From the NCBI RefSeq assembly GCF_003426775.1, contig NZ_QJUG01000004.1, positions 1-64,000 of the forward strand: a stretch of 64,000 nt of DNA. Reading direction: 5' to 3'. How positions within the stretch are numbered: position 1 is the first letter of the stretch; the number at the start of each line of letters is the position of its first letter. Position numbers and translations under genes: made by a program. Source of the stretch: Allorhizocola rhizosphaerae. GTDB taxonomy: Bacteria > Actinomycetota > Actinomycetes > Mycobacteriales > Micromonosporaceae. This document shows, one piece after another, positions 1-64,000 of the stretch. Under the pieces are notes generated by a model that was not told where the DNA came from, did no database searches, and was given only the letters and a program-made list of their open reading frames with translations.

Positions 1-452
1 CGGCGCACGGCATGCAGCGCGGTGGCGCCGGCGTCGGTCAGCGGCCCCGCGGTGCGCGGGTCCAGCGAGCCCAGGGGCAGGAGAGCGCGCCGGTCGGCCA
101 CGACGTATCGCGCGAGCCCGCCGTCGCGCCCGTATCCGCGCCCCGTCATCGCGGCCGGGCACAGATTGTCTTTGCCGCGCAGGCACATCCGGCACGCGCC
201 GCAGGAGGCCGTCGCGGTGAGCGCGACGGGCCGCCCGTCCACCCATCCGGCGATCTCGTGCCCGAGGGTGAACGGCATGGCCCAGCCCAACTGCTCGCCG
301 ATCGCGCGGGGCATCTTGCGCATCGTGAAGTCGGAGTGGCACAGCCCGCACCCGGCGATCTCCACGAGCACCTGACCCGGCCCGGGGTCCGGGTCGTCGA
401 CGTCCTGCAGACAGGGGGCACCGCCCCACTCGGTCATGCGATATGCGCGCAT
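1..452 (-). CDS. Zinc-dependent alcohol dehydrogenase, 3' end beyond window
   Basis: Medium-chain Zn-dependent alcohol dehydrogenase, NAD(P)-linked oxidation of an alcohol in the cytoplasm; the substrate cannot be read. About 150 N-terminal residues are visible. They carry the catalytic-zinc Cys (GLCHSD), the GHE motif (LGHEIAG) and the structural-zinc cluster CGACRMC...NLC. The nucleotide-binding half lies off the left edge. I chose the ATG at 452, which gives MRAYRMTEWG, a usual start for this family, with GGGCGGGA just upstream; an in-frame ATG at 437 is the alternative. The gene is divergent from the DUF1214 operon, and the spacer between them holds a KstR-type palindrome, so the two are probably co-repressed. 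Confidence 0.85.
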   Translation of the reverse strand, partial: MRAYRMTEWGGAPCLQDVDDPDPGPGQVLVEIAGCGLCHSDFTMRKMPRAIGEQLGWAMPFTLGHEIAGWVDGRPVALTATASCGACRMCLRGKDNLCPAAMTGRGYGRDGGLARYVVADRRALLPLGSLDPRTAGPLTDAGATALHAVR

Positions 453-477
453 TGCGTTCCCGCCCTTGTGCAAAAAT

Positions 478-491
478 TAGAACAGGTTCTA
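478..491. promoter_or_regulatory. KstR-type operator in divergent promoter
   Basis: TAGAACAGGTTCTA matches the known KstR (cholesterol catabolism repressor, TetR family) consensus TnnAACnnGTTnnA at every fixed position and extends to a perfect 16-base palindrome (477-492). It lies between the divergent alcohol dehydrogenase and DUF1214 genes. TAATGT at 490-495 could be the -10 hexamer of the rightward promoter, which would put the operator over the promoter and make that mRNA nearly leaderless. Confidence 0.75.
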
Positions 492-502
492 ATGTAGCGT
501 AC

Positions 503-1624
503 ATGCTCACCCAGCCGTTTGCGGAGGCGCTCGCAGAGGCCGAGAAACTCATCGCCTCGGCGCCGCATGTGCGCACCGAGCAGGACCTCCGCGAGGGCTA
601 CGACTACCTGGCCGGCTCGATCCGCGCGTCACTGCAGCTGGCCTGGGCCTATGAACGGGACTTTCCGTTCTTCGTGCAGTCGACGGGGCCGTACACGAAA
701 ATGGGTCTGGATAACCCGGACACGCTCTACTACCACGCATACGTGAGCGACAACGCGCGATATGTTGTCAGCGGGCGGCGCGGGACCACGGCCGACCTCA
801 GCTTCCAGGTGATGAACGGCGACTATTCGCCGGTCGACGTGCCGGACTCGCTGACCGCGTTCGATGATCGGTCACTCGATGTGGACTCCTCCGGAAACTT
901 TGAGTTCGAGCTCGGGCCGCTGCCGCCCGGGTCGGCGATGCTCATCGTGCGCGAGGTGTACTCCGACTGGGAGCACGAGGAACGGGGCGTCATCCGCATC
1001 CATCGGCCCGACAGGGCGGGACTCGCGCCGAAGCCGGGCGATCCCGCGAAACGCTACGGCGTGGCGGGGAAGATCCTGTTGAGCCGGCTCAGAACCTTCC
1101 TGGCCTTCCCGGAATGGTTCTATCTCAAGCTGCCCGTCAACACGCTGACCGAGCCGCGGCTCACGCCGGGCGGACTGTCCACACAGTACTCCTCGGTCGG
1201 CCACTTCGAGCTCGGCGAGGACCAGGCGATGGTCGTGACCGTGCCCGCGTCGGACGCGCCCTATCAGGGGATTCAGCTGGGCAGCATGTGGTACATCTCC
1301 ATGGATTACATCAATCACCAGACCAGCCTCACCAGGGACCAGGCCGTAATAGATTCCGATGGATTTATACGGTACGTCATCAGCGAGCGCGATCCCGGCG
1401 TCTCCAATTGGCTTTCGCTTCTTGGGCACCGGCGCGGATACGTTCAGCTGCGCTGGCAGCGCCTGTCGCGCGCGCTGACGGCAGCCGACGGGCCGACCGT
1501 GGAGGTCGTGCCGTTCGAGTCGGTGCACGCCGAACTGCCCTACGACCAACGGATTTCGCCGCAGGACTGGGCCGCGCGCATCGCGGCGCGGCAGGCGGCG
1601 GTGGCGCGAAGGATGCTCGCATGA
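503..1624 (+). CDS. DUF1214-type protein, first gene of KstR-controlled operon
   Basis: A 373-residue cytoplasmic protein that resembles DUF1214 proteins found in actinobacterial steroid/lipid gene clusters; the biochemical role is unknown. Visible features are a helical N-terminus, a central beta-rich stretch (about 90-160) and a C-terminal part with GSMWYISMDYINHQ (about 265-280) and NWLSLLGHRRGYVQLRW, which is the DUF1214-like signature. I chose the ATG at 503 because the in-frame ATG at 443 would place the operator palindrome inside the coding region and gives an implausible N-terminus. No Shine-Dalgarno is seen and a -10-like TAATGT is 8 bases upstream, so the message is probably leaderless. 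The stop overlaps the next ATG by four bases. Confidence 0.75.
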   Translation: MLTQPFAEALAEAEKLIASAPHVRTEQDLREGYDYLAGSIRASLQLAWAYERDFPFFVQSTGPYTKMGLDNPDTLYYHAYVSDNARYVVSGRRGTTADLSFQVMNGDYSPVDVPDSLTAFDDRSLDVDSSGNFEFELGPLPPGSAMLIVREVYSDWEHEERGVIRIHRPDRAGLAPKPGDPAKRYGVAGKILLSRLRTFLAFPEWFYLKLPVNTLTEPRLTPGGLSTQYSSVGHFELGEDQAMVVTVPASDAPYQGIQLGSMWYISMDYINHQTSLTRDQAVIDSDGFIRYVISERDPGVSNWLSLLGHRRGYVQLRWQRLSRALTAADGPTVEVVPFESVHAELPYDQRISPQDWAARIAARQAAVARRMLA

Positions 1625-2376
1625 CGGATCTGTTGGGCGACAAGGTTGTGGCTATCTCGGGAGTGGGGCCGGGCCTCGGGCAGGCGCTGGCGCGGCAGTG
1701 CGCTTCAGCGGGCGCTCATGTTGTGCTCGCGGCGCGCACGGCGTCCTATGTGGAGGAGTTGGCGAAGGAGCTCGACGGCATGGCCGTGCCGCTGGACGTG
1801 ACCGCGCCGGACGCGGGGGCGTCGTTGCTCGCGGCCTATGGTCGAGTGGATACGTTGGTACACAACGCGTTCGCGATGCCATCGATGCGCGAGCTGTCCA
1901 AGGTGGACACCGCCTCACTGGTCGAGGGCTTTGAGGTCAACGTGTTCGCGGCGTTGCGGCTCACGCAGCAACTGGCGCCCGCGCTGGTCGAGTCGCGCGG
2001 GTCCGTGGTGTTCGTCAACTCCGCTGTGCTGCGGCACTCCCGGCGCACCTTCGGTGCATACAAGATGACTAAGGCGGCGCTGCTGGCGGTGGCGCAGAGC
2101 CTGTCGACCGAGCTGGGGCCGAAGGGCGTGCGGGTCAACTCGATCGCGCCGAGCTACATCTGGTCGGAGAAGCTTGAGCAATACTTCGCCTTCCTGGCTC
2201 AGAAACGAGGCGTCACACCCGAGACGGTCTACGACGAGGCCGCTGCCAACGTCGACCTGCGAAGGCTGCTTACTCCCGCCGAAATCGCCGATGTGGTCGT
2301 GTTCCTGGCTTCCGACCTGGCGCGGGGCATCACCGGCCAGTGCATCGACGTCAACGGCGGCGAGTTCCATCGATGA
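1621..2376 (+). CDS. Short-chain dehydrogenase/reductase
   Basis: Classical SDR of 251 residues, NAD(P)-dependent oxidoreductase. The cofactor loop is GVGPGLG (about 14-20). The NNAG equivalent is HNAF, the catalytic Ser is in VNSAVL and the catalytic pair is YKMTK. The C-terminus has the usual DVNGGE motif. The ATG overlaps the stop of the DUF1214 gene (ATGA), and its own stop overlaps the sulfotransferase start in the same way, so the three genes are translationally coupled. The context suggests oxidation of a hydroxy group on a steroid, terpenoid or acyl substrate; this is inferred from the KstR-type operator and the neighbours, not from the SDR itself. Confidence 0.9.
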   Translation: MTDLLGDKVVAISGVGPGLGQALARQCASAGAHVVLAARTASYVEELAKELDGMAVPLDVTAPDAGASLLAAYGRVDTLVHNAFAMPSMRELSKVDTASLVEGFEVNVFAALRLTQQLAPALVESRGSVVFVNSAVLRHSRRTFGAYKMTKAALLAVAQSLSTELGPKGVRVNSIAPSYIWSEKLEQYFAFLAQKRGVTPETVYDEAAANVDLRRLLTPAEIADVVVFLASDLARGITGQCIDVNGGEFHR

Positions 2377-3437
2377 ATGTCGACAGGCTGCACGAGTCGG
2401 CCATGCGCCTCACCGGGCTGTCCGACTTCGGCGATACGGACTATCTGGCGGGTCTGCACGTGCTGGCGAAGTCCTATGTGGACGAGGCGGCACTCACGCC
2501 GCTGGGGGAGAAGGTACAGCGGGCGTTCCTGCGCTCGGCCCTCGTAGCGCGACTGTTCACTGAAGCCGCCGCTGTTGAGGACGCTCCCATCACGCGGCCG
2601 GTGTTCGTCACGGGCCTGCCCCGCACCGGGACCACCGCGCTGCACCGGCTGCTGTGCGCGGACCCGGCGCACCAGGGCCTCGAAGTCTGGCTCACCGATG
2701 TGCCGCAGCCGCGCCCGCCGGTGTCGACGTGGGCGTCGAATCCGGTCTACGTCGCGCTGGAGCAGGCCTACGCGCAGCGGTCCGACCTGGCCGGTGCCCA
2801 CCGGATCGCGGCCGATCAGGTGGAGGAGTGCTGGTACCTCCTGCGCCAGTCCATGATGTCCATCTCGTTCGAGTGCCTGGCCCACATCCCGTCCTATTCG
2901 GACTGGCTTGCCGCACAAGACTGGACCCCCGCCTACCGCCGGCATCGCCGCAACCTTCAGCTGATCGGCAGCAACGACCCGGGCCGGCGCTGGATCCTGA
3001 AGAACCCCAGCCACATGTTCGCCCTCGACGCCCTCCTCGCGGTGTATCCCGACGCGCTCATCGTCCAGACCCACCGCGACCCGGTCACCGCGATCGCGAG
3101 CGTGTGCAGCCTCAACGCGCAGGCGTCGCGCGGCTGGTCCACCGTCTTCGAGGGCGCGCTGCTCGGCCGTTCCCAGCTCGACCTGTGGGCACGCGGCTAT
3201 CACCGGTTCGCCGCCGACCGGGCCAAGCACGACCCCGCCCATTTCCTCGACGTCCACTACGACGACTTCATCCGCGATCCCGTGCACGTCTTGGAACAGG
3301 TCTACGACCGCCTCGGCTCCACCCCACCCGCGTCTGTGCTAGAGCTCGCCCAGCGCGGCACCCCCGGCAGCCACCGCTACGATCTGGCGGACTTCGGCCT
3401 CACCGCGTCGGAAGTCGCCGCGCGCTTCGACGGTTGA
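2373..3437 (+). CDS. PAPS-dependent sulfotransferase family protein
   Basis: A 354-residue member of the bacterial sulfotransferase family (Sulfotransfer_3 type), which transfers sulfate from PAPS to an alcohol or sugar hydroxyl. The 5'-phosphosulfate-binding loop is GLPRTGTT (81-88), followed by a helix starting ALHRLL. The 3'-phosphate region is visible as THRDPVTAIAS with conserved Arg and Ser. The ATG overlaps the SDR stop by four bases. In mycobacteria, similar proteins occur in lipid and steroid gene sets. The acceptor here is unknown; as the last gene of a KstR-type operon a sterol-derived or lipid alcohol is the simplest guess. Confidence 0.88.
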   Translation: MNVDRLHESAMRLTGLSDFGDTDYLAGLHVLAKSYVDEAALTPLGEKVQRAFLRSALVARLFTEAAAVEDAPITRPVFVTGLPRTGTTALHRLLCADPAHQGLEVWLTDVPQPRPPVSTWASNPVYVALEQAYAQRSDLAGAHRIAADQVEECWYLLRQSMMSISFECLAHIPSYSDWLAAQDWTPAYRRHRRNLQLIGSNDPGRRWILKNPSHMFALDALLAVYPDALIVQTHRDPVTAIASVCSLNAQASRGWSTVFEGALLGRSQLDLWARGYHRFAADRAKHDPAHFLDVHYDDFIRDPVHVLEQVYDRLGSTPPASVLELAQRGTPGSHRYDLADFGLTASEVAARFDG

Positions 3438-3466
3438 GGAACTTCCCGACAAACACCCTGCCACCG

Positions 3467-5734
3467 TCATCGGAGATTAGCGTTGAACTCGGCGACGAAT
3501 CGTGGGTCGAGCGAATCCATCGCCGCGTCGACGATATGCTGCGCTTCCAACGTATGGCCCTGGCGGCGAAGCGCAGTGTCCAACACGGAAAGGTCGTACA
3601 CCTTTTTGAAATCTGGCTTTCCCAGCCATACCACCCGGCGTATTTCCGCATCGAATTCGCCGGTCCTCTGCAACGCCTCGAAAATGCGGGGAAACTTGTC
3701 ACTTCTCACAGCGGCTCGGAAGAGGCGGCTCGCCGCGGATGGCGACAGCTCTTTCATAGCCCGCGGCACGCTGCGTGGATCACAGCGCCGCACAGCCGCG
3801 TCGAGCAGCGAGTCGCTGACGTCTGCCTGAGACAGCAACACCAGGAACGACTGTTCCGTGGTGGCCGCGGTCAATACCGAACGCAGCTGCGCCCTTTCGT
3901 CATAAGCAGCGCCGAGCGTGCGCAGAAGGGTCTCTACATCGGCGGGTTCGATGGCATCGACCATCACCGCGAGGTCACCGATGGGCGCGTGCAGGGCGAG
4001 GTACTCCACAACTCGGCGTGCGTCGAGGGGGCGCCCGTCCTCGCGCAGTGCCTCCACAAGCACAGGACCGCGCGAGCGCGGTTCAGCCACGGCAGCGCGC
4101 TGACACAGCCGCAACGAGATTTCTTCGAGGCGCTCGGCGTGAAGCTGCTCGCTCAGCCGGATGATCTCGGCGAGGTCGAGCGCGCGGGCCGCGTGCTCGA
4201 TGGCAAGCTCCACGGTGTCGTACAGATCGTTGGCGTTCAGCGCCGAGATCCCCGCGAGTGTGCTGAAGGCGCCAAGGAGCCCCGACGCGAGCGTCTCTGC
4301 CCACCTGTCGTGGCCGGCGTTGCGCATCACGGCGATGAGGCGCGCCAGCTCGTTCGGCGGGCGGCTCGACATGACCCAGGGCACTGTCGCGTAGAGCAGG
4401 TATGCGATCCGTTCGTGGCCCGCCGCTCGCATGTCGTCGGCCAGCAGGGCGACCTCTTGCGGCGGTAGCCGATGGGTCATCCGCTCCAGCGTCTGGTCGA
4501 CGACGTCGACCAGCCCTACGAGCCAGAGCGAGCTCACCAACGTCACCATTTCGGCCCGGGTGTCCGCCCGCTCTGCCGCCGCGTCAAGTAGATATGACCG
4601 GTCGTGCTGGAGCGCGCGGGCAAGCTCCGCGACATTGGACGCGCGGTCCTCGGCCGCGACATCGAGCAGTCGCCTGGCCCCGTCCGGCAGGCCGATCAGC
4701 TTGAGTGTTTGGTGGATCGCGGCCACTTCGTTGGGCGCGAGCCGGGCCACCGCGCGCATCAAGTCGGTGGCTTCCGGGAGCATACCGATGATGGTGGCGA
4801 GCTGCTGGTGCGATCGGCGCGCGACGAGTGCCTCGAAGAACGCGGGCCGCTGGCTCTCGTCGAGCCCGCGAACCGTGTCGCACACCTCCTTTGGTTTGCC
4901 CATGACGAGCGGTTCGAGCTTTGCGGAAAGCTGGGGCCGCGGCGGAGGCGGCGGCGTTACGACTACGGGACTCGTGTGGCGGTTGCGGGCGAGCGCGATG
5001 GCTTTGCCGTCGTTGCGGCTGCGTTGCTGCGGCGCCGGCAGGTTGCGGGCGGCGAGGTCGGCGCGCACGTGATAGAAGAGCGTCTCCATGTCCAGCAGAT
5101 CAGGCCCACCCGCGATGCCGTGCGTCAGCTTGTCGATCAGCGCGCCGGTGAAGGCCGTGTGCTGTGCGCCGGGTGGTGCGAGCGCGAGCCGGTTTTCGGC
5201 CGTGGCCGTCATGAGGTACGTGCCGTCGATGCGCGCCTGATCCGCGATGCGCGTGGCGTCGGCCGACATCACTCCCGTCAGCGCCCGCCCGCTGTAGCAG
5301 CAGTCCAGGATGACGACCTTGCCGTAGCAGCGCTTCGCCGTGTTGACGATCACTGAGCGGATCGCGTCGTACCGCACGGCCTCGTGGATGTGCTCGTTGT
5401 CGGCCGCGGGCAGCGCCAGATGCAGGTCGGCCTCGCCTTCAGGCAGGCCGTGCCCGGCGAAGTACACCAGCAGCACGTCGGTGGCGACCGACGCCGCCTG
5501 ATGCACCGCCCGAACGACGTGGGTGGGCGAGCCCGGGTTGTGCAGCACCTCGCAATGCGACGCGGGCAGGCCCCAAATCGAGGCGTCCATCAGCAGTTCG
5601 CGCAGCGCCTCGAGGTTTTTCTCGACCGCGGGCAGCGAGTCCAGTCGCTCGTAGGTGGACGCTCCGATCAGGACCGCGCGGGACTCCTGCGGATTCGGCT
5701 GCCGGGACTGCGGACCCGCGCCTTCAGTTGTCAC
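3467..5734 (-). CDS. Caspase-like (peptidase C14) effector of an EACC1 conflict pair
   Basis: A 755-residue protein with an N-terminal caspase-like cysteine protease domain (about 15-250). The catalytic His is in YFAGHG (His95) and the catalytic Cys in LDCCYSG, where the second Cys (146) aligns with the DSCHSG cysteine of metacaspases. After a proline-rich linker (PPPPPRP, about 260), the remaining 480 residues form an alpha-helical solenoid of HEAT/TPR character, probably the sensing or partner-binding part. The start is a GTG inside the last codons of the upstream EACC1 gene (11-base overlap), so translation is coupled. EACC1-linked proteases are described as parts of biological conflict (immunity or self-killing) systems; the trigger and targets here are unknown. 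Confidence 0.87.
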   Translation of the reverse strand: MTTEGAGPQSRQPNPQESRAVLIGASTYERLDSLPAVEKNLEALRELLMDASIWGLPASHCEVLHNPGSPTHVVRAVHQAASVATDVLLVYFAGHGLPEGEADLHLALPAADNEHIHEAVRYDAIRSVIVNTAKRCYGKVVILDCCYSGRALTGVMSADATRIADQARIDGTYLMTATAENRLALAPPGAQHTAFTGALIDKLTHGIAGGPDLLDMETLFYHVRADLAARNLPAPQQRSRNDGKAIALARNRHTSPVVVTPPPPPRPQLSAKLEPLVMGKPKEVCDTVRGLDESQRPAFFEALVARRSHQQLATIIGMLPEATDLMRAVARLAPNEVAAIHQTLKLIGLPDGARRLLDVAAEDRASNVAELARALQHDRSYLLDAAAERADTRAEMVTLVSSLWLVGLVDVVDQTLERMTHRLPPQEVALLADDMRAAGHERIAYLLYATVPWVMSSRPPNELARLIAVMRNAGHDRWAETLASGLLGAFSTLAGISALNANDLYDTVELAIEHAARALDLAEIIRLSEQLHAERLEEISLRLCQRAAVAEPRSRGPVLVEALREDGRPLDARRVVEYLALHAPIGDLAVMVDAIEPADVETLLRTLGAAYDERAQLRSVLTAATTEQSFLVLLSQADVSDSLLDAAVRRCDPRSVPRAMKELSPSAASRLFRAAVRSDKFPRIFEALQRTGEFDAEIRRVVWLGKPDFKKVYDLSVLDTALRRQGHTLEAQHIVDAAMDSLDPRFVAEFNANLR

Positions 5735-6062
5735 CGAGCGCCTCGATGATTGTCTCGATGGTCTCGGGAGAGGCGTCCGTGGCGGTCACCGTGATGCCCT
5801 TGTCGTTCTTGAACGTGATCGTCGGCGCCTTCGGGCGGGCCGTGCGCCAGGACGCGTAGGCTACGAGCACGCTCGACAGCGCGATGGCGTGCGTGAGCAC
5901 AATGTCCACGACCTCCAGCGCGCCCATCGTGCCACCCGTGTGGCGGGCCCGCGCCGTCACGTCGCCAGCTCGCATGACGTCGGCGTCGGCGCGTAGCCAG
6001 CGGTACAGGTCCTGCAGGGCGAGTTCATCGGGGCAGCTAACGGCAATACGCACGTCGCGCAC
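5724..6062 (-). CDS. Effector-associated constant component EACC1
   Basis: A 112-residue protein with the layout of EACC1, the constant partner of variable effectors in actinobacterial conflict systems. It has an N-terminal ferredoxin-like region ending in LQDLYRWLRADADV, one transmembrane helix (about 51-72), and a short cytoplasmic tail with TITFKNDKGITVTAT and a C-terminal helix. The start is a GTG at 6062; no better start is visible. Its last 11 bases overlap the caspase gene. The pair probably works at the membrane, EACC1 anchoring or gating the protease. The family assignment is from recognition of the pattern, not from a search. Confidence 0.8.
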   Translation of the reverse strand: MRDVRIAVSCPDELALQDLYRWLRADADVMRAGDVTARARHTGGTMGALEVVDIVLTHAIALSSVLVAYASWRTARPKAPTITFKNDKGITVTATDASPETIETIIEALGDN

Positions 6063-6141
6063 GGTAACCGGAGAACCGGGTTGATCGCCAACCCGTGTTT
6101 ATCCGCATGCCGTTCCTGATCTCACCGGATGGTGCAGAGGA

Positions 6142-6516
6142 CTACCAGCAGGGCGAACTCCAACCGGCGTATGCGGCGCCGGACGAGTTGATCACCTCTA
6201 CCGAAGCCCACGACTCACTGCCGAACATGCACCAGCTGGATATCTGGGTCTGGTTGTCGTATGCGGGCTCGTAACCGTACTGCGTCGACCACCGGATCTG
6301 GACGGGGGTCGACGAGCTGTAGCTCAGGTAGCAGTTGAAGAAACCCGAGTACTGATAACACTGCAAGTAGACGTTCGGCACGCTCGAAATGGCCGCGGCT
6401 TGCCGAGAGGGGCCAGGCCCGGCCGACGCTGGCGAAGCGCTCAACGCACCGGCAATGGTAAGGACAAGAGCGACGCCCAGGTGTACTAACGGCCGCCGGG
6501 CCTTCGACCGAGTCAT
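6142..6516 (-). CDS. Small secreted protein with four cysteines, unknown function
   Basis: A 124-residue protein not recognised as a known family. A Sec signal peptide is clear: basic start MTRSKARRP, hydrophobic core GVALVLTIAGAL, cleavage after SPASA (about residue 34). The mature part is about 90 residues, rich in Ser, Tyr and Trp, with four Cys in the order QCYQ, FNCY, WCMF, PCW that could form two disulfides. I chose the ATG at 6516 because GGAGG lies five bases upstream; an in-frame TTG at 6537 is less likely. It stands alone between EACC1 and a SnoaL-like gene, downstream of an AT-rich spacer that should hold its promoter. Confidence 0.7.
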   Translation of the reverse strand: MTRSKARRPLVHLGVALVLTIAGALSASPASAGPGPSRQAAAISSVPNVYLQCYQYSGFFNCYLSYSSSTPVQIRWSTQYGYEPAYDNQTQISSWCMFGSESWASVEVINSSGAAYAGWSSPCW

Positions 6517-6606
6517 GACGCCTCCGAGAATCGACAATTGAAACGTTGCAATTTTCGATCAATCACATATAGCGCAACCTCCCATAGCGGTACTGCCTCA
6601 CGAACG

Positions 6607-7023
6607 TTATTCGGCCGGGCGCAGTGTCGCCATGGCCCGCTCGGTCTCCCAGAACGCGCGCATGGATTGGATCAGCCCGTCGTCGCCCACCCGGTACACG
6701 AAAACGCCCTCGGTGTCGACGCGCATGCCGCCGGGCAGGTATGCGGTGATGGTGCCGACGTTGGCGACCTCCGATCCGGCCGCGAACGAGTCGCGGATGT
6801 CGAACTCGAAACGTTGCGCTTGCGCGATCGCCTTGTCCCAGAAGGCGGAGATGCCCTCGTGCCCGTGATGCCCCTTGCCCTCACTGTCGAAAAAGGACGG
6901 ACCGACCGGGTCCTCCAGGACCGCGTCGGGCGCGAAGAGTGCCAGCCAGCCGTCCTTGTCGCCGCGGATGACCGCGTCCATCGAGCGCCGCGCGGCGGCC
7001 CTTGCCAGGTGTTCGTCAGTCAT
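6607..7023 (-). CDS. SnoaL/NTF2-like (ketosteroid-isomerase fold) protein
   Basis: A 138-residue SnoaL-like domain protein of the NTF2 superfamily, which includes ketosteroid isomerases, polyketide cyclases and epoxide hydrolases. It opens with a helix (RRSMDAVIRGDKDGWLALF) followed by APDAVLEDPVGPS, the usual entrance to the cone-shaped pocket, and ends with FVYRV...GLIQSMRAFWE. Its ATG lies three bases after the stop of the LLM oxidoreductase, so the two form one operon behind a KstR-type site. A role in isomerising or binding a steroid-like intermediate is an inference from that context; no catalytic residue assignment is attempted. Confidence 0.8.
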   Translation of the reverse strand: MTDEHLARAAARRSMDAVIRGDKDGWLALFAPDAVLEDPVGPSFFDSEGKGHHGHEGISAFWDKAIAQAQRFEFDIRDSFAAGSEVANVGTITAYLPGGMRVDTEGVFVYRVGDDGLIQSMRAFWETERAMATLRPAE

Positions 7024-7026
7024 CGC

Positions 7027-7899
7027 TCAAGCCTCCATGCGTGTTATCACGTCGTCGGCGAACCGCCGAATGCCGTCCACTTTGGACTCCAGATCGCTGT
7101 CGAAGCCCGCGCCGTAGAAGAACCACGGCACGACGATCGCGTCGGTCACGCCGACGCCGGCCAGCTCGCGATAGCCGTCGAGGCCGAACCGGTCGATGCA
7201 CACCGCCTGGATTTCGAACGGCCCGGTGCGCCCGTATTCCGCGCGCAGCGCGGAAAGCCGGTCAATGGTGGCGCGCAGCCGCTCGAACTTCATCATGGCC
7301 GACGTCCAGCCGTCGCCGACGCGGGCGGCCCGCCGCAGCGCCGCCTCCGTGTGCCCGCCGACGTAGATGGGCACCGGTTCGGTTGGGGCCGGGCTCATCT
7401 GGAGTTTGCCGAAGCTGAAGTGCGCACCCTCGTAGGAGACCATGCCACCGCCCAGAATCAGGCGCAGGATCTCGATGGCCTCGTCCGCCCGCGCGCCCTT
7501 GTCCTTGAACGGCGCGCCGCACCATTCGAACTCCTCGGGCGTCCAGCCGAGCCCGACCCCGAGCCCGAACCGGTTGCCCGTCAGGTTGGCCACCGAGCCG
7601 ACCTGGCGCGCGAGCAGCACGGGATTGCGCGGCCCGAGCTTGAGCACCTGCGTGTAAAACCGGATGCGCGTGGTGGCCGCACCCATGGCGGCCGCCGCGA
7701 TGAGCGGATCGGCCCATGGGGTGCTCGCGTCCCAAAACCTACTGCCGTCTTTCGTGTACGGGTAGTCGGCTTGCACCTGTTCGGAATAGAAAATGGAATC
7801 GGGCAGCGCGATGGAGGCGAACCCGCAGTCCTCGGCGGCGCGGGCAAGCGGGATCCATTGGTCCACCGGGTTCAACGCGATGCCGAGCGTGAACTTCAT
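7027..7899 (-). CDS. LLM-class F420-dependent oxidoreductase
   Basis: A 290-residue luciferase-like (beta/alpha)8 flavin-dependent oxidoreductase; actinobacterial members of this type usually use coenzyme F420. Family features include MKFTLGIALN, SIALPDSIF, the stretch around LARQVGSVANLTGNRFGLGVGLGW (about 112-135) and VPIYVGGHTEAALRRAARVGDGW, all typical of F420-dependent LLM proteins. The start is the ATG at 7899; a KstR-type operator begins 10 bases upstream, so the promoter must lie in the 20-base gap and the end of the DinB gene. It is co-transcribed with the SnoaL-like gene. The likely role is redox modification of a lipid or steroid intermediate. Confidence 0.88.
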   Translation of the reverse strand: MKFTLGIALNPVDQWIPLARAAEDCGFASIALPDSIFYSEQVQADYPYTKDGSRFWDASTPWADPLIAAAAMGAATTRIRFYTQVLKLGPRNPVLLARQVGSVANLTGNRFGLGVGLGWTPEEFEWCGAPFKDKGARADEAIEILRLILGGGMVSYEGAHFSFGKLQMSPAPTEPVPIYVGGHTEAALRRAARVGDGWTSAMMKFERLRATIDRLSALRAEYGRTGPFEIQAVCIDRFGLDGYRELAGVGVTDAIVVPWFFYGAGFDSDLESKVDGIRRFADDVITRMEA

Positions 7900-7908
7900 G
7901 GACCAAAC

Positions 7909-7922
7909 TGTAACGTGTTCTA
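7909..7922. promoter_or_regulatory. KstR-type operator upstream of LLM/SnoaL operon
   Basis: TGTAACGTGTTCTA fits TnnAACnnGTTnnA at all fixed positions; read on the minus strand it is TAGAACACGTTACA. It sits 10-23 bases before the LLM oxidoreductase ATG and overlaps the stop codon of the DinB gene (7920-7922). This second site of the same type, 7.4 kb from the first, argues that both operons belong to one regulon. Confidence 0.7.
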
Positions 7923-8453
7923 GTTTAGCTGAGAAGTCACATCGTGCAGATGATGGATCGGATCGTGCACGAAATACCGCCCGATCGACTCCACGGTGAA
8001 CCGCGCCCCGTCGCTGCGGTTGCCCGTGCGCGCCCACTGATCGCCCTCGACCCGGGCGAACGCGGCCGCGACCGACTCCGCCGCGAGGCCCAGCTCGACG
8101 ATGACCTTCGCCGGGTCCTGCTCGCCGTAGCGCTCCTGCACCGCGGTCGCGTCCTGGTCCCAGTTGGGGAAGTGGGGATCGTCCTGGCTGAGCATGAGCC
8201 CGAGGCGATACTCATAGATGCGGAACACGTCTCGCACGTGGCACGCATATTCCAGCGGCGACCAGACGTCCGGGCGCCTGCGCACATGAAGCTCGCCGCC
8301 CGCGCGGAACACGTCCTGCCAGGCCTCCGCGTTCTCGCGAATCACGGTCGGGATGTCGGACCTGCCGATGCCACTGGCGTTGAAGCCGCACTCCGGGCAC
8401 GGCCGCTGCAGGACCCACGTCCAGTCCTTGGTGTCCGGAACAATCTCTGCCAT
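7920..8453 (-). CDS. DinB-fold metal-dependent protein
   Basis: A 177-residue four-helix DinB superfamily protein. The N-terminus carries the RPCPECGFN signature common in actinobacterial DinB proteins. Probable metal ligands are the His in LEYACHVRDVF (about 72) and the His cluster in DPIHHLHDV near the C-terminus. Some members act as mycothiol-dependent transferases or isomerases; here no substrate can be assigned. It precedes the LLM gene by 20 bases in the same direction, but the KstR-type site between them suggests the LLM operon has its own promoter. The ATG at 8453 gives the expected family N-terminus. Confidence 0.82.
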   Translation of the reverse strand: MAEIVPDTKDWTWVLQRPCPECGFNASGIGRSDIPTVIRENAEAWQDVFRAGGELHVRRRPDVWSPLEYACHVRDVFRIYEYRLGLMLSQDDPHFPNWDQDATAVQERYGEQDPAKVIVELGLAAESVAAAFARVEGDQWARTGNRSDGARFTVESIGRYFVHDPIHHLHDVTSQLN

Positions 8454-8463
8454 GCGGTTGAGG

Positions 8464-8796
8464 CTAGCTGTTGAACGCGATCGTCAGCTCTGCCACCTGG
8501 CCATCTCTCCATGTGACCTGCATCGTGCCCGAGCCGCCCGCGTCCCAGTCGAACCTCGCCAGCGCCGTCTCCGCGGCGACCTCCTCGATCGACCAGATGG
8601 ACATGGTGTCGCTGGGCGGCTGGCTCGCATAAGCCTTGGCGATGGCGTCGCGCCCCTTGAACGGGCCGACCGGGACATCGTCGAAGCGCATGACCGCGTC
8701 GTCGGCGAACGTCGCCACGAAGTCGTCGAAATCGCCCGACCGGACCGAATCGTTGAACAGCCGCTCGTGCTCGCGTACCGCTTCCGTCAGATCCAT
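8464..8796 (-). CDS. SnoaL-like nuclear transport factor 2 family protein
   Basis: A 110-residue NTF2-like protein: helix MDLTEAVREHERLFNDSVRSGDFDDFVATFADDAVMRF, then VGPFKGRDAIAKAY, the standard SnoaL order. I chose the ATG at 8796 because upstream in-frame codons give no family similarity and would overlap the divergent acetyltransferase gene. It lies 10 bases before the DinB gene in the same direction and is probably co-transcribed with it. Function unknown; the fold is compatible with isomerase, dehydratase or ligand-binding roles. Confidence 0.75.
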   Translation of the reverse strand: MDLTEAVREHERLFNDSVRSGDFDDFVATFADDAVMRFDDVPVGPFKGRDAIAKAYASQPPSDTMSIWSIEEVAAETALARFDWDAGGSGTMQVTWRDGQVAELTIAFNS

Positions 8797-8826
8797 GGCG
8801 AGGATGCTAGTTGTACCATCAAGATC

Positions 8827-9414
8827 ATGCTGGCCCTCACTTTGGATGCCGGAGCGCACCTGCGCGACCTCGAACCGTGGCACGCCGACGAGTTCGCCGC
8901 GCACGTCGACCGGATACGCGACCACCTGAAGCCGTGGATCCCGTTCGCGTCAAGGATTTACGACGCCGACGGAGCGCGCGACCTGCTGCAGCGGTTCGCC
9001 GACAAGCGGGCCGCCGACACCGGCCGGTTCTATGGGCTCTGGCTCGACGGCGAACTCAGTGGCGGCACCCTGTTCAAGGAGTTCGACACGGCCTCGGGCG
9101 TCTGCGAGGTCGGCGTGTGGCTCGCGCCCTGGGCCACCGGCCGCGGCCTGATTACGCGTGCCGTCACGTCGATGATCGACTGGGCGGTGGGCGAGCGCGG
9201 GATGCACCGCATCGAGTGGCGCACCGATCCGCGCAACGAGCGCAGCCGCGCCGCCGCCGCCCGGCTGGGCATGACCCGCGAGGGCGTGCTGCGCTCGTCG
9301 TTCGTCATCGGCGACACCCGCTTCGACACGGAGGTGTGGGCGATCCTCGCCGACGAGTGGAGGGGTCAGCGCACTCGCGCCACAATGGCCTCGGCCACAG
9401 CCTCGGGAGCCTGA
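8827..9414 (+). CDS. GNAT acetyltransferase, RimJ/RimL type
   Basis: A 195-residue N-acetyltransferase resembling ribosomal-protein-serine acetyltransferases. Visible family parts are LRDLEPWHADEFAAHV, the beta4-beta5 core CEVGVWLAPWATGRGLITRAV (motif A, acetyl-CoA pyrophosphate loop around ATGRGL) and HRIEWRTDPRNERSRAAAARLG (motif B). The start is the ATG at 8827, 30 bases from the divergent SnoaL gene, leaving room only for overlapping promoters. Its 3' end overlaps the convergent hydrolase gene by 49 bases. The acceptor is unknown. Confidence 0.85.
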   Translation: MLALTLDAGAHLRDLEPWHADEFAAHVDRIRDHLKPWIPFASRIYDADGARDLLQRFADKRAADTGRFYGLWLDGELSGGTLFKEFDTASGVCEVGVWLAPWATGRGLITRAVTSMIDWAVGERGMHRIEWRTDPRNERSRAAAARLGMTREGVLRSSFVIGDTRFDTEVWAILADEWRGQRTRATMASATASGA

Positions 9415-10193
9415 TCCGGTACCCAATGAGAAATGCCTTTTAATTCGACGAACCGATAATCGCCGCTGACGAACCGGGCGCAGGCCCTGGCAGCATCGCC
9501 GCCGAGGGCCATGTCCTGGTCGCTCCAGATATATGTGGTGGGCACGGTGACGACCGCGTGATTCTTGGGCGGCTGCGTCACTATCGCCGTGTACCAGCTG
9601 AGCCCGGCCCGCAGCGCGGCCGGATCGCGCATCGGGCCGACATAGCGCTCCAGCTGCTCGTCGGACAGCCCACTGCCCTGGAAAATCATCTTGAACATCT
9701 CGCCGTCGTTGGCCAGCATCGCCGGGACCGACTCGTCCAGCTGCGCGAAGAAGGCCACGTAGGTCGAGCGCTTCGCCTGGTCGGAGTTCTTGTCGGCCAG
9801 CGCCATCATCAGCGCGGCCGGGTGCGGCACGCTGATCGCCGTCAGGCTGAGCACCCGATCCGGATGGTCGCCGGCCAGCCCCCAGGCCACCGCGGCGCCC
9901 CAGTCGTGCCCGACCACATGGAACCGCCCGACCCCCAGCTCGTCCATAATGGACAGTGTGTCGGCGATCATCTCGTCGATCGCATACTGAGCCGGATCCT
10001 CCGGCCGCGCCCCCGGCGAATAGCCGCGCTGATCGATGGCGATGGTGCGCAACCCTTCGGCGTGCAACAGCGGCGTCACCAGATGCCACTGCCCGGAATG
10101 CTGCGGAAACCCGTGCAGCAGCACCACGGCCGGCCCATCCTCCGGACCGTCCACATGCACCGCGAACTCGAACCCTCGTGCGCTCACAAGCAT
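9366..10193 (-). CDS. Alpha/beta hydrolase, epoxide-hydrolase-like
   Basis: A 275-residue alpha/beta hydrolase. The oxyanion motif is HGFPQHSGQW (27-36) and the nucleophile elbow is VGHDWGAA with Asp97, the Asp nucleophile used by epoxide hydrolases and haloalkane dehalogenases rather than Ser. The acid is probably in YIWSDQD and the base is the His of KGISHWVP. The ATG at 10193 gives the usual MLVSARGFEF start; longer in-frame extension runs into a decayed BTAD fragment and is rejected. Epoxide hydrolysis fits the neighbouring lipid/steroid-type genes, but the substrate is not readable. Confidence 0.87.
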   Translation of the reverse strand: MLVSARGFEFAVHVDGPEDGPAVVLLHGFPQHSGQWHLVTPLLHAEGLRTIAIDQRGYSPGARPEDPAQYAIDEMIADTLSIMDELGVGRFHVVGHDWGAAVAWGLAGDHPDRVLSLTAISVPHPAALMMALADKNSDQAKRSTYVAFFAQLDESVPAMLANDGEMFKMIFQGSGLSDEQLERYVGPMRDPAALRAGLSWYTAIVTQPPKNHAVVTVPTTYIWSDQDMALGGDAARACARFVSGDYRFVELKGISHWVPDQAPEAVAEAIVARVR

Positions 10194-10271
10194 GAACGCC
10201 ACCCTACCCGTCCCGGTCAGTTGAGTTGCTTGCGAAGTGGCGCCGGTATTGGGGCGTTGAAGACCTCGATC

Positions 10272-10375
10272 CTCGATCGCGTCTGCTTGGCGTCCGGCCC
10301 GGTGCAGGGCGAGCATGAGGGCGTGTATCAGGCGCTCCGCAGCGGGTTCGCGGCAACCAGGTCGCTCAGCTCGTG
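10272..10375 (-). pseudogene. Remnant of a BTAD-domain (SARP/AfsR-like) regulator
   Basis: Read on the minus strand, one frame gives HELSDLVAANPLR and another continues with ERLIHALMLALHRAGRQADA. Together they match the conserved heart of a bacterial transcriptional activation domain (typically LV..HPLRE.L...LMLALYRSGRQAEAL). The two halves are in different frames, a stop intervenes, and no DNA-binding domain or start is present. The 269-base stretch 10194-10462 otherwise holds nothing I can assign. Confidence 0.55.
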
Positions 10376-10462
10376 ATCAGGTCGTGCGGAACCCTTGGCA
10401 AGGGCTCGGTGATCGCGGCAGCAACGAGGGTGTCATGATCAGCAAGCCCTGATCGGCGGCTG

Positions 10463-10648
10463 TCAGTGCTCGTTGCAGCCGGCATTTTGCGTGGGGCCTT
10501 CGGTCCCGTGAGTCGGACCTTCGGTCAGGGCAAGAACTTCGACGAAGGTGCCCGTGACCGGATCGTCGGTCTCGGGCGGTGTGGCCGCGGTCATCGCTGC
10601 CGCGGCCAGCAGAGCAGCCGCTACCTTGGGGATCCGCTGACCTGGCAT
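10463..10648 (-). CDS. Small secreted peptide with TEGPT repeats
   Basis: A 61-residue open frame. It starts MPGQRIPK and has a hydrophobic stretch VAAALLAAAAMTAA, a short Sec-type signal. The mature part contains a heptad repeat, TEGPTHG then TEGPTQN, and ends with a single Cys (NAGCNEH). AGGGGAC lies eight bases before the ATG at 10648, a good ribosome site. It is divergent from the ArsR-type regulator (93 bases between starts), an arrangement typical of a regulator and its target. Not a recognised family; whether it is made is uncertain. Confidence 0.5.
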   Translation of the reverse strand: MPGQRIPKVAAALLAAAAMTAATPPETDDPVTGTFVEVLALTEGPTHGTEGPTQNAGCNEH

Positions 10649-10741
10649 GACATGTCCCCTGTCGGTTATGGTTCTTTCCTGGGCAGGCATTCCTATTATG
10701 GTGAACAGTCGAGATCTGTCAAACGAGAGCACGGGGAACCA

Positions 10742-11311
10742 ATGACGGAAATCCCTCGAGAACGGATCATCGAGGACGTTAGTACCTTGAAGGCGCTCGC
10801 TGATCCCGTGCGCATGACACTGCTGGACCTCACGATGGCGCAACCGGAGCGCACATGGACAGCAAGGGAGCTGGCCGGCATCGTCGGAGTCCTGCCGACC
10901 AACATCTACTACCATCTCAACCTGCTCGAGCGAAATGAACTGCTCCAGGTTCGCGACACCCGTGTCGTGAACGGCATCATCGAGAAGCACTACGGCGCCG
11001 GTCAGCGGCAGATTGTCTATCAGCGCCGGGTCGGCGAGGGTGCCGACGGTCCATTCGACATCGCGGCGTCGATCATCGATCGTCTCCGCGACGACCTGTA
11101 CTTCGGGCTCAAGAAGGGCACGATGCAGATGAGCCGCGACGCCCCGGACGCCGAGCGTGCCGTGGTCAGTTGCGGCTTCGTCCAGATCCCGGAAAACGAG
11201 ATCGCCGCGTTTCGGGAGGAGCTACTCGCTCTCGTCGCGCGCTATGAAGCGACGGGGGTGCCTGGCGTGAAGTTCACGGTCGTGGCCGCCATGCACCCGA
11301 GCGACATCTGA
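10742..11311 (+). CDS. ArsR-type winged-helix regulator
   Basis: A 189-residue transcription regulator with an N-terminal winged helix (about 10-95). Its helices match the ArsR-like HTH_20 pattern: LADPVRMTLLDLTMAQPERTWTARELAGI, then VLPTNIYYHLNLLERNELLQV as recognition helix and wing. The C-terminal half (IAASIIDRLRDDLYFGL onward) is a helical ligand-binding or dimer domain seen in actinobacterial paralogues. The start is the ATG at 10742, preceded by GGGGAACC. It probably controls itself and the divergent secreted peptide. No metal-binding Cys pair is seen. Confidence 0.85.
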   Translation: MTEIPRERIIEDVSTLKALADPVRMTLLDLTMAQPERTWTARELAGIVGVLPTNIYYHLNLLERNELLQVRDTRVVNGIIEKHYGAGQRQIVYQRRVGEGADGPFDIAASIIDRLRDDLYFGLKKGTMQMSRDAPDAERAVVSCGFVQIPENEIAAFREELLALVARYEATGVPGVKFTVVAAMHPSDI

Positions 11312-11351
11312 CAGCCACGACAGCACTCTGGGAGGGGTGCTCAAAACGCAA

Positions 11352-11386
11352 AACGCGGGTCCACCAAGACAGAGTGGACCCGCGTT
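11352..11386. terminator. Bidirectional hairpin terminator
   Basis: Arms AACGCGGGTCCAC (11352-11364) and GTGGACCCGCGTT (11374-11386) are perfectly complementary over 13 bases with a 9-base loop. The hairpin sits between the ends of the convergent ArsR-type gene and the M23 peptidase gene. AAAACGCA on one side and TTCCGG on the other give weak U-tracts. Confidence 0.8.
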
Positions 11387-11404
11387 CCGGTGGTAAGCCT
11401 GTTG

Positions 11405-12274
11405 TTAACCGCAGTGTTCGAAGCCGGACGTGTAGCTTGAGCCGCCCGTGCTTCCGCCCCACCGCACGCATCCGGGAGCGGTCCGGATCACCGGACCGGC
11501 GTAGTAGGAGTAGCTGCCCGAGTCGGTCGTGCGCGAACTGCCCTGCGGCTCAAGGAACGCGCTCGTCGCGGTCGGCGTGCCCACGCTGGCCATCTTCAGT
11601 GTGGTGACACAGTTCTGGCTCGTCGAACCCTTCCAGAGCAGGTTGGCCGTGCCGGCCGAGCCCAGCCGCTGCGAGTCGATGATTTCGAACCCGGCGCCGC
11701 ATACGCCCGCCGGATCGTAGGAGGTCGCGCAGTTGCGGCTGGTCACATTTGCCACGCCATAGGCGAACGTGGTCCCGTTGAACACCGCCCGGATGATGTC
11801 CGATTGGGACCGGGTCGGGTACCGCACCTCGTAATGCAGGTGCGGTGAGATCCCGTTGCCGGGCCGGCTTGTGTTGCCCAGGCTGCCGATTGCCTGCCCG
11901 CGCAGCACGGACTGCCCGGCGACGACCGCCCGCTTGTTCAGGTGGGCGTAATACGTGTAGTACCCGCCGCCATGGTCGATCACGATGAGGTTGCCGTAAC
12001 CGTTGGCGGAGCCCTGGTGCGCGGAAACGGCGACCGTTCCGCCGGCGGCCGCGACGACCGTGTCGCCCAGGTCCGCGGTGGCCGTGGAGCCACGGTTGAA
12101 GTCGATCTCCCATGAGACGTGTGCACTGCTGGCCGTGCTGTTGCCGTTCCACGTCTGTCCACACGGGAAGGGCAGCTGGAACGCGGGCGCCGCCTGCGCC
12201 GGGTTGGCGACGAGGACGGTACCGGCAAATAATGTGGCGAGGACTGCGACCACGCGCGTAAGCGATATTCGCAT
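11405..12274 (-). CDS. Secreted M23 endopeptidase with SapA-like C-terminal domain
   Basis: A 289-residue exported protein. Signal peptide MRISLTRVVAVLATLFAGTVLVANPAQA (cleavage near 28). The M23 (lysostaphin-type) metallopeptidase domain (about 45-165) shows the zinc ligands HVSWEIDF (His and Asp) and HLHYE, plus the conserved YYTYYAHLN and GNTSRPGNG loops; it would cut peptidoglycan cross-bridges outside the membrane. The C-terminal 110 residues (SYDPAGVCGAGFEIID...YYAGPVIRTAPGCVRWGG) resemble spore-associated protein A of streptomycetes, with paired cysteines. Divergent from the SARP gene, with a SARP-like direct repeat in the 69-base spacer. Confidence 0.88.
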   Translation of the reverse strand: MRISLTRVVAVLATLFAGTVLVANPAQAAPAFQLPFPCGQTWNGNSTASSAHVSWEIDFNRGSTATADLGDTVVAAAGGTVAVSAHQGSANGYGNLIVIDHGGGYYTYYAHLNKRAVVAGQSVLRGQAIGSLGNTSRPGNGISPHLHYEVRYPTRSQSDIIRAVFNGTTFAYGVANVTSRNCATSYDPAGVCGAGFEIIDSQRLGSAGTANLLWKGSTSQNCVTTLKMASVGTPTATSAFLEPQGSSRTTDSGSYSYYAGPVIRTAPGCVRWGGSTGGSSYTSGFEHCG

Positions 12275-12307
12275 GTTTCACAGCTTCAACCGTTCAGCTT
12301 CACGCCC

Positions 12308-12325
12308 TCTACAAATGGTCTACAA
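12308..12325. promoter_or_regulatory. Possible SARP heptamer direct repeat
   Basis: TCTACAA occurs at 12308-12314 and again at 12319-12325, exactly 11 bases apart. SARP regulators are known to bind heptameric direct repeats with an 11-base period near the -10 region. The pair is 19 bases before the SARP gene start and 34 bases before the divergent M23 gene start, so it could serve autoregulation or control of the peptidase. Confidence 0.5.
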
Positions 12326-12343
12326 GCCCATAGTCTTAACGGC

Positions 12344-14308
12344 ATGGCGACCGGGCTCGAGCTGCGCATTCTGGGTCCGTTGGAGGTGTTCCGGGACGGC
12401 CTGCCGGTCAGCGTCGGCGGGGTGAAGCCCCGCATGCTGCTGGCCACGCTCGCGCTGCACCACGGGCGCGCCGTCTCGGTCGACCAGCTTATCGAGGTGC
12501 TGTGGCCGGCCGACCCGCCCAAGTCGGCGATGGCCAACGTGCAGACCTACATCAGCTCGCTGCGCGCCAAGCTCGGTCGCGTGCTGGAGACCCGGCCGCC
12601 GGGTTATCGGCTCGTGCTAAGCACCGAAGCGCTTGACACGCTTGACTTCTGCCGCCTCGCCGAGCGTGGGCGGCATGACGAGGCGCTGGCGCTGTGGCGG
12701 GGTGACCCGTTGGAGGACCTGCCGGCGGCTCCCGCCTGGCGCGTGCCTGTGGCCGGGCTCGTGCAGCAGCGCCGGACCGTGCGCCAGGCCCGCGCCCGCA
12801 GCCTCATCGACTGCGGTCGTGCACTTGAGGCCCTGCTCGACCTGCGCTCGCTGGTCGCCGAGGATCCGTTGCGCGAGGAGAGCTGGCTGCTGTTTGTGCA
12901 GGCGCTCGCGGCCGCCGGGCAGCGGGCGGAGGCCCTGTCCGCCTACGCCGACGCGCGTCGCACGTTCGCCGCCGAGCTGGGCATCGAGCCGGGAGAACCG
13001 TTGCGGCGCTTGCATCGCGAGCTGCTCGGCGCTGCGCCTGCCCGGGTCGACAAGCTTGACGCGGACGCGGCGGCTGTCGTTCGTGGACTGGCCCGGCTCG
13101 GGTTGCCCAGCGCGCCGGCCTGGGTGGCCAGTGCCCTGCTGGGCGGCGACAACCGTGACGATGTGCTCGAACGGTTGGTCCAGGCGCGTCTGCTCCGCCG
13201 CACCGATGATGGGCGATATTCCGTACCGGCGCTGGTAAATCTGCTTGCCCCGGACCTGCCAGGCCCCGACGGCGATATTTTCAAACCTCTTTGTGGGTAC
13301 CTCTTCGTAGCCGATGCCGCGGCGAGAGCGCTGCCCGCGCAGCTGTTCGGCCCCGGCGTCACCGTCGCTCCACGTTGGACGGTGCCGTCGCACGACACCC
13401 TCGTCGACGGGTTCTTCGAACGCGAGCGGGCCCAACTCGTGCGCTGTGTCGAGTTCGCGGCCGACATGGGCCGGTCCGACCTGGCATGGGAGCTCGCGCA
13501 CGCGATGGTTTCGTGGTGCGACATGGGCGGGCACACGGTCGAGTGGGAGCGCACGCACTCGCTCGCGCTCGCCTCGTGCCGCTCGGCCGCGGACCTGCTC
13601 GGTGAGGCGGTGACGCTGCGCGGGCTCGGTCAGCTGCACGTGTATCAGGACCATTACGACGCCGCGCTCGAAGCGTTCAGCCGGTCGCGGCTGCTGTTCG
13701 CCCGCCTGTCCAACGACAGCGGCGAGGCGGGGGCATTGGCGGGAGTCGGCACCGTGCACCGCATCCGCGGTGAGCTCGACCAGGCGTACAACTGCTTCCG
13801 GCAGGTGCTCGCGTCCTATGTGGAGGCGGGAGACCTGCACGGGCAGGCCTTCGCGCACGGCGCGCTCGGGCAGGCCCTCCTGGCCCGCGGTGAGCTCGAC
13901 GAGGCGGCGCGCGCCGTCGGCAACGGGCTCGTGCTCGCCGCACAGGTCAACGACCAGCACCGGCTGGCCCATCTCACGCACAACCTGGGCCGGGTCCTGC
14001 TGCGCAAGGGTTCCGACACACTCGGGCACGCCCAGTTGTTGCGGGCGCTCGAATTGTTCGCCTCGCTCGGCGACGCGCATGGCGAGGCCTATTGCCTGAT
14101 GGACATCGCCGATCTGGAGGAGACCGATTCGGCCGTGTCCCGGCTGACCCGTGCCCTCGAAGTGCTTGAGCGCATCGGCGACCGGCGCGCCCAGGCCAAG
14201 TGCGCCCGTCGCCTCGGCGAACTGCACCGCGACGCCGGGCGCGACTCGCTCGGCGGGGCATACCTGGACGAGGCGCGCCGTCTACAAGCGACAGTCACCC
14301 CCGCGTGA
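12344..14308 (+). CDS. SARP-family transcriptional regulator with TPR region, no ATPase domain
   Basis: A 654-residue regulator. Residues 1-95 form an OmpR-type winged helix (LRILGPLEVFRDG...VSVDQLIEVLWP...SLRAKLG). Residues about 100-235 form the BTAD domain, ending in the usual AELGIEPGEPLRRLHRELL. Unlike AfsR there is no P-loop NB-ARC domain. Instead a short helical linker leads to about 300 residues of TPR-like repeats (GLGQLHVYQDHYDAALEAFSRS, GTVHRIRGELDQAYNCF, GALGQALLARGELDEAA). It likely activates transcription in response to a protein or peptide signal read by the TPRs. The nearest candidate target is the divergent M23 gene. The ATG at 12344 gives the canonical start. Confidence 0.9.
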   Translation: MATGLELRILGPLEVFRDGLPVSVGGVKPRMLLATLALHHGRAVSVDQLIEVLWPADPPKSAMANVQTYISSLRAKLGRVLETRPPGYRLVLSTEALDTLDFCRLAERGRHDEALALWRGDPLEDLPAAPAWRVPVAGLVQQRRTVRQARARSLIDCGRALEALLDLRSLVAEDPLREESWLLFVQALAAAGQRAEALSAYADARRTFAAELGIEPGEPLRRLHRELLGAAPARVDKLDADAAAVVRGLARLGLPSAPAWVASALLGGDNRDDVLERLVQARLLRRTDDGRYSVPALVNLLAPDLPGPDGDIFKPLCGYLFVADAAARALPAQLFGPGVTVAPRWTVPSHDTLVDGFFERERAQLVRCVEFAADMGRSDLAWELAHAMVSWCDMGGHTVEWERTHSLALASCRSAADLLGEAVTLRGLGQLHVYQDHYDAALEAFSRSRLLFARLSNDSGEAGALAGVGTVHRIRGELDQAYNCFRQVLASYVEAGDLHGQAFAHGALGQALLARGELDEAARAVGNGLVLAAQVNDQHRLAHLTHNLGRVLLRKGSDTLGHAQLLRALELFASLGDAHGEAYCLMDIADLEETDSAVSRLTRALEVLERIGDRRAQAKCARRLGELHRDAGRDSLGGAYLDEARRLQATVTPA

Positions 14309-14474
14309 CGCCGATGCGCCTGGATGCCGCACGCGCGCCGCCTCGATGACGAACGCCAGGGCGAACGCCGAGCACAGCACCATGACGGGCCCGAGCTCGC
14401 CGCCGAAGGAATAGCCGCTCTGATAACCGGCATCGCGGGCTCGCGATGGGGTCGCGACGTGCGGTTTAGGTGCC

Positions 14475-14513
14475 GGGGGCGGGGTGAGTTGGGGGGGCCG
14501 CCCCCGGCGGGGG
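14475..14513. repeat. G-tract cluster with alternative hairpins
   Basis: Four G-tracts of 4-7 bases on the plus strand are interleaved with CCGCCCCC, so either hairpins (GGGGG/CCCCC with 3-base loops) or a G-quadruplex could form. It lies in the 221-base gap between the convergent SARP and amidase genes, where a bidirectional terminator is expected. Nothing else is supported in the gap. Confidence 0.45.
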
Positions 14514-14529
14514 AGTGGAGCTCGTGCGG

Positions 14530-15591
14530 TCAGACGCGGGTCACGCGCACCGCGTCGGCGATGACATAGGCCGTGCCGCTGGTCCAGCGGCTGACGGCGA
14601 CGAGGTCGCGGGCGCCCGCCGCGAACGGGAACGTGCCGATGCTGCGCCATGCGCCGCCGTTGGTGGTCTGATTGACGGTGACGGTCTGATTGCCGGTGGA
14701 GGCGAAGACGATGTGTGGAGCGGAGGCGTGGTAGCCGGAGTTGGCCGGATACCACACGTCGAGACGATAGTTGCCGGTCTGGGGCAGCGTGGCCGAGAAG
14801 TAGGCCGCGTCGGAGGCCGCAACCGGTGTGGCATAACGATAATCGGCGCCGTAGCGCTGCGTCGAATAGGTGGAAACGCCCCAGTTCTCCGACGCCCGGA
14901 AGCCCGCCGACGTGTTGTCGATGACGGTGGACCACGCGGGCGGCGCGTTGAGTTTGGCCGCGACGGCCGCCTTCAAGTCGGGCAGCTTGGCATAGAACGC
15001 GTTGCCGGGGCAGGCGGTCGCGACGAAGTCGCGGTGCCCGTAGATGGCCGACGGGCTGATGCCCCACTGCTGGCAGATGTACGCGCACAGGTCGACGAGC
15101 TTGTCCCACAGTGCGGTGGTCGGCAACACGGACGTGTAGGTGCCCTCGTTTTCGATGCCGACGCCGGTCGTGTTCTGCCCGGGGCAGTGGGCGCTGGTGA
15201 CGAACCCGTTGCCGGACGACAGGTGCGACAGGCTGGTGTGCCGGCCCTCCGTGATGTGTCCGCCCCGGCTCACCGTGAAGTTCTGCCCGGTGTCCGACCA
15301 TCCATTATTGTCCATGTGCCAATTCTGGATGGAGCGCGAGAGCGCGTAGGCGTGCGCGAGCGAGTAGTCGGTCGAGTTGGGCGTCGCCGTGTGATGGATG
15401 ATGATTTTGTTGGGGTCGTTGCTGAGCTGCTGCAGAGGGGAGGAAGGATTGCGCGCTCCCCAGGTGGCGCAGCTGGCGATGGTGGGTGCGGGGACCGCGA
15501 GCGCCGGTGAGGCCTGGGCGAGGGGCGGTAGGACCGTGCCCGCGCCGAGGACCACCGCGCCCCGGAAGACGTTGCGGCGGGAGAGATGCAT
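14530..15591 (-). CDS. Tat-exported N-acetylmuramoyl-L-alanine amidase (PGRP) with golvesin-like C-terminus
   Basis: A 353-residue exported peptidoglycan amidase. The N-terminus has a Tat motif (SRRNVFRG) and hydrophobic core, with cleavage after SPALA. The amidase_2/PGRP domain (about 38-215) shows zinc ligands His in IIIHHTATPN (66/67), His in IYGHRDF and Cys in ATACPG. The C-terminal 130 residues (FRASENWGVSTYSTQRYG...NYRLDVWYPANSGYHASAPHIVF) look like the golvesin/xanthan-lyase-type beta-sandwich, probably a carbohydrate-binding module. Together with the M23 gene it suggests a wall-remodelling or bacteriolytic set around the SARP regulator. Confidence 0.9.
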   Translation of the reverse strand: MHLSRRNVFRGAVVLGAGTVLPPLAQASPALAVPAPTIASCATWGARNPSSPLQQLSNDPNKIIIHHTATPNSTDYSLAHAYALSRSIQNWHMDNNGWSDTGQNFTVSRGGHITEGRHTSLSHLSSGNGFVTSAHCPGQNTTGVGIENEGTYTSVLPTTALWDKLVDLCAYICQQWGISPSAIYGHRDFVATACPGNAFYAKLPDLKAAVAAKLNAPPAWSTVIDNTSAGFRASENWGVSTYSTQRYGADYRYATPVAASDAAYFSATLPQTGNYRLDVWYPANSGYHASAPHIVFASTGNQTVTVNQTTNGGAWRSIGTFPFAAGARDLVAVSRWTSGTAYVIADAVRVTRV

Positions 15592-15786
15592 GACAGCTCC
15601 AATGTGGTGGGTGCTGTATTGGGGGTTTGTCGCCGCGCAAGGATCAGCGTGGTTATTTTCTTACCACTCAACTCCAATAATTGAAACCCTTTGACATGGT
15701 ACCCGGAAACATCCGACGAATTTCCTCGGATGCGCGGTGCGTTCGGGTTGGATAGGCTGTGCTGCTGACATACATGGGAGGAATAG

Positions 15787-16635
15787 ATGAAGCTGCTCAG
15801 GCTTGGCGAGCGCGGGGCCGAACGCCCGGTGCTGCTGGACCCCGACGGGCGCCACCTGGACGCGACGCCGGTGACCGCCGATTTCGACCCCGGGTTCTTC
15901 GCCGGCGACGGCATCGAGCGCCTGCGCGGGGCGCACGAGGCAGGAGCCCTGCCGGAGATCGACCCGACTGGGCTGCGCATCGGTGCGCCCATCGCCCGGC
16001 CCGGGTCGCTGCTGTGCATCGGCCTCAACTACACGGCGCACGCGGCCGAGTCGGGCGTCGCGCCGCCCGCCGAGCCCGTGCTGTTTTACAAGGGCACCAA
16101 CACGTTGACCGGTCCCAACGACGATATCCCGATCCCGCGCGGCAGCGCGAAGACCGACTGGGAGGTCGAGCTGGCTGTCGTGATTGGACGGCGTGCCCGC
16201 TATCTCGCGTCGGTCGACGAGGCGGTGCGCTGCATAGCCGGGTACACGATAAGCAATGATCTTTCAGAACGGGAGTTCCAGCTTGAGCGTTCCGGCGGGC
16301 AGTGGTCGAAGGGGAAGAGCTGCGAGGGGTTCAACCCGCTGGGGCCGTGGCTGGTGACCGCCGACGAGGTGTCGCCGCAGGGGCTCGGCCTGCGTTCGTG
16401 GGTCAACGGCGAGCCGCGGCAGGACTCGACGACCGCCGACATGATTTTCGACGTGGCGTTTATCGTGTATCACCTGTCGCAGTTCACCGTGCTCGACCCG
16501 GGTGACATCATCAACACCGGGACGCCGCAGGGGGTCGGGCTTTCGGGCCGCTTCCCATATCTGAAGGCGGGCGACGTCGTCGAGATGGAGATCGATGGGT
16601 TCGGGCGGCAGCGGGGAGTGTGTGTTCAATCGTGA
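15787..16635 (+). CDS. Fumarylacetoacetate hydrolase family enzyme, likely 2,4-diketo-3-deoxy-sugar-acid hydrolase
   Basis: A 282-residue FAH-superfamily hydrolase. The catalytic domain starts near residue 68 (PGSLLCIGLNYTAHA) and carries metal ligands Glu126 and Glu128 (DWEVELAVVIG) and Asp158 (ISNDLSERE). LFYKGTNTLTGPND, GGQWSKGKSCEGFNPLGPW and NTGTPQGVG match the subgroup that cleaves 2,4-diketo-3-deoxy-L-fuconate/rhamnonate to pyruvate and a hydroxy acid. GGAGGAATAG precedes the ATG. Its stop overlaps the GTG of the following SDR. With an L-fuconate-dehydratase-like gene at 45778, the pair could supply the last two steps of non-phosphorylative deoxy-sugar catabolism; this is inference. 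Confidence 0.8.
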   Translation: MKLLRLGERGAERPVLLDPDGRHLDATPVTADFDPGFFAGDGIERLRGAHEAGALPEIDPTGLRIGAPIARPGSLLCIGLNYTAHAAESGVAPPAEPVLFYKGTNTLTGPNDDIPIPRGSAKTDWEVELAVVIGRRARYLASVDEAVRCIAGYTISNDLSEREFQLERSGGQWSKGKSCEGFNPLGPWLVTADEVSPQGLGLRSWVNGEPRQDSTTADMIFDVAFIVYHLSQFTVLDPGDIINTGTPQGVGLSGRFPYLKAGDVVEMEIDGFGRQRGVCVQS

Positions 16636-17384
16636 CCGGGCAGCTTGAGGGTTTGGTTGCCGTCGTGACGGGCGGCGGGTCCGGCATCGGGCTCGCCGCA
16701 TGCCGCACGTTCCTGCGGGAGGGCGCACGCGTTGGCGTGCTTGACCTTTCGCCTGCCACATTGGACAGTGCAGAGGCGTTGCCCGTGACGGCCGACGTGT
16801 CGGACCAGGCGTCCATGGACGCGGCCATGGCGGCGGTGGCGCAGCGCTTCGGCGGCATCGACATTCTCGTCAACAACGCGGGCATCAGCGCGGTCGGCAC
16901 CGTCGAGGACAATTCCGACGATGAGTGGGCGCGGGTGCTCGACGTCAACGTGACGGGTGTCGTGCGCGGGACGCGGGCCGCACTGCCGTACCTTCGGCGC
17001 AGCGAGCACGCCGCGATCGTCAACACGACGTCCATCGCGGCGACGGCAGGGCTGGTGAACCGCGCGCTGTACTCGGCCTCCAAGGGAGCCGTGCACGCGC
17101 TCACCCTCGCGATGGCCGCCGATCTGGTGACCGACGGCATCCGGGTCAACTGTGTCTCGCCCGGCACGGCCGACACGCCCTGGGTGGCTCGGTTGCTCGC
17201 CCGCACCGACGACCCGGCCGAGGAGCGACGCAAGCTTGCGGCCCGCCAACCCCTGGGGCGCATGGTTTCCGCCGACGAGGTGGCCGCGGCCATGCTCTAT
17301 CTGGCGAGCCCGGCGGCGAGCGCGACGACCGGGATGTCGCTTTCGGTCGACGGCGGGGTGGGCGGCCTGCGGCTGGTGCGCTAG
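16632..17384 (+). CDS. SDR oxidoreductase, candidate 2-keto-3-deoxy-L-fuconate dehydrogenase
   Basis: A 250-residue classical SDR: cofactor loop TGGGSGIG (13-20), NNAG, catalytic Ser in NTTSIAA and YSASK. Start GTG at 16632 overlaps the stop of the FAH-like gene (GTGA), so they are coupled. In L-fucose and L-rhamnose non-phosphorylative pathways an SDR oxidises the 2-keto-3-deoxy acid just before an FAH-like hydrolase, and this pairing is the main reason for the call. SDR sequence alone would not fix the substrate. Confidence 0.78.
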   Translation: MTGQLEGLVAVVTGGGSGIGLAACRTFLREGARVGVLDLSPATLDSAEALPVTADVSDQASMDAAMAAVAQRFGGIDILVNNAGISAVGTVEDNSDDEWARVLDVNVTGVVRGTRAALPYLRRSEHAAIVNTTSIAATAGLVNRALYSASKGAVHALTLAMAADLVTDGIRVNCVSPGTADTPWVARLLARTDDPAEERRKLAARQPLGRMVSADEVAAAMLYLASPAASATTGMSLSVDGGVGGLRLVR

Positions 17385-17776
17385 TTCGGTTTGAGTTCCC
17401 AGACCATGCCCTTGTCGAGGACCCGAAGCGCGGTGGCCGGATCGGTGGTCATAAGTGGAACATCAAGCGCGTAGACGAGAAGACATGAGTGGGCGAGGCT
17501 GAGCCGGTCGACCTTCTTGGCGACCGCGCCCACCATGTCGCCATCCTGGACACGGCATTCGACGACCTCGATGGTGGGAAGCCCGAGCAGCACGTCGAGA
17601 AGGTCGGCGGCGTCCGGATCGGAGTCCCGGTAGGCCTCTGCCACGCACAGCACCGAGGTCTGCATGGTCAGGTCTTGGTCCGCGCAATAGGCGAGTTGAT
17701 AGGCGACATGCGAGTCGGTCTGTTGCGCGTAACCCAGGAGAGCGCCGGTGTCCAGCACCCTGATCGGCGTGCTCAC
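17381..17776 (-). CDS. PIN-domain ribonuclease toxin (VapC-like)
   Basis: A 131-residue PIN domain protein. The first acidic residue is in VLDTGALLGY (Asp9), further acids are in CVAEAYRDSDPD, and the C-terminal strand is VPLMTTDPATA with the conserved Asp. In VapC toxins these residues bind Mg2+ and cut RNA. The usual central acidic residue before the AHSCLLVYAL helix is not obvious, so activity is uncertain. The start is a GTG overlapping the antitoxin stop (GTGA), the standard toxin-after-antitoxin coupling. Its 3' end overlaps the convergent SDR by four bases. Confidence 0.78.
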   Translation of the reverse strand: MSTPIRVLDTGALLGYAQQTDSHVAYQLAYCADQDLTMQTSVLCVAEAYRDSDPDAADLLDVLLGLPTIEVVECRVQDGDMVGAVAKKVDRLSLAHSCLLVYALDVPLMTTDPATALRVLDKGMVWELKPN

Positions 17777-18057
17777 CTGCCAGGGCGACGCCGGGTGAGC
17801 TCACGCAGCCTGCCGTCCAAGTATTCCCGGCGAGCGGGGTCGGCCCAGCGCTTGCGCAAATCGGCGTGGGAAGCGGCGATGCGCGCATATTCCTCGGCGG
17901 GCACTTCGTGAACGTTGACCGCCGCGAGCGCGGCCGCCGTGGCGTCGATCCGCTGCCGGATGCGGACCGCGTCGGCGACGTATCGCGAGGCGTTTCCCTG
18001 CGCCTTCACGAAATCGCCAAGCTCGTCCGGCAGGCTGACGGTCAACTTCACGGTCAT
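17773..18057 (-). CDS. Ribbon-helix-helix antitoxin of the PIN toxin
   Basis: A 94-residue protein. The N-terminal strand-helix MTVKLTVSLPDELGDFVK is a typical RHH (CopG/ParD-like) DNA-binding start, followed by a helical region and a basic C-terminus (YLDGRLRELTRRRPGR) that would wrap the toxin. I chose the ATG at 18057 because it yields the canonical RHH strand. The start codon lies inside a 10-base inverted repeat, which fits autorepression by an RHH dimer pair. Confidence 0.78.
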   Translation of the reverse strand: MTVKLTVSLPDELGDFVKAQGNASRYVADAVRIRQRIDATAAALAAVNVHEVPAEEYARIAASHADLRKRWADPARREYLDGRLRELTRRRPGR

Positions 18058-18083
18058 ACCGGAAAGGCTACTACGGTATGACC
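18052..18083. promoter_or_regulatory. Inverted-repeat operator over the antitoxin start
   Basis: GGTCATACCG (18052-18061) and CGGTATGACC (18074-18083) are perfect 10-base inverted repeats separated by 12 bases. The left arm includes the antitoxin start codon. The size and position are those of an autoregulatory toxin-antitoxin operator. Confidence 0.65.
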
Positions 18084-18178
18084 ATGCGTGCAACGACGCT
18101 GTGGGATTCCTGAGATCGGTTTATCGCTCCGTGTGATGTGCCGGTGATCCGGGGCGATGCGGCGCACGCGAAGTTCGT

Positions 18179-18207
18179 TTGGCAGCGGCCCGTGCGACCG
18201 GTATCGT
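18179..18207 (+). promoter_or_regulatory. Promoter of the thrS leader
   Basis: TTGGCA (18179-18184) and TATCGT (18202-18207) are separated by 17 bases, a good sigma-70-type promoter. The expected start of transcription is about 18214, one base before the leader peptide ATG, so the leader would be translated from a leaderless RNA. Confidence 0.6.
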
Positions 18208-18214
18208 GGTCGGC

Positions 18215-18283
18215 ATGAATTCAGCTGTGGCCATCTTTACGACGACGCCGGTGCACCCCGGCGATCGCGTGTTGGCCTGCTGA
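18215..18283 (+). CDS. Threonine-rich leader peptide of thrS attenuator
   Basis: A 22-codon open frame beginning MNSAVAIF, followed by three consecutive Thr codons (ACG ACG ACG, 18239-18247) and ending RVLAC before TGA at 18281. It begins at the predicted transcription start and ends 22 bases before an intrinsic terminator in front of a threonyl-tRNA synthetase gene. By analogy with amino-acid leader peptides, ribosome stalling at the Thr codons when charged tRNA-Thr is scarce would disfavour the terminator. Too short for family recognition; the call rests on arrangement. Confidence 0.75.
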   Translation: MNSAVAIFTTTPVHPGDRVLAC

Positions 18284-18304
18284 GCCTCATCCAGACAGCC
18301 ATCA

Positions 18305-18331
18305 AGCCCCGGGGCAACGCCCGGGGCTTTT
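18305..18331 (+). terminator. Attenuator: intrinsic terminator in thrS leader
   Basis: AGCCCCGGG (18305-18313) pairs perfectly with CCCGGGGCT (18320-18328) across a GCAACG loop and is followed by TTTT (18328-18331). It lies between the Thr leader peptide and the thrS Shine-Dalgarno site. CCCCGG at 18256-18261, inside the leader frame, could pair with CCGGGG of the right arm (18321-18326) as a competing structure. Confidence 0.8.
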
Positions 18332-18368
18332 CCTGTGGCGTGCCCTGCCGTCACAGGAGGACCGACCC

Positions 18369-19550
18369 ATGCAAGACCACCGCAGGCTCGGGCGCGAACT
18401 CGAGCTGTATCACCTGGACCCGATGATCGGTGCGGGCCTGCCGATCTGGCTGCCCGCCGGTGCGGCCGTGCGGCACGCCATCGAGTCATACATCCGTGAG
18501 GTTGAACGCCTTGCCGGGTACCAACATGTATATTCACCGCCCCTGGCAAAGCGTGTGATGTACGAGCGCTCGGGGCATCTGGCCAAGTTCGCCGACGACA
18601 TGTTCGCGCCCATCGACGATGGCGGGGACGAGTTGATGCTTCGGCCGAGTCTGTGCCCGCATCACGCGATGGTGTTCGGCTCGCGCGGGCGTTCATATCG
18701 GGAGTTGCCCTTGCGCATCGCCGAACTCGGTGGCATGTATAGGGCCGAGCGCTCGGGCGTTGTCGGCGGGCTGTCGCGGGTGCGCGCGATCTGGCTCAAC
18801 GACGCGCACATCTTCTGCTCGCTCGACCAGGTGGGCGACGAGGTCGCGGCGATACTGGACATGATCCTGCGCGCGCACAAGGCGCTGGGCGTGGCCGTGG
18901 ACTCGTTTCGCCTGTCGCGCCGGGGCGAGGGCGCTGGCTACATCGGCGCGCCATCGTCGTGGGCACTCGCGGAAGACATGCTGCGCCAGGCGCTCGTTGC
19001 CGCCGGCATATCGTTTGCGGAGGCTCCGGGCGAGGCGGCGTTCTACGGCCCGAAAATCGACATCCAGATCCGGGACGTGCACGACCGCGTGTACAGCCTG
19101 TCGACCATCCAGATCGACTTCGCCCAGCCGGAGCGGTTCGGGCTGGAATACGTTGCGCCAGACGGGGATCGCCACAGCCCGGTCATGATTCACCGCAGTG
19201 TCGTGGGTGGACTGGAGCGGCTGGTCGGACATCTCATCGAGGTGCACCAGGGCGCTTTCCCGGCGTGGTATGCGCCCGTGCAGCTGGCCGTGCTCCCGGT
19301 CGGCGCGCAGCAATCCGAAGCGGCGCACCGGTTCGCCTCCGACGCCATGCGGCTGGGCCTGCGTGCGGAAGTCCGAGAGCACGAATCGCTGGGCCACCGC
19401 GTCCGCGAGGCGTCGAAGGTCCCGTTCATCGCGGTCATCGGCGAACGCGAGGCCGAGGTGGGCGCGGTGTCGTTGCGTTCTCACGCGGGCGTCCTCCCGG
19501 AGGGTGCCGCCCTGGACCTCATCGCCGCCGAATGTCGCCCACCGCTATGA
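18369..19550 (+). CDS. Threonyl-tRNA synthetase lacking TGS and editing domains
   Basis: A 393-residue class II synthetase that charges tRNA-Thr. The catalytic core keeps motif 2 (MYRAERSG), motif 3 (GGLERLVGHLIE) and the three zinc ligands of ThrRS: Cys in RPSLCPHH, His in NDAHIFC and His in MIHRSVVGG. The anticodon-binding domain follows (PVQLAVLPVGAQQSEAAHRF to the end). Full-length ThrRS is near 640 residues; the N-terminal TGS and editing regions are absent, starting directly with DHRRLGRELELYHLDP. ACAGGAGG is eight bases before the ATG. Probably a second, inducible ThrRS, either a starvation back-up or a resistant copy; the main thrS is expected elsewhere. Confidence 0.88.
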   Translation: MQDHRRLGRELELYHLDPMIGAGLPIWLPAGAAVRHAIESYIREVERLAGYQHVYSPPLAKRVMYERSGHLAKFADDMFAPIDDGGDELMLRPSLCPHHAMVFGSRGRSYRELPLRIAELGGMYRAERSGVVGGLSRVRAIWLNDAHIFCSLDQVGDEVAAILDMILRAHKALGVAVDSFRLSRRGEGAGYIGAPSSWALAEDMLRQALVAAGISFAEAPGEAAFYGPKIDIQIRDVHDRVYSLSTIQIDFAQPERFGLEYVAPDGDRHSPVMIHRSVVGGLERLVGHLIEVHQGAFPAWYAPVQLAVLPVGAQQSEAAHRFASDAMRLGLRAEVREHESLGHRVREASKVPFIAVIGEREAEVGAVSLRSHAGVLPEGAALDLIAAECRPPL

Positions 19551-20519
19551 CCCTGGGCGACGCAGCAGCGGATCGGGGAAGGTCAGCCAGCCCCCGCTGA
19601 GATCGGTGAACCATTGGGCAAAGGTCCGGCTTCCGGTGTCGGGCTCAGAATCGGCCGTGCTCGCAGGGTCACCGATGACCGGGGAGACGCCCTTGAGCAC
19701 CGGGAAAGCCTTTCCCAGCACGTCGCTGGACAGGTTGCGGGGCAGGGAGACTCGCGGTCTGCCCCGGCGGCCGGGCGAACTCGGCATCTGAATCACCTCG
19801 CCGGTGGCGCCCACCCTTGGCCCAGGCAAGCGGTAGGCGCCACCGCGCAACGCTGCGCGGTGGCCGGGAAGGATGGGGAGGAACGACAGTGAGCCGTCGG
19901 CGGGGAGGGCCGGGACACCCATCGCTGTCCGGGCAGCGGGGTAACCCTGAAGGGCCGGCGGCACGGTTGCCTGGGCCAGCGTGATCGCCGGGCGGTACGC
20001 GTGTTCCGGACTGATCGATCCCGCCAGCCTCGGCAGGGTGATCAGGCTTCGGTCGTCCTGGATCGCTTCGTCGGCCTCGGCCATGATGGCCCGTGCCTCC
20101 TTGTTCAACACCCAGGCCCGCCTGTCCCACGTGTCTTGCGCACAGGTGGTGACGAGTTCCCATTCCCGGGCCAGCTTGGCGATTTGATCCCTGGCGCCGA
20201 CCAGCGTCGCCATCAGGCGGTCCAGTGCGCGAGCGGTTGACGCGAAGGCGTTGGCGGATCGTTCGAGCTCCCTGTCGAGCCGGTCGAATTCGGCCAGCAT
20301 CATGGTTAGGCCGACCGAGGCGGTGACGTCCACATGGGACACGAGTCGCTGCCTGAGTTGCCTGCACCGTTCGTGTCGAGCCGCCAACAGGTCAGCCGTC
20401 CAGGCGAAGCGCCTGGCGTGCTCCTCGTCGCTCGGATGGACCTCAAGGCGCACCATGGACCAGATGCGTGGGACGTCGTAGGCATCCCAAACCGTCGACC
20501 AGGGCGCGGCGGCTGCCAT
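19545..20519 (-). CDS. Helical ESX-associated-like protein, unknown function
   Basis: A 324-residue protein not recognised as a named family. The first 190 residues are predicted long helices with Trp-rich start (PWSTVWDAYDVPRIWSMVRLE) and heptad-like Leu/Ala stretches (EFDRLDRELERSANAFASTARALDRLM), resembling PPE/WXG-type type VII secretion substrates. The C-terminal 130 residues are Pro/Gly-rich and low in structure. It starts two bases after the stop of the YxxxD-bearing small protein, so the two are co-translated and may form a heterodimer. The end overlaps the convergent thrS by six bases. Confidence 0.6.
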   Translation of the reverse strand: MAAAAPWSTVWDAYDVPRIWSMVRLEVHPSDEEHARRFAWTADLLAARHERCRQLRQRLVSHVDVTASVGLTMMLAEFDRLDRELERSANAFASTARALDRLMATLVGARDQIAKLAREWELVTTCAQDTWDRRAWVLNKEARAIMAEADEAIQDDRSLITLPRLAGSISPEHAYRPAITLAQATVPPALQGYPAARTAMGVPALPADGSLSFLPILPGHRAALRGGAYRLPGPRVGATGEVIQMPSSPGRRGRPRVSLPRNLSSDVLGKAFPVLKGVSPVIGDPASTADSEPDTGSRTFAQWFTDLSGGWLTFPDPLLRRPGS

Positions 20520-20521
20520 GG

Positions 20522-20878
20522 TCAGCCCGCATCCATGCCGGGATCGTCCGCCGCCCGATCGAGGGTCTCACTGGCGTTGGTGTCGGCCGTGCGATAGTTA
20601 TGGATCATTGTTTGGATCTTTTCGACGAAGCGCGCGTTGTCGTGGGCGTGTTGCTGCGCCACTCCGGCCGCCTGCGCATATCCGTCAGCCAGGCTCGACC
20701 GGGCAGCGTGGACCTCGCCACTGGCCGAGCCGGATCCAAAGTGGATGGTGACGTCGTCGACCTCGCGCAGGAACGCGGACAGCCCCAACAGCAGGCTTTT
20801 CTCGTTGTGCAGGGCCAGCTCGTCGGCGAAAAGCTGAAGCTCTGCCAGCTGAGCCGACTGGGTCTCAGGGTCAACCAC
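20522..20878 (-). CDS. Small ESX/type VII substrate-like protein
   Basis: A 118-residue, mostly helical protein. Two helices (residues about 8-40 and 55-95) are separated by a Gly/Ser turn (HFGSGSASGEV), and the second is followed by YRTAD (95-99), a match to the YxxxD/E secretion signal of mycobacterial type VII substrates. There is no exact WXG; the turn is GSGS. The start is a GTG at 20878 preceded by CGGAGC. It lies 125 bases downstream of the NACHT gene on the same strand and directly before the 324-residue partner. Secretion partner or immunity-linked role are both possible. Confidence 0.55.
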   Translation of the reverse strand: MVDPETQSAQLAELQLFADELALHNEKSLLLGLSAFLREVDDVTIHFGSGSASGEVHAARSSLADGYAQAAGVAQQHAHDNARFVEKIQTMIHNYRTADTNASETLDRAADDPGMDAG

Positions 20879-21003
20879 GGCGATGCTCCGAACTTAGTTA
20901 TTGAGGGATTGTTGGGACAGTAACAGGGACCGTCATTCAGAGCTGCGGTAAGGGTCGCCATATGCCTGGCCACCAGCGGTTGCGACGGAGTGTCAGGTTG
21001 GCC

Positions 21004-24000
21004 CTACCGTCCGGAATGGATGATGGCACCCGCGACTTCAAGAGATTCGATGACGAGCGGATCGAGGCCGCAGTCTCGCGAAATCCGTGCACCCTTGACA
21101 TCGGGGTTGAGCGAAGTCCGGCTGGCGAAGGATCCATCGGCCAACGACCGTCGCGCCACCTCGCCGGATCTTTCTACGGAAACAAGGGTTTCGCCGTCTG
21201 GGTGCATGGCAAGGTGTGCGACCCGGGTGGCTGTGGGCACTGTCCACAGTCGCTCACCGTCCACGGAGTGGGCGGTGATCTCTTGGGAGAGCCCGACTGC
21301 CGTCAGTTGGCGTTCTGCACTGTGGGCCGCAGCCACATGTTTGCGTAAGCGGTCCGTCACCACGATGGGCACTCCGCCGACGTAAAGGTATGTTTCCTCT
21401 ACATCGTCCGAGGATGCGATGACCACCCCGCCAATGTGCCAGAAAAGAGTTGATCGACGCTCGTCGATCGGCAGTGGGCCGTGTTTCATCCAGTCGCTGG
21501 CCGTCTCGTCGCGTGTGTAAAGGACGGCGGCGGACGCGTCGAGGCAATAGACGCCCGAGGAAGTTCTGCCAACGTCGAGACGATCTTCGGTCGGTCGCGG
21601 CAGCGTAGTGATCAAACTGAGCGTCCGCAGGTCGAAAATGGACATTGGCTCACTGTGGCTTCCCATACAGAGGATTGCCGGCTTGCCCGCCCATTGGATG
21701 AGCATGGCCCGTGATCCCGAGCTGATCTCGGCTGTGCTGGCGTTTTCGATGTTCAGTATCGAAGTCCCGCCGGAACCGGTCACAAGTATCCGTTCTCGAT
21801 CGAGGATATGCATAGAGCGGAACCTTTGGAGCGGCGGGATAGGTATGTCCACGGGGGCATCGGTCCTGAAGTGCCCCTCCGGCCAGACCTTCATGCTGTG
21901 TGAAGTGAGCACGGCGATGTCGCCGGTCGGGAGGCAGGCGAGATCTTCGATAGGCATGTCGAAGCCACCCAATGGCCCAATTCCGGAGAGCATCGCTCCC
22001 GTCATGTCCGTGTCTCGGCAGCTGCGACCCACAAAGGACACTCCCCGCAGGTCAGCTCGCGCCAACTTCGCGCCATCCAATATGGATGAGACGATTGGGT
22101 GAGGTTTGTTCAGGCCGGAGAGATCACAGTCGCTGAGGTCGACGCCGCGCAGGGTGAGATTGCTCAAGCCGATCAGCGTGACCGCGTTGCCGCCCAGCCG
22201 CCCGGACGTGCCCGGCTCGGTGTGACGGCTCATCCGTGCTATCTCGGCCAGCCGGTCGCCACGATCGGCGCACGAGGCCATCATGTCTCGGACGAATTCC
22301 AGAATGACCGGAGAGGTCGTTTCGGAGCCGAACGTCGGGATCAGGACTTCTGCCTTCTCGGGGGCAAAACGACCCAACGCCGGGAGGCGGCCCGACTCGT
22401 CGCGCTCCTGCAGGAAGTACTCCGACCAGCGATAGTCGCCGACCGGCTCGTCATCGTGCTCCGAGCGCATGAGTTGCAGGAACTCCCCGTCCAGCACGCC
22501 GAGCTGGGCCGCGATTTTGTACGCGGCGAAGAACTCGATCAATGACTTGTGCGCGGGGGTGTAATCCCCGAAGTTGTTGCGCACCAGGATCGTCTGTGCC
22601 CGCATGTCGTGCTGCCAGTGGTCAAGGTCCCGCTCGGTTTGGACCGCAGGTCCGAAGCAGGCGCGCACCCGATCCGGGAAGTCCCGGTAGTTCATGCTCA
22701 GGGTGTCGGTGGCGAGCATCTCCCACGAGACCTCGCACAGGAAGTAAACCTTGTCCGCCATCGAGGTGAAGGTCCGTCCCGTGCCGATGTCGCGGCCCAT
22801 CTTCGTGCGCACCGCGTAGAGGTACACATGCGTCATATCGACGTCGGCGTCGTTGCCTATGTCCGGCAGCGCCTCCAGCACGAGCTCGGACATCACGGGC
22901 CTGCGCATCAGATCGCGGATCGCGGGGTTCGTCATGACCCGCTCCACCGTGGCGGCATCGGTCAGCCGATGCTGCAGCACCGACCGGATCTGTTCGTCGT
23001 CGAAGGGCTCCACCTCAACGATTTCGAACTGCGGCGTCCGGTCCGCGAGCCGCTCCATCGACGCCTGCACCCGCGCGCCGAGGAGGTCACGCCCGGCATC
23101 CGCGTTGGGAAAATGCTCGGTGCGGCAACTGAGCAGCACCTTTGAGCCGGGCTCGATGACCGATGCCAGCTCCCAGAAGTTGTCGGCCATCGCCTGCCGA
23201 TCGATCCTCGCCGCCATCTCGTCGAACCCGTCGAAGATAATCATCAGTTTGCCGCTGCGATTCAGCTGTTGGAACGCCTCGTACCGGGAAAAGATGTTAT
23301 GACGGCGGAACAGAAACTGGGACAGCAGCGCGTCCAGCGTGGTGGCCTTGGCGTAGTCGCGCAGCGGGATGACCAGGGGTAGCCGGGGACGCGGCCGGCC
23401 CTCCTCCCTCGCCTTGCGCCAGAGCCGGGCCTGCTCCCACGCGAAGCGGAGCGAGAACCACGTCTTGCCGGTGCCGAACTCGCCCAGCAGCGAGAGATGC
23501 TCCTTCGACGGGTCGTCCAGCCACGAGCGCACGTATTGCGTCAACCCGCCATCGCGCGCGGGATACCAACTGATGGCCATGACACTGCCGCTGATCGGAT
23601 CGACCTCGTCCTTGTGGCATGACAGCTCCACATAGTGTTTGTCGATTTCCTGCCGTGCGACCTCGGCGTCGAGCCAGTCGAGGTATCCGTCGAAGTCGAC
23701 CGCGAGATCGATCAGGGTGTCGAAGGTGAAGGCGTAGAGGCGGTTCCCGCTTTCTTCGGCGGCCGTCCGCGCCGCCGGGCTGATCCGCGACGGCGAGACT
23801 GCCCAACCCTCGTCTGCTTCGTGGGTGTCCGTCAATTCCCCAAGGCGGGATAGGTCCACCGCGTTGAGATCGCCGTCCACCCCATACACCACGACGGTGA
23901 TCCGGTGGTGCAGCGACGGGACCGTCACCAGCCAGCCGAACGCATCCGGATCGGTGACCTCAAGAGTGCGGACGATGCTGTAGTCGACCGCCTTGAACCA

Positions 24001-24546
24001 CTCCCGCATGTCCTGCGCGAGCCTGTCCAGTGGGCTGCCGAGGTGCTCGGGCTGAGGATCGACCCGCTGATGGCCTTTCTCGATGGCGTATTGGATCGCC
24101 TCCAACCGGTGCCCTATATTGACTTCCACTGCGGTACGGCTGCGGGCGACCATCTCCTCGAAGACTTCGATGAACCGGTCCATCTCGCGCGGCAGGTTGT
24201 AGTCGGGTCGGCCGAACTCTCCGGTCTCCTCGCCGCGCGCCCAAACTTCGGCGGCCGCGGTGCGCAGGTGTTGCCAGTCGCCCGCGCCATACGACTTGAT
24301 GAAGGCATCCTTGATGATCGAGTCGCCGAAGTAGGCGATCGCCTCCCTGGGCATTCCATAGCAGAAGTCAACCAGGGCGTAGGCGTAGAGGTGCACGACG
24401 TCCTGCGGCAGCACGAGCGGATCGAAGCCGAGCTTCTTGCGCAGCCTGATCACCGCCTCGCTGTGCTGTGCCCGGTCGACAATCGGCTGCGCCGCCAGTT
24501 TCATCAGCAGGCCAAGCGCCGTACCAAGCAATTCCACAGCCGACAT
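21004..24546 (-). CDS. NACHT-domain STAND NTPase with pentapeptide and beta-propeller C-terminus
   Basis: An 1180-residue NLR-like protein. The N-terminal 300 residues hold helices and a segment (about 205-290) that resembles a degenerate restriction-endonuclease-like fold without a clear catalytic Lys. The NACHT module (about 335-690) has Walker A GEFGTGKT (355-362), Walker B LMIIFDGFDEM (434-444) and a sensor-like LLSCRTEHF. SLIEFFAAYKIAA closes the winged region. Residues about 790-855 are pentapeptide repeats (LSNLTLRGVDLSDCDLSGL) and the last 310 look like WD40-type propeller blades. Bacterial NACHT proteins of this sort act in phage defence or signalling. The ATG at 24546 has GGAGGA almost touching it. 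Confidence 0.85.
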   Translation of the reverse strand: MSAVELLGTALGLLMKLAAQPIVDRAQHSEAVIRLRKKLGFDPLVLPQDVVHLYAYALVDFCYGMPREAIAYFGDSIIKDAFIKSYGAGDWQHLRTAAAEVWARGEETGEFGRPDYNLPREMDRFIEVFEEMVARSRTAVEVNIGHRLEAIQYAIEKGHQRVDPQPEHLGSPLDRLAQDMREWFKAVDYSIVRTLEVTDPDAFGWLVTVPSLHHRITVVVYGVDGDLNAVDLSRLGELTDTHEADEGWAVSPSRISPAARTAAEESGNRLYAFTFDTLIDLAVDFDGYLDWLDAEVARQEIDKHYVELSCHKDEVDPISGSVMAISWYPARDGGLTQYVRSWLDDPSKEHLSLLGEFGTGKTWFSLRFAWEQARLWRKAREEGRPRPRLPLVIPLRDYAKATTLDALLSQFLFRRHNIFSRYEAFQQLNRSGKLMIIFDGFDEMAARIDRQAMADNFWELASVIEPGSKVLLSCRTEHFPNADAGRDLLGARVQASMERLADRTPQFEIVEVEPFDDEQIRSVLQHRLTDAATVERVMTNPAIRDLMRRPVMSELVLEALPDIGNDADVDMTHVYLYAVRTKMGRDIGTGRTFTSMADKVYFLCEVSWEMLATDTLSMNYRDFPDRVRACFGPAVQTERDLDHWQHDMRAQTILVRNNFGDYTPAHKSLIEFFAAYKIAAQLGVLDGEFLQLMRSEHDDEPVGDYRWSEYFLQERDESGRLPALGRFAPEKAEVLIPTFGSETTSPVILEFVRDMMASCADRGDRLAEIARMSRHTEPGTSGRLGGNAVTLIGLSNLTLRGVDLSDCDLSGLNKPHPIVSSILDGAKLARADLRGVSFVGRSCRDTDMTGAMLSGIGPLGGFDMPIEDLACLPTGDIAVLTSHSMKVWPEGHFRTDAPVDIPIPPLQRFRSMHILDRERILVTGSGGTSILNIENASTAEISSGSRAMLIQWAGKPAILCMGSHSEPMSIFDLRTLSLITTLPRPTEDRLDVGRTSSGVYCLDASAAVLYTRDETASDWMKHGPLPIDERRSTLFWHIGGVVIASSDDVEETYLYVGGVPIVVTDRLRKHVAAAHSAERQLTAVGLSQEITAHSVDGERLWTVPTATRVAHLAMHPDGETLVSVERSGEVARRSLADGSFASRTSLNPDVKGARISRDCGLDPLVIESLEVAGAIIHSGR

Positions 24547-24718
24547 TCCTCCACCGAGACCGCGATTAGCTATATCTACCTACCACGGCCGATATCCCCG
24601 GACCATGGCGCTGCGCGTGAGTGAATTCGCCGCGGGATAGCCAAACGCATCACTAGATTTGAGAACGTCGGTGCGTCACCGTCCAAAGGTGGAGGTGACG
24701 CCAGGGAAGCACGGCACC

Positions 24719-25426
24719 TCACTCGGTGCGGATGATGGTGAACAGCTCGGCGAGCCGGCCGTCGGGAGTGGACAGTCGCTCGCGCAGGCGGGCCTCCAGG
24801 TCGGTCATGTGCGAAGTCTGGGTGACGTGGGCGCGCAGGGCGGCGAGCTTGCGGTCGAAGGTGTCGGTGACGTCCACGGCGTGGTCGGGGTCGGGGCCGC
24901 CGCTGAACCACATCTCGCGCACGGTCCACGGTGGCAGGCCGAGGTCCATGTGGGCGAACTCGTTGCGCGCGTCCGGATAGACCGCGCATGTCGTGGCCTC
25001 GCCGACCGCGAGGTGGTCGGGGTGGCTCGGGCCGGAGATGCGTTCCCAGCGGCGTAGCGGCGAGTTGGTGAGGATGCGGTCGGGGCGGAAGCGGCGGATC
25101 GCGGCCATGATGTCCTTGCGCAGGGCCAGGCTCGGGGTGACGCTGCCGTCGCTGTAGCCCTCAAGGAATTCGACCTGCTTCACGCCGAGGATCGCCGCCG
25201 CGGCGCGCTGCTCGGCCTCGCGGATGACGGGCATCCGGTCACGCGGGGTGTCGTCGAATCCGCCCGAGTCGCCGCGGGTCACCAGCAGGTAGGAGACCTC
25301 CAGGCCGTCGTCGACCCAGCGGGCGACCGTGCCGCCGGCGCCAAAATCGACATCGTCGGGGTGGGCGAACACGCAAAGCACGCGCTCGACATCTGGTACC
25401 GGCTCGGCCGAAGCAGGAAAGCTCAT
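24719..25426 (-). CDS. LmbE/PIG-L family zinc deacetylase
   Basis: A 235-residue PIG-L-type N-deacetylase. Zinc-binding motifs are AHPDDVDFG (about 22-30) and HPDH (about 137-140). The family includes MshB/Mca of mycothiol metabolism and GlcNAc-lipid deacetylases; this one is shorter than MshB and its substrate is open. I chose the ATG at 25426, with GGGGG four bases upstream; an in-frame TTG at 25435 is less likely. A 172-base spacer separates it from the downstream NACHT gene, which should contain that gene's promoter. Upstream lies a long palindromic repeat. Confidence 0.87.
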   Translation of the reverse strand: MSFPASAEPVPDVERVLCVFAHPDDVDFGAGGTVARWVDDGLEVSYLLVTRGDSGGFDDTPRDRMPVIREAEQRAAAAILGVKQVEFLEGYSDGSVTPSLALRKDIMAAIRRFRPDRILTNSPLRRWERISGPSHPDHLAVGEATTCAVYPDARNEFAHMDLGLPPWTVREMWFSGGPDPDHAVDVTDTFDRKLAALRAHVTQTSHMTDLEARLRERLSTPDGRLAELFTIIRTE

Positions 25427-25442
25427 GACCCCCAACCCTACC

Positions 25443-25525
25443 TTTCCCGTTGATCATGAACTTATGTCCATCTTCGGCGGTGTGTCGCTTCCGAACATGG
25501 ACATAAGCTCATGATCAACGGGAAA
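25443..25525. repeat. Long imperfect palindromic repeat element
   Basis: Arms 25443-25471 and 25497-25525 are complementary at 28 of 29 positions (e.g. GATCATGAACTTATGTCCAT against ATGGACATAAGCTCATGATC). Inside, TTCGG and CCGAA extend the stem after one mismatch, leaving a 13-base loop. It fills the gap between the GHL10 and LmbE genes. A 20-of-22 match to one arm occurs at 58305-58326, so this seems to be a dispersed element as well as a possible terminator. Confidence 0.75.
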
Positions 25526-25536
25526 AGGGTGTGGGG

Positions 25537-27138
25537 TTAGGCGAAGCGGGGTGGGCTGGGTGGGGATTCGTTCCAGAGGCGGTCGAGGGCGGTGACGAGG
25601 TAGTAGTATCGCTCGCCCGCCACGGCTGTCGTGTCGGTGAACGTGGTTTCCGAGCCCGTCCGGCGCACCGTGCCGACGAGGGCTCGCGCGTCGTCGAAGT
25701 ACGGCAGCTCGTTGGTGGCGAACCGATAAACGGCGTATGAGGTGACTTCACCGAACGGGTAGCCCTGCGCGGTCGGCCGCAGCCTGAGTGTCACGCCGGC
25801 TTCCGACCGCGACACCCGCGTGACAACCGGGAACAGCAAGGGTTTCGCGGGCAGGTGCGACATCCGCGGCACGAGGGCCGGCCGGCTGTAGTGGTCGGCG
25901 ACAAAGCGCGTCGTCGAGCCGATCGGGTCGGCGATGACGATTTTCGCGCGGAAGTGCACGTCGCCGTGCACGTTGTGGTCGTGGTTGAAGGTCAGCTGCT
26001 TGCTGATTTCGATCGGGTCGAACCAAGCGGCCGGCTGACCCGCCGCCGCGACCTTGTAGTTGGCATGCCCGATGTAGAGGTGGACATTGGTACCGGAAAC
26101 GACATCAGACCACCACGGGGTGAGCTTGGCGTAGTCGGCGACAGCGAGCCCGATGTTCCAGTAGATCTGCGGCACGATGTAGTCGATCCACTGCTCCTTG
26201 ACCCACTTGCGGCTGTCGGCGTAGATCGCGTCGAATGATTGCAGCCCATTGGTTTCCGAGCCCAGCGGGTCGGTGGGCTTGTTGCGCCAGATGCCGAACG
26301 GGCTGACGCCGAACTTGACCCACGGCTTGGCCGCCTTGATGCGCTGGCCCATCTCCTGGATCAGCAGGTTGATGTTGTTGCGCCGCCAGTCGTTCTTGTC
26401 CGTCCAGCCGGCGCCATACTGCGCGAACGTCGTCGCGTCGTCGAAGTCCTGGCCCGCGGCCGGGTAGGGGTAGAAGTAGTCGTCAAAGTGCACGCCGTCG
26501 ACGTCGTATTTCTCGACCGCGTCCATCACGGCGTCCTGCACGAACGCGCGCACGGCCGGGATGCCCGGGTTGTAGTAGAGCCGCCCGGCCGCGTGGTTCA
26601 CCGGGTAGGGCACCGTCCACTCCGGATGGTTGCGCACCGGGTGGTTGGCGGGCAGCTTCGTGATGTCGTTGCCCGCCTCGGTGGCGGACGCGGGCATGCT
26701 GATCCGGTACGGGTTGAACCACGCGTGGAATTCGAGGTTGCGCGCGTGTGCCTCGCCGACCAGGAACGCCATCGGGTCCCAGCCGGGGTCCTGCCCGGCC
26801 GTGCCGGTCAGATAGCGCGACCACGGCTCCAGCGCGTCGAGCCAGAACGAGTCGGCGGTCGGGCGCACCTGTACGATCACCGCGTTGTGCCTGTTGGCGA
26901 CCGCGTAGTCGAGCATGGCCACGTATTCGGCCTTCTGCTGGTCGACCGTGCCCACGCTGGGCCAGTCGAGCCGCTGCACCGACGCGATCCACATCGCTCG
27001 GAACTGGCGCTTGGGGGTGAAGGGGTTGGGTTCGGGCGGCGTCCCCCATTCCGCGGCGGCCGGAGCGGACCCGACCAGGGGAGTCAATAACGCGGCGGAG
27101 CCTGCCGCGAGCAACATAGTTCGACGGGTTGCCTTCAT
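25537..27138 (-). CDS. Secreted GHL10 (DUF187) glycoside hydrolase-like protein
   Basis: A 533-residue exported protein. Signal region: MKATRRTMLLAAGSAALL with an RR pair (Tat-like), cleavage near SAPAAA. The catalytic (beta/alpha)8 region matches GHL10/DUF187: FRAMWIASVQRLDWPS at the start, NAVIVQVRPTADSF, VDGVHFDDYFYPYP (probable catalytic Asp) and WIDYIVPQIYWNIG. A fibronectin-type domain occupies the C-terminal 100 residues. Members of this family act on cell-wall or exopolysaccharide glycans. It is divergent from the GlcNAc kinase gene and shares a 14-base promoter element with the ngcE-like gene, which suggests it releases sugars for that importer. The ATG at 27138 was preferred over an in-frame start at 27192. 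Confidence 0.85.
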   Translation of the reverse strand: MKATRRTMLLAAGSAALLTPLVGSAPAAAEWGTPPEPNPFTPKRQFRAMWIASVQRLDWPSVGTVDQQKAEYVAMLDYAVANRHNAVIVQVRPTADSFWLDALEPWSRYLTGTAGQDPGWDPMAFLVGEAHARNLEFHAWFNPYRISMPASATEAGNDITKLPANHPVRNHPEWTVPYPVNHAAGRLYYNPGIPAVRAFVQDAVMDAVEKYDVDGVHFDDYFYPYPAAGQDFDDATTFAQYGAGWTDKNDWRRNNINLLIQEMGQRIKAAKPWVKFGVSPFGIWRNKPTDPLGSETNGLQSFDAIYADSRKWVKEQWIDYIVPQIYWNIGLAVADYAKLTPWWSDVVSGTNVHLYIGHANYKVAAAGQPAAWFDPIEISKQLTFNHDHNVHGDVHFRAKIVIADPIGSTTRFVADHYSRPALVPRMSHLPAKPLLFPVVTRVSRSEAGVTLRLRPTAQGYPFGEVTSYAVYRFATNELPYFDDARALVGTVRRTGSETTFTDTTAVAGERYYYLVTALDRLWNESPPSPPRFA

Positions 27139-27169
27139 GGTGGAAAGCTTCAACGCCCGTACACTCGCT

Positions 27170-27183
27170 GTCAATAGTTCACG
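27170..27183 (-). promoter_or_regulatory. Shared 14-base promoter element, copy 1
   Basis: Read toward the GHL10 gene, the sequence is CGTGAACTATTGAC, ending 31 bases before its ATG. The identical 14-mer in the same orientation lies before the GlcNAc-importer gene (28237-28250). It includes a TTGACA-like -35 (TTGACA here). A GTGAAC is repeated 11 bases upstream. Candidate binding site for the operon's MurR/RpiR regulator. Confidence 0.5.
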
Positions 27184-27222
27184 GGGGTTCACACGCCAGC
27201 GTTAATCGCTAACATATCAGGC

Positions 27223-28155
27223 ATGTTGGTGATTGGGGTCGATGTCGGCGGAACCGGTGCGCGCGGCGCCCTCGCCAAAAGCGACTACGCCACGGGCGGC
27301 GACGCTGAAGGCGAGGCCAAAGGCGACGACATCGTGGCAACGGCCGAGCTGGCCGGGATCACCGACCGGGCGGACGCCGTCATCGCGCTCGTGCGTGACC
27401 TGCTCGCCCAGGCGCACCTGTCCGAAGTGGACGCCGTGGCGATGGGCTCGACCGGGTTCCAGATGCTCGGCGCGACCCTGATGGAGCGGATCCCGCCCAA
27501 CGTGGCCGCGCAGCGGGTCGTGCTCTGCTCGGACATGCTGACAAGTTACGCGGGTGCGCTCGGGCTTGCGCCGGGCGTCGTGATCGCGGCCGGCACGGGC
27601 GCGGTCGCGCTAGGCTCCGACATGCGCGGCACCTGGCGGCGCGTCGACGGCTGGGGCTATCTGCTGGGCGATCACGGCGGCGGGAGCTGGATCGGGCGGC
27701 ACGGCATGCAGGCCGCGCTGCGTGCGGCCGATGGGCGGCCGGGGGGATCGCGAGCGCTCTACGAAAAGGTGGTGGAGCGGTTTGGAGACCCGGCCAAACT
27801 GGTCGCCGAGATCACCGAGCGTGTGGACCGTACCGGATTAATGGCATCTTTTGTCCCAGCAGTCGTCGAGGCGGGCGATCCCGTGGCGCAAGGGATTCTT
27901 GCGGAAGCGGGTGGGCATCTGGCCGATACGGCGCTCGCCGCGCTGCCCGAGGGTGCACCGCGTGTCATCGTGACGACGGGCAACCTGTTCCAGATCGGCG
28001 GGGTGCTGTGGGAGGCGTTCGTCGAAAGGCTGGGCGACGTGGAGCTACGCAGCGCCAAAGGGTCCGGGGTGGACGGTGCGCTGGCCCTGGCAAAAGCCGC
28101 AGTCAACGGACAACTGCCACAAAACGCCCCCAGCCTGGCTTTGTTTTCCGCGTGA
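27223..28155 (+). CDS. N-acetylglucosamine kinase (BadF/BadG/BcrA/BcrD ATPase fold)
   Basis: A 310-residue ASKHA-fold sugar kinase. The phosphate-1 motif is GVDVGGTGARGALA (residues 5-18). AAGTGAVALG and GDHGGGSWIGRHGM are the phosphate-2 and substrate regions typical of GlcNAc kinases. Phosphorylation of GlcNAc (or MurNAc) in the cytoplasm fits its place ahead of a GlcNAc-type importer, MurR and MurQ. It contains a TTA Leu codon (27838-27840), rare in such a genome. The gap to the importer operon is 159 bases with its own candidate regulatory element. Confidence 0.85.
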   Translation: MLVIGVDVGGTGARGALAKSDYATGGDAEGEAKGDDIVATAELAGITDRADAVIALVRDLLAQAHLSEVDAVAMGSTGFQMLGATLMERIPPNVAAQRVVLCSDMLTSYAGALGLAPGVVIAAGTGAVALGSDMRGTWRRVDGWGYLLGDHGGGSWIGRHGMQAALRAADGRPGGSRALYEKVVERFGDPAKLVAEITERVDRTGLMASFVPAVVEAGDPVAQGILAEAGGHLADTALAALPEGAPRVIVTTGNLFQIGGVLWEAFVERLGDVELRSAKGSGVDGALALAKAAVNGQLPQNAPSLALFSA

Positions 28156-28236
28156 CGCGTATAGCTGGTGTCGGTGGGTCGTCGGGGCGATGGTCCCCGG
28201 ATTCGGGTGAAGAATTAACCGTTCAAACCGTTATCT

Positions 28237-28250
28237 CGTGAACTATTGAC
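28237..28250 (+). promoter_or_regulatory. Shared 14-base promoter element, copy 2
   Basis: CGTGAACTATTGAC, identical to the copy before the GHL10 gene, lies 64 bases before the ngcE-like ATG. Just upstream AACCGTT occurs twice with a 9-base period (28217-28223, 28226-28232). These elements probably hold the promoter and the operator of the importer operon. Confidence 0.5.
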
Positions 28251-28314
28251 GTGGCGGAAAAACCGAGGAAGCATCACGAGCACGATTCTCTGCCACTAAG
28301 GACGGAAACCCCTG

Positions 28315-29718
28315 ATGAGTGCACACGAGGTAAGCCGCCGGACCGTGTTGGGCGCGGCGGCCGCGATCGCACCGGCGGTCATGGCCGGCTGTGCGGTCGG
28401 CGGCGGTGGCAACACCGAAAAGGTCGAGGGGCAGGCCGACGCCAAGAACCCACTCGGTGTCAAAGATGACGCGCCGCTTGAGGTCGTCATCTTCAACGGC
28501 GGCTTCGGCGAGGACTACGCCAAGGCGCACCAGGCCATGTTCAAGGAGAACTTCCCGAAGGTCACGATCACCCACACGGCGGTGACCGAGATCGGCAAGA
28601 CGCTCCAGCCGCGGTTCATCGACGGCACCCCGCCTGACGTCATCAACAACTCCGGCGCGGGCCAGATCGACCCCGGTTCGCTTGTGGCGCAAGCACAGCT
28701 GGCCGACCTCAAGGACCTGCTCGACGCGCCCAGCCTTGACCAGCCGGGCAAGACCGTGCGGCAGACGCTGCTGCCCGGTGCGGTCGAGACCGGCACGTTC
28801 GGCGACAAGGTGCATATCCTGAACTACGCCTACACGGTGTACGGGATCTGGTACTCGAAGAAACTCTTCAACGACAAGGGCTGGACCTACCCGAAGACCT
28901 GGGACGAGCACATCGCGCTCTGCAAGCAGATCAAGGCCGCAGGCATCGCGCCGTGGACCTACCAGGGCCTGCACCCGCGCTACATGAGCTGGCCGGTGAT
29001 CTCGACCGCGATCAAGTTCGGTGGCCCGCAGGTCGCGTTGAACATCGACAACCTGGAGCCGGGCGCGTGGACGTCCGAGCCCATGAAGATGGCCGCCGAC
29101 GCGTGGCACCAGATCGTCAAGGACGGCTACATCCTTGAGGGATCGTCCGGCTTGGACCACAAGCAGTCGCAGACCGAGTGGTCCAAGGGCAAGGCCGTGT
29201 TCGTGTCGTCCGGCTCCTGGCTGGAAAACGAGCAGAAGGCCGTGACCCCGGCCGACTTCGACATGGCCGTCGGCCCGACGCCGAGCCTCGGGGCGGGCGA
29301 CAAGCTGCCGTTCGCGGCCATCCGCGGCACGGCCGGCGAGCCGTTCATCGTGCCGGCCAAGGCCAAAAACGAGCGCGGTGGCAAGGAATACCTGCGCACC
29401 ATGCTGTCCATGAAGGGCGCCAAGGACTTCACGCAGAAGGTGTCCAGCCTGACCATCGTCGCCGGCTCGGCCGAAGGCGTGCAGCTGCCGCCCGGCCTCA
29501 AGTCGTGCGTCGAGGCGCTCAAGGCATCCGGCGACAAGGGCTTCAACTGGGTGTACCCGGTGTACTACCGCAAGCTGGAGCGCAACCTGGTGGACGCGGC
29601 CTGCGGTGAGTTCTTCTCGGGGCGCATCGGTCCGCAGGAGTTCCTGGCCAAGTGCCAGAAGGGCGCCGACGAGATCGCCGCCGACACCACGTTCAAGAAG
29701 TACAAGCGCAGCGCATGA
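28315..29718 (+). CDS. ngcE: GlcNAc/chitobiose ABC importer, substrate-binding lipoprotein (NgcE-like)
   Basis: A 467-residue extracellular solute-binding protein. It has a Tat-lipoprotein signal: SRRTVLG followed by lipobox MAGC with Cys26. The mature protein has the family-1 sugar-binding layout (PLEVVIFNGGFGEDYAKAHQ, PDVINNSGAGQIDPGSL, VHILNYAYTVYGIWYSKKLF, WSKGKAVFVSSGSWLENE) and resembles NgcE of Streptomyces, which binds GlcNAc and N,N'-diacetylchitobiose. Two permease genes follow with ATGA/GTGA overlaps; no ATPase gene is present. The neighbours MurQ and GlcNAc kinase support an amino-sugar substrate. Exact specificity is inferred. Confidence 0.85.
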   Translation: MSAHEVSRRTVLGAAAAIAPAVMAGCAVGGGGNTEKVEGQADAKNPLGVKDDAPLEVVIFNGGFGEDYAKAHQAMFKENFPKVTITHTAVTEIGKTLQPRFIDGTPPDVINNSGAGQIDPGSLVAQAQLADLKDLLDAPSLDQPGKTVRQTLLPGAVETGTFGDKVHILNYAYTVYGIWYSKKLFNDKGWTYPKTWDEHIALCKQIKAAGIAPWTYQGLHPRYMSWPVISTAIKFGGPQVALNIDNLEPGAWTSEPMKMAADAWHQIVKDGYILEGSSGLDHKQSQTEWSKGKAVFVSSGSWLENEQKAVTPADFDMAVGPTPSLGAGDKLPFAAIRGTAGEPFIVPAKAKNERGGKEYLRTMLSMKGAKDFTQKVSSLTIVAGSAEGVQLPPGLKSCVEALKASGDKGFNWVYPVYYRKLERNLVDAACGEFFSGRIGPQEFLAKCQKGADEIAADTTFKKYKRSA

Positions 29719-30620
29719 AACACGGAAAGTACCCGTTGCTGGCAGCATTCCTGCTGCCAGCACTCGGGCTGTACATCTACTTTGTCATCTCGCCGTACGC
29801 GCAGGCGTTCTACATCTCCGGCACGGACTGGCTGGGGCTGTCGGACACCTACAACTGGGTGGGCTTCGACAACTTCGTCAGGCTCGCCAAGGATGAATAC
29901 CTGCGCAACGCCCTGTGGCACAACGCTGTGCTGATGGTCCTGCTGCCGGTCATTACGATCGTGCTCGGGCTGTTCCTGGCGTCGATGCTCAACGTGGGCG
30001 GCGGACAGGGCCGGGTCCGCGGGCTGCCCGGATCCGGCCTGTACAAGGTGATTTTCTTCGCGCCGCAGGTGCTTTCGGTCGCGGTGATCGGCGTGCTGTG
30101 GAAGGAGCTCTACAACCCGCGCAGTGGGCTGATCAACGGTGGGCTGCGCGCGCTCGGGCTCGACTCGCTGACCAAGACCTGGCTGGGCGACCCGGATGTC
30201 GCGTTCTGGGCGGTGCTCGCCGTCATGGTGTGGGCCAACGTCGGCTTCTATGTGGTGCTGTTCGGCGCGGCGATGCAGTCGATCCCGCGCGACATCTACG
30301 AGGCGGTCGCCCTCGACGGTGCCAACCGATGGACAGCCCTCTGGCGGATAACCCTTCCGCTCGTGTGGGATACCGTTCAAGTCGCCTGGGTGTACCTTGC
30401 CATCCTCGCGCTGGACGGGTTCGCCCTCGTGCAGGTGATGACGCGCGGTGGGCCCAACTTCTCCACCGACGTGGTCGGCCAGCGCATGTATGACGTGGCG
30501 TTCGGCGAGTTCAAGTTCGGCGAGGCGTCGGCCATCGGTGTGATCATGTTCTTCCTGACGCTGAGCGTGACCGTGATCGCGCTGCGCCTGTCCCGCCGCG
30601 AGAAGGTGGAGTTCTCGTGA
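29715..30620 (+). CDS. ngcF: Sugar ABC permease (NgcF-like)
   Basis: A 301-residue MalF-type permease with six predicted transmembrane helices, the first starting at PLLAAFLLPALGLYIYFVI. The EAA loop that contacts the ATPase is EAVALDGANRWTALWRITLP. The ATG overlaps the stop of the binding-protein gene by four bases. It forms the membrane channel with the following permease. The ATPase is presumably a shared MsiK-type protein encoded elsewhere. Confidence 0.87.
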   Translation: MKHGKYPLLAAFLLPALGLYIYFVISPYAQAFYISGTDWLGLSDTYNWVGFDNFVRLAKDEYLRNALWHNAVLMVLLPVITIVLGLFLASMLNVGGGQGRVRGLPGSGLYKVIFFAPQVLSVAVIGVLWKELYNPRSGLINGGLRALGLDSLTKTWLGDPDVAFWAVLAVMVWANVGFYVVLFGAAMQSIPRDIYEAVALDGANRWTALWRITLPLVWDTVQVAWVYLAILALDGFALVQVMTRGGPNFSTDVVGQRMYDVAFGEFKFGEASAIGVIMFFLTLSVTVIALRLSRREKVEFS

Positions 30621-31444
30621 GGCTGCTCAAAAACCCGTTCCCGCAGGCGTTTCTGGTCGTCTGGGGGCTGATGACGGCACTGCCGCTGCTGTGGGTGTTC
30701 ATCAGCTCGTTCAAGGACGACAACGAGATCCTGAGCGATCCGTGGGGCCTGCCGGGCGCGCTGCGGTGGGAAAACTTCGGGCGCGCGTGGACCCATGGAC
30801 ACATTGGACAGTACTTCCTCAACAGCCTGATCGTCCTGTCGGTGTCGCTGACGCTCACCATGCTGCTCGGGTCGACGACCGCGTATGCCTTGGCGCGCTA
30901 CAAGTTCCCGGGCAACCGGCTCATCTACTTCATGTTCGTCGGCGGGATGATGTTCCCGGTGTTCCTCGCGCTGGTGCCGCTGTTCGCCGTGGTGCGCAAC
31001 GTCGGGCTGCTCAATACGCTGCCGGGCCTGATGATGGTCTACACCGCCTACTCGCTGCCGTTCACGGTGTTCTTCCTGTCCGCGTTCTTCCGGACCCTGC
31101 CGACCGCCGTCGCCGAGGCCGCGATGATCGACGGGTGTGGTCCGTTCTCCCTGTTCTTCCGGGTGATGCTCCCGATGGCCAAGCCCGGCCTGATCAGTGT
31201 CGGGATCTTTAACCTGCTCGGCCAGTGGAACCAGTACCTGCTGCCGGTGGTGCTGGTCAGCGACAAGGAAGAAAACTACGTGTTGGCGCAGGGTCTGGCG
31301 GCACTGGCGGTCAACGAGGGTTACCGGGGGGACTACTCGCGTCTGTTCGCCGGGCTGACCCTGGCCATCATTCCTGTGCTCATCGTCTACGCCGTATTCC
31401 AGCGTCAGGTCCAGTCGGGGCTGACCGCCGGGCAGTTGAAATGA
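30617..31444 (+). CDS. ngcG: Sugar ABC permease (NgcG-like)
   Basis: A 275-residue MalG-type permease with six predicted membrane helices. The EAA loop is EAAMIDGCGPFSLFFRVMLP. It starts at a GTG that overlaps the stop of the preceding permease (GTGA), and its own stop overlaps the MurR start (ATGA), so importer and regulator are co-translated. The second half of the heterodimeric channel for the amino-sugar importer. Confidence 0.87.
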   Translation: MRLLKNPFPQAFLVVWGLMTALPLLWVFISSFKDDNEILSDPWGLPGALRWENFGRAWTHGHIGQYFLNSLIVLSVSLTLTMLLGSTTAYALARYKFPGNRLIYFMFVGGMMFPVFLALVPLFAVVRNVGLLNTLPGLMMVYTAYSLPFTVFFLSAFFRTLPTAVAEAAMIDGCGPFSLFFRVMLPMAKPGLISVGIFNLLGQWNQYLLPVVLVSDKEENYVLAQGLAALAVNEGYRGDYSRLFAGLTLAIIPVLIVYAVFQRQVQSGLTAGQLK

Positions 31445-32376
31445 GGGATGTGATGTCGGTGACCACCGAGAGCGACGCCGAGACGCTGATCGTCAGGCTG
31501 CGTGGCTTATTACCGACCCTGGCCGAATCCGAGCGGGCCGTGGGGCGGCTCGTGCTCGACCAGCCCGCTGAGATCGCACGGGTGGGCATCTCCGAGCTTG
31601 CCCGGCGCGCAGGGACCTCTGCCACCACCGTGACCCGTTTTTGCCGAAGCATTGGTTTGAATGGGTACCAGGAGCTGCGCCTGCTGCTCGCGGTGGCCGG
31701 ATACAAGCAGGAGGCGGCCGGGCGTCAGCTGCCGATCGGCGCCGAGGCGGAGATCGCGGCAGACGACCCGCTGCCCGCCATCAGCCGCAAGATCGCGCTC
31801 GCGTCGCAGCAGGCGATCCAGGACACGTTCGAAACGTTCGACCTGTCGGCCCTGGCACGGGCGGTCGAGAGCATATCGGGGGCGCGCAAGGTCGACATCT
31901 ACGGCGTGGGCGCCTCGGATGTGGTCGTGCACGATCTGCACCACAAGCTCTCGCACCTGGGCCTGGTAACGGTCGCGTATTCGGATGTGCACCTGTCGCT
32001 GGGCTCGGCGGCACACCTGAAGCCGGGTGATGTCGCGATCGGTGTGTCGCACTCGGGCCAGACGCACGAGGTGCTCGACCCGATGCGGGTCGCGGGAGAG
32101 CGTGGCGCCACGACCATCGCGGTGACCAACTATCCGCACTCGTCGCTGGCCGAGCAGGTCGACGTGGTGCTCGCCAGCGCCGGGCAGGAGGACGTGCTGT
32201 TCCGCACGGGTGCGACCGTGAGCCGGATCGCCCAGCTGTACGTGACCGACTGCCTGTTCGTCGCGCTCGCGCAGTATCGGGGCGAGGAGGCATGGGCCGC
32301 GTTCGAGCAGGCCCAGCAGGCGATATCCACACGAACGGGAGTTGATCGTGCACGCAGCGGCCGCCGTACCCACTGA
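31441..32376 (+). CDS. murR: MurR/RpiR-family transcriptional regulator
   Basis: A 311-residue regulator. N-terminal HTH_6 domain (about 15-90: LPTLAESERAVGRLVLDQP...ISELARRAGTSATTVTRFCRSIG) and C-terminal SIS sugar-phosphate-binding domain (about 130-270: VDIYGVGASDVVVHDLHHK...DVAIGVSHSGQTHEV). It probably senses MurNAc-6-P or GlcNAc-6-P and represses or activates this operon. The ATG overlaps the permease stop; an ATG four codons later is an alternative. Leu23 and Leu24 are both encoded by TTA (31507-31512), suggesting control by the rare Leu-tRNA bldA. The SIS domain is complete. Confidence 0.88.
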   Translation: MRDVMSVTTESDAETLIVRLRGLLPTLAESERAVGRLVLDQPAEIARVGISELARRAGTSATTVTRFCRSIGLNGYQELRLLLAVAGYKQEAAGRQLPIGAEAEIAADDPLPAISRKIALASQQAIQDTFETFDLSALARAVESISGARKVDIYGVGASDVVVHDLHHKLSHLGLVTVAYSDVHLSLGSAAHLKPGDVAIGVSHSGQTHEVLDPMRVAGERGATTIAVTNYPHSSLAEQVDVVLASAGQEDVLFRTGATVSRIAQLYVTDCLFVALAQYRGEEAWAAFEQAQQAISTRTGVDRARSGRRTH

Positions 32377-33244
32377 GGAGCGCAATCCGGCATCCATGCA
32401 CTTGGATGCCATGCCTCTTCCCGACCTGCTGCGCCTCATCAACGAACAGGATGCGACCGTCCCCGGGGCGGTCGCAGCCGTGTTGCCGCAGATCGAGTTG
32501 GCCGTCCAGGCCGGGGTGCGCGCGCTGCGCTCCGGCGGGCGGATCCACTACTTCGGCGCCGGCACCTCGGGCCGGGCCGCGTTCGCCGACGCTGCCGAAT
32601 TGCGGCCCACCTTCAGCCTCGACCCGGACAAGGTCGTGGCGCACGTCGCCGGCGGACTCGAGGCGCTGTGGAGCGCCGTCGAGTCCGCCGAGGACGACGA
32701 CGCGGCGGGGGAGCGCGATGCCGCGTCGGTGACCTCGCAGGATCTGGTGATCGGCGTGGCGGCGAGCGGGGCGACGCCGTATGTGGCGGGGGCTTTGCGG
32801 CAGGCGCGCAAGGTCGGGGCGACCACGGCGCTCATCTCGTCGCACCCGCACGCGCCGCTGGCCGAATACGCGGACATCGACATCGCAGTCAACACCGGGC
32901 CGGAGGTCATCACCGGCTCGACCCGGATGAAGGCAGGGACGGCGGCAAAGTTGGTGCTGCACACGTTTTCGACCGCGGTGATGGTCCGGATTGGACGGAC
33001 CTGGTCCAACCTCATGGTGTGCGCCGTGCCCACCAACGCCAAGCTGCGCCAGCGTGCGGTGCGCACCCTGGTCAGCGCGACCGGGGTCGACCCGGACGTG
33101 GCGCAGGCGGCCATCGACGCGGCGGGCCAGGAGTTGCCGGTGGCACTGGTCATGCTGCTGTCCACAGTGGACGCGGCCACCGCCCGCGAAGCGCTGGCGG
33201 CGGCGCACGGCGTGGTCGCCGACGCGGTGCGCGCGCTGACCTGA
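32348..33244 (+). CDS. murQ: N-acetylmuramic acid 6-phosphate etherase
   Basis: A 298-residue SIS-domain lyase that removes D-lactate from MurNAc-6-P to give GlcNAc-6-P, a step of peptidoglycan recycling. Family features include the N-terminus TEERNPASMHLDAM, the catalytic loop GAGTSGRAAFADAAELRPTF (Glu in AELRPTF), and GPEVITGSTRMKAGTAAKLVL. I chose the GTG at 32348 with GGGAG six bases upstream; it overlaps the end of murR by 29 bases. An in-frame TTG at 32342 is possible. Together with the kinase and importer it completes an amino-sugar salvage operon. Confidence 0.92.
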   Translation: MHAAAAVPTEERNPASMHLDAMPLPDLLRLINEQDATVPGAVAAVLPQIELAVQAGVRALRSGGRIHYFGAGTSGRAAFADAAELRPTFSLDPDKVVAHVAGGLEALWSAVESAEDDDAAGERDAASVTSQDLVIGVAASGATPYVAGALRQARKVGATTALISSHPHAPLAEYADIDIAVNTGPEVITGSTRMKAGTAAKLVLHTFSTAVMVRIGRTWSNLMVCAVPTNAKLRQRAVRTLVSATGVDPDVAQAAIDAAGQELPVALVMLLSTVDAATAREALAAAHGVVADAVRALT

Positions 33245-33310
33245 TCAAAGGCGCCCAACTGTCCGGTTCATCCGACACGGCGCATCGCTTGCTGCCCAGC
33301 GCGTACAAAT

Positions 33311-33389
33311 GGTGCGCTCAATAGGGCGCGCAGGACACCGCGAAAACAAAGGGTGCGCTCAATCCGGCGCGCAGGACACCGCGAAAACA
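33311..33389. repeat. Two-copy 41-base tandem repeat in a 514-base gene-free stretch
   Basis: GGTGCGCTCAAT..GGCGCGC, followed by AGGACACCGCGAAAACA, occurs at 33311-33348 and 33352-33389, identical except for two bases and with a 41-base period. The surrounding gap 33245-33758 has open frames in several phases, but none with recognisable domains or a ribosome site; I see no supported gene in it. Confidence 0.65.
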
Positions 33390-33758
33390 TCTGCGCATGG
33401 CATTGCTCCTTTGCCGGGGGGAGAGGTGCCGCCGCCCCCGCGGGCAGCGGCACCCGCGGTTCAACGACAGGGCGCGGTGATACCGGGCCTGATCCGTATG
33501 CCCCACACCGCTGGCGGCGGGTCCTCCGGTATCCCGATGAAGTATCCCCCGCCGCCGCACAGAACGCGCTGCCCCGGACGCATCGAATCGCGCCAAACGG
33601 GCATCAGCAGTGGATCCGCCTCGACGTGGGCTCCAGATCGGGGACTCGCCTGCAGAGCGCCGGGACAAGAACGTGCGCTTACAACAGCCCGGAAATCGTC
33701 GTTGGGCTAATCGCCGTCGACTGCGACCTCAGCAACCGCAGACTACGCTGGCATTGAC

Positions 33759-34676
33759 TCAGGGTATGAGCACCAGTTTGCCCCTGACTCGGGCGGTTTC
33801 GCTGGTGCGGTGGGCCAGAGCGGCCTCGTGCAGCGGGAAGACCTCCTGCACGTGCACGCGCAACTGGTCGAGCTTGGCGAGAGCTTCGAGGTCGTCGGCC
33901 GACGGCGCGACCTGCACCGCCTCGAGACGCACGCCCCTTCGTGAGGCATCCTGATCGGTGACTCCGGGCCGGTCCCAGAGCGTGCTGACGAGAATCCCGC
34001 CCGGTGCGAGGGTCGGTAACGATCGGGCGCCGTAGGAGTCGCCGATATTGTCGAGTACCACGTCGACATCGCGCACGGCGTCGGCGAAGTCCACTGTGGA
34101 GTAGTCGATGGTCTCGTCGGCGCCCAGCTCGCGCAGGAAGTCGTGATTGGACGCGCGGGCGGTGCCGATGACATGCGCACCAAGCGCTTTGGCGATCTGC
34201 ACGGCGACGTGACCGACGCCTCCGGCCGCAGCATGGACCAAAACGCGTTGGCCCGGCTTGACCCCGGCGATGTGAACGAGCCCCTGCCATGCCGTGAGCC
34301 CGACCGAGGCCAGCCCGGCGGCCTGGACGTGGTCGAGCGTGGCGGGCTTGGCCGCGAGATCCGCCTCGGGCACGCGCGCGTATTCGGCGTAGGCCCGCGC
34401 GAAAAACCTCGGCATGCCGAACACCTCATCGCCGGGCTGGAACCGGCTGACGCGCTCGCCCACCGACTCGACGACACCGGACAGGTCGAACCCGGGGATG
34501 TGTGGGAGTTCGACCGGAAAAGGCACGGCCCCCGCGCGGATCTTCCAGTCGGCGGGGTTCACGCTCGCGGCACGCACGCGGACGACGACATCGTCGGGCC
34601 CTGCCACGGGCGGCACGACTTCGGTGTATTGGAGGACCTCTGGGCCGCCAAGCGCGGTCTGCACAATAGCTTTCAC
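33759..34676 (-). CDS. NADP-dependent quinone oxidoreductase-like MDR protein
   Basis: A 305-residue zinc-independent medium-chain reductase of the quinone oxidoreductase type. It starts VKAIVQTALGGPEVLQYTEV with GTG at 34676, and the cofactor-binding fold shows VHAAAGGVGHVAVQIAKALGA (about 150-170). There are no zinc-binding Cys clusters. Enzymes of this group reduce quinones or alpha,beta-unsaturated carbonyls with NADPH. The gene is divergent from an AraC-family regulator with 93 bases between, a common regulator-target pair for electrophile stress. Longer upstream open frame is non-homologous and rejected. Confidence 0.88.
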   Translation of the reverse strand: MKAIVQTALGGPEVLQYTEVVPPVAGPDDVVVRVRAASVNPADWKIRAGAVPFPVELPHIPGFDLSGVVESVGERVSRFQPGDEVFGMPRFFARAYAEYARVPEADLAAKPATLDHVQAAGLASVGLTAWQGLVHIAGVKPGQRVLVHAAAGGVGHVAVQIAKALGAHVIGTARASNHDFLRELGADETIDYSTVDFADAVRDVDVVLDNIGDSYGARSLPTLAPGGILVSTLWDRPGVTDQDASRRGVRLEAVQVAPSADDLEALAKLDQLRVHVQEVFPLHEAALAHRTSETARVRGKLVLIP

Positions 34677-34769
34677 GTGGCCAACCGTAAGGCGGTCCGC
34701 ATGAGATGTCCAAGCACAATGCGTCCGCGATCCATACCCGATCGTCTCAGCGACGATACGATTGGAGCC

Positions 34770-35660
34770 GTGGACGTGCTCGGTGACGCGCTTGCCGCCA
34801 TGCGGTCGGGGCAGCAGCCTGGGTCGACGCGCACCGAGGTGCGTGCGCCTTGGGGCCTGAGCTTCGACAAGATCGCCGGGGCGGCGTTTCACGTGGTGCT
34901 GCAAGGCTCGTGCTGGCTCCTGCCGTCGAAAGGCGCGCCGGTCGCGCTCGGGCCGGGCGATGTCGTGTTCCTGCGCGGCGGTGGGCGACACGGGCTGGCC
35001 GACGACCCGCGCACACCGCTGAAGGTTTTCGGCGCGGGTGTCCACGACGGCACGGGTGCACAGACCGTATTGCTGTGCGGGGCCTACCATCTCGACCTCG
35101 CCCGCCCGCACCCGCTCCTGCAGGATCTGCCCGAAGTGATCCATCTGTCCACTGGGGTCGGGCGGAATGCCCCGCTGCGCGCGGCGGTCGAGTTGCTCGG
35201 GCACGAGCTCGACACGGCCGGTGGGGCCGGTGTGCCCGCGCTCGTAGACCTGCTGCTGCTCTACATCCTGCGGGCCTGGTTCGACGACCGGCCCGACTCG
35301 GGCGGTTGGGCGCTGGCGCTGCGCGACCCGCCGGTGCGGGCCGCGCTGGAGGCCGTCCATCGGGAGCCGGGCCGGGCGTGGACGGTCGCCGAGCTCGGGC
35401 GGTTGGGCGGGCTTTCGCGGGCCACGTTTGCCCGCCGGTTCACCGAGCAGGTCGGCCGGCCGCCGCTGGCCTATCTCACGTGGTGGCGGATGACCGTGGC
35501 CGCGCGGCGGCTTCAGGAAAACGACGCACCCGTGGCGGCGGTCGCGACCCGAGCCGGATACACCTCCGAGTTCGCCTTCGCGCGGGCATTCAAGCGCGAA
35601 TTCGGGATCGCGCCGGGAACATATCGCAAACGCCTGCGGGCAGGGGCGAACCATTTGTAG
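34770..35660 (+). CDS. AraC-family regulator with cupin sensor domain
   Basis: A 296-residue regulator. The N-terminal cupin (AraC_binding/Cupin_6 type, about 1-165) shows SCWLLPSKGAPVALGPGDVVFLRGGGRHGLADD. The C-terminal AraC HTH pair (about 195-290) shows WTVAELGRLGGLSRATFARRFTEQVGRPPLAYLTWWRM and VAAVATRAGYTSEFAFARAFKREFGIAPGTYR. I chose the GTG at 34770 with TTGGAGCC upstream, giving MDVLGDALAAMRSG, the usual start of this family; an ATG at 34701 would add a non-homologous tail. Likely controls the divergent quinone reductase. The PBP gene follows after only seven bases. Confidence 0.87.
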   Translation: MDVLGDALAAMRSGQQPGSTRTEVRAPWGLSFDKIAGAAFHVVLQGSCWLLPSKGAPVALGPGDVVFLRGGGRHGLADDPRTPLKVFGAGVHDGTGAQTVLLCGAYHLDLARPHPLLQDLPEVIHLSTGVGRNAPLRAAVELLGHELDTAGGAGVPALVDLLLLYILRAWFDDRPDSGGWALALRDPPVRAALEAVHREPGRAWTVAELGRLGGLSRATFARRFTEQVGRPPLAYLTWWRMTVAARRLQENDAPVAAVATRAGYTSEFAFARAFKREFGIAPGTYRKRLRAGANHL

Positions 35661-35667
35661 CGTAAGC

Positions 35668-37761
35668 ATGGTGGGAGAATTCTTCGAACGCATCCCGCAG
35701 GTGCTCAGGGCCGGGCTCTTGGCCGGGTTGGTGATGGGGATCGTGCTCGCCCCGCTGGGGATCGCCCTCGGGATGGCAGCCAAGGAGGGCAGCGAAAAGT
35801 GGCTGAGCGTGCCCAACAACCTGGCCGACGTGCCGGCCGGACAGACGAGCTACGTCTACGGGGCCGACAATCAGACACTGCTTGCGATGTTCTACGAGGA
35901 GCACCGCCGGTACCTCAAAATAAATGAGATACCGCAACATCTTCAGCATGCCGTCATCGCCGCGGAGGATTCGAGATTCTTCCAGCACAACGGCGTCGAC
36001 GTGAAGGGCATGGCGCGGGCGTTCGTGGCCAACCAGAAGGCCGGTGAGGTGGAGCAGGGCGCATCCACACTGACAATGCAGTATGTGCGGATGGCGCTGC
36101 GCGACTCGGCCCGGACTCCAAACGAAGTCATCGAGGCCACCGAGCAGACGACCCGGCGCAAGGTGCGCGAGGTGCGCATCGCCCTGGAGATTGAGAAGAG
36201 ACTGAGCAAACCCGAGATTCTTGAGCGGTACCTCAACACCGCCTACTTTGGACACCGAGCCTACGGTGTGTTCGCCGCGGCCGAGATCTACCTTTCGAAG
36301 GCGCCCGCGCAGGTGACGCTGGCCGAGTCGGCGATGCTCGCCGGTCTGGTCAAGGCGCCAACCGATTACGATCCGGCGGCGCAGGATTCCGCGGCGGCCA
36401 AGGACCGGCGCGACTGGGTGCTCACCCAGATGGCCGATCAGAAGCTGGTGACCCCCGAGGAGGCGGAGGCCGCCAAGCGGGAACCGTTGGCACTCAAGGT
36501 GTATGACCCGCCGCGCGACTGCGTTGCCGCCCATGACGGCTGGGGATTCTTCTGTGACTTCTTCAAATCGTGGTGGATGCGGCAGGAGGCGTTCGGCGCC
36601 AACCCCAATGAGCGTTTGGACAAGCTGTTGCGTAGTGGGTACCGGATAGTCACCACACTGGATCCCGCGATCCAGACGATAGCGCGCAACGAAATCGCCT
36701 CCAAGGAGAAGGAGGACAGCGTGTTCGCGCACGGGGTGGTGGCCATCGAGCCAGGCACGGGCAAGGTCAAGGCCATGGCCGTCAACCGGAAGTATTCGGT
36801 GGACCAGAGTGGCAACGGCCCGCACACCGACCCGGCCAAGGCCAGTGCCATCCCGGGCAACTACCCGAACACGGTCAACCCGTTGCTCGGCGGCGGCGAC
36901 ATGCCCGGCTATCAGGCCGGCTCGACGTTCAAACTCTTCACACTCGTTGCGGCGCTTGAGGCGGGCATGCCGCTGACGACCAGTTATCATGCGCCGCACC
37001 GGTATGTCAGCATCTACCTCAACGATCCCGGCTCGCCGTCGTCGTGTGGCGACCGGTGGTGCCCGGTGAACGCGAATGCGTCGATGACCGGCACGCACAC
37101 CATGTGGTCCGGCTTCGGCAAGTCCGTCAACACCTACTTCGTGCAGCTGGAACAGGCGGTCGGGGCAGAAAAGGCGGTGCGCATGGCCGAACGGCTGGGC
37201 CTGAAGTGGCGCTCGGAGACCGACAAGATGATGGCCTCGCCCGAGCGGGCCGACGGCTGGGGCTCGTTTACCCTGGGCGTGGCCGACACGACCCCGCTGG
37301 AGATGGCCAACGCGATCGCGACCGTCGCGGCGGACGGCAAGTATTGCGAGCCGCTCCCGGTCGAGTCCATCACGGCGCAGGACGGCGGGGCGGTGTCGTT
37401 CGGAAACAAGTGCCACCAGGCGATCCCCGAGTCTGTCGCGCGTGCGGCCACCGACGCGGCGCGGTGCGTGACCGGATACAAGGCCGCGGGCGGCGACTGC
37501 GGCGACTGGTCCACGGCTTCGGGTGTCTATCCTGCGGTCGGCCGGCCGGTCGCGGGCAAGACGGGTACCACCGACGACACCAGGGCGGCCTGGTTCATCG
37601 GATTCACCCCGCAGCTCGCGGCCGCCAGCTTCATCGCCGACCCGGACAACCCGTTCAACGTCGTGGGCGACGGGCAGTCCCACAAGCCCATCCAGACCGT
37701 CTCCACCGTGTTGCGCGACGGCCTCGCCGGCCAGCCCGCGAAAGACTTCACGTATCCATAG
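35668..37761 (+). CDS. Class A penicillin-binding protein
   Basis: A 697-residue bifunctional peptidoglycan synthase anchored by one N-terminal membrane helix (about 15-38). The glycosyltransferase (GT51) domain has the catalytic Glu in VIAAEDSRFFQHNGVD (Glu100) and GASTLTMQYVR. The transpeptidase domain has SxxK as STFK (419-422), SVN (486-488) and KTGTT (631-635). Extra Cys pairs (for example DPPRDC...FFCDFF and CGDRWC) are typical of actinobacterial PonA-type proteins. It lacks the long C-terminal PASTA or Pro-rich tail of some homologues. It polymerises and cross-links wall outside the membrane. Confidence 0.92.
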   Translation: MVGEFFERIPQVLRAGLLAGLVMGIVLAPLGIALGMAAKEGSEKWLSVPNNLADVPAGQTSYVYGADNQTLLAMFYEEHRRYLKINEIPQHLQHAVIAAEDSRFFQHNGVDVKGMARAFVANQKAGEVEQGASTLTMQYVRMALRDSARTPNEVIEATEQTTRRKVREVRIALEIEKRLSKPEILERYLNTAYFGHRAYGVFAAAEIYLSKAPAQVTLAESAMLAGLVKAPTDYDPAAQDSAAAKDRRDWVLTQMADQKLVTPEEAEAAKREPLALKVYDPPRDCVAAHDGWGFFCDFFKSWWMRQEAFGANPNERLDKLLRSGYRIVTTLDPAIQTIARNEIASKEKEDSVFAHGVVAIEPGTGKVKAMAVNRKYSVDQSGNGPHTDPAKASAIPGNYPNTVNPLLGGGDMPGYQAGSTFKLFTLVAALEAGMPLTTSYHAPHRYVSIYLNDPGSPSSCGDRWCPVNANASMTGTHTMWSGFGKSVNTYFVQLEQAVGAEKAVRMAERLGLKWRSETDKMMASPERADGWGSFTLGVADTTPLEMANAIATVAADGKYCEPLPVESITAQDGGAVSFGNKCHQAIPESVARAATDAARCVTGYKAAGGDCGDWSTASGVYPAVGRPVAGKTGTTDDTRAAWFIGFTPQLAAASFIADPDNPFNVVGDGQSHKPIQTVSTVLRDGLAGQPAKDFTYP

Positions 37762-38644
37762 CGCGTCTAAGCTGAGCGACGATGCTTTCGGGATCGGTGC
37801 GCAGGAGAAAGGCCGGGAACCGCAGCACCCGGTCGCCCTTGAGCCAGATTTCGTTCTGCCGCAACATATCGGCACCCCAGTGTTCGGCGTCCATGTGGTG
37901 CGCTCCGTCGATCTCCAGGTGCAGTTGATGGTCGTGCCAATAGGCATCCAGATAACGCATCCGTCCGCTGGCGTCGCGCCGCCACACCTGCCGATCCGGC
38001 TCGGGCAGCCCGTGCCTGCGGCACAGCACGGCAAACTCTATCTCTGGTATGGAAGTCGCGCCGCCCTCGGCGTAGTTGGCCGTCTCGCGCACCAGGTGGC
38101 GGCGCTTGGCTCTGGGCTGCTCCGCGATGGCGCGCAGGATCTCGCCGGGTGTCGCCCGCCGCTGCTGGCACGCCGCCGCCACGATGAGTTGCGCCTCCTT
38201 GTCGCTGCGCGCCCACTGTGCCGCATCGACAACGCTTCGCGCCATCGTGGTCCTCGCTGGAGCGCCAATCCGTTTGGGAGATTTGGCCGTGCGATGCACC
38301 CTAATCTGAGGCATGTCTCTGAGCAGGAGCTTCGGCTTGCGACGGACGCCGCCGGGAACGAGGAGGTCGACGACCTCCTGGGTTTCGAGCCGCAGGCCGC
38401 CTTCTCGCGCGGCCGCCAGCCCCGCGAGGACGGCCCCTTCCCCGATGCCCAGCACAGCCACCCAATGCTTCTGCCGGGTGGTGAGCTGCCCGCCAGTGGT
38501 GACGAAGACTCCCTGCGAGGCACGGCGCCATCGCTCCTTCGCCACTTGGTGCGCGACATGGCTGCGGCTCGTGTGCGTCACTGCCTGTTGGTAGGTAACG
38601 ACTCCCGACTGGAGCACGAGGAGGTGTTCCCACTGCTTTGTCAC
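37748..38644 (-). CDS. DUF559 (Vsr-like endonuclease fold) protein with N-terminal winged helix
   Basis: A 298-residue protein. The N-terminal part (VTKQWEHLLVLQSGVVTYQQAVTHTSRSHVAHQVAKERWRRASQGVFVTTGG, given here in pieces: QSGVVTYQQA, KERWRRAS) resembles the AbiEi-type winged helix. The C-terminal 100 residues are DUF559, a very-short-patch-repair-like nuclease fold with YLDAYWHDHQLHLEIDGAHH and VLRFPAFLL. The Asp-x-Glu-x-Asp spacing fits a PD-(D/E)xK-like site. The start GTG at 38644 was preferred over an in-frame TTG at 38677. It is convergent with the PBP gene (14-base overlap). Function unknown; related proteins are common and single in actinobacteria. Confidence 0.78.
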   Translation of the reverse strand: MTKQWEHLLVLQSGVVTYQQAVTHTSRSHVAHQVAKERWRRASQGVFVTTGGQLTTRQKHWVAVLGIGEGAVLAGLAAAREGGLRLETQEVVDLLVPGGVRRKPKLLLRDMPQIRVHRTAKSPKRIGAPARTTMARSVVDAAQWARSDKEAQLIVAAACQQRRATPGEILRAIAEQPRAKRRHLVRETANYAEGGATSIPEIEFAVLCRRHGLPEPDRQVWRRDASGRMRYLDAYWHDHQLHLEIDGAHHMDAEHWGADMLRQNEIWLKGDRVLRFPAFLLRTDPESIVAQLRRAMDT

Positions 38645-38676
38645 GCCCGCAGTCTCGCGCCCGGGTACGACAGTCA

Positions 38677-38722
38677 ATCTTGGAAGGTTTTACACGCTAT
38701 AGCGTGTAAAACCTTCCAAGAT
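38677..38722. terminator. Perfect 46-base palindrome, probable terminator
   Basis: Positions 38677-38722 are perfectly self-complementary around GCTATAGC, with each 23-base arm beginning ATCTTGGAAGGTTTTACACG. It starts two bases after the stop of the sugar permease gene and lies before the DUF559 gene on the same strand. It is a very strong hairpin for ending the importer transcript. A perfect palindrome of this length with no loop is also what some repeat elements look like. Confidence 0.75.
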
Positions 38723-38723
38723 C

Positions 38724-39545
38724 TCAGCCCTTCAATCCGGTCGTGTTGATGCCTTGCACGAGCATGCGCTGGAAGGCCACGAAGAACGCGAAGACCGGGA
38801 GCAGAGACAGGACAGACATGGCGAACATCGGGCCCAACGACGTTTGGCCGGTGCTATCAAGGAAGTTGCGCAAGGCAACCGGCACGGTGATGTTTTCCAG
38901 GTCGTTCAGATAGATGAGTTGCGTGAAGAAGTCGTTCCACGTCCAGATGAACGAGAAGATGGCGCTTGTCACCAGGGCTGGGCGGGACAGCGGGAGGATT
39001 ATCTTCAGGAAGACCTGATAGGGACCGGCTCCGTCGATGCGCGCCGCGTCGTCGAGCTCACGCGGGATGCCGCGCATGAACTGGACCATCAGGAAGATGA
39101 AGAACGCCTCCGTGGCAAGCAGTTTGGGCACGATCAGCGGCGCCGTGGTGTCGATCCAGTCGAACGCCTTGAACAGGATGTACTGCGGGACGATCAGCAC
39201 GTGCCCCGGCAGGAGCAGCGTGCCGATCATCGCGGCGAAATACAGCCCGCGCCCGCGAAAACGTAGCCTCGCGAATGCGTAGGCCGCGAGCAGACACGAC
39301 GCGCAGTTGGCCAAAACCGTGAGTCCCGCGATGACCGTGGAGTTCCAGAAGAAGGTGCCGAACCCGACGTCCATGCTCGACCATCCGGCCGGATAGTGCG
39401 CCGTTGTCGCGTTTCCCGGCCACAGGCTCACGCTGCCGACGATTTCGTCGTCGGGCTTGAACGACGTGCTGACCATCCACAGCAGTGGATACAACACCAG
39501 CGCCATCAACCCAAGCAGGATAAGCAGTCTCACGAAGTGTCTCAT
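38724..39545 (-). CDS. Sugar ABC permease (MalG type)
   Basis: A 273-residue membrane permease with six predicted helices (first LLILLGLMALVLYPLLWMV). The EAA loop is DDAARIDGAGPYQVFLKIILP. GGGAGGAAATGCC precedes the ATG at 39545. Last gene of the importer operon, 95 bases after the other permease, ending at the palindromic hairpin. No ATPase is encoded nearby. The substrate is probably a pectin-derived or uronate-containing oligosaccharide, judging from the LacI regulator and the catabolic genes beyond it. Confidence 0.87.
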   Translation of the reverse strand: MRHFVRLLILLGLMALVLYPLLWMVSTSFKPDDEIVGSVSLWPGNATTAHYPAGWSSMDVGFGTFFWNSTVIAGLTVLANCASCLLAAYAFARLRFRGRGLYFAAMIGTLLLPGHVLIVPQYILFKAFDWIDTTAPLIVPKLLATEAFFIFLMVQFMRGIPRELDDAARIDGAGPYQVFLKIILPLSRPALVTSAIFSFIWTWNDFFTQLIYLNDLENITVPVALRNFLDSTGQTSLGPMFAMSVLSLLPVFAFFVAFQRMLVQGINTTGLKG

Positions 39546-39640
39546 GGCATTTCCTCCCCTGCTCGGCCGGACGCGTGGCTGCTGCAGCGCATCACGGCCC
39601 GCCGGCGAGCTGGGCTGGCGTGTTTGGAGCAAACTTCCGC

Positions 39641-40555
39641 TCATTGGCCGTCTCCGTAATGGACCCAGAACTTGCCGGTCGAGAAAAGCGTGGCCGTGAT
39701 GAGGGCGATCGCGATCAGGAAGACCCACGCCATGGCGGAGGCGTAGCCCATTTCGTAGTCGGTGAAGCCGGACTGATACAGGTAAAGCGTGTACATCAGC
39801 GTCGAGTCGACGGGCCCACCGGTACCTCCGGACACCACGTATGCCGAGGTGAACCCCTGGAAGCCGTTGATGGTCTCCAGCACGAGGTTGAAGAAGATAA
39901 CGGGAGACAGACCCGGCAGGGTGATGTGCCAGAAGGAGCGCCACTTGGTGGCGCCGTCTACCGCCGCCGCCTCGTAGAGCTCGTTGGGCACCTGCTTGAG
40001 GCCCGCCAGGAAGATGACCATCGGCGCGCCGAACTGCCAGATGGCAAGCACGACAAGGGTTTCCAGTGCCCAGTCGGGCTCGTTGATCCAGTTAAGCCCT
40101 TCTATGCCGAACAGCGCAAGGAATGCGTTGACCGCGCCGTCCTTCGACCACATCGCCCGCCACACCAGCGCGAGCGCGACACTGCCGCCCAGCAGCGACG
40201 GCAGGTAGAACAGTCCACGGAAGATGCCGGTGCCGCGGCGCTCCTTGTTGAGCAGCAGGGCGACGCCGAGCGCCGCGGCGAGTTTGAGGGGCACGGCCAC
40301 CAGGGCGAATATCACGGTCACGCCCACCGCGTCCAAGTAGTGCGGATCGTCGGCGAACATGCGCGTGTAGTTGTCGAAGCCCACCCATTCCAGCTCCGAC
40401 CAATCCGACAGCAGGTCGTAGTTGGTGAAGCTGAGCACGAGCGAGCCGAGCATGGGGATCGCAGTGATCCCCATGAGCCCGAGCAGCCAGGGCGACAGGA
40501 AGACGTATCCTGCTATGCCCTCTTTGCGGTTGGCCGGATTACTTGAGCGCGGCAT
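39641..40555 (-). CDS. Sugar ABC permease (MalF type)
   Basis: A 304-residue permease with six predicted helices (first GIAGYVFLSPWLLGLMGITAIPML). The EAA loop is EAAAVDGATKWRSFWHITLP. Its ATG lies within the last 17 bases of the binding-protein gene, so translation is coupled. Partner of the MalG-type permease downstream. Confidence 0.87.
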   Translation of the reverse strand: MPRSSNPANRKEGIAGYVFLSPWLLGLMGITAIPMLGSLVLSFTNYDLLSDWSELEWVGFDNYTRMFADDPHYLDAVGVTVIFALVAVPLKLAAALGVALLLNKERRGTGIFRGLFYLPSLLGGSVALALVWRAMWSKDGAVNAFLALFGIEGLNWINEPDWALETLVVLAIWQFGAPMVIFLAGLKQVPNELYEAAAVDGATKWRSFWHITLPGLSPVIFFNLVLETINGFQGFTSAYVVSGGTGGPVDSTLMYTLYLYQSGFTDYEMGYASAMAWVFLIAIALITATLFSTGKFWVHYGDGQ

Positions 40556-41846
40556 CGGCTTCCTTGAGGAACGCTTCCGCCGCCTCGGCGGACGTGGCTT
40601 TGCCGTACTGGACGCTCTCGGCGTGGGTGGTGAGCAGCTGCCGCACCTTGACGTGGCCCTTGGGCGGCACGGGCGGCGCTTGCCCGAACTTCGACGCCAG
40701 GTCGGTTTCGAAGGCGAACGCCTCCTTCGTGACCTTGTCGGTGAGCCCGTCGGCCACGCCCTTGCGCACGTCCATGTTGGACGACAGGCCGCGGTCGGCG
40801 CCCCACAGCTTGCCCACCTCGGGCGAGTTGACCAGGAAGTTGATCACGTCGACCGCCCGGTCCTTGCGCTCGCTAGACCGCGCGACCGAGAAGTACATCG
40901 CGGCCCGCGCCCACTGGCCCTTCGGGTCACCGGGGTAGGCGACCACACCGAGCGTGCGCTTGGTCAGCTTCTGCGTGTCGGACAGCTGGTTGGCCCACAG
41001 GAACGACGTCGCGGCCTTCCCGGTCACCACGAGTTGCTTCGTGACGTCACCGGCGTTGGCCTCGTGGATGATGTCGGCGGTCGGCGCCGCCTTGCGGTCG
41101 CGGGCGCCCTTCCACAGGTCGAACCACTTGATCAGATCCTCTTTGGACACTGCCATGGCCTTCTTGCCGTACAGCTCCTTGCCCTGCTGGCGCAGCCACA
41201 CCCACAGCGCCTTGTAGTCGGCGCTGGGGTCCATGGTGCCAAGGACCTTGCCACCCGACTTGGTGTAGACCTGCTCGCCCCAGGCGATCAGCTCTTCCCA
41301 GCTCATGCCGGTCTTGGGCTCGGGCACGCCGAGCTCCTGGCACAGCTGCTTGTCGTAGATCATGCCCGGGGTGTTCTCACCCGTGGGCACGCCCGCGAGC
41401 TTGCCGTCGACCTCCGCGTACTTCCAGAGGCTCTCGGGGAACTTGCTGACGTCGAGCTTGTTCTTTTCCTTGTACGAGGTGAGGTCCAGCGTCACGTTGC
41501 GCTCGGCGTATTCGCTCAGCGCGCCATCGTCGATCTGGAAGATGTCAGGCGCGTTGCCACCCGCGGCGAGCGTCGCGAGCTTGTCGTAGTACCCCTGGTT
41601 GCCCTGCCAGGTGGTCTTGAACGTCACGAACGGATACTTCGCCGTGTAGAGCTTGAGCGCCTCCTCGGTCGCCTTGGCCCGTGATTCGGAGCCCCACCAG
41701 AACACGGAGAGCTCCACCGGCGCGGTGGACTCCGGCTCGGGCTGGTTGCCGCTGTCGGTCCCGCAGGCCGCGAGGACCGGCAGGGACAGCGCGCCCAGTA
41801 ACAGGGTCCGCCGGCTAGTAACGTGTGACGATGCGGCACGGTGCAT
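40539..41846 (-). CDS. Sugar ABC substrate-binding lipoprotein
   Basis: A 435-residue family-1 solute-binding protein. Tat-lipoprotein signal SRRTLLLGALSLPVLAAC with lipid Cys28. The mature part shows VELSVFWWGSESRAKATEEALKLY, NAPDIFQIDDGALSEY and the hinge and C-lobe motifs of oligosaccharide binders (GQWARAAMYFSVARSSE). AAGGAG lies seven bases before the ATG at 41846. First gene of the importer operon, 71 bases after the LacI-family gene with a hairpin between. The sugar is unknown; uronate oligomers are suggested by the neighbourhood. Confidence 0.87.
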   Translation of the reverse strand: MHRAASSHVTSRRTLLLGALSLPVLAACGTDSGNQPEPESTAPVELSVFWWGSESRAKATEEALKLYTAKYPFVTFKTTWQGNQGYYDKLATLAAGGNAPDIFQIDDGALSEYAERNVTLDLTSYKEKNKLDVSKFPESLWKYAEVDGKLAGVPTGENTPGMIYDKQLCQELGVPEPKTGMSWEELIAWGEQVYTKSGGKVLGTMDPSADYKALWVWLRQQGKELYGKKAMAVSKEDLIKWFDLWKGARDRKAAPTADIIHEANAGDVTKQLVVTGKAATSFLWANQLSDTQKLTKRTLGVVAYPGDPKGQWARAAMYFSVARSSERKDRAVDVINFLVNSPEVGKLWGADRGLSSNMDVRKGVADGLTDKVTKEAFAFETDLASKFGQAPPVPPKGHVKVRQLLTTHAESVQYGKATSAEAAEAFLKEADAALK

Positions 41847-41880
41847 GGGTCGCTCCTTGAGTCGTGTTATCGGCCGCTGC

Positions 41881-41913
41881 CCCGGGGCCGGCACCGCAGA
41901 TGCCGGCCCCGGG
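41881..41913 (-). terminator. Hairpin after lacI-family gene
   Basis: CCCGGGGCCGGCA (41881-41893) and TGCCGGCCCCGGG (41901-41913) form a perfect 13-base stem with a 7-base loop. It begins four bases after the stop of the LacI-type gene, before the importer operon on the same strand. No U-tract is evident, so partial read-through into the importer is possible. Confidence 0.7.
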
Positions 41914-41917
41914 ATCC

Positions 41918-42904
41918 TTAGATATTCGTTGGGGCCGGTCCGGAAGAGTTCCGGATGACCAGCTCGGTTTGCAGCGTGACGAGCGCGGTGGTGCGGCGGT
42001 CGTCACCGTGGGCGAGCAGCATGTCGACGGCTGCCCGTCCGGCGGCCGCCGTGGGGGTGGCCACCGTGGTCAATGTGGGCCGGGTGCGCCGGCTCAGCGC
42101 GGTGTCGTCGATCCCGACGACGCTGATCTGCGTGGGCACGGCCACCCCGGCCGAGTCGAGCCCGTCGATGAGCCCGACGGCCATCAGGTCGTTGTAGGCC
42201 AGCACGGCGGTCGCTCCGGTGCGGATGACGGCCTCGGCCTGGCCCGAGCCGCCCTCCTCGTTCGGCGGGTTGGGCCCCAAAACCGTGAGCTCCACCGACG
42301 CGGTCCGGGCCGTGAGCGTCGCCGAGCGGCGGATCTCGCGGTTGGTCCACGAGCCGCGGGGCCCGCCCAGCAGTGCTATATGGGTGTGGCCGAGCCCGAC
42401 GAGGTGCTCGATGGCCAGCCGTGCCCCCTGCGCGTGGTCCATCACGACGGCGGGCAGCCCGGGGACCGGGCGGTTGACGACGACCAGCGGAACGTCGCGG
42501 GAGAGCCGCTCGATCTGCGTGTTGCTCATGCGGGGGCTGCACAGCAGCACCCCGTCGACCTGTTTGGCCAGCGCCAGCACCAACTCCTCCTCGACGTTGG
42601 CGTCTTCGTTGGTGTCGGCGATGAACAGGTGGTAATCCCTTCCCCTGGCGTGTGTCTCGGCCGCTTTGATCAGGGGTGGGAAGAACGGGTTGGCGATGTC
42701 GGCGACGATCAGGCCGATGTTGTGCGTGCGCCCCGTGATGAGCGCCCGTGCCGCTCGGTTCGGCCGGTATCCCAACTGCTCGGCGCAGTCCAGAACCCTT
42801 GCGCGCGTGGATGGGTTGACCAGGTGCGGCGCGCTGAAGGTGCGCGACACCGTGGAGACATGCACGCCGCTGACCTTGGCGACGTCGCGGATGGTGGCCG
42901 GCAC
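41918..42904 (-). CDS. LacI-family transcriptional repressor
   Basis: A 328-residue LacI/GalR regulator: HTH MPATIRDVAKVSGVHVSTVSR at the N-terminus, hinge helix RPNRAARALITGR, and a periplasmic-binding-protein-like effector domain (NIGLIVADIANPFFPPLIKAAE...ALLGGPRGSWTNREIRR...VVGIDDTALSRRTRP). I chose the GTG at 42904 because AAGGAGGG lies six bases upstream; the ATG at 42952 would add 16 unrelated residues. It is divergent from the uronate operon, and the 226-base spacer contains two LacI-type palindromes. Likely represses both the importer and the catabolic operon until a sugar inducer is present. Confidence 0.9.
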   Translation of the reverse strand: MPATIRDVAKVSGVHVSTVSRTFSAPHLVNPSTRARVLDCAEQLGYRPNRAARALITGRTHNIGLIVADIANPFFPPLIKAAETHARGRDYHLFIADTNEDANVEEELVLALAKQVDGVLLCSPRMSNTQIERLSRDVPLVVVNRPVPGLPAVVMDHAQGARLAIEHLVGLGHTHIALLGGPRGSWTNREIRRSATLTARTASVELTVLGPNPPNEEGGSGQAEAVIRTGATAVLAYNDLMAVGLIDGLDSAGVAVPTQISVVGIDDTALSRRTRPTLTTVATPTAAAGRAAVDMLLAHGDDRRTTALVTLQTELVIRNSSGPAPTNI

Positions 42905-42960
42905 GGTGGCCCTCCTTCGCGAATCCGTCGTGCTCCCCGTCGTGTGATGCATGCCATTAA

Positions 42961-42974
42961 TGCAAACGGTTGCG
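42961..42974. promoter_or_regulatory. LacI-type operator, proximal to the repressor gene
   Basis: TGCAAACGGTTGCG is a near-palindrome of the LacI/GalR class (central CG, half-site GCAA). It is 57 bases before the repressor GTG and so could serve autoregulation; together with the second site it may allow looping. Confidence 0.55.
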
Positions 42975-43102
42975 ATGATGTCAACGCTCTCAGGTTTCGA
43001 TCCGATGACGACCGGGCCTCTTGCGGGCACTTTTTCTACGGCAAAATGGGACATTTGCGGGTAGGGGATTGACGCGCGACCCCCGGCGATGGTTAGTTCT
43101 GG

Positions 43103-43116
43103 TGCAAACGTTTGTA
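43103..43116. promoter_or_regulatory. LacI-type operator of the catabolic operon
   Basis: TGCAAACGTTTGTA is an almost perfect LacI-family palindrome (consensus TGCAAACGTTTGCA), 15 bases before the first gene of the uronate operon. It would overlap the transcription start region. Spacing to the other site is 142 bases. Confidence 0.7.
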
Positions 43117-43130
43117 GAAGGCGGGTAGAA

Positions 43131-44399
43131 GTGCGGTACGCGATCGTTGGTACCGGGGCGCGAGCCCAGATGTGGGCGCGCGAGCTGAGCCGCCACGGTG
43201 AACTGGTGGCGCTGGCCGACACCAACCCGGCCCGGGTCGCGGTGCTCCAAAAGTCTTATCCCGCGCCGGGTTACGACGCCGCGGACGTGCCGGCGATGCT
43301 GGCCAAGGAGCGGATCGACCTGCTCGTCGTGTGCACGGTCGACGCCACGCACGACGAATACATCGTGGCGGGGCTCGAAGCGGGCTGCGACGTGGTGACT
43401 GAGAAACCCATGACCACCGACGCCGACAAGTGCCGGCGGATCCTTGACGCGCAACGGCGCACGGGCAAGCGGGTGACGGTCGGGTTCAACTACCGCTTCC
43501 ATCCGGTGCACCAACAGGTGCGTGAGCTGTTGCCACGCATCGGCGAGATCGGGTCGGTGCATTTCGAGTGGGTGCTCGACGTGCGCCACGGCGCCGACTA
43601 CTTCCGGCGCTGGCACCGTGACAAGGCCAACTCCGGCGGGCTGCTTGTGCACAAGTCGACCCACCACTTCGACCTCGTCAACTGGTGGCTCGGCGCCTCG
43701 CCCGAGACCGTGACGGCCTACGGCCGTCTGTTCTTCTACGGCGACGAGGCCGGGAAGCGGCACGGCTACGCGCGCGACTACGAGCGGGCGCACGGCTCAC
43801 CCGCGGCCGCGGACGATCCGTTCGCCCTGCAGCTGAGCGAAAACGACGGGCTGCGCGAGCTTTATCTGGAGGCGGAGGCGCACGACGGCTATCACCGCGA
43901 TCAGAACGTGTTCGGCGCCGGAGTGTCCATTGAGGACGATATGGCGGTGCTGGTGCGCTACAACACCGGCGCCACGATGTCCTACCACCTGACGGCCTAT
44001 TCGCCGTGGGAGGGCTATCGGATCGCGTTCAACGGCAGCCGCGGGCGCATCGAGCTGGACATGGTCGAGTCGGATCACGTGGCGCCGAGGGTGGCGGGCC
44101 AGGTGAAGGGGCACAGTGCGGCGCTGCACGGTGTCGAGGCCGCCCGCGAGCAGGGCGGCGTGAGCCTGCGCCTGCGCGAGTTCTGGCAGCCGCCGCAGGA
44201 CGTGCCGGTCGCACCCTTCGAAAGAGAAGGGCACGGCGGCGCCGACGCACGCATGATCGATGCGCTGTTGACCGACGGGCCGTCGGCATTGGATGGTGCA
44301 CGGTCGCTGTTGACCGGGTTGGCAGCCAACGAATCGATGGCTACGGAGAGGTCGGTGCGTGCCCGCGACCTTCTCGACCTGAGCGAGTGGGAGAGATGA
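43131..44399 (+). CDS. Gfo/Idh/MocA-family dehydrogenase
   Basis: A 422-residue NAD(P)-dependent sugar oxidoreductase. The Rossmann domain starts RYAIVGTGARAQMWA; the conserved EKP motif is VVTEKPM (about 100) and the substrate motif around HKSTHHFDLVNWWLG contains the probable catalytic His. It starts at a GTG (43131); an upstream in-frame ATG at 43089 would place the operator inside the gene. First gene of a five-gene operon (dehydrogenase, UxaC, FucD-like, UxuB-like, dehydrogenase) in which each stop overlaps the next start. It may oxidise a uronate, fucose-type or methylated sugar. Confidence 0.87.
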   Translation: MRYAIVGTGARAQMWARELSRHGELVALADTNPARVAVLQKSYPAPGYDAADVPAMLAKERIDLLVVCTVDATHDEYIVAGLEAGCDVVTEKPMTTDADKCRRILDAQRRTGKRVTVGFNYRFHPVHQQVRELLPRIGEIGSVHFEWVLDVRHGADYFRRWHRDKANSGGLLVHKSTHHFDLVNWWLGASPETVTAYGRLFFYGDEAGKRHGYARDYERAHGSPAAADDPFALQLSENDGLRELYLEAEAHDGYHRDQNVFGAGVSIEDDMAVLVRYNTGATMSYHLTAYSPWEGYRIAFNGSRGRIELDMVESDHVAPRVAGQVKGHSAALHGVEAAREQGGVSLRLREFWQPPQDVPVAPFEREGHGGADARMIDALLTDGPSALDGARSLLTGLAANESMATERSVRARDLLDLSEWER

Positions 44400-45781
44400 C
44401 AGGCATGCAGGACATCCTTTTTCCGGCCGATCCGGCCACCCGGGCGATCGCCCGCGAGCTCTACGGGCACGCCCGCGACCTGCCGCTGATCAGCCCGCAC
44501 GGGCATGTGGACCCGGCGATCCTGGCGCAGGACAGCCCGTTTCCCGACCCGGCGCGGCTGATCATCTCGCCGGACCACTACCTGACTCGAATGCTTCTGA
44601 GCCAAGGGATCCCGCCGGGGGAGCTGGGCGTCAAACGGCTCGACGGTGGGCCGGTGGAGACCGACCCGAGGAAGATCTGGCGGACTTTCACCGACAACTG
44701 GCACCTCTTCCGCGGTACACCATCGAGATTGTGGTTGGAAAAGACGCTCACCGAGGTCTTCGGAATCACCACACCGATGGGATTCGACGTCTACGACGAG
44801 CTCGCCGAAAAACTGGAGCAGCCCGCCTACCGGCCGCGGGCGCTGTTCCAGAAGTTCAACCTGGAGGTGCTCGCCACCACCGAGTCCCCATTGGACAGCC
44901 TGGCCAGTCACGCCAAGCTGGCCGAGGAGGGCTGGGGCAAGCGGGTCATCACCACGTTCCGGCCGGACGATGTGGTCGACATGGACTGGATCGGCTGGGC
45001 CGACCGGGTCGCGCGGCTGGGTGAGGTGTCCGATTGCGACACTTCGACCTTCACCGGGTACCTGGAAGCCTTGCGCAAGCGCCGCAGGTTCTTCATCGAG
45101 CACGGTGCGACGTGCTCGGACCACGGCCACCCGACCGCGCAGATCGCCCCTGCGGAGGATGCGGCGGCGATTTTTCAGCGCGCGCTGCGCGGTCAGGTGA
45201 GCGAGCGGGAGGGGGAGACCTTCCGTGCACACATGCTGCACGAGTTCGCTCGCATGTCGCTTGAGGACGGTCTGGTGATGCAACTGCACCCGGGTTCGGT
45301 GCGCAATCACAACCGCTTCCTGCACCGCACCTACGGGCGCGACACCGGCGGCGACATTCCACAAAGGACGGAATACACGGCCGCGCTCAAGCCGCTGCTG
45401 GACGCCTACGGGCACGATCCGCGGCTGCGCATCGTCGTGTACACATTGGACGAGTACACCTACACGCGGGAGCTGGCCCCGCTCGCCGGCGGCTATCCGT
45501 CGCTGTTCCTCGGTGCGCCGTGGTGGTTCCTGGACGCGCCCGAGGCACTGCGCCGCTGGCGCGAGGCCGTCACCGAGACCGCGGGCTTCTACAACACGGC
45601 CGGGTTCGTCGACGACACCCGCGCCTACTGCTCCATCCCGGTCCGCCACGATGTGGCGCGCCGCATCGACGCCGGGTTCCTCGCCCGCCTGGTCGCCGAG
45701 CACCGGCTCGGGCTCGACGAGGCCGCGGAGACCATGGCCGATCTCGCCTACCACCTGCCAAAGAGGATCTTCAAAGTATGA
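44396..45781 (+). CDS. uxaC: Glucuronate/galacturonate isomerase
   Basis: A 461-residue amidohydrolase-superfamily isomerase that interconverts D-glucuronate and D-fructuronate, or D-galacturonate and D-tagaturonate. Family motifs are PLISPHGHVDP (metal-binding His pair), KTLTEVFGI, TFRPDDVVDMDW, MQLHPGSVRNHNR and TRAYCSIPVRHDVARR near the end. Length matches UxaC (about 470). The ATG overlaps the stop of the dehydrogenase, with GGGAGAG before it; an ATG three codons later is possible. In a pectin context galacturonate is the more likely substrate. Confidence 0.93.
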   Translation: MTGMQDILFPADPATRAIARELYGHARDLPLISPHGHVDPAILAQDSPFPDPARLIISPDHYLTRMLLSQGIPPGELGVKRLDGGPVETDPRKIWRTFTDNWHLFRGTPSRLWLEKTLTEVFGITTPMGFDVYDELAEKLEQPAYRPRALFQKFNLEVLATTESPLDSLASHAKLAEEGWGKRVITTFRPDDVVDMDWIGWADRVARLGEVSDCDTSTFTGYLEALRKRRRFFIEHGATCSDHGHPTAQIAPAEDAAAIFQRALRGQVSEREGETFRAHMLHEFARMSLEDGLVMQLHPGSVRNHNRFLHRTYGRDTGGDIPQRTEYTAALKPLLDAYGHDPRLRIVVYTLDEYTYTRELAPLAGGYPSLFLGAPWWFLDAPEALRRWREAVTETAGFYNTAGFVDDTRAYCSIPVRHDVARRIDAGFLARLVAEHRLGLDEAAETMADLAYHLPKRIFKV

Positions 45782-47067
45782 GAATCGTTTCGTACGAGGT
45801 GCATGATGTCCGCTTCCCGACGGCTGCGGCGGGGGACGGGTCGGACGCCATCAACCGGGGCGACTACTCGGCCGCCTACGTGTCGCTACACACCGACGGC
45901 GGGCCCAGCGGCGACGGGTTCACGTTCACCAATGGGCGCGGCAACGAAATCGCCTGTGCCGCAATCCATGCGCTGGCACATCACGTGGTGGGCCGGACGA
46001 TCGAGGAGATCGCCGCGGAGCCGGTGAAGTTCTGGCGCTCGCTCACGGCGGACGTGCAGCTGCGCTGGCTCGGGCCGGAAAAGGGCGTCATCCACATGGC
46101 GACCGGTGCGCTCGTCAACGCAGTATGGGACCTTCGGGCCAAGCTTGAGGGCAAGCCGATGTGGCGGCTGCTGGCGGAGATGCCCAGCGAAGAGCTCGTG
46201 CGCAACATCGACTTCCATCACATCGTGGACGCGCTCACTCCCGACGAGGCACTGTCGCTTTTGGAGTCGCGCCAGGTTGGCTATGCGCAACGGCTTTCGG
46301 TGTTGGAGCGCGACGGCTTCCCGTCCTACACGACGTCTGTCGGCTGGCTCGGTTACCCGGACGAGCAGGTGAAGTCGCTTACGCAGGCCGCTTACGACGC
46401 GGGCTTCCGCGCGATGAAGATGAAGGTCGGCGGGCCGATCGAAGACGACGTGCGCCGGGCCGGGCTGATCCGCAGCGTGATCGGCGACAACGCGCTGCTG
46501 ATGATGGACGCCAACCAGGTGTGGGACGTGCCAGAGGCCATCGCCAACATGTCTGCGCTGAAGGAGTTTGACCCTTACTGGATCGAGGAGCCGACGCATG
46601 CCGACGATGTCCTCGGGCACGCGGCTATCGCCAAGGCGGTGGCGCCGATCCGGGTCGCGACCGGTGAGGTGGCCGCCAACCGGGTGATCTTCAAGCAGCT
46701 GCTGCAGGCCGGCGCGATCGGCGTGTGCCAGGTGGACGCGTGCCGGGTCGGCGGGGTCAACGAGGTGCTCGCGACGCTGCTCATGGCGGCCAAGTTCGAC
46801 GTGCCGGTGTGCCCGCACGCGGGCGGTGTCGGCCTGTGTGAATACGTGCAGCACCTGGCCATGTTCGACTACCTGCGGGTGGGCGGCTCGATGGCCGACC
46901 GGATGATCGAGTATGTGGATCATCTGCACGAGCACTTCGAGGACCCGATCACCGTGGTCGGCGGGCGCTACCGGCCGCCGGTCAAGCCCGGCTACTCGGC
47001 GACGCTGAAGCCCGCATCCATAGCCGAGTTTTCCTTTCCGGACGGCCCGGTATGGCGACACGGCTGA
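45778..47067 (+). CDS. fucD: L-fuconate dehydratase-like enolase-superfamily enzyme
   Basis: A 429-residue member of the FucD/ENOSF1 group of the mandelate-racemase branch. Diagnostic stretches are SDAINRGDYSAAYVSLHTDG, TFTNGRGNEIACAAIHALAH and QLRWLGPEKGVIHMATGALVNAVWDL. The base is Lys in MKMKVGG; metal ligands lie in LLMMDANQVW, YWIEEPTHADD and VATGEVAAN; the second base His is in VCPHAGGVGL. FucD converts L-fuconate to 2-keto-3-deoxy-L-fuconate. Its place between uxaC and a uxuB-like gene suggests it could instead, or also, dehydrate altronate or mannonate here, since no other dehydratase is in the window. ATGA overlap with uxaC. Confidence 0.88.
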   Translation: MRIVSYEVHDVRFPTAAAGDGSDAINRGDYSAAYVSLHTDGGPSGDGFTFTNGRGNEIACAAIHALAHHVVGRTIEEIAAEPVKFWRSLTADVQLRWLGPEKGVIHMATGALVNAVWDLRAKLEGKPMWRLLAEMPSEELVRNIDFHHIVDALTPDEALSLLESRQVGYAQRLSVLERDGFPSYTTSVGWLGYPDEQVKSLTQAAYDAGFRAMKMKVGGPIEDDVRRAGLIRSVIGDNALLMMDANQVWDVPEAIANMSALKEFDPYWIEEPTHADDVLGHAAIAKAVAPIRVATGEVAANRVIFKQLLQAGAIGVCQVDACRVGGVNEVLATLLMAAKFDVPVCPHAGGVGLCEYVQHLAMFDYLRVGGSMADRMIEYVDHLHEHFEDPITVVGGRYRPPVKPGYSATLKPASIAEFSFPDGPVWRHG

Positions 47068-48338
47068 GCAGGCAATCCGCCCTGCCCGAGGCGTGCCGGC
47101 CGCTGGTCGAGCCGGGCTCGTTCGCGGCCGGGATCGTACATCTTGGCCTCGGCGCGTTTCACCGGGCGCATCAAGCGGTATATACGGAAGCAGCGATGGC
47201 GCGATCCGGCGGCGACTGGGGCATAGTCGGGGTCGCGCCTCGCTCCTATTCCGTGCTCGCCGCCCTGTCCGAACAGGACTATCTGTTCAGCGTGGTGACG
47301 CTGTCGCAGTCGCTGGCGGGCACGCGAGCGGTCGCGGCGATGAGCGGGGGCGTGCACGCGGGCAGCAACCCGGCCGGTGTGATCAAGCTGCTGGCCGATC
47401 CGGCGATCAAGGTGGTCACGCTCACCGTGACCGAGAAGGCGTACCGGCCGGAGTCGGAAATGATGCGCCTGCTCGTCGCCGGGCTGAGGGTCCGGTGCGG
47501 GGCGCCCGTCACGATTTTGAGTTGCGACAACCTGCCGTCCAACGGGCGCGTGCTGGAGGGCGTCGTGCGCGGGCTGGCCCCCGAGCTGTCCCACGTGACG
47601 TTCCCATCGTGCATGGTGGACCGGATCGTCCCCGCCACCACGCAATCCACTTTGGACCGTGCCGTGGCCGACATGGGCTACGCCGATCTGGCGGCGGTCG
47701 CCGCGGAGCCGTTCCTGCAGTGGGTCATCGAGGACGACTTCGCCGCGGGGCGGCCCGACTGGCCCGCGCAGTTCACCGGCGACGTGACCCCGTGGGAGCA
47801 CATGAAGCTGCGCGCGCTCAACGGCGTGCACAGCGCGCTGGCCTACCTCGGCGCGCTGGCCGGATGCACCTACATCTGGGAGGCGTTGCGCCTGCCCGGC
47901 ATGGCCGAGTTGCTGCGCCAGTATGTCGCGACCGAGGTGGCCGTCTCGTTTGACCCGCCGGACGGCGAAGACGTTGTGGCGTATGGCGAGAGTGTGCTGA
48001 ATCGCTTCGCCAACGCCGAGCTTGGTCATAAGACCCTTCAAGTCGCCATGGATGGTACCCAGAAACTGCCGCAGCGGTTGCTCTGTGTGCTCAACACCGT
48101 GCCCAACCCGCGCCTTGCGACGCTGATCGCCGCCGCCTGGGCCGAGTTCGCCGCGAGCGACACCCAGCCGCTCGACGATCCGCTGGCCGACGTCATCAAG
48201 GCCGACGCCTCGACCGAGGCGCTGTTCGGTGAGGCCGGCCTGCTGCCCGTGCACGACGCGCAGCGCCGCGCGATGATCGACGGCTGGCGGCGGGAGATCG
48301 CCAAACACGGTCCGGCTGAGGTGGTGCGGGTCGCATGA
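47052..48338 (+). CDS. Mannitol dehydrogenase family, fructuronate/tagaturonate reductase-like
   Basis: A 428-residue long-chain polyol dehydrogenase (UxuB/UxaB/MtlD family). Family features include AAGIVHLGLGAFHRAHQAVYTE, SCDNLPSNGRVLEGVV, SCMVDRIVPATT and the catalytic KxxxN..H motif in MKLRALNGVHSALAYLG. It would reduce D-fructuronate to D-mannonate or D-tagaturonate to D-altronate with NADH, following UxaC. It overlaps the preceding gene by 16 bases. Which uronate is used cannot be read from sequence. Confidence 0.9.
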   Translation: MATRLSRQSALPEACRPLVEPGSFAAGIVHLGLGAFHRAHQAVYTEAAMARSGGDWGIVGVAPRSYSVLAALSEQDYLFSVVTLSQSLAGTRAVAAMSGGVHAGSNPAGVIKLLADPAIKVVTLTVTEKAYRPESEMMRLLVAGLRVRCGAPVTILSCDNLPSNGRVLEGVVRGLAPELSHVTFPSCMVDRIVPATTQSTLDRAVADMGYADLAAVAAEPFLQWVIEDDFAAGRPDWPAQFTGDVTPWEHMKLRALNGVHSALAYLGALAGCTYIWEALRLPGMAELLRQYVATEVAVSFDPPDGEDVVAYGESVLNRFANAELGHKTLQVAMDGTQKLPQRLLCVLNTVPNPRLATLIAAAWAEFAASDTQPLDDPLADVIKADASTEALFGEAGLLPVHDAQRRAMIDGWRREIAKHGPAEVVRVA

Positions 48339-49321
48339 CGCGGGTGGCATTGATCGGCGCGAACGGGCATGGGGTTCACCATCGCGAGGTCGTCACGGAC
48401 GAGCCCCTGGCGGAGCTCGTCGGGCTGTCTGATGTGAGCGAGGTGCACGACCCGCCGGTGGGCGTGCCGGTGTTCACCGACGCGGACGTGATGCTCAAGT
48501 CTGTCGAGCCCGACGTCGTCATCGTCTCCACGCCGCCCGCCACCCATCTGCCGCTCGCTGTCGCGGCATTGCGCGCCGGTGCGGATGTGTTGCTGGAGAA
48601 GCCGCCCGTGCTGGATCTGGCGCAGCACGAGGCGTTGTCAGCCGTGGAGTCCGAGACCGGGCGCGTGGTGCAGGTGGGCTTCCAGGCGCTGGCGTCGCCG
48701 GACCTGCCGCGCCTGCGCGAGTACCACGCGGACGTTTCCGTTGTAGGGGCGTGGTTCCGCGACAGCGAGTACTGGACACGCTCCCCGTGGGCCGGGCGGC
48801 CCCCGCTCGACGGCGCGCTGCGCAATCCCTTCGCCCACGCGATAATGCAGGCCCTCGCGGTCGTCGACGCGCCACCAGTGCGGGTCGAGGTGGCGTGGGC
48901 CCGGTCGCGCGGTGACATCGAGGTCGACGACATTTCCACGCTGCGGCTGGGATTCGCCGACGGGCGGCGCGTCCTGGTTGGCGTGTCGCTGGCCTCCGAC
49001 GAGGAGTTCATCGACGGCGAGCTGCGCACCGGTCCGGAGGTGGTGAACTTCCGCGAGTTCGAAGGGGTGTCATTGCTGCACAACCTGATCCAGCACCGGC
49101 TGTCCGATGTGGAGCTGCTCGCGCCGCTGGCGCTCACGCGCGGATTCACCGCTGTGGTCGAGGCTCTGGGCGCGCTGCCGGCACCCGGTTTGCTGAAGGG
49201 AGCGCCGGCCGGGATCGCCGGGATTCTGCGCCGCTGTGCGGCGGATTTCGCCCTGCTGAACGAGATCGAAGCCCCCTGGACTGCAAACGCGACGGGCGGT
49301 GCTGCAAATATCGCCGACTGA
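48335..49321 (+). CDS. Gfo/Idh/MocA-family dehydrogenase
   Basis: A 328-residue oxidoreductase, last gene of the uronate operon. Rossmann start RVALIGANGHGVHH, then VSTPPATHLPLAVAALRAGADVLLEKPPV with the EKP motif (about 90). The C-terminal sheet domain is shorter than usual. It overlaps the preceding gene by four bases (ATGA). Likely acts on a side-chain or modified sugar released from pectin; not more specific. Downstream 140 bases lead to the first pectate lyase gene with its own promoter. Confidence 0.83.
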   Translation: MTRVALIGANGHGVHHREVVTDEPLAELVGLSDVSEVHDPPVGVPVFTDADVMLKSVEPDVVIVSTPPATHLPLAVAALRAGADVLLEKPPVLDLAQHEALSAVESETGRVVQVGFQALASPDLPRLREYHADVSVVGAWFRDSEYWTRSPWAGRPPLDGALRNPFAHAIMQALAVVDAPPVRVEVAWARSRGDIEVDDISTLRLGFADGRRVLVGVSLASDEEFIDGELRTGPEVVNFREFEGVSLLHNLIQHRLSDVELLAPLALTRGFTAVVEALGALPAPGLLKGAPAGIAGILRRCAADFALLNEIEAPWTANATGGAANIAD

Positions 49322-49425
49322 CCCGGGCATGACTTTTTGAATAGGCGCAGGTAAGCCGGTTGTAGGGTCCGGAGACAATCCTTATCGCGCACTATCGGCT
49401 GCAACATTCCTGCATATCGAATCCA

Positions 49426-49455
49426 TTGACTTCGCTGGTCACGGCTTTCTAGTTT
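49426..49455 (+). promoter_or_regulatory. Promoter of the pectate lyase array
   Basis: TTGACT (49426-49431) and TAGTTT (49450-49455) are separated by 18 bases. The expected transcription start is close to 49462, the ATG of the first lyase, implying a very short or absent leader. A perfect inverted repeat covers the -10 end and the start codon. Confidence 0.55.
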
Positions 49456-49470
49456 CGCATTATGCGAAAC
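49452..49470. promoter_or_regulatory. Inverted repeat over the first pectate lyase start codon
   Basis: GTTTCGCATTATGCGAAAC is a perfect 9-base inverted repeat around a single T. It begins inside the -10 hexamer and ends at codon 3 of the lyase gene (ATG at 49462). A repressor bound here would block initiation; alternatively the RNA hairpin could hide the start codon. Confidence 0.6.
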
Positions 49471-50718
49471 CTGGCTGTAATAGTCGTGGCTGTGCTGACG
49501 CCATTCGCGTTAGCCTCCCCCGCTCCCGCTGCCCACGGCGGCGGTCAAGGGAACCTCACTGAACATTTCGCCCGGCAGACATTGCCGCCCAATGACGGAT
49601 GGGCGGCATCGGGCGCGGGGACCACGGGCGGCTCGGCCGCCGCCACCATCACGACCGTCCAAACGCGAGACCAGCTCGCGGCCGCGGTGGCCGGCGACTC
49701 GCCAAAAATCGTGCTGGTAAAGGGAGTGATCGAGGGCCCGGCATGTGACGGGCTCGCCGATCCCGCCTACTCGCTGGAGGCTTTCCTGGCCGCGTATGAC
49801 CCCGCGGTCTGGGGCCGGGTCAACCCCAGCGGGCCGCTGGAGGAGGCACGGCTGCGGTCCGTGGCCAACCAGAAGGCGCTCACCGAAATCAAGGTCGGTC
49901 CAAACACGACGATCGTCGGCGCCCGCGGGGCCACGCTCAAGCGGCTCACGCTGATGATCGACCGTGCGCCGAATGTCATCGTGCGCAACCTGAACCTGCA
50001 GGACGCGGCCGACTGCTTCCCGCGGTGGAGCCCGACCGACGGGTCCACGGGCAACTGGAACTCCGAGTACGACCTGATCTCGGTGCGCCGGTCCACCAAC
50101 GTGTGGATCGACCACTGCACGTTCAGCGACGGTGACAACCCGGACTCCAACCAGCCGGTCCACTTCGGACGGCCGTATCAGGTGCACGACGGCGCGCTGG
50201 ACATCACGCACACGGCCAACCTGGTGACGGTGTCGTGGAACGTGTTCACCAACCACGACAAGACCATGCTGATCGGGTCCAGTGACACGGTCGGCCCGGA
50301 CGTGGGCCTGCTCAACGTCACGTTGCACCACAACGTGTTCGACGGAGTCGGCCAGCGCATCCCCCGCGTGCGGTTCGGCAAGGTGGACCTCTACAACAAC
50401 TACTACAAGCTCCGTGAGCCGTTCGACTACGCCGTCGGCGTGGGCATCCAATCGGCGGTCTACATGGAGAACAACTACTTCCGGCTCGCGGAGGACGTGC
50501 CAACGGACACGATCCTGCGTGACTGGAAGGGCACGACGTTGACGGAGATCGGCTCGCGGGTCAACGGCCAACCGGTCAGCCTGCTCGACGCGTACAACGC
50601 CACGCACGACCCCGACTTCGGGTCCGACGCCGGGTGGACCCCGGTGTTGCGGGCACACGCCCCGCACCCGACGGTGGTCGTGCCGATCCTGACCAGATTC
50701 CTGGCGGGAGCGCATTGA
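49462..50718 (+). CDS. Secreted PL1 pectate lyase
   Basis: A 418-residue secreted polysaccharide lyase family 1 enzyme; it cuts polygalacturonate by Ca2+-dependent beta-elimination. Signal peptide MRNLAVIVVAVLTPFALASPAPA. Unlike its four neighbours it has no N-terminal binding domain. PL1 parallel-beta-helix motifs: NVWIDHCTFSDGDN, a Ca2+-site-like HFGRPYQVHDGALDI, VTVSWNVFTNHDKTMLIGSSD and the catalytic Arg region GQRIPRVRFG. Length and the two long insertions resemble Bacillus PelB-type lyases. First gene of the array, downstream of the uronate operon. It probably provides the main endo-activity. Confidence 0.92.
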   Translation: MRNLAVIVVAVLTPFALASPAPAAHGGGQGNLTEHFARQTLPPNDGWAASGAGTTGGSAAATITTVQTRDQLAAAVAGDSPKIVLVKGVIEGPACDGLADPAYSLEAFLAAYDPAVWGRVNPSGPLEEARLRSVANQKALTEIKVGPNTTIVGARGATLKRLTLMIDRAPNVIVRNLNLQDAADCFPRWSPTDGSTGNWNSEYDLISVRRSTNVWIDHCTFSDGDNPDSNQPVHFGRPYQVHDGALDITHTANLVTVSWNVFTNHDKTMLIGSSDTVGPDVGLLNVTLHHNVFDGVGQRIPRVRFGKVDLYNNYYKLREPFDYAVGVGIQSAVYMENNYFRLAEDVPTDTILRDWKGTTLTEIGSRVNGQPVSLLDAYNATHDPDFGSDAGWTPVLRAHAPHPTVVVPILTRFLAGAH

Positions 50719-50733
50719 TACGGAGGTAACCGC

Positions 50734-51228
50734 ATGAATGCGAGGCTGTCCATCGCTGCGGTAGCAGCGACCGCCCTGGTCAGCATCGGGTTCCTACTCA
50801 GCGGCGCGCACGCGGTCACGCCGTTCTCAGACGACTTCGAGGACGGCAACACCAGCGGATGGTCCCAGTCCGGTGGTCAGTGGTCCGTGGTCGCCGAGTC
50901 ATGGCTGACACCGACTGTCCGGCTGTTCGCCGGGAGCTCCGGTTGGATCAGCTACACGGTCGAGGCCCGCGTCAAGCCGACCGCCCTCACCGGCGTCGGC
51001 TCTTTCGCGGGCATCGCCGCACGTGCCGCTCTCGGCAGCAACAGCGCGATCGCCTCGGGCCGCAGGGGCGTCCTCACCGACCAGGCCACTGCCCAGTTCG
51101 ACGATGCGAAGGTCACGGACACGGCCGACCCCGGACCCACGACTCTGACAGCCCCGCCCGACACGGCGCCCGCGGGGCCAACCTCGACGGCCGGCTCGAC
51201 CCCGCACGGCGGTGCCGGCCGCGACTGA
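50734..51228 (+). CDS. Secreted binding-domain-only paralogue of the pectate lyases (internally deleted)
   Basis: A 164-residue secreted protein. Signal peptide to SGAHA, then PFSDDFEDGNTSGWSQSGGQWSV, which matches the N-terminal lectin-like domain of the following lyases (FSDNFDDGNANGWTRSGG). Compared with them, about 60 residues from the middle of that domain are missing (from ARAALGSNS directly to ASGRRGVLTDQATAQFDDAKVTD), and the PL1 domain is absent; a Pro/Thr tail ends the protein. GGAGG precedes the ATG. It may be a decaying duplicate, or a free carbohydrate-binding remnant. The frame is intact. Confidence 0.7.
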   Translation: MNARLSIAAVAATALVSIGFLLSGAHAVTPFSDDFEDGNTSGWSQSGGQWSVVAESWLTPTVRLFAGSSGWISYTVEARVKPTALTGVGSFAGIAARAALGSNSAIASGRRGVLTDQATAQFDDAKVTDTADPGPTTLTAPPDTAPAGPTSTAGSTPHGGAGRD

Positions 51229-51268
51229 CGTTCAGCAATCCCTTCCTACGTCCCAAGAGAAGGTACGC

Positions 51269-52819
51269 ATGAAACTCAAACTCACCCTAGCCACGGCGAC
51301 CTCGGCGGCGGTTGTCGCCGCGATGGTCGTTGTGATGAGCTCGGGCGCGAACGCGGCAACGCTGTTCTCGGACAACTTCGACGACGGGAATGCCAACGGC
51401 TGGACCAGGTCCGGCGGTTCGTGGTCGGTGATGTCCGGAGCCTACGCGCAGACCGGCACGAGCTCGGACGCCAAGGCCCAGGCGGGCTCCACGACCTGGA
51501 CCACGCAATCAGTGACGGCCCGGGTGCGGCCGACATCGTTCGGCACGAATTCCTCTCGTGCCGTGGGTGTCGTGGCGCGGGCGCAGAGCTCGTCGAACTA
51601 CTACTCGCTCGTGCTGACCCCGGGCGGCGCCCAGCTGCGCCGCGGCGCGACGGTGCTCGCGTCCGCATCGTTGGCCGTGTCGACGGGTACCTGGTACACG
51701 TTGACGCTCAATGCCGGCTCATCGACATTGACGGGCCTGGTCAACGGAGTGCAGGTGGTCAACGCGACCGACAGCAGCTACGCGTCGGGCAGGGTCGGGT
51801 TCGTCAGCACGTACGCCGCAGCGACGTTCGATGATCTGGTGGTCACCGACGCGCCCGGCACGACCCCGACCGGTTCGCCGTCGCCGTCCACGTCCAGCAG
51901 CCCACCGGCACCCGGCACGTGCAACACATCCGGCACGGCCGACGGCCACGCGACCGGCACGACCGGTGGCGCGGGCGGCCCGAAGGTCGAGGTCGACACG
52001 GCCGGCGAGCTGATCAGCGCGATCGGCCAGTCCGGCCCGCTGCAGATCTGCGTGCGCGGCATGATCACACTCCCGGCCGGGATGTATGACGTGACGTCGC
52101 ACAAGACGATCGTCGGCATCGGCGACAACTCCGGTATCACGGGCGGCGGGTTCAACATCGGCCTGCCGATCAGCGACGTGACCACGCCGCCGGCCAACGC
52201 GGTACACAACGTCATCATCCGCAACCTGATATTCCGCAACGCTTCCGACGACTCGATCAACGTGCAGATGTTCTCCCACCACATCTGGATCGACCACAAC
52301 GACCTTGCCTCGGGCTACGACGGCCTGATCGACATCAAGCGGGGATCGACCAACGTCACGGTCTCCTGGAACCACCTGCACAACCACACCAAGACGATGC
52401 TGCTTGGCCACGACGACAACAACGGTGCGCAGGACACCGGCCGGCTCAAGGTGACCTACCACCACAATTGGCACAACCGGACCCCGCAGCGCAACCCGCG
52501 GGTGCGCTACGGCGAACCCGTGCACATCTACAACAGTTACTTCGTCTACAACACCGACACCGGGCCCGCCTGCCAGGTTTACTCCGGCTGCGTGGTTGAG
52601 GGCAACTACTTCGAGGACGTCGAGGAGCCCGTGACCAACACCTACTCCGGACCGGCGGGGCGTTGCGTGGCACGCAACAACGTCTTCGTCGGCGAGTCCG
52701 GCACGCCGGAGTGCTCCGGCACGGTGCAGGAGCCCTCGACGTACTACTCGTACAGATTGGACGATCCCAACCAGGTGAAGGCGATCGTCATGGCCGGAGC
52801 AGGGGTGGGCAGGATATGA
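51269..52819 (+). CDS. Secreted two-domain PL1 pectate lyase, paralogue 2
   Basis: A 516-residue secreted lyase. Signal peptide MKLKLTLATATSAAVVAAMV... ending SGANA; lectin-like sandwich domain (about 31-195: LFSDNFDDGNANGWTRSGG to ATFDDLVVTD); Pro/Ser linker (about 196-222); PL1 domain (about 223-516) with HHIWIDHNDLASGYDG, VTVSWNHLHNHTKTMLLGHDD and PQRNPRVRYG (catalytic Arg). AGAAGG is six bases before the ATG. The stop overlaps the next start (ATGA). The C-terminus AGAGVGRI recurs in the paralogues. Confidence 0.92.
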   Translation: MKLKLTLATATSAAVVAAMVVVMSSGANAATLFSDNFDDGNANGWTRSGGSWSVMSGAYAQTGTSSDAKAQAGSTTWTTQSVTARVRPTSFGTNSSRAVGVVARAQSSSNYYSLVLTPGGAQLRRGATVLASASLAVSTGTWYTLTLNAGSSTLTGLVNGVQVVNATDSSYASGRVGFVSTYAAATFDDLVVTDAPGTTPTGSPSPSTSSSPPAPGTCNTSGTADGHATGTTGGAGGPKVEVDTAGELISAIGQSGPLQICVRGMITLPAGMYDVTSHKTIVGIGDNSGITGGGFNIGLPISDVTTPPANAVHNVIIRNLIFRNASDDSINVQMFSHHIWIDHNDLASGYDGLIDIKRGSTNVTVSWNHLHNHTKTMLLGHDDNNGAQDTGRLKVTYHHNWHNRTPQRNPRVRYGEPVHIYNSYFVYNTDTGPACQVYSGCVVEGNYFEDVEEPVTNTYSGPAGRCVARNNVFVGESGTPECSGTVQEPSTYYSYRLDDPNQVKAIVMAGAGVGRI

Positions 52820-54414
52820 GAGCCAAAGTCATCGTCGCCGTCACCACGGCCGTCGTCACCGCGACGGCCCTGTGGATGGGCACGGCCAACGCGGCAACGC
52901 TGTTCAGCGACGACTTCAACGACGGCAACGCCGACGGCTGGACCAGGTCCGGCGGCACGTGGGTCGTTTCGTCGGGTGCCTACACGCAGACCGGCACGGG
53001 TTCGGACGCCAAGGCCCAGGCGGGCTCCACGTCATGGACCGCGCAATCGGTCACGGCCCGGGTGCGGCCCACCGCGTGGGGCTCCAACTCCAACCGCGCG
53101 GTCGGCGTCGCGGCGCGAGCCACGGGCCTGTCCACCTTCTACTCGCTCGTGCTCACCCAGAGCGCGGTGCAGATCCGGCGGGGGACAACGGTTTTGACCT
53201 CGGCGTCGTTCTCCGTGTCGACCGGCACGTGGTACACCTTGAAACTCAACGCGAGCGGCCAAGGGCTGACCGGTTTCGTGAACGGCGGCCAGGTGCTGTC
53301 CACTGTGGACGGCGCGCTGGCGTCCGGCCGGGCCGGGTTCGTGGCCGGCTACGCGGCGGCCCAGTTCGACGACATCCTGGTGACGGATGAGGCCGGGCCC
53401 AGCCCGTCGCCCAGCGCGTCCTCGCCGAACCCGTCGCCGTCGGTGTCCCCGTCCGGCTCACCGTCGCCTACCCCGTCGGTGTCCATCCCGCCGATGCCCA
53501 ATGTGGCCGACGGCTACGCCGGCGTCAACGCGTGGGGCCAGAACGGGACATCGGGCGGCGCCGGAGGGTCCACTGTGGACGTCAACAGCGCGTCGGCGTT
53601 CCTGTCGGCGATCGCCAACCCCAACCCGCTCGTCATCCGGGTCAACGGGATGATCTCGCTGCCCGGACCCATGCACGACGTGACGTCGCACAAGACCATC
53701 ATCGGGGTCGGGGCCAACTCCGGTCTCACGGGTGGCGGGCTCAACATCGGCCTGCCGCTGAGCGACAGCATCACCTCGCCGCCGGCCAACGCGGTGCGCA
53801 ACGTCATCGTCCGGAACCTGAATATCACCAACTGCCCGGACGACTGCATCAATGTGCAGATGTTCTCGCACCACATTTGGATCGATCACAACCAGCTGGG
53901 CAACCAGAACGACGGCGCGCTCGACGTCAAGCGCGGATCGAGCTATGTGACCATTTCGTGGAACCGGTTCGCCAACAGCGACAAGAACATGCTGCTGGGT
54001 CACGACGATTCCAACGACGCGCAGGACGTCGGCCGGCTGAAGGTCACCTATCACCACAACTTCCTCGACGGCTCCAATCAGCGCAACCCACGGGTGCGCT
54101 TCGGCGAGCCGGTGCACATCTACAACAACTACTACCTCCACATCACCGGCTATGGCGCGGCCTCGCAGATGAACGCCTGCCTCGTCGTGGAGAACAACTA
54201 CTTCGACGACGTGGAGAAGCCCACGCGCAACGATGTCGGCGGCACCGCCGGGCGGATCGAGGCGCGCGGAAACATCAATGTGAATACCGAGGATCCGATC
54301 GTCACCGCCGGCTCGTGCACCTCCCAGCCGAGGGACTACTACTCCTACACGCTGGACCCGGCCGCGAACATTCCGGCCCTCGTGAGCGCCGGGGCGGGGG
54401 TGGGCAAGATATGA
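52816..54414 (+). CDS. Secreted two-domain PL1 pectate lyase, paralogue 3
   Basis: A 532-residue secreted lyase of the same plan: signal peptide to GTANA, sandwich domain (LFSDDFNDGNADGWTRSGG to AQFDDILVTD), a longer Ser/Pro linker (about 200-240), and PL1 domain with HHIWIDHNQLGNQNDG, VTISWNRFANSDKNMLLGHDD and NQRNPRVRFG. It begins with an ATG overlapping the previous stop and ends with GAGVGKI. Closest in its catalytic region to paralogue 2 (VTSHKTIIGVGANSGLTGGGLNIGLP). Confidence 0.92.
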   Translation: MRAKVIVAVTTAVVTATALWMGTANAATLFSDDFNDGNADGWTRSGGTWVVSSGAYTQTGTGSDAKAQAGSTSWTAQSVTARVRPTAWGSNSNRAVGVAARATGLSTFYSLVLTQSAVQIRRGTTVLTSASFSVSTGTWYTLKLNASGQGLTGFVNGGQVLSTVDGALASGRAGFVAGYAAAQFDDILVTDEAGPSPSPSASSPNPSPSVSPSGSPSPTPSVSIPPMPNVADGYAGVNAWGQNGTSGGAGGSTVDVNSASAFLSAIANPNPLVIRVNGMISLPGPMHDVTSHKTIIGVGANSGLTGGGLNIGLPLSDSITSPPANAVRNVIVRNLNITNCPDDCINVQMFSHHIWIDHNQLGNQNDGALDVKRGSSYVTISWNRFANSDKNMLLGHDDSNDAQDVGRLKVTYHHNFLDGSNQRNPRVRFGEPVHIYNNYYLHITGYGAASQMNACLVVENNYFDDVEKPTRNDVGGTAGRIEARGNINVNTEDPIVTAGSCTSQPRDYYSYTLDPAANIPALVSAGAGVGKI

Positions 54415-55919
54415 ACCGAAAAGCCCTTATCGCTGCCGCGGCCGCCGTGGTCACCGCTGTCGGGTTATTTGTCGGTACCGCTAACGCCGCAACGCTGATC
54501 GAAGACAACTTCAACGACGGCAACGCGTCCGGATGGACCACGTCGGGCGGCTCGTGGTCGGTGGCGGCCGGGGCCTACGAGCAGACGGGCACCGGCTCGG
54601 ATGCCAAGGCCCTGGCCGGATCGACGTCGTGGACCAACTATTCGGTGCAGGCACGGGTGCGGCCCAACGCTTTCGGGTCCAACTCGGCGCGTGCGGTCGG
54701 GGTCTCGGCGCGGGCACAGAGCCTGTCGAACTTCTACTCGTTCGTGCTCACTCCATCGGGGGCACAACTGCGCCGGGGCACCACGGTGCTCGCATCGGCG
54801 TCGCTGAGCGTGTCGGCCGGCACGTGGTACACGTTGAGCCTCAACGTGTCCGGGCCCTCGCTCAGCGGGTCGGTCAACGGGACGCAGGTCGTGTCCACTT
54901 CGGACTCTACCTACGCCAACGGGCGCGCCGGGTTCCACTCCAGCTACGGCAGCGCGAGTTTCGACGATATCGTGGTGTTCACCGGCACGGCGCCCTCGCC
55001 AACGGCAACGTCGTCGCCGACACCGACCGGCTCACCGATCCCGGAGCCGCCGGCCGGACAGCCGGACGGGTTCGCGATCGGCACCACGGGCGGCGCCGGC
55101 GGGCCGACCGTCACCGTCACGAACGCCGCGCAGCTGGCCGACTACGCGGGGCGCGCCGGGCCGTACAACATCATGGTTTCAGGCACCATCTCCACGTCCG
55201 ACATGATTACCGTGGTGGCCAACAAGAGCATCATCGGTGTCGGGTCGACCGCGCACATCACCGGCGGCGGGCTGCAGATGGGTTCGACCACGCGGCCGGG
55301 CCACAACGTGATCATCCGGAACATCAAGTTCAGCAACGCGTCGGACGACTCGATCAGCGTGACCAACGGCGCGCGCGGGGTGTGGATCGACCACAACGAG
55401 TTCCTGCCTGGATCGGACGGGTCGCTGGACATCAAGCGCCAATCGACCAACGTCACCGTCTCATGGAACGTCTTCCACGGCACCGACAAGTCGATGCTGC
55501 TCGGGCACTCCGACACGGCCACGGTCGACGTCGGGTACCTGAAGGTGACCTACCACCACAACTACTTCAACGGCTCCAACCAGCGGCACCCGCGGGCACG
55601 CTTCGGCGACCCCGTGCACGTGTACAACAACTACTACCGCAACATCGGCCTGTACGGCATCGCGTCCACACAGAACGCGGGCGTGCTCGTGGAGGGCAAC
55701 TACTTCGAGAACGCGCAGACGCAATCGTGCTGGTCGGCCACGCCGTATGGCGACTCCGACATCCCGGGGCGGCTGGTGCAGCGCAACAACATTTTCGTCA
55801 ATTCCGGCCCGTGTGAGGTCAACGGCAGCGTGGCACCCATACCGTACGGCTACACGCTCACCCCGACCTCGTCCGTGCCGTCCGTCGTGACCTCGGGAGC
55901 GGGAGTGGGGAAGATATGA
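54411..55919 (+). CDS. Secreted two-domain PL1 pectate lyase, paralogue 4
   Basis: A 502-residue secreted lyase: signal peptide to GTANA, sandwich domain (LIEDNFNDGNASGWTTSGG to SFDDIVVFTG), short linker, and PL1 domain with GVWIDHNEFLPGSDG, VTVSWNVFHGTDKSMLLGHSD and NQRHPRARFG. The PL1 part groups with paralogue 5 (PPAGQPDGFA.GTTGGAGGPTV). Leu19 in the signal peptide is a TTA codon (54465-54467), a possible bldA-type control point. ATGA overlaps on both sides. Confidence 0.92.
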   Translation: MNRKALIAAAAAVVTAVGLFVGTANAATLIEDNFNDGNASGWTTSGGSWSVAAGAYEQTGTGSDAKALAGSTSWTNYSVQARVRPNAFGSNSARAVGVSARAQSLSNFYSFVLTPSGAQLRRGTTVLASASLSVSAGTWYTLSLNVSGPSLSGSVNGTQVVSTSDSTYANGRAGFHSSYGSASFDDIVVFTGTAPSPTATSSPTPTGSPIPEPPAGQPDGFAIGTTGGAGGPTVTVTNAAQLADYAGRAGPYNIMVSGTISTSDMITVVANKSIIGVGSTAHITGGGLQMGSTTRPGHNVIIRNIKFSNASDDSISVTNGARGVWIDHNEFLPGSDGSLDIKRQSTNVTVSWNVFHGTDKSMLLGHSDTATVDVGYLKVTYHHNYFNGSNQRHPRARFGDPVHVYNNYYRNIGLYGIASTQNAGVLVEGNYFENAQTQSCWSATPYGDSDIPGRLVQRNNIFVNSGPCEVNGSVAPIPYGYTLTPTSSVPSVVTSGAGVGKI

Positions 55920-57517
55920 GCGAGGGCTTGCCCCGAGTGAATCGGCAGGCGCGCACCGCGCAGCGCAGCGCAGGGATGCCATTGAGGGTCCTTGCCGCCA
56001 TCGCATCGGCGGCGGCGGTGCTGGTGGTGGCCACACTTGCGAGTGTGGCCACCGCGGCCCCGCTTTTCGCCGACAACTTCGACGACGGCAATGCCAACGG
56101 CTGGACGACGTCGGGTGGGTCGTGGTCGGTGTCGTCCGGCGCCTATCAACAGACCGGGACGAGCTCGGATGCGCGGGCTCGGGCCGGGTCGGCCTCGTGG
56201 GCGAACTACACGGTTTCGGTGCGGGTGCGGGCCAACGCGTTCAACGGGTCGAACCGGTTTGTCGCGGTGCTCGCGCGGGCGCAGTCCAACACGAGTTACT
56301 ACTACGTGGCGTTGCGCAGCAACAACACGGTCGAGTTGAAGAAGCTCGTGAACGGGTCGGCCACGACGCTCGTGGCGACGTCGGTCAATGTGTCGATCGG
56401 CACGTGGTACACGTTGACGCTACGTGTTGACGGGTCAACATTGACAAGTCAGGTCAACGGTGGGTCGACATTGACCGCCTCGGACAGTCAATACGCGAGC
56501 GGGCAGATCGGTGTGGCCACGTTCAACGCGAGCGCCACGTTCGACGACGTCAACGTGGAGTCGGGCACGACCCCGCCCTCGCCGTCGGCCTCGCCCTCCG
56601 CTTCGCCCACGTCGTCGCCCAGCCCGTCGCCCTCGGTGTCGCCCACCGGGTCGCCGCAGCCGCCCGCCGGACAGCCCGACGGGTTCGCGGCCGGCACCAC
56701 CGGTGGCGCGGGCGGCCCGACGGTCGTGGTGCGCACGACCAACGAACTGCTCACGGCGATCGACACGATCGGCCCGCTGAACATTCACGTGCAGGGGACC
56801 ATCAACATCACGAGCAAGCAGGGCGTCCGTCCAAACAAGACGATCCTCGGGCTCGGATCCACCGCCACGATCAACGGCGGCGGGTTCGACTTCTATCGTT
56901 CGTACAACGTCATCATCCGCAACCTCACCTTCACGAACGCGGAAGACGACGCGGTCAACGTCGGCCAGAACTCGCACCACATCTGGATCGACCACAACCG
57001 TTTCGTGTCACCGGTCGACGGCGCCATCGACATCGTGCGCGGGTCCGAGTACGTGACCGTGTCGTGGAACCACTTCGACCACACCGACAAGTCGATGCTC
57101 ATCGGCCACTCCGACAGCAACTCGGGTGAGGACACCGGCCACCTGAAGGTGAGCATCCACCACAACTGGTTCGACAACAGCCGGCAACGGCACCCGCGGG
57201 TGCGCTTCGGCGAGCCCGTGCACGTGTACAACAACTACTTCCTGAACAACGAGCTCTACGCGGTCGCGTCGACGATGAACGGTGGCGTGCTCGTGGAGGG
57301 CAACTACTTCCAGAACGTGCCCTTCCCGTGCTACTCGGCCAGCGGCTACGCCGAGAGCGGGCCGGGCCGGCTGGTGCAGCGCAACAACATCTTCACAGGG
57401 TCCGGCGCGTGCGAGGTGAACGGCTCGGTGGCCGCACCACCGTACTCGTACACGCTGACACCGACCGCGAACGTGCCTTCCGTTGTCATGGCGGGGGTTG
57501 GGGTCGGTAAGCTGTGA
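55916..57517 (+). CDS. Secreted two-domain PL1 pectate lyase, paralogue 5
   Basis: A 533-residue secreted lyase. The N-terminus is longer (about 20 residues before the hydrophobic core LRVLAAIASAAAVLVVA), so an ATG at codon 21 (55976) is an alternative start, but the first ATG overlaps the previous stop like the others. Sandwich domain (LFADNFDDGNANGWTTSGG to ATFDDVNVESG) differs in its middle (YYYVALRSNNTVELKKL). PL1 domain: HHIWIDHNRFVSPVDG, VTVSWNHFDHTDKSMLIGHSD, RQRHPRVRFG. Ends GVGVGKL. A hairpin terminator follows. Confidence 0.92.
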   Translation: MSEGLPRVNRQARTAQRSAGMPLRVLAAIASAAAVLVVATLASVATAAPLFADNFDDGNANGWTTSGGSWSVSSGAYQQTGTSSDARARAGSASWANYTVSVRVRANAFNGSNRFVAVLARAQSNTSYYYVALRSNNTVELKKLVNGSATTLVATSVNVSIGTWYTLTLRVDGSTLTSQVNGGSTLTASDSQYASGQIGVATFNASATFDDVNVESGTTPPSPSASPSASPTSSPSPSPSVSPTGSPQPPAGQPDGFAAGTTGGAGGPTVVVRTTNELLTAIDTIGPLNIHVQGTINITSKQGVRPNKTILGLGSTATINGGGFDFYRSYNVIIRNLTFTNAEDDAVNVGQNSHHIWIDHNRFVSPVDGAIDIVRGSEYVTVSWNHFDHTDKSMLIGHSDSNSGEDTGHLKVSIHHNWFDNSRQRHPRVRFGEPVHVYNNYFLNNELYAVASTMNGGVLVEGNYFQNVPFPCYSASGYAESGPGRLVQRNNIFTGSGACEVNGSVAAPPYSYTLTPTANVPSVVMAGVGVGKL

Positions 57518-57525
57518 TTTCTCGT

Positions 57526-57555
57526 GCCGGCCGCACACCGCGCCGTGCGGCCGGC
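57526..57555 (+). terminator. Terminator after the pectate lyase array
   Basis: GCCGGCCGCAC (57526-57536) and GTGCGGCCGGC (57545-57555) form a perfect 11-base stem with an 8-base loop, followed after GCTCTGGA by TTTTT (57564-57568). It starts nine bases after the last lyase stop. Confidence 0.78.
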
Positions 57556-57579
57556 GCTCTGGATTTTTGGGGGTGCCTG

Positions 57580-58320
57580 GTGGAGCTTGAGGTCAACGGG
57601 CGGTCCGTCGCGACGTATGTGGTGGAGGAGCCGCGGCCCTACCTGCATCCGATGAGGACACTGGGTGGGGTGGTGGTGACCGACGTCGAGCCCGAGGACC
57701 ACAAGTGGCACATGGGGCTGTCGCTCGCCGTGCAGGACGTCAACGGCACCAATCTGTGGGGCGGGCGGACCTATGTGCGCGGGCAGGGATACACGTGGCT
57801 CGACGACCACGGCACCATGACGCATGAAGGGTTCGATCACGCCGACGCGGGCCGGATCGTGCAGCGGCTGACGTGGCGCGACAAGGACGGCAAACCTTTG
57901 CTGCACGAACTGCGCACCATCACGGCGTCCGCCGTCGACTCGGCCAGCTGGGCGCTGGAGCTGAAATGGGCGCTGACCGCCCCCGAGCGGGTCGTGTTCG
58001 GCAGCCCGACCACCAACGGGCGGGAGTGGGGCGCGGGCTACGGCGGGTGCTTCTTGCGTATAGCGCCAGGCCCTTCGCCCGTCGTGACCGCGGGCTCGTT
58101 GACCGGCGAGGACGAAGTCAACGGCAGCGACGACCCGTCACTGGAGTGGCGCTCGCCCGAATTCCGGCTGCACATGACGTCCGGCCCGCGCTGGTTCGTG
58201 CGCACGAGCATGTATCCGGGAGTCTGCGCGGCCTGGGCGTTCGACCAGGTGATGGTCATCGAGGCGGGCGACACCTGGGAGGGCGCGTTCCGCCTGGTGG
58301 TCTCGGACGTAAGTTCATGA
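57580..58320 (+). CDS. DUF6807 (PmoA-like) family protein
   Basis: A 246-residue cytoplasmic protein of the DUF6807 family, often found beside Gfo/Idh/MocA dehydrogenases and polysaccharide degradation genes; the reaction is unknown. Features are PRPYLHPMRTLGGVVVTDVEPEDHKWHMGLSLAVQ (here: PYLHPMRTL, EDHKWHMGLS), GGRTYVRGQGYTWLDDHG and NGREWGAGYGGCFLRI. I chose the GTG at 57580, giving MELEVNGRSV; a GTG at 57514 would overlap the last lyase and run through the terminator hairpin. The last five codons come from a sequence that matches one arm of the palindromic repeat at 25443. Confidence 0.78.
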   Translation: MELEVNGRSVATYVVEEPRPYLHPMRTLGGVVVTDVEPEDHKWHMGLSLAVQDVNGTNLWGGRTYVRGQGYTWLDDHGTMTHEGFDHADAGRIVQRLTWRDKDGKPLLHELRTITASAVDSASWALELKWALTAPERVVFGSPTTNGREWGAGYGGCFLRIAPGPSPVVTAGSLTGEDEVNGSDDPSLEWRSPEFRLHMTSGPRWFVRTSMYPGVCAAWAFDQVMVIEAGDTWEGAFRLVVSDVSS

Positions 58321-58326
58321 TCGACG
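58305..58326. repeat. Single-arm copy of the 25443 palindromic repeat
   Basis: GGACGTAAGTTCATGATCG (58305-58323) and the three bases ACG after it match the arm of the 25443-25525 element at 20 of 22 positions. It spans the last codons and stop of the DUF6807 gene. The second arm is missing, so this looks like a degenerated or half copy. Confidence 0.5.
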
Positions 58327-58357
58327 CGCGGGGGGCGGCGGCTGGGGTGGGTGAGGG

Positions 58358-59308
58358 CTAGGTGGGAAGGGTTTTTCGCCAGACGTCAATGGTGAGAACT
58401 TCTCGCATGCCTGCGCGCTGGTAGAGGCCGAGTGCTGGGCGTTGCGGGTTGGTGTCCACGTGCAGGACCGTCCCCACGCGCCCGTCGGCGGCGTCGGCCG
58501 CGAAGGCGTACCGCAGCAAAAATCCGGCAAGGCCGCGGCGCCGGAAGCCGGGAAGGGTGCTCAGCGACAGGACATAGCCGCAGTTGAGATCCGGCACGAA
58601 GTTGTTGGTGCGGATCAGCGCCGCCGCCGCCACGCCGTCGACATAGGCCACGTGGACCATGCGCCAGTCGTGCGAGCTGTTGGCCTCCCGTTCGGCCACC
58701 CAATCCTCGAACGTGCGCTCCACCGCGCCGAAATGGTCGGCGAATGCCGTCTGCCGCACCGTGAACGCGTCTCGCCGGATGTCCGCCGAATCCGCGGCGT
58801 CGCGCAGCTCGACCCCGTCGGGCAGCGGCGGGTAGGGCACGGGCCGGTCGTGGTCGATGCGCATGCGCAGGAACGTGGTCGCCACGGACAGCCCGTCGCG
58901 CTCGGCGAGACCGCGCACGAGCTCGTCCTTCGGGGACAGGCCAACGTCGATGGTGACCCGCGGATGGCCCAGCTCGCGGGCGATCTCCTTGGCCCGCAGC
59001 ACCGCCTGCTCCCACAGAAACGGCGCGATCCGATCATGCCCGGGCACCACGTAAACCGCCACGTCCACGTTGTCGCTTTGGCCCTTGCGGCACACCCAGC
59101 CATAACCGACCGGCTCTCCCGCCTCGGTGCGCACGAGCCACCCATCGGTCTCCGCGCTCCACGCCGGCTCGTTCAGCTCGTCGATCACGTCGTCGAGCGT
59201 GGCGTTGGCATCCCCGACCAGCGGCACGTTGTGCGCGGTCTCGATGGCCAGGATGTCCCGCGCGTCGCCGAGGCCGGGCCGGCGGACCAGGTAACCGTCA
59301 AGTTGCAT
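58358..59308 (-). CDS. Two-domain GNAT acetyltransferase
   Basis: A 316-residue protein with two GNAT folds, as in mycothiol synthase-like proteins. The N-terminal half (VRRPGLGDARDILAIE...AVYVVPGHDRIAPFLWEQAV) lacks a clean acetyl-CoA loop. The C-terminal half has YVLSLSTLPGFRRRGLAGFLLRYAF with the RRGLAG pyrophosphate loop and HVDTNPQRPALGLYQRAGM, so this half is probably the active one. Start ATG at 59308. No acceptor can be assigned. Divergent from the YqeY-like gene (64 bases). Confidence 0.85.
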   Translation of the reverse strand: MQLDGYLVRRPGLGDARDILAIETAHNVPLVGDANATLDDVIDELNEPAWSAETDGWLVRTEAGEPVGYGWVCRKGQSDNVDVAVYVVPGHDRIAPFLWEQAVLRAKEIARELGHPRVTIDVGLSPKDELVRGLAERDGLSVATTFLRMRIDHDRPVPYPPLPDGVELRDAADSADIRRDAFTVRQTAFADHFGAVERTFEDWVAEREANSSHDWRMVHVAYVDGVAAAALIRTNNFVPDLNCGYVLSLSTLPGFRRRGLAGFLLRYAFAADAADGRVGTVLHVDTNPQRPALGLYQRAGMREVLTIDVWRKTLPT

Positions 59309-59372
59309 CCCGACAGTCTGCGCGGCCCCATTGCCAAGCGCCACCGAATAATTCGCGGGTAGTATCGCGCGG

Positions 59373-59741
59373 GTGTCCACTGACCTTGCCCCACCGCTTC
59401 GGCAGCGCCTGCGTTCGGCGCTCACCGCCGCCATGAAGGCCCGCGACTCCGTGGCGGTGCCCGCGCTGCGCTCGGCCCTGGCCGCCATCGACAACGCGGA
59501 GGCCGTGGCGCACGATGCGGTCGAGGCCCGCAACCTCGCCATCGAGACGACGCCGGTCGGCGCGGGCACCACCGAGATGGCCCGCCGCGTGCTGACCGAG
59601 GCCGATGTCTTGGCGATCGTGCGGGCCGATGTGGCCGAGCGGGAGGCGGCGGCGCTCGGCTACGAGCGGGCCAACCAGCCTGAGCGCGCCCAACTGCTGC
59701 GCGCCCAGGCCGAGGTGTTGTCGGCGCATCTTCCCGCTTAG
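59373..59741 (+). CDS. GatB/YqeY-like protein
   Basis: A 122-residue protein of the YqeY type: LRQRLRSALTAAMKARDSVAVPALRSALAAIDNAEAV at the start and ADVAEREAAALGYERANQPERAQLLRAQAEVLSAHLP at the end, helical and related to the tail domain of GatB. It is shorter than usual YqeY (about 150). It starts at a GTG (59373) without a clear ribosome site. Proposed for the family: tRNA-linked role; not established. Immediately followed by the sigma/propeller scar on the other strand. Confidence 0.8.
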   Translation: MSTDLAPPLRQRLRSALTAAMKARDSVAVPALRSALAAIDNAEAVAHDAVEARNLAIETTPVGAGTTEMARRVLTEADVLAIVRADVAEREAAALGYERANQPERAQLLRAQAEVLSAHLPA

Positions 59742-59751
59742 GCGGCCCCTG

Positions 59752-60370
59752 TCACTCACACGACCAGACGGTCGACACGAAGCGGTCCGGATATGACGTC
59801 GTGCCGATGACCGTCCTGCCGTCCTCACTCACCCAATCGACATAGGTGGGGAAGTCGGGATCGGCTCCCTGCGGGACCGGGACTCGCAGGGCGCGGTCGA
59901 GTTCCGGAGACACGATCGTCGTGCCGAAGGTGATCCAGCCCGAGGCCGTCATGCGCATGTGCTTGGCCTCGACCGAGCGCAGCGTGGTGATCTTGCCGGT
60001 GTCCAGGTCCCAGCGTGCCGGGATCTGGGTCGGGTCACTGTCGGTCGGGGGCTCAAGGAACGCGAACCCGACCGCATGCCCGCCGTGGACGGCGGCCGCG
60101 TGTGCTGCGGCCAAGCCGGCCGTTACTTCGAGGGCCCGGCCGGTACCGTCAGGAGCCCAGACATAGGGCTGACCTTCGTTGGGGTGCCTGTCTCGCGGGC
60201 GACCGGACTTCGGGTCGACGCCCGGAAACACGATAAAGCGCGGTGATCGTGCTCTGCACGATGTCCTCGGCCTGATGCACGTTGCCGCACAACAGATACG
60301 CCGCCCGGTTGAGTACCGCAAGCCGCGCCTTCACATAATCCACGTAGGCCTGTTCGGCGTCGGCGCGCAC
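59752..60370 (-). pseudogene. Deletion scar joining a SigE-family sigma start to a propeller-protein end
   Basis: From a GTG at 60370 the first 45 or so codons encode RADAEQAYVDYVKARLAVLNRAAYLLCG and QAEDIVQSTITALYR, the N-terminal region 2 of a SigE-family ECF sigma factor. At about 60230 the homology stops and a different frame carries on for about 160 residues (FPGVDPKSGRPRDRHPNEGQPYVWAPDG to TTSYPDRFVSTVWSCE), like the end of a propeller-type protein often encoded just after such sigma genes. A deletion that removed the rest of the sigma gene and the start of the neighbour explains it. Sigma region 4 is missing, so it should be non-functional. Confidence 0.7.
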
Positions 60371-60456
60371 GAATCACATCCCTTCCACACACGTTGCACT
60401 GCCATCTGAACGTGCCCGGCAGGGCCGGAGGACGCAGTCAGGACATCTGCCGAATG

Positions 60457-60615
60457 TCAGGCTGTGAGGCGCCACCGGCGGCCAATCACCGACACGGCCA
60501 AGCCCAGCAGCACGAGCAGTACGCCGCCCGCGGTCATCATGATCGCCGCGAGCGACTTGACCTCGACCGGCACCGTGCGAGCCCTGCGCGTTGGACGAGA
60601 CAAAAACTTGAACAC
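60457..60615 (-). CDS. Possible small single-pass membrane protein
   Basis: A 52-residue frame starting at a GTG (60615): basic stretch LSRPTRRARTV, then a hydrophobic helix (LAAIMMTAGGVLLVLLGLAVSVIG) and a basic end RRWRLTA. The topology (one helix, positive ends) is plausible for a real membrane peptide. There is no clear ribosome site. It lies in the 413-base gap 60371-60783, divergent from the condensation-domain operon. The rest of the gap shows nothing I can support. Confidence 0.35.
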   Translation of the reverse strand: MFKFLSRPTRRARTVPVEVKSLAAIMMTAGGVLLVLLGLAVSVIGRRWRLTA

Positions 60616-60783
60616 TTTACTGAGGACCCGATGACGCGAGATCGGCTGAATGGCTCGTTTTGTGGTCGCTGTAGCGGCCGCTTGCCATGCGTATCGACGT
60701 CGTGAAATTCTTGCTCGTCTGAAATCGTGTTCACATCGCCGTGACGGCCTGGACCCTCCAACAACGAAAGGTGGGGAGTCGAT

Positions 60784-62145
60784 GTGACGATGGTCGCGGC
60801 ATTTCGCGGCGAGCGGGCCACGATCGCCCCGCTCACCTGGGGGCAGCAGGGCATCTGGAAGCTCGTCTCCGCGATGGCGCCCAACGACGCGTTCCTCAAC
60901 CTTTGCCGGATTGTGCCCGTGCCGCAACGGGCGGCGGGCTCGGTCGAGTCGGTCGCGGCCGCGTTCGGTGAGCTGATCTCCCGGCATGAGGCGCTGCGCA
61001 CCCGGGTCCAAGACGTCGATGGCGAGCCGTGCCAGGTGGTGGCCGACGCGGGGGAGTGCCCGCTGGAGCTGATCGAGTCCACCGCCGAGGAGGCCGAGGC
61101 CGACGCGGAGCGGGCAATGGAGCGGCTGCGCCGCCTGCCCTTCGACTACGTCGCTGAGCTGCCGATCCGCGTGGCGCTGGTGGTCGCGGACGCCCGGGTC
61201 CGGTTCGCGGTGCTCGTGCTCAGCCATGTGGCTGTGGACTGGTACGCCTACACCCGCCTCGAACGCGACCTGCGCGTCCTGCTCCTGCGCGGCGCGATCA
61301 CGACGCCCGCCGGCAGGCAGCCGGCCGATCTCGCGCGCGAGGAGCAGGGCGACGCCGGACGGGAGCGGACGGCCCGCGCGCACGACCATTGGAGCGTCCA
61401 ATACGGACGGTTCCCGGCTCAGGTCCTCACCGAGATCGCGCCGCCCGCGGCGCCGCGTTACCAGTGGGCCGAGCTGACCTCCCGCGCGCTGGACCTGGCG
61501 TGCCGGGCGGTGGCCGCCCAGCACGCGGTCAGCACGTCCACGGTCCTGCTCGCCGCGACCGGGGTCCTGCTCGGCGCGCACACCGGCCACGACGTGTGCG
61601 GCATGCTGACCATCGTCAACAACCGCTTCCGGGAGGGCCTCGACGAGGTGATGGCCCCGACCAACCAGCTCGGCGTGGTCACGCTCGACCTGCGCGGCGC
61701 CACGACGTTTGGCGGGCTGGTCTCGGCCGTGTGGCCCGAGGTACTCCAGAGCATGCGCAACGCCTACTACGACCAGCACACGCTCGACCGGTTCCTGGCC
61801 GAAGGGGGTCACGTGCACGGTGAAAAGATCGAGCCGTTCTGTTGCTTCAATGACATGCACACCGCGGGCAACAGCGGTCAGGGTGAAGCCGTGACCGAGG
61901 AGCAGCTGCGCGAGGCGCTCAAGGCCACCGAGCTCACGTTCACCGAAAAGCTCAACGAGTTCAACTGGCACTTCATGCTCGCGGTCAACGACGCGCCCGG
62001 CGCGCTCAACCTGACGCTGACCACCGACTCGGCCCGCATGCCGCTGGACCGGCAGCGCCAGTTTCTTTATGGCATAGAAAATTTGGTGGTACGGGCCGCG
62101 ACCGGCGAGGTGCGGCTGGACGAGTTGGCGGGGCGGGTGTCATGA
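60784..62145 (+). CDS. Free-standing NRPS condensation-domain protein, atypical active site
   Basis: A 453-residue protein that is a single condensation-type domain, with no adenylation or carrier domain. N-lobe: APLTWGQQGIWKLVSAM and SRHEALRTR. The HHxxxDG motif appears as SHVAVDW (147-153), where the first His is Ser and the Gly is Trp, while the second His (148) and Asp (152) remain. C-lobe: STSTVLLAATGVLLGAHTGHDVCGMLTIVNNR and NQLGVVTLDLRG. The start is a GTG with GGGGAG five bases upstream; an ATG two codons later is possible. The stop overlaps the next gene. It may act as an acyl/peptidyl transferase or be a partner subunit. Confidence 0.85.
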   Translation: MTMVAAFRGERATIAPLTWGQQGIWKLVSAMAPNDAFLNLCRIVPVPQRAAGSVESVAAAFGELISRHEALRTRVQDVDGEPCQVVADAGECPLELIESTAEEAEADAERAMERLRRLPFDYVAELPIRVALVVADARVRFAVLVLSHVAVDWYAYTRLERDLRVLLLRGAITTPAGRQPADLAREEQGDAGRERTARAHDHWSVQYGRFPAQVLTEIAPPAAPRYQWAELTSRALDLACRAVAAQHAVSTSTVLLAATGVLLGAHTGHDVCGMLTIVNNRFREGLDEVMAPTNQLGVVTLDLRGATTFGGLVSAVWPEVLQSMRNAYYDQHTLDRFLAEGGHVHGEKIEPFCCFNDMHTAGNSGQGEAVTEEQLREALKATELTFTEKLNEFNWHFMLAVNDAPGALNLTLTTDSARMPLDRQRQFLYGIENLVVRAATGEVRLDELAGRVS

Positions 62146-63512
62146 CGGCCGAGCTCATCGATTCCGGGCAGGCGCCGATCCCGCGCCGCCCGGCCGGGAT
62201 CTCGGCGGTGCCGCTTTCGGCCTTCCAGCAACGCATTCATCACCTGTGCACGGCCTACGAGGGCACGTCGTCGCCGTGCGTCTTCCTCAACAAGCGATTG
62301 CACGGTCCACTCGCGACAGACGCGATGGTCCGTGCCATCGGCATGGTGGTCGACCGGCACGAGAGCCTGCGCGCCGTCATCGGTGACACGGAATCCGGGC
62401 CGTGCCAGACGTTTCTGCCGCCGGGCATGCATGAAGTCGAGCACATCGATCTGAGCGACCTGCCGCCCGACGAACGCGAGCAACGGCTGCGCGACCTGTT
62501 GGGCGCGCGCACCAAGACGCTGTTCGACCTGCGCGGCGGGACCGACCCACTCATCCGGTCGGCGCTGATCCGGCTCAGCGAAACCGAACACGTGCTGTCC
62601 ATCGTGATGCATCACATCATCGCCGACGGCGCGTCGTCGGGCATCCTCGCGAGCGACCTCGCCGCGTGCTACCGGGCCGCCGTGCAGGGTGGCAGCCCCG
62701 AACTTCCCGAATTATCCATCGGGTACGGCGATTTCGCGCACTGGCAGCGCGACGGCCTGGCGGAGCGGGTGGCCAGCGGGCTGGCCTTCTGGCGCGAACG
62801 GCTCGCCGGGGTGACGCCGCTGCAGCTGCCCACCGACTTCGAACGCCCCGCGCAGAAGGCGACGCGGGCCGCCATTGTCGGGCACGCCATCGGGGCCGAT
62901 GTCGTCGCGGAGGTCGAGCGGCTGGCCCGGACATCGCGCTGCAGCACGTTCATGGTGCTGCTGGCGGGGTACCAGACAATGCTTGAAAAGCACAGCGGGA
63001 TAGCCGATATCTGCGTGGGCACCCAGGTCGCGGCGCGCACCCGCGTCGAGCTCGAACCGGTGATCGGGCTGTTCGGCAACACCCTGCCCATGCGCTGCGA
63101 CCTGAGCGGCGATCCCACCTTCGCCGAACTGCTCAAGCGCGTGCGCAGCATGGTTTTGAGCGCGCTCACCCGGCAGGAGGTGCCGTTCGGCAGCGTGGTG
63201 TCGCATTTGGACCTGCCGCACGATCCAAGTAGGACACAGGTGTTCCAGACCATCATGGCGCTGCACACCGAGACGGGCACGGACGGCATGGACCTGCTGG
63301 GCGTGAAGACCGAGCCCGCGCCGGCCGGGATGCCGCAGATCCTGCACGACATCGTGCTGGACATGTGGTTGCGCCCCAAGGGCTTGGACACCGCCTGGCG
63401 CTATGACACCGCACTGTTCCGCGAGGAAACCGTTGCGGCATGGGCGTCGTCCTATGAGCGCATCCTCCGCGCGGCCGTCGCCGACCCGCAAGCCCGCCTG
63501 TCCGCGCTCTAA
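62142..63512 (+). CDS. Free-standing NRPS condensation-domain protein
   Basis: A 456-residue single condensation domain. N-lobe: AVPLSAFQQRIHHLC and DRHESLRAVIG. The active site MHHIIADG (156-163) is intact. C-lobe: DFAHWQRDGLA, TFMVLLAGYQTMLEKHSG, GTQVAARTRVELEPVIGLFGNTLPMRCDL and the latch-like QEVPFGSVVSHLDLPHDPSRTQVFQTI, as in amide-forming domains. It overlaps the preceding gene by four bases, so both are co-translated and may form a heterodimer. No carrier or adenylation gene is in the window. A TTA codon (62712-62714, Leu191) is present. The product is unknown. Confidence 0.9.
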   Translation: MTAELIDSGQAPIPRRPAGISAVPLSAFQQRIHHLCTAYEGTSSPCVFLNKRLHGPLATDAMVRAIGMVVDRHESLRAVIGDTESGPCQTFLPPGMHEVEHIDLSDLPPDEREQRLRDLLGARTKTLFDLRGGTDPLIRSALIRLSETEHVLSIVMHHIIADGASSGILASDLAACYRAAVQGGSPELPELSIGYGDFAHWQRDGLAERVASGLAFWRERLAGVTPLQLPTDFERPAQKATRAAIVGHAIGADVVAEVERLARTSRCSTFMVLLAGYQTMLEKHSGIADICVGTQVAARTRVELEPVIGLFGNTLPMRCDLSGDPTFAELLKRVRSMVLSALTRQEVPFGSVVSHLDLPHDPSRTQVFQTIMALHTETGTDGMDLLGVKTEPAPAGMPQILHDIVLDMWLRPKGLDTAWRYDTALFREETVAAWASSYERILRAAVADPQARLSAL

Positions 63513-63539
63513 CCGAACCCGCGCACGCCTTCGCCGGCA

Positions 63540-64000
63540 TCATGGCTGGGCGCGCCAGGCCATGAGCGCCGAAAGTGCGAAGCCGAACGCGTTGGCAACA
63601 CCGTGGGTCGCCGCCATCCACTCGATCGACAGGTGCGGCACCCCGAACGCCTCACCCACGGCCCAGCTCAGCGCGAGCGCCATGGTGACGACGAGCGTCA
63701 CCGCGGCCAACCGAATCGCGCGTGTCCAAAGTAGCCAGCCGACGATCCACAGGCCTGCCGAAAGTACGACCGCGCCGATCAGCTCCACCCGGTTGTCCAC
63801 GAAGTATCCAATCAGGACGATGCCGGTGCCGATCGGCACGGTCAGCGCGCCGATATCGGCCAGCGCGCCACCGCGCTCGGCGGCGCACACCAGCCCCGCG
63901 ATCAGCGCGGCCGCGAAGCCGGCGAAGTGGAAGTGCGCCACCGTCAAGGACAGGATTTCAAGTTCAAAACCCATCATCCTGTATCCGGCCCGCTCCGCGA
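63540..64000 (-). CDS. YndJ-like integral membrane protein, 5' end beyond window
   Basis: At least 153 codons of a polytopic membrane protein. Typical YndJ-family parts are LTVAHFHFAGFAAALIAG near the visible start and MAATHGVANAFGFALSALMAW at the end, with five predicted helices. ATG codons exist at 63977 and 63974, but the frame stays open to the window edge (codons for AERAGYR before them) and the family is longer, so the true start is probably to the right of 64000. Function unknown; some relatives are called transporters. Confidence 0.7.
   Translation of the reverse strand, partial: AERAGYRMMGFELEILSLTVAHFHFAGFAAALIAGLVCAAERGGALADIGALTVPIGTGIVLIGYFVDNRVELIGAVVLSAGLWIVGWLLWTRAIRLAAVTLVVTMALALSWAVGEAFGVPHLSIEWMAATHGVANAFGFALSALMAWRAQP

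Follow-up and report, generated by a model that had tools for sequence, protein, structure and literature searches.

The window analyzed here is a stretch of 64,000 nucleotides of Allorhizocola rhizosphaerae (contig NZ_QJUG01000004.1, positions 1 to 64,000 of the forward strand), and the locus of interest consists of a short regulatory region followed, on the plus strand, by an auxiliary threonyl-tRNA synthetase (ThrRS) gene at 18369-19550. A pair of overlapping small genes (17381-18093, minus strand; 131 and 106 amino acids), divergent from the leader promoter, precedes this region; their arrangement and lengths point to a possible toxin-antitoxin pair, and neither gene matched a Pfam family or an NCBIfam family at its cut-off. 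On the other side, the minus strand (21004-24546) encodes a 1180-amino acid NACHT NTPase that carries NNH5 and NA-iREase1 domains at its N terminus and a pentapeptide/WD40-like part at its C terminus, a protein type that is met in bacterial conflict or defense systems.

The regulatory region, all elements of which are on the plus strand, starts with a sigma-70-type promoter (18179-18207) that is composed of the -35 element TTGGCA (18179-18184), a 17-nt spacer and the -10 element TATCGT (18202-18207), and ends 7 nt before the leader ATG at 18215. This promoter, proposed in an initial annotation of the locus, is read directly from the sequence and is the only site found by a promoter scan of positions 17900-18600, where shuffling yields an expectation of 0.3 sites. 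The leader peptide frame MNSAVAIFTTTPVHPGDRVLAC* (18215-18283) comprises 22 codons and a TGA stop (18281-18283) and contains the putative regulatory run of Thr codons, ACG ACG ACG, at 18239-18247, as annotated initially. The last part of the third Thr codon together with the following Pro codon forms region 1 (CGCCGG, 18246-18251), the predicted partner of region 2 in the absence of a stalled ribosome. Region 2 (CCCCGGCG, 18256-18263), which contains CCGGCG, lies a few bases downstream and can pair with region 1 through 18258-18263 or, as an antiterminator, with region 3 through 18256-18261. Region 3 (18304-18314) is likewise shared: 18304-18313 is the left arm of a terminator-like hairpin, and 18309-18314 is the partner of region 2. 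The competing arm that had been predicted at 18256-18261 (CCCCGG) is indeed complementary to 18309-18314 (CCGGGG) within the terminator, and this competing hairpin is conserved.

The terminator-like hairpin (3:4; 18304-18331) has 9-10 bp and a 6-nt loop, AAGCCCCGGG-GCAACG-CCCGGGGCTT at 18304-18329, with a T run at 18328-18331. It had been described as an intrinsic terminator that starts 22 bases past the leader stop. The 9-10-bp stem, the TTTT and the location ahead of the synthetase ribosome site hold, whereas the actual distance is 20 nt, and a terminator scan made no call at 18304-18331 because the U tract there, just 4 T, is below its threshold. The Shine-Dalgarno sequence of the synthetase gene, AGGAGG (18355-18360), is not covered by hairpins.

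The product of the downstream gene is a true threonine--tRNA ligase, as recognized initially, with a score of 416.8 bits against TIGR00418 (cut-off 383.65) and with the zinc ligands Cys334, His385 and His511 (E. coli numbering) present and invariant. What that annotation missed is that the enzyme is auxiliary and lacks editing: a domain search of the 393-amino acid protein detected the class II catalytic core and the anticodon-binding domain only, the N-terminal TGS and editing domains of full-length bacterial ThrRS being absent. The closest solved structure by sequence is that of Staphylococcus aureus ThrRS (1nyq). The same genome encodes a second, full-length ThrRS (a 665-amino acid frame, 42% identical over the core), so the gene in the window is auxiliary. 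In a phylogenetic tree, the auxiliary proteins form one group separate from canonical actinobacterial ThrRS, with support of 100/100. The auxiliary genes are present in 262 of the 355 genomes of the family to which the window belongs, in 63 of 111 genomes in the family of G377, to which Streptomyces also belongs, and in about a dozen of the 397 genomes in a phylum-wide sample. At residue 98, 37 of 39 auxiliary enzymes have His, as does S. aureus ThrRS, in contrast to the Met or Phe of canonical actinobacterial ThrRS, a hint that the auxiliary ThrRS may have originated outside actinobacteria. At the Leu489 site, 30 of the 39 auxiliary enzymes carry Gln and 10 of 12 canonical enzymes carry Leu; His309 and Gly463 are unchanged in the auxiliary enzymes. 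Mutations at Leu489 confer borrelidin resistance in E. coli (PMC4389257), and the state of this site suggests that the spare enzyme might serve when the main ThrRS is inhibited.

The wide spread of the element had also escaped the initial annotation. A covariance model (R1), built from 30 sequences with that of the window among them, produced a single strong match in the 8.8-Mb genome, the element in the window itself (E 6e-13), the next match having an E-value of 0.03. In the phylum sample, each of the nine best model matches lies upstream of a short ThrRS. The attenuator is located directly before the auxiliary ThrRS gene, on the same strand and 36-202 nt from the matched start, in all 78 genomes compared, which span Micromonosporaceae, Streptomycetaceae and other actinobacteria; at the 12 canonical thrS loci examined, the motif was not detected. 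Weak matches to the model (E above about 1e-6) are mostly due to chance; the one in G391, for instance, has no ThrRS nearby. Named genomes provided 55 homologous loci. In 51 of them, the gene is preceded by a leader in which Pro comes after a run of Thr; the four that have no leader (two gammaproteobacterial metagenome-assembled genomes, an Olsenella and a Saccharibacteria) are all distant, at 38-40% identity. All 71 further upstream regions, taken from whole genomes, also contain a leader, with two or more Thr codons in succession. Altogether, the layout is conserved and the run is found in 115 of 115 distinct leaders, with exactly three Thr in 111 of these, and is followed by Pro in 110, Gly in four and Ala in one. 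Thus, the leader frame and the Thr codons are maintained in related genomes, where an alignment had been suggested as a check. A promoter-like TANNNT hexamer begins 12-14 nt upstream of the start codon in 108 of the 115 relatives, indicating that the leaderless arrangement proposed initially is conserved.

Where the synthetase gene is decaying, the leader either remains or decays alongside. Model-positive genomes that lack an intact protein include three with a frameshifted ThrRS (G149, G288 and G141). In G284, a leader with TTTS (L157) precedes a 58-amino acid ThrRS remnant; in G187, there is an orphan leader (L156) with no ThrRS gene; and in G740 (L137/L162), the auxiliary ThrRS gene has an in-frame TGA and the leader has TTTA, so that leader and gene are probably decaying together.

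The arms fit the classic 1:2 / 2:3 / 3:4 scheme of mutually exclusive pairings and are conserved as such. When pairs were counted over 30 diverse sequences, the share of paired cells was 96.3% for 1:2 together with 3:4 and reached 100% for 2:3, in each case more than in shuffled and slid controls. The outer pair of 2:3 occurs as U-A in 15 and as C-G in 14 of these 30 sequences, a change that largely reflects a single clade split, so that covariation counts overstate independence. Rewired lineages are better evidence of pairing than the 2:3 covariation. L103 has CGACGGGT and ACCCGTCG as regions 1 and 2, with region 3 providing CGGGT as the partner of ACCCG and with TTTG in the peptide; L132 has TTTTG and L106 five Thr, and in L132, L106 and L167, other bases serve the same logic. 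The rewired lineages retain the Thr run and have lost Pro.

To locate the ribosome positions compatible with antitermination, we folded the RNA with region 3 already emerged and region 4 not yet, masking a ribosome footprint codon by codon. Over the 115 sequences, the mean probability of 2:3 pairing is 0.98 with the ribosomal A site at the codon before the run (-1), 0.97 at Thr1, 0.94 at Thr2 and 0.75 at Thr3, drops to 0.21 at the next codon and is about 0 from the sixth codon until near the stop; it is 0.10 when no ribosome is present and 0.17 when the ribosome has reached the stop, and codons -6 to -2 yield intermediate values of 0.34-0.68. For the leader in the window, the respective values are 1.0, 1.0, 1.0 and 0.93 at -1 to Thr3, followed by 0.11. 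In a longer RNA from the window, stalling also tips the balance from the terminator to the antiterminator, and 1:2 plus the terminator are favored in the replete state. Equilibrium folding of the complete RNA to the end of the hairpin was uninformative as a test of the switch, the terminator being favored at every ribosome position; hence the switch has to operate kinetically, during transcription, like known attenuators.

Taken together, these results bear out the initial reading of the region as an attenuator: the comparative tests are favorable, and the folding under the ribosome mask places the window of antitermination on the Thr codons. We conclude that the region is, with high probability, a ribosome-mediated transcription attenuator that responds to the level of charged tRNA-Thr and governs the auxiliary ThrRS, an interpretation well ahead of all others. 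The leader, its codons, the alternative pairings, the linkage and the codon split described below rest on sequence, and we infer the start site, termination, stalling, induction and the trigger. Under the proposed mechanism, the transcript would begin with, or right beside, the A of the leader start codon, and RNA polymerase would be trailed by the first ribosome. With plentiful Thr-tRNA, such that the ribosome reaches the stop, or with no translation, region 2 would be masked or paired to region 1, the 3:4 hairpin would form, and transcription would end. When Thr-tRNA that reads ACG is scarce, a ribosome stalled on the ACG run would cover region 1, allowing regions 2 and 3 to pair; the terminator would not form, and the spare synthetase would be made. 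The natural trigger is likely to be either inhibition of the housekeeping ThrRS, as by borrelidin-type antibiotics, or Thr starvation.

The step at which the hairpin acts admits a variant. The leader and the alternative pairing could be the same, with the 3:4 hairpin working together with Rho, or setting RNA stability or pausing, rather than terminating transcription intrinsically. The U tract is weak, with 4 T in the window and often only 2-3 of 8 positions in the relatives, most of which are thus poor in this respect, and termination at the related thrL leader of Streptomyces lividans was described as unclear by the authors (PMC8079986). However, the hairpin itself is strong, conserved and located soon after the leader stop, and we consider the variant unlikely, albeit with some weight. 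A translational block is unlikely given that the hairpin leaves the ribosome site of the synthetase gene uncovered.

The part of these results that is new, and that specialists might find surprising, is a codon split between the sensor and the effector. In the leaders, Thr2 is ACG in 115 of 115 cases, Thr1 is ACG in 104 and ACC in 11, and Thr3 is ACG in 112 of 113. By contrast, the Thr codons of 107 auxiliary synthetase genes are 707 ACC, 13 ACT, 10 ACG and 3 ACA. Thus, the synthetase gene itself is almost purged of ACG and of Thr as well, a feature that had not been recognized initially. The mean number of Thr per gene is 6.9 in the auxiliary genes compared to about 17 in the canonical cores, a drop of approximately 2.4-fold, and the protein encoded in the window has a single Thr among 393 residues compared to 16 in the core of its canonical paralog. 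A first amino acid comparison, with canonical ThrRS mostly from other families, was confounded, Lys and Asn dropping too, and was replaced by a comparison of amino acids and codons with the canonical ThrRS of matched genomes. The matched canonical cores have 14-21 Thr each, with 152 ACC to 48 ACG, and the difference in ACC and ACG usage from the auxiliary genes yields a Fisher p of 1e-24 when relatedness is ignored. The split is seen in every auxiliary lineage: 145 ACC and no ACG in 41 genes of Micromonosporaceae, 284 and 1 in Streptomycetaceae, 132 and 3 in the Promicromonosporaceae group, 89 and 5 in the Nocardioides group, and 58 and 1 in the distant group, that is, an ACG share of 0-5% against 22-28% in canonical thrS.

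The genome contains one tRNA-Thr gene each with the anticodons CGU, UGU and GGU, as far as found; ACG is read by CGU and possibly by UGU, and ACC by GGU. The simplest reading of the split is that the ACG-reading tRNA would lose its charge first, hence the use of ACG in the sensor and its avoidance in the effector (cf. PMC1183508). The synthetase gene, being almost free of Thr and ACG, would remain translatable during the very shortage that induces it. The more specific proposition, that with opposite synonymous codons the leader detects the loss of charged CGU/UGU isoacceptors while the product can still be made from GGU, is one on which we are evenly divided; if true, the circuit would provide a natural example of selective charging, incorporated in a gene that is proof against stress. 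More radically, the threat may be an attack on the ACG-reading tRNA itself. Alternatively, the split might have no regulatory meaning, the leader ACG being forced by the pairing and the ACC of the gene reflecting ordinary codon optimization. Thr3 does overlap region 1, and ACC is the more common Thr codon in nine genes of the window (116 ACC, 85 ACG). Nevertheless, Thr2 lies outside the core hairpin and is ACG throughout, including the rewired leaders; in the Pro, Ala, Ser, Val and Arg boxes of the auxiliary genes, G-ending codons have not become rarer in any comparable and consistent way, unlike ACG, which is depleted relative to the canonical genes; and the use of Thr itself has dropped. Such an explanation is therefore improbable, although it retains some weight.

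Two other readings dispense with codon sensing. In the first, the peptide is sensed rather than the codons: a TTTP nascent chain would stall the ribosome, in the manner of a drug sensor or arrest peptide, and this stall would be what the switch reads. The nearly universal Pro after the Thr run would fit such a mechanism, but the Pro codon, CCG, belongs to region 1, so that RNA pairing accounts for its conservation. Moreover, the lineages with other arms have Gly or Ala after the run (TTTG, TTTTG, TTTTTG, TTTA), with the Thr run kept, the remainder of the peptide varies, and the second Thr codon is always ACG, with no synonym, making peptide sensing very unlikely. In the second, the leader would be a T-box or another ligand-binding RNA instead of being translated: although T-boxes govern auxiliary ThrRS genes elsewhere in bacteria, as in the case of Bacillus subtilis thrZ, the region measures about 115 nt and its reading frame is conserved, and an Rfam scan of the window that included the T-box found no family at the gathering threshold, with permissive matches at chance level, so that this reading has next to no chance of being correct.

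With ribosome-mediated attenuation as the preferred reading, thrL, hitherto an entry in a table for a single organism, becomes part of a regulatory family that is conserved in actinobacteria and whose mechanism can be tested. Because the codon used for sensing and those used in the induced gene belong to different isoacceptors, selective tRNA charging becomes directly testable. Furthermore, hundreds of actinomycetes are marked as carrying a spare, probably inducible ThrRS, which is relevant to self-protection against antibiotics that target ThrRS.

The attenuator reading is supported, partly known already and very likely correct. In Streptomyces lividans TK24, a leader, thrL (SLIV_19412; MKRVRPFLETTPGFVPAR), reported in 2021 to be leaderless by RNA-seq, precedes thrS (SLIV_19410), which is presumably a short ThrRS (PMC8079986); this report had been overlooked in the initial annotation. 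The thrL peptide visibly forms one family with the MKR...TTP..VPAR leaders identified here for the Streptomyces family, but has only two Thr compared to the three of the leader in the window. The report amounts to one table row, in which the alternative pairing, the family, the auxiliary status of the enzyme and the codon split are not described (PMC8079986), and in the open-licence literature, we found no description of the leader family, the pairing scheme or the codon split. The metL leader of S. lividans in the same report (PMC8079986) contains ATTTPGAR, resembling the TTTP motif of the thrS leaders.

Leader peptides with an antiterminator and a terminator have been predicted before trpS and leuS of Streptomyces (Seliverstov 2005, PMC1262725), a study that reports no thrS element, whereas the element described here precedes a ThrRS gene. 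Other second ThrRS differ in control or in the site of change: the T2 ThrRS of Anabaena, which acts under stress, is controlled by zinc through Zur (PMC4787780), and ObaO, a second ThrRS for self-resistance, carries G463S (PMC11252418), whereas the auxiliary ThrRS analyzed here keeps Gly463 and is changed at the Leu489 site. The theory of selective charging holds that control codons are those of the isoacceptor most sensitive to shortage (PMC1183508); the E. coli thr leader uses ACC, whereas the leader in the window uses ACG, with ACC in the controlled gene. The functional precedent is the attenuator of the auxiliary TrpRS1 of Streptomyces coelicolor (Vecchione and Sello 2010, as presented in PMC4787780). 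The two systems would share ribosome-mediated transcription attenuation of an auxiliary actinomycete synthetase, which for TrpRS1 is antibiotic-resistant, and differ in that TrpRS1 involves Trp and indolmycin, whereas the enzyme in the window is specific for Thr and a possible resistance is only hinted at by the sequence.

Follow-up and report, generated by a model that had tools for sequence, protein, structure and literature searches.

The adjacent genes C1 and C2, which encode two free-standing condensation (C) proteins, are probably the last two genes of a five-gene NRPS operon whose first three genes (about 4.7 kb) have been lost, with the remaining pair most likely active and acting in trans. 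The operon is intact in G009, which is the nearest relative by C1 and belongs to the same family and a different genus from the window genome (G000), and a box that precedes the first gene of that operon directly precedes C1 in the window. The evidence on the pair favours a stranded version of known machinery over a new kind of enzyme.

The C1-C2 pair and its surroundings

The window, which is the 64,000-base stretch of DNA that was analysed, comprises bases 1-64000 of the 79,274-base contig C334 in a genome of 8.8 Mb (493 contigs, 96.7% complete). Its features are listed in Table 1 together with the operon genes of the relative.

Table 1. Positions of features in the window and of the operon genes in the G009 stretch.
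Feature	Position	Strand	Description
6.0-kb segment, left part	59298..64000	.	Whole segment is contig 59298-65301; replaces 0.32 kb of the otherwise collinear Rhizocola hellebori locus; contains the pair
Gene remnants left of box	59752..60373	-	5' piece of a sigma-factor-like ORF, joined in a different frame to the 3' end of a larger protein; may be a deletion scar
43-bp box, putative promoter/operator	60675..60717	+	90.7% identical to the box 5' of the G009 AMP-ligase gene
Presumed deletion junction region	60718..60783	+	In G009, AMP ligase, C-A-PCP and carrier (about 4.7 kb) sit between box and C1; missing in the window
C1	60784..62145	+	GTG start; 453 aa; free-standing condensation protein; SHVAVDW; catalytic-type His and Asp present
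C2	62142..63512	+	ATG start; 456 aa; free-standing condensation protein; HHIIADG; ATGA-coupled to C1
G009 AMP ligase	4044-5561		
G009 C-A-PCP	5558-8473		
G009 carrier	from 8470		
G009 C1	8727-10148		66% identical to window C1
G009 C2	from 10145		71% identical to window C2; same ATGA overlap with C1 as in the window

Both proteins exceeded the curated cut-off of 30.6 bits for the Pfam Condensation profile (PF00668), with C1 matching at 94.3 bits (E 8.9e-27, profile positions 3-377 of 456) and C2 at 267.2 bits (E 3.1e-79, profile positions 5-442), and this profile was the sole Pfam match of each. AlphaFold2 models with a full C-domain fold were obtained for C1 (pLDDT 94.4, 64 sequences) and for C2 (pLDDT 90.1, 21 sequences). 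Together with the coding-type G+C content of their codon positions, the Pfam matches and folds indicate that C1 and C2 are not chance open reading frames. Both models have a two-lobed, CAT-like fold: that of C1 aligned with AmbB-TC over 366 residues at 2.9 A (VIA-align Z 34.4), and a Foldseek search with the C2 model returned the teicoplanin X-domain as the top match (E 1.5e-42, TM 0.86), followed by the C domains of TycC and Txo2. SgcC5 and TlmII are free-standing C proteins that belong to complete clusters. Their structures (PDB 4znm and 4hvm, respectively) share the fold of C1 and C2, at 16-29% identity in structure alignments. The second histidine and the aspartate of the HHxxxDG motif are present in both window proteins (H148 and D152 in C1), and the full canonical motif is found in C2 and not in C1.

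The first-pass annotation had described two whole, co-translated C domains that lack local carrier and adenylation genes, and the coordinates, Pfam matches, folds and searches of C334 all agree with that description. None of the 42 PP-binding matches and none of the 38 AMP-ligase-like matches in the whole genome lies on C334, and C1 and C2 alone account for the part of the genome's 32 PF00668 matches that falls on this contig. It had also been considered that ordinary NRPS genes might lie right of the window; probes with the AMP ligase, C-A-PCP and carrier found nothing convincing in the remaining 15.3 kb of the contig on that side, nor in 20.8 kb to the left of C1, and none of the three genes was found on the 79-kb contig. 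The C1-C2 pair is truly alone locally. To its right on C334 lie YndJ and a protein without a Pfam match, and further translations, judged by eye, include a GNAT-like ORF, three subtilisin-like peptidases, a sensor/regulator pair and other ordinary genes. The three subtilisin-like genes (C334 65730-70457, right of the window) are related and were probably duplicated locally, and local duplication probably also gave rise to a run of related secreted pectate-lyase-like genes at window positions 50734-57517.

An intact operon and a common box in the nearest relative

The operon of G009 has the order AMP ligase, C-A-PCP, small carrier, C1 and C2, where the genes of this and the other compared loci were called with a simple ORF picker that dropped some genes, and where the carrier was scanned against Pfam through its homologue from L042. 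Comparison of the DNA of the G009 stretch with the window aligned C1 (75.6%), C2 (75.4%) and one 43-base box, besides one 50-base match at E 0.001. The proposed co-translation is strengthened by this comparison, as the ATGA coupling is also kept in this second genus. G009 further supplies the arrangement that the first-pass annotation had suggested looking for, namely a genome in which the pair adjoins a carrier, since the pair lies 3' of the carrier within an NRPS operon. The description of the pair as an orphan tailoring system consequently suits the window, where the pair is alone, and does not suit the closest relative, where it forms the end of an NRPS operon. The window neighbours that were checked as possible members of the system match nothing in the G009 locus.

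The box matched between the two genomes over 43 bases (blastn E 2.8e-10) and is located 58 bases before the AMP-ligase start in G009 and 66 bases before C1 in the window. Its 33-bp core occurs once in G000, once in G009 and not at all in 10 other family genomes, and a reversed-pattern control gave no match in any of the 12. Apart from the window's own copies, no other copy was found among the compared loci within 13 mismatches of the 43 positions. It would be simplest to explain this by a loss of the three genes that once separated the promoter region from C1 (AMP ligase, C-A-PCP and carrier), which would have brought the old promoter region directly before C1.

Genomic company of C1-type genes

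The window C1 belongs to the C1-type family that is found in clusters of AMP ligase, C-A-PCP, carrier and C1 genes. A search with the single C1 protein found no relatives, whereas a search with an alignment did, and it returned named actinomycete loci from Streptosporangium, Planobispora, Acrocarpospora, Microbispora, Streptomyces, Kitasatospora and others. Within the fetched stretch, both an AMP ligase and a C-A-PCP accompany C1 in 59 of these 65 loci, a C-A-PCP only in four and neither in two, one of which is a 3.2-kb contig, which places a C-A-PCP beside C1 in 63 of the 65. In clusters of this kind from Streptosporangium, Planobispora, Streptomyces, Kitasatospora and Microbispora, the C1 homologues are 29-43% identical and have the same xHxxxDx motif; the window differs in being without the AMP ligase, C-A-PCP and carrier and in having C1 followed by a coupled C2. 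In the literature searched, no characterised product or description of the AMP ligase/C-A-PCP/carrier/C1 gene set was found by title or abstract. The pepstatin and rotihibin clusters were rejected as product matches, as the excerpts that describe them give no matching gene set.

Among 82 loci with a C1-type gene and an AMP ligase >300 bits, 33 have AMP ligase, C-A-PCP and C1 in this order on the same strand, and 49 have C1 on the opposite strand, which indicates that the front genes are the usual company of C1 and that the bare C1-C2 pair is the exception. These loci bear on the direction of the change, because the window could instead represent the older state, if a C1-C2 operon gained three genes by insertion on the way to G009. 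The comparison of the two genomes is compatible with such an insertion. The window gene forms a clade of three in the tree with two G009 genes, the copy from the operon and L040 (52%), of which L040 is an orphan; L041 in the next row is an orphan too, so that the tree by itself leaves the older state unsettled. Since a single relative has both the intact operon and the exact pair, the polarity of the deletion rests on parsimony over the more distant loci. At E<=1e-105, and among the best four or fewer candidates per genome, C1 was found in 3 of 354 family genomes, namely that of the window, G009 (two loci) and G041 (two loci), and no third genome with a close C1-C2 pair was found. G041 was recognised as Rhizocola hellebori by identical sequence, which makes the family Micromonosporaceae. 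The lack of a third such genome and the recurrence of the same-strand gene order argue against an insertion, which we consider quite unlikely.

A further set of 59 relative loci was picked mostly by C1 score among the best 11 or fewer candidates per genome, leaving out L011 (which is the window DNA), L013, L034, L054 and the empty L074. Scored by matches >100 bits in the fetched stretch, 23 of these loci have both the AMP ligase and the C-A-PCP, 6 the C-A-PCP only, 2 the AMP ligase only (among them L035, whose C-A-PCP runs into L034) and 28 neither, the last figure being an upper bound for orphans because several stretches stop at contig ends. The 28 loci lend some weight to the idea that the pair is a working stand-alone system without any NRPS, which might for example use CoA or ACP as acyl donor and a soluble amine or alcohol as acceptor, with C1-type genes repeatedly recruited as orphans. 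Orphan C1-type genes are also paired across two genera, with little common neighbourhood (L036/L044, 82%, dN/dS 0.19; L037/L043, 65%, dN/dS 0.34), which is a sign that orphans are kept, and the orphan label changes at least 10 times on the tree, with 7 changes forced by well-supported branches. Moreover, the window gene and L040, which make up two-thirds of their own clade, are orphans, as is L041, and the window pair is intact. Against a stand-alone system, the nearest orthologue is part of an NRPS operon that carries the same box, the named relatives are cluster-linked in all but six cases, and the orphan count is the upper bound given above. Taken together, we regard this explanation as unlikely and favour a pair left behind by the loss of the front genes of its operon.

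Motif conservation in the C1 family

The first-pass annotation had taken the pair for a possible heterodimer with one structural subunit, which would make C1 an inactive companion of C2. Its reading of the motifs stands in that C2 has an intact HHxxxDG and C1 retains a His and the Asp, with the correction that the retained His is the second one, which is usually taken as catalytic. To describe the family, matches >100 bits and 1,100 bases were kept, which gave 132 C1-type sequences that include two duplicates (L043/L098 and L060/L120, each pair being the same DNA) and three with an in-frame stop inside the matched range (L060, L105 and L120). The second His is present in 131 of the 132 and the Asp in every one. 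The first motif position is occupied by Cys in 67 sequences, Ser in 54, other residues in 10 and His in a single one, and the last position by Gly (78), Phe (29), Ala (14), Trp (6), Arg (3), Pro (1) or Met (1). Across 64 aligned C1-type sequences, 10 columns are invariant, and these include H148 and D152.

Comparable proteins have been described. A review states that catalysis was originally ascribed to the second His and emphasises that the exact function of this residue differs from case to case (PMC11546977). A preprint describes OaaC as an active stand-alone C domain with a (D/H)HxxxDS motif, in whose family the second His (>99%) and the Asp are strongly conserved and the position following the Asp varies (PMC13142362). 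As described there, OaaC and the fatty-acid-amide C domains resemble C1 in being free-standing with a conserved second His and Asp, and OaaC has a separate adenylating enzyme and carrier; it differs from the window pair in being described as a homodimer and in coming from gut bacteria (PMC13142362). Neither SHVAVDW nor HHIIADG conforms to the OaaC-type motif. Zmn19 of the zeamine cluster is also free-standing with a replaced first His (PHxxxDG), and it is proposed to form an amide with which chain growth stops, although this protein, unlike the window C1, sits inside its cluster and comes from Serratia (PMC3547906). Searches for SHxxxDG, CHxxxDG and SHxxxDW-type motifs returned nothing on the C1 family by title. 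Based on the family survey, the review and the OaaC precedent, the replaced first His and Gly of C1 are not evidence of a dead subunit. As judged from sequence, xHxxxDx is the norm in the C1 family and an SHxxxDW-type motif is no sign of a dead enzyme.

A structural C1 would find some support in the ATGA coupling, which occurs in two genera and suggests balanced production, and in the replacement of the first His and the Gly. The near-invariant second His and Asp of the C1 family speak against it, as do the activity of OaaC and the catalytic role assigned to Zmn19, two stand-alone C domains in which the first His has been exchanged. An obligate heterodimer is also at odds with the company of C1, as a C2-type gene (>300 bits) lies near C1 in just 8 of the 59 sampled loci, window included, and in those 8 same-strand adjacency was seen in the window and G009 alone. 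We therefore consider a heterodimer with an inactive C1 very unlikely. Two C1-type genes occur per locus in L051, L056, L057, L065, L086, L090, L091 and L092, some of them beside AMP ligase/NRPS clusters.

Local rearrangement and constraint

The sigma-factor-like piece among the remnants left of the box scored 17.2 bits against Sigma70_r2, which is below the cut-off of 24. Of eight homologous matches elsewhere in five genomes, seven lie in open frames of 439-569 aa, compared with 192 aa in the window. These remnants give a weak hint of local gene loss beside the box. The surrounding contig is otherwise collinear with R. hellebori, in that positions 57607-59297 and 65302-70444 match L042 8306-5696 and 5376-1674, respectively, and R. 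hellebori has an intact cluster, with C1 and with AMP ligase, C-A-PCP, carrier and C2, on the far side of a DUF6807 gene. Because the pair has other neighbours than in G009 and falls within a 6-kb indel when compared with R. hellebori, a transfer or rearrangement also took place.

Between the window and G009, dN/dS by the NG86 method is 0.38 for C1 and 0.34 for C2, compared with 0.19-0.34 for seven comparison pairs (five NRPS-linked and two orphan), which places C1 above all seven; these are rough values, with a large dS for the window pair (0.62 and 0.67) and a method that ignores G+C bias, and they also include the time before the presumed loss. Relative-rate counts for the window and G009 were 48 and 34 private changes in C1 (chi2 2.39, not significant) and 26 and 25 in C2 (chi2 0.02). 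No stop or frameshift was found in the 2.7 kb of C1-C2. Both enzymes look intact and constrained, with no clear decay, and the higher dN/dS and more numerous private changes of C1 would fit some mild relaxation of this gene.

These data also bear on the main alternative to action in trans, which is that the pair is a still-intact relict, left without a substrate once the carrier-loading genes had gone and now being lost. The absence of the dedicated AMP ligase, C-A-PCP and carrier, the gene remnants that adjoin the box and the private changes of C1 all point in this direction. In contrast, the uninterrupted reading frames, the presence of the motif residues, dN/dS values near those of the comparison pairs and the preservation of the box speak for function, and a recent loss would look alike. 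On balance, a non-functional relict seems unlikely to us, and we retain an active pair as the preferred reading.

Possible trans partners and reaction order

The end of C6 is the start of C265, with an exact overlap of 121 bp, which indicates that the two contigs form one full paralogous cluster; joined, they encode C1', AMP ligase, C-A-PCP, carrier, C2' and a glycosyltransferase. A second candidate locus, on C157 (L054 9851-15264), contains an AMP-ligase-PCP-C fusion followed by a C-A-PCP, and no free-standing C1- or C2-type gene was found in the 19.5 kb fetched from that contig. The AMP ligases of the strain match the operon orthologue at best at 58% (C6) and 53% (C157) and then at <=37% apart from short matches, which indicates that the orthologous AMP ligase is missing from the assembly. 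C157 is unlikely to be the split-off front half of the operon, as its AMP ligase, which is part of a PCP-C fusion, sits on a longer branch than any other of the 31 that were placed. Another tandem C1-type pair of the same genome is located on C190 (L012 8445-11100), and a PP-binding ORF follows it at a distance of about 1 kb (C190:37081-37281).

The C-domain fold and the His/Asp pair make it most likely that C1 and C2 have activity as acyl- or peptidyl-transferases. Synthesis by the intact operon would begin with the loading of an acid onto the small carrier by the AMP ligase, after which the C-A-PCP would add one amino acid. A second condensation and the release would follow, carried out by C2, with its canonical HHxxxDG, and C1, whose xHxxxDx motif is shared with stand-alone domains by which chains are released onto small amines. 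In the window strain, C6+C265 or C157 could supply loaded carriers, and the pair most likely acts in trans on the carriers of one of them. A precedent for such a satellite arrangement may be seen in the pyrrolamide genes pya22-24 of Streptomyces netropsis, which encode a PCP and two free-standing C proteins in a small satellite locus separate from the main NRPS cluster; this locus has kept its own PCP, unlike the window, and the paper leaves the roles of Pya22-24 unclear (PMC4047045).

Implications for the C1 family

A broader and more tentative proposal is that the C1-type class repeatedly breaks away from AMP ligase/C-A-PCP clusters in the Micromonosporaceae, with selection keeping its members as transferases that act in trans or need no carrier. 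The window pair would then be an early break-away with its old promoter region, possibly an obligate C1-C2 complex that serves C6+C265 or C157. What appeared to be a heterodimer without partners becomes a testable case of the break-up of an NRPS cluster, for which the intact operon, the common box and candidate trans partners can be named. The C1-type genes encode stand-alone C proteins that form a large family in actinomycetes, whose orphan members may be missed by cluster-mining, and the recurrent orphan state of these genes is the most interesting point.
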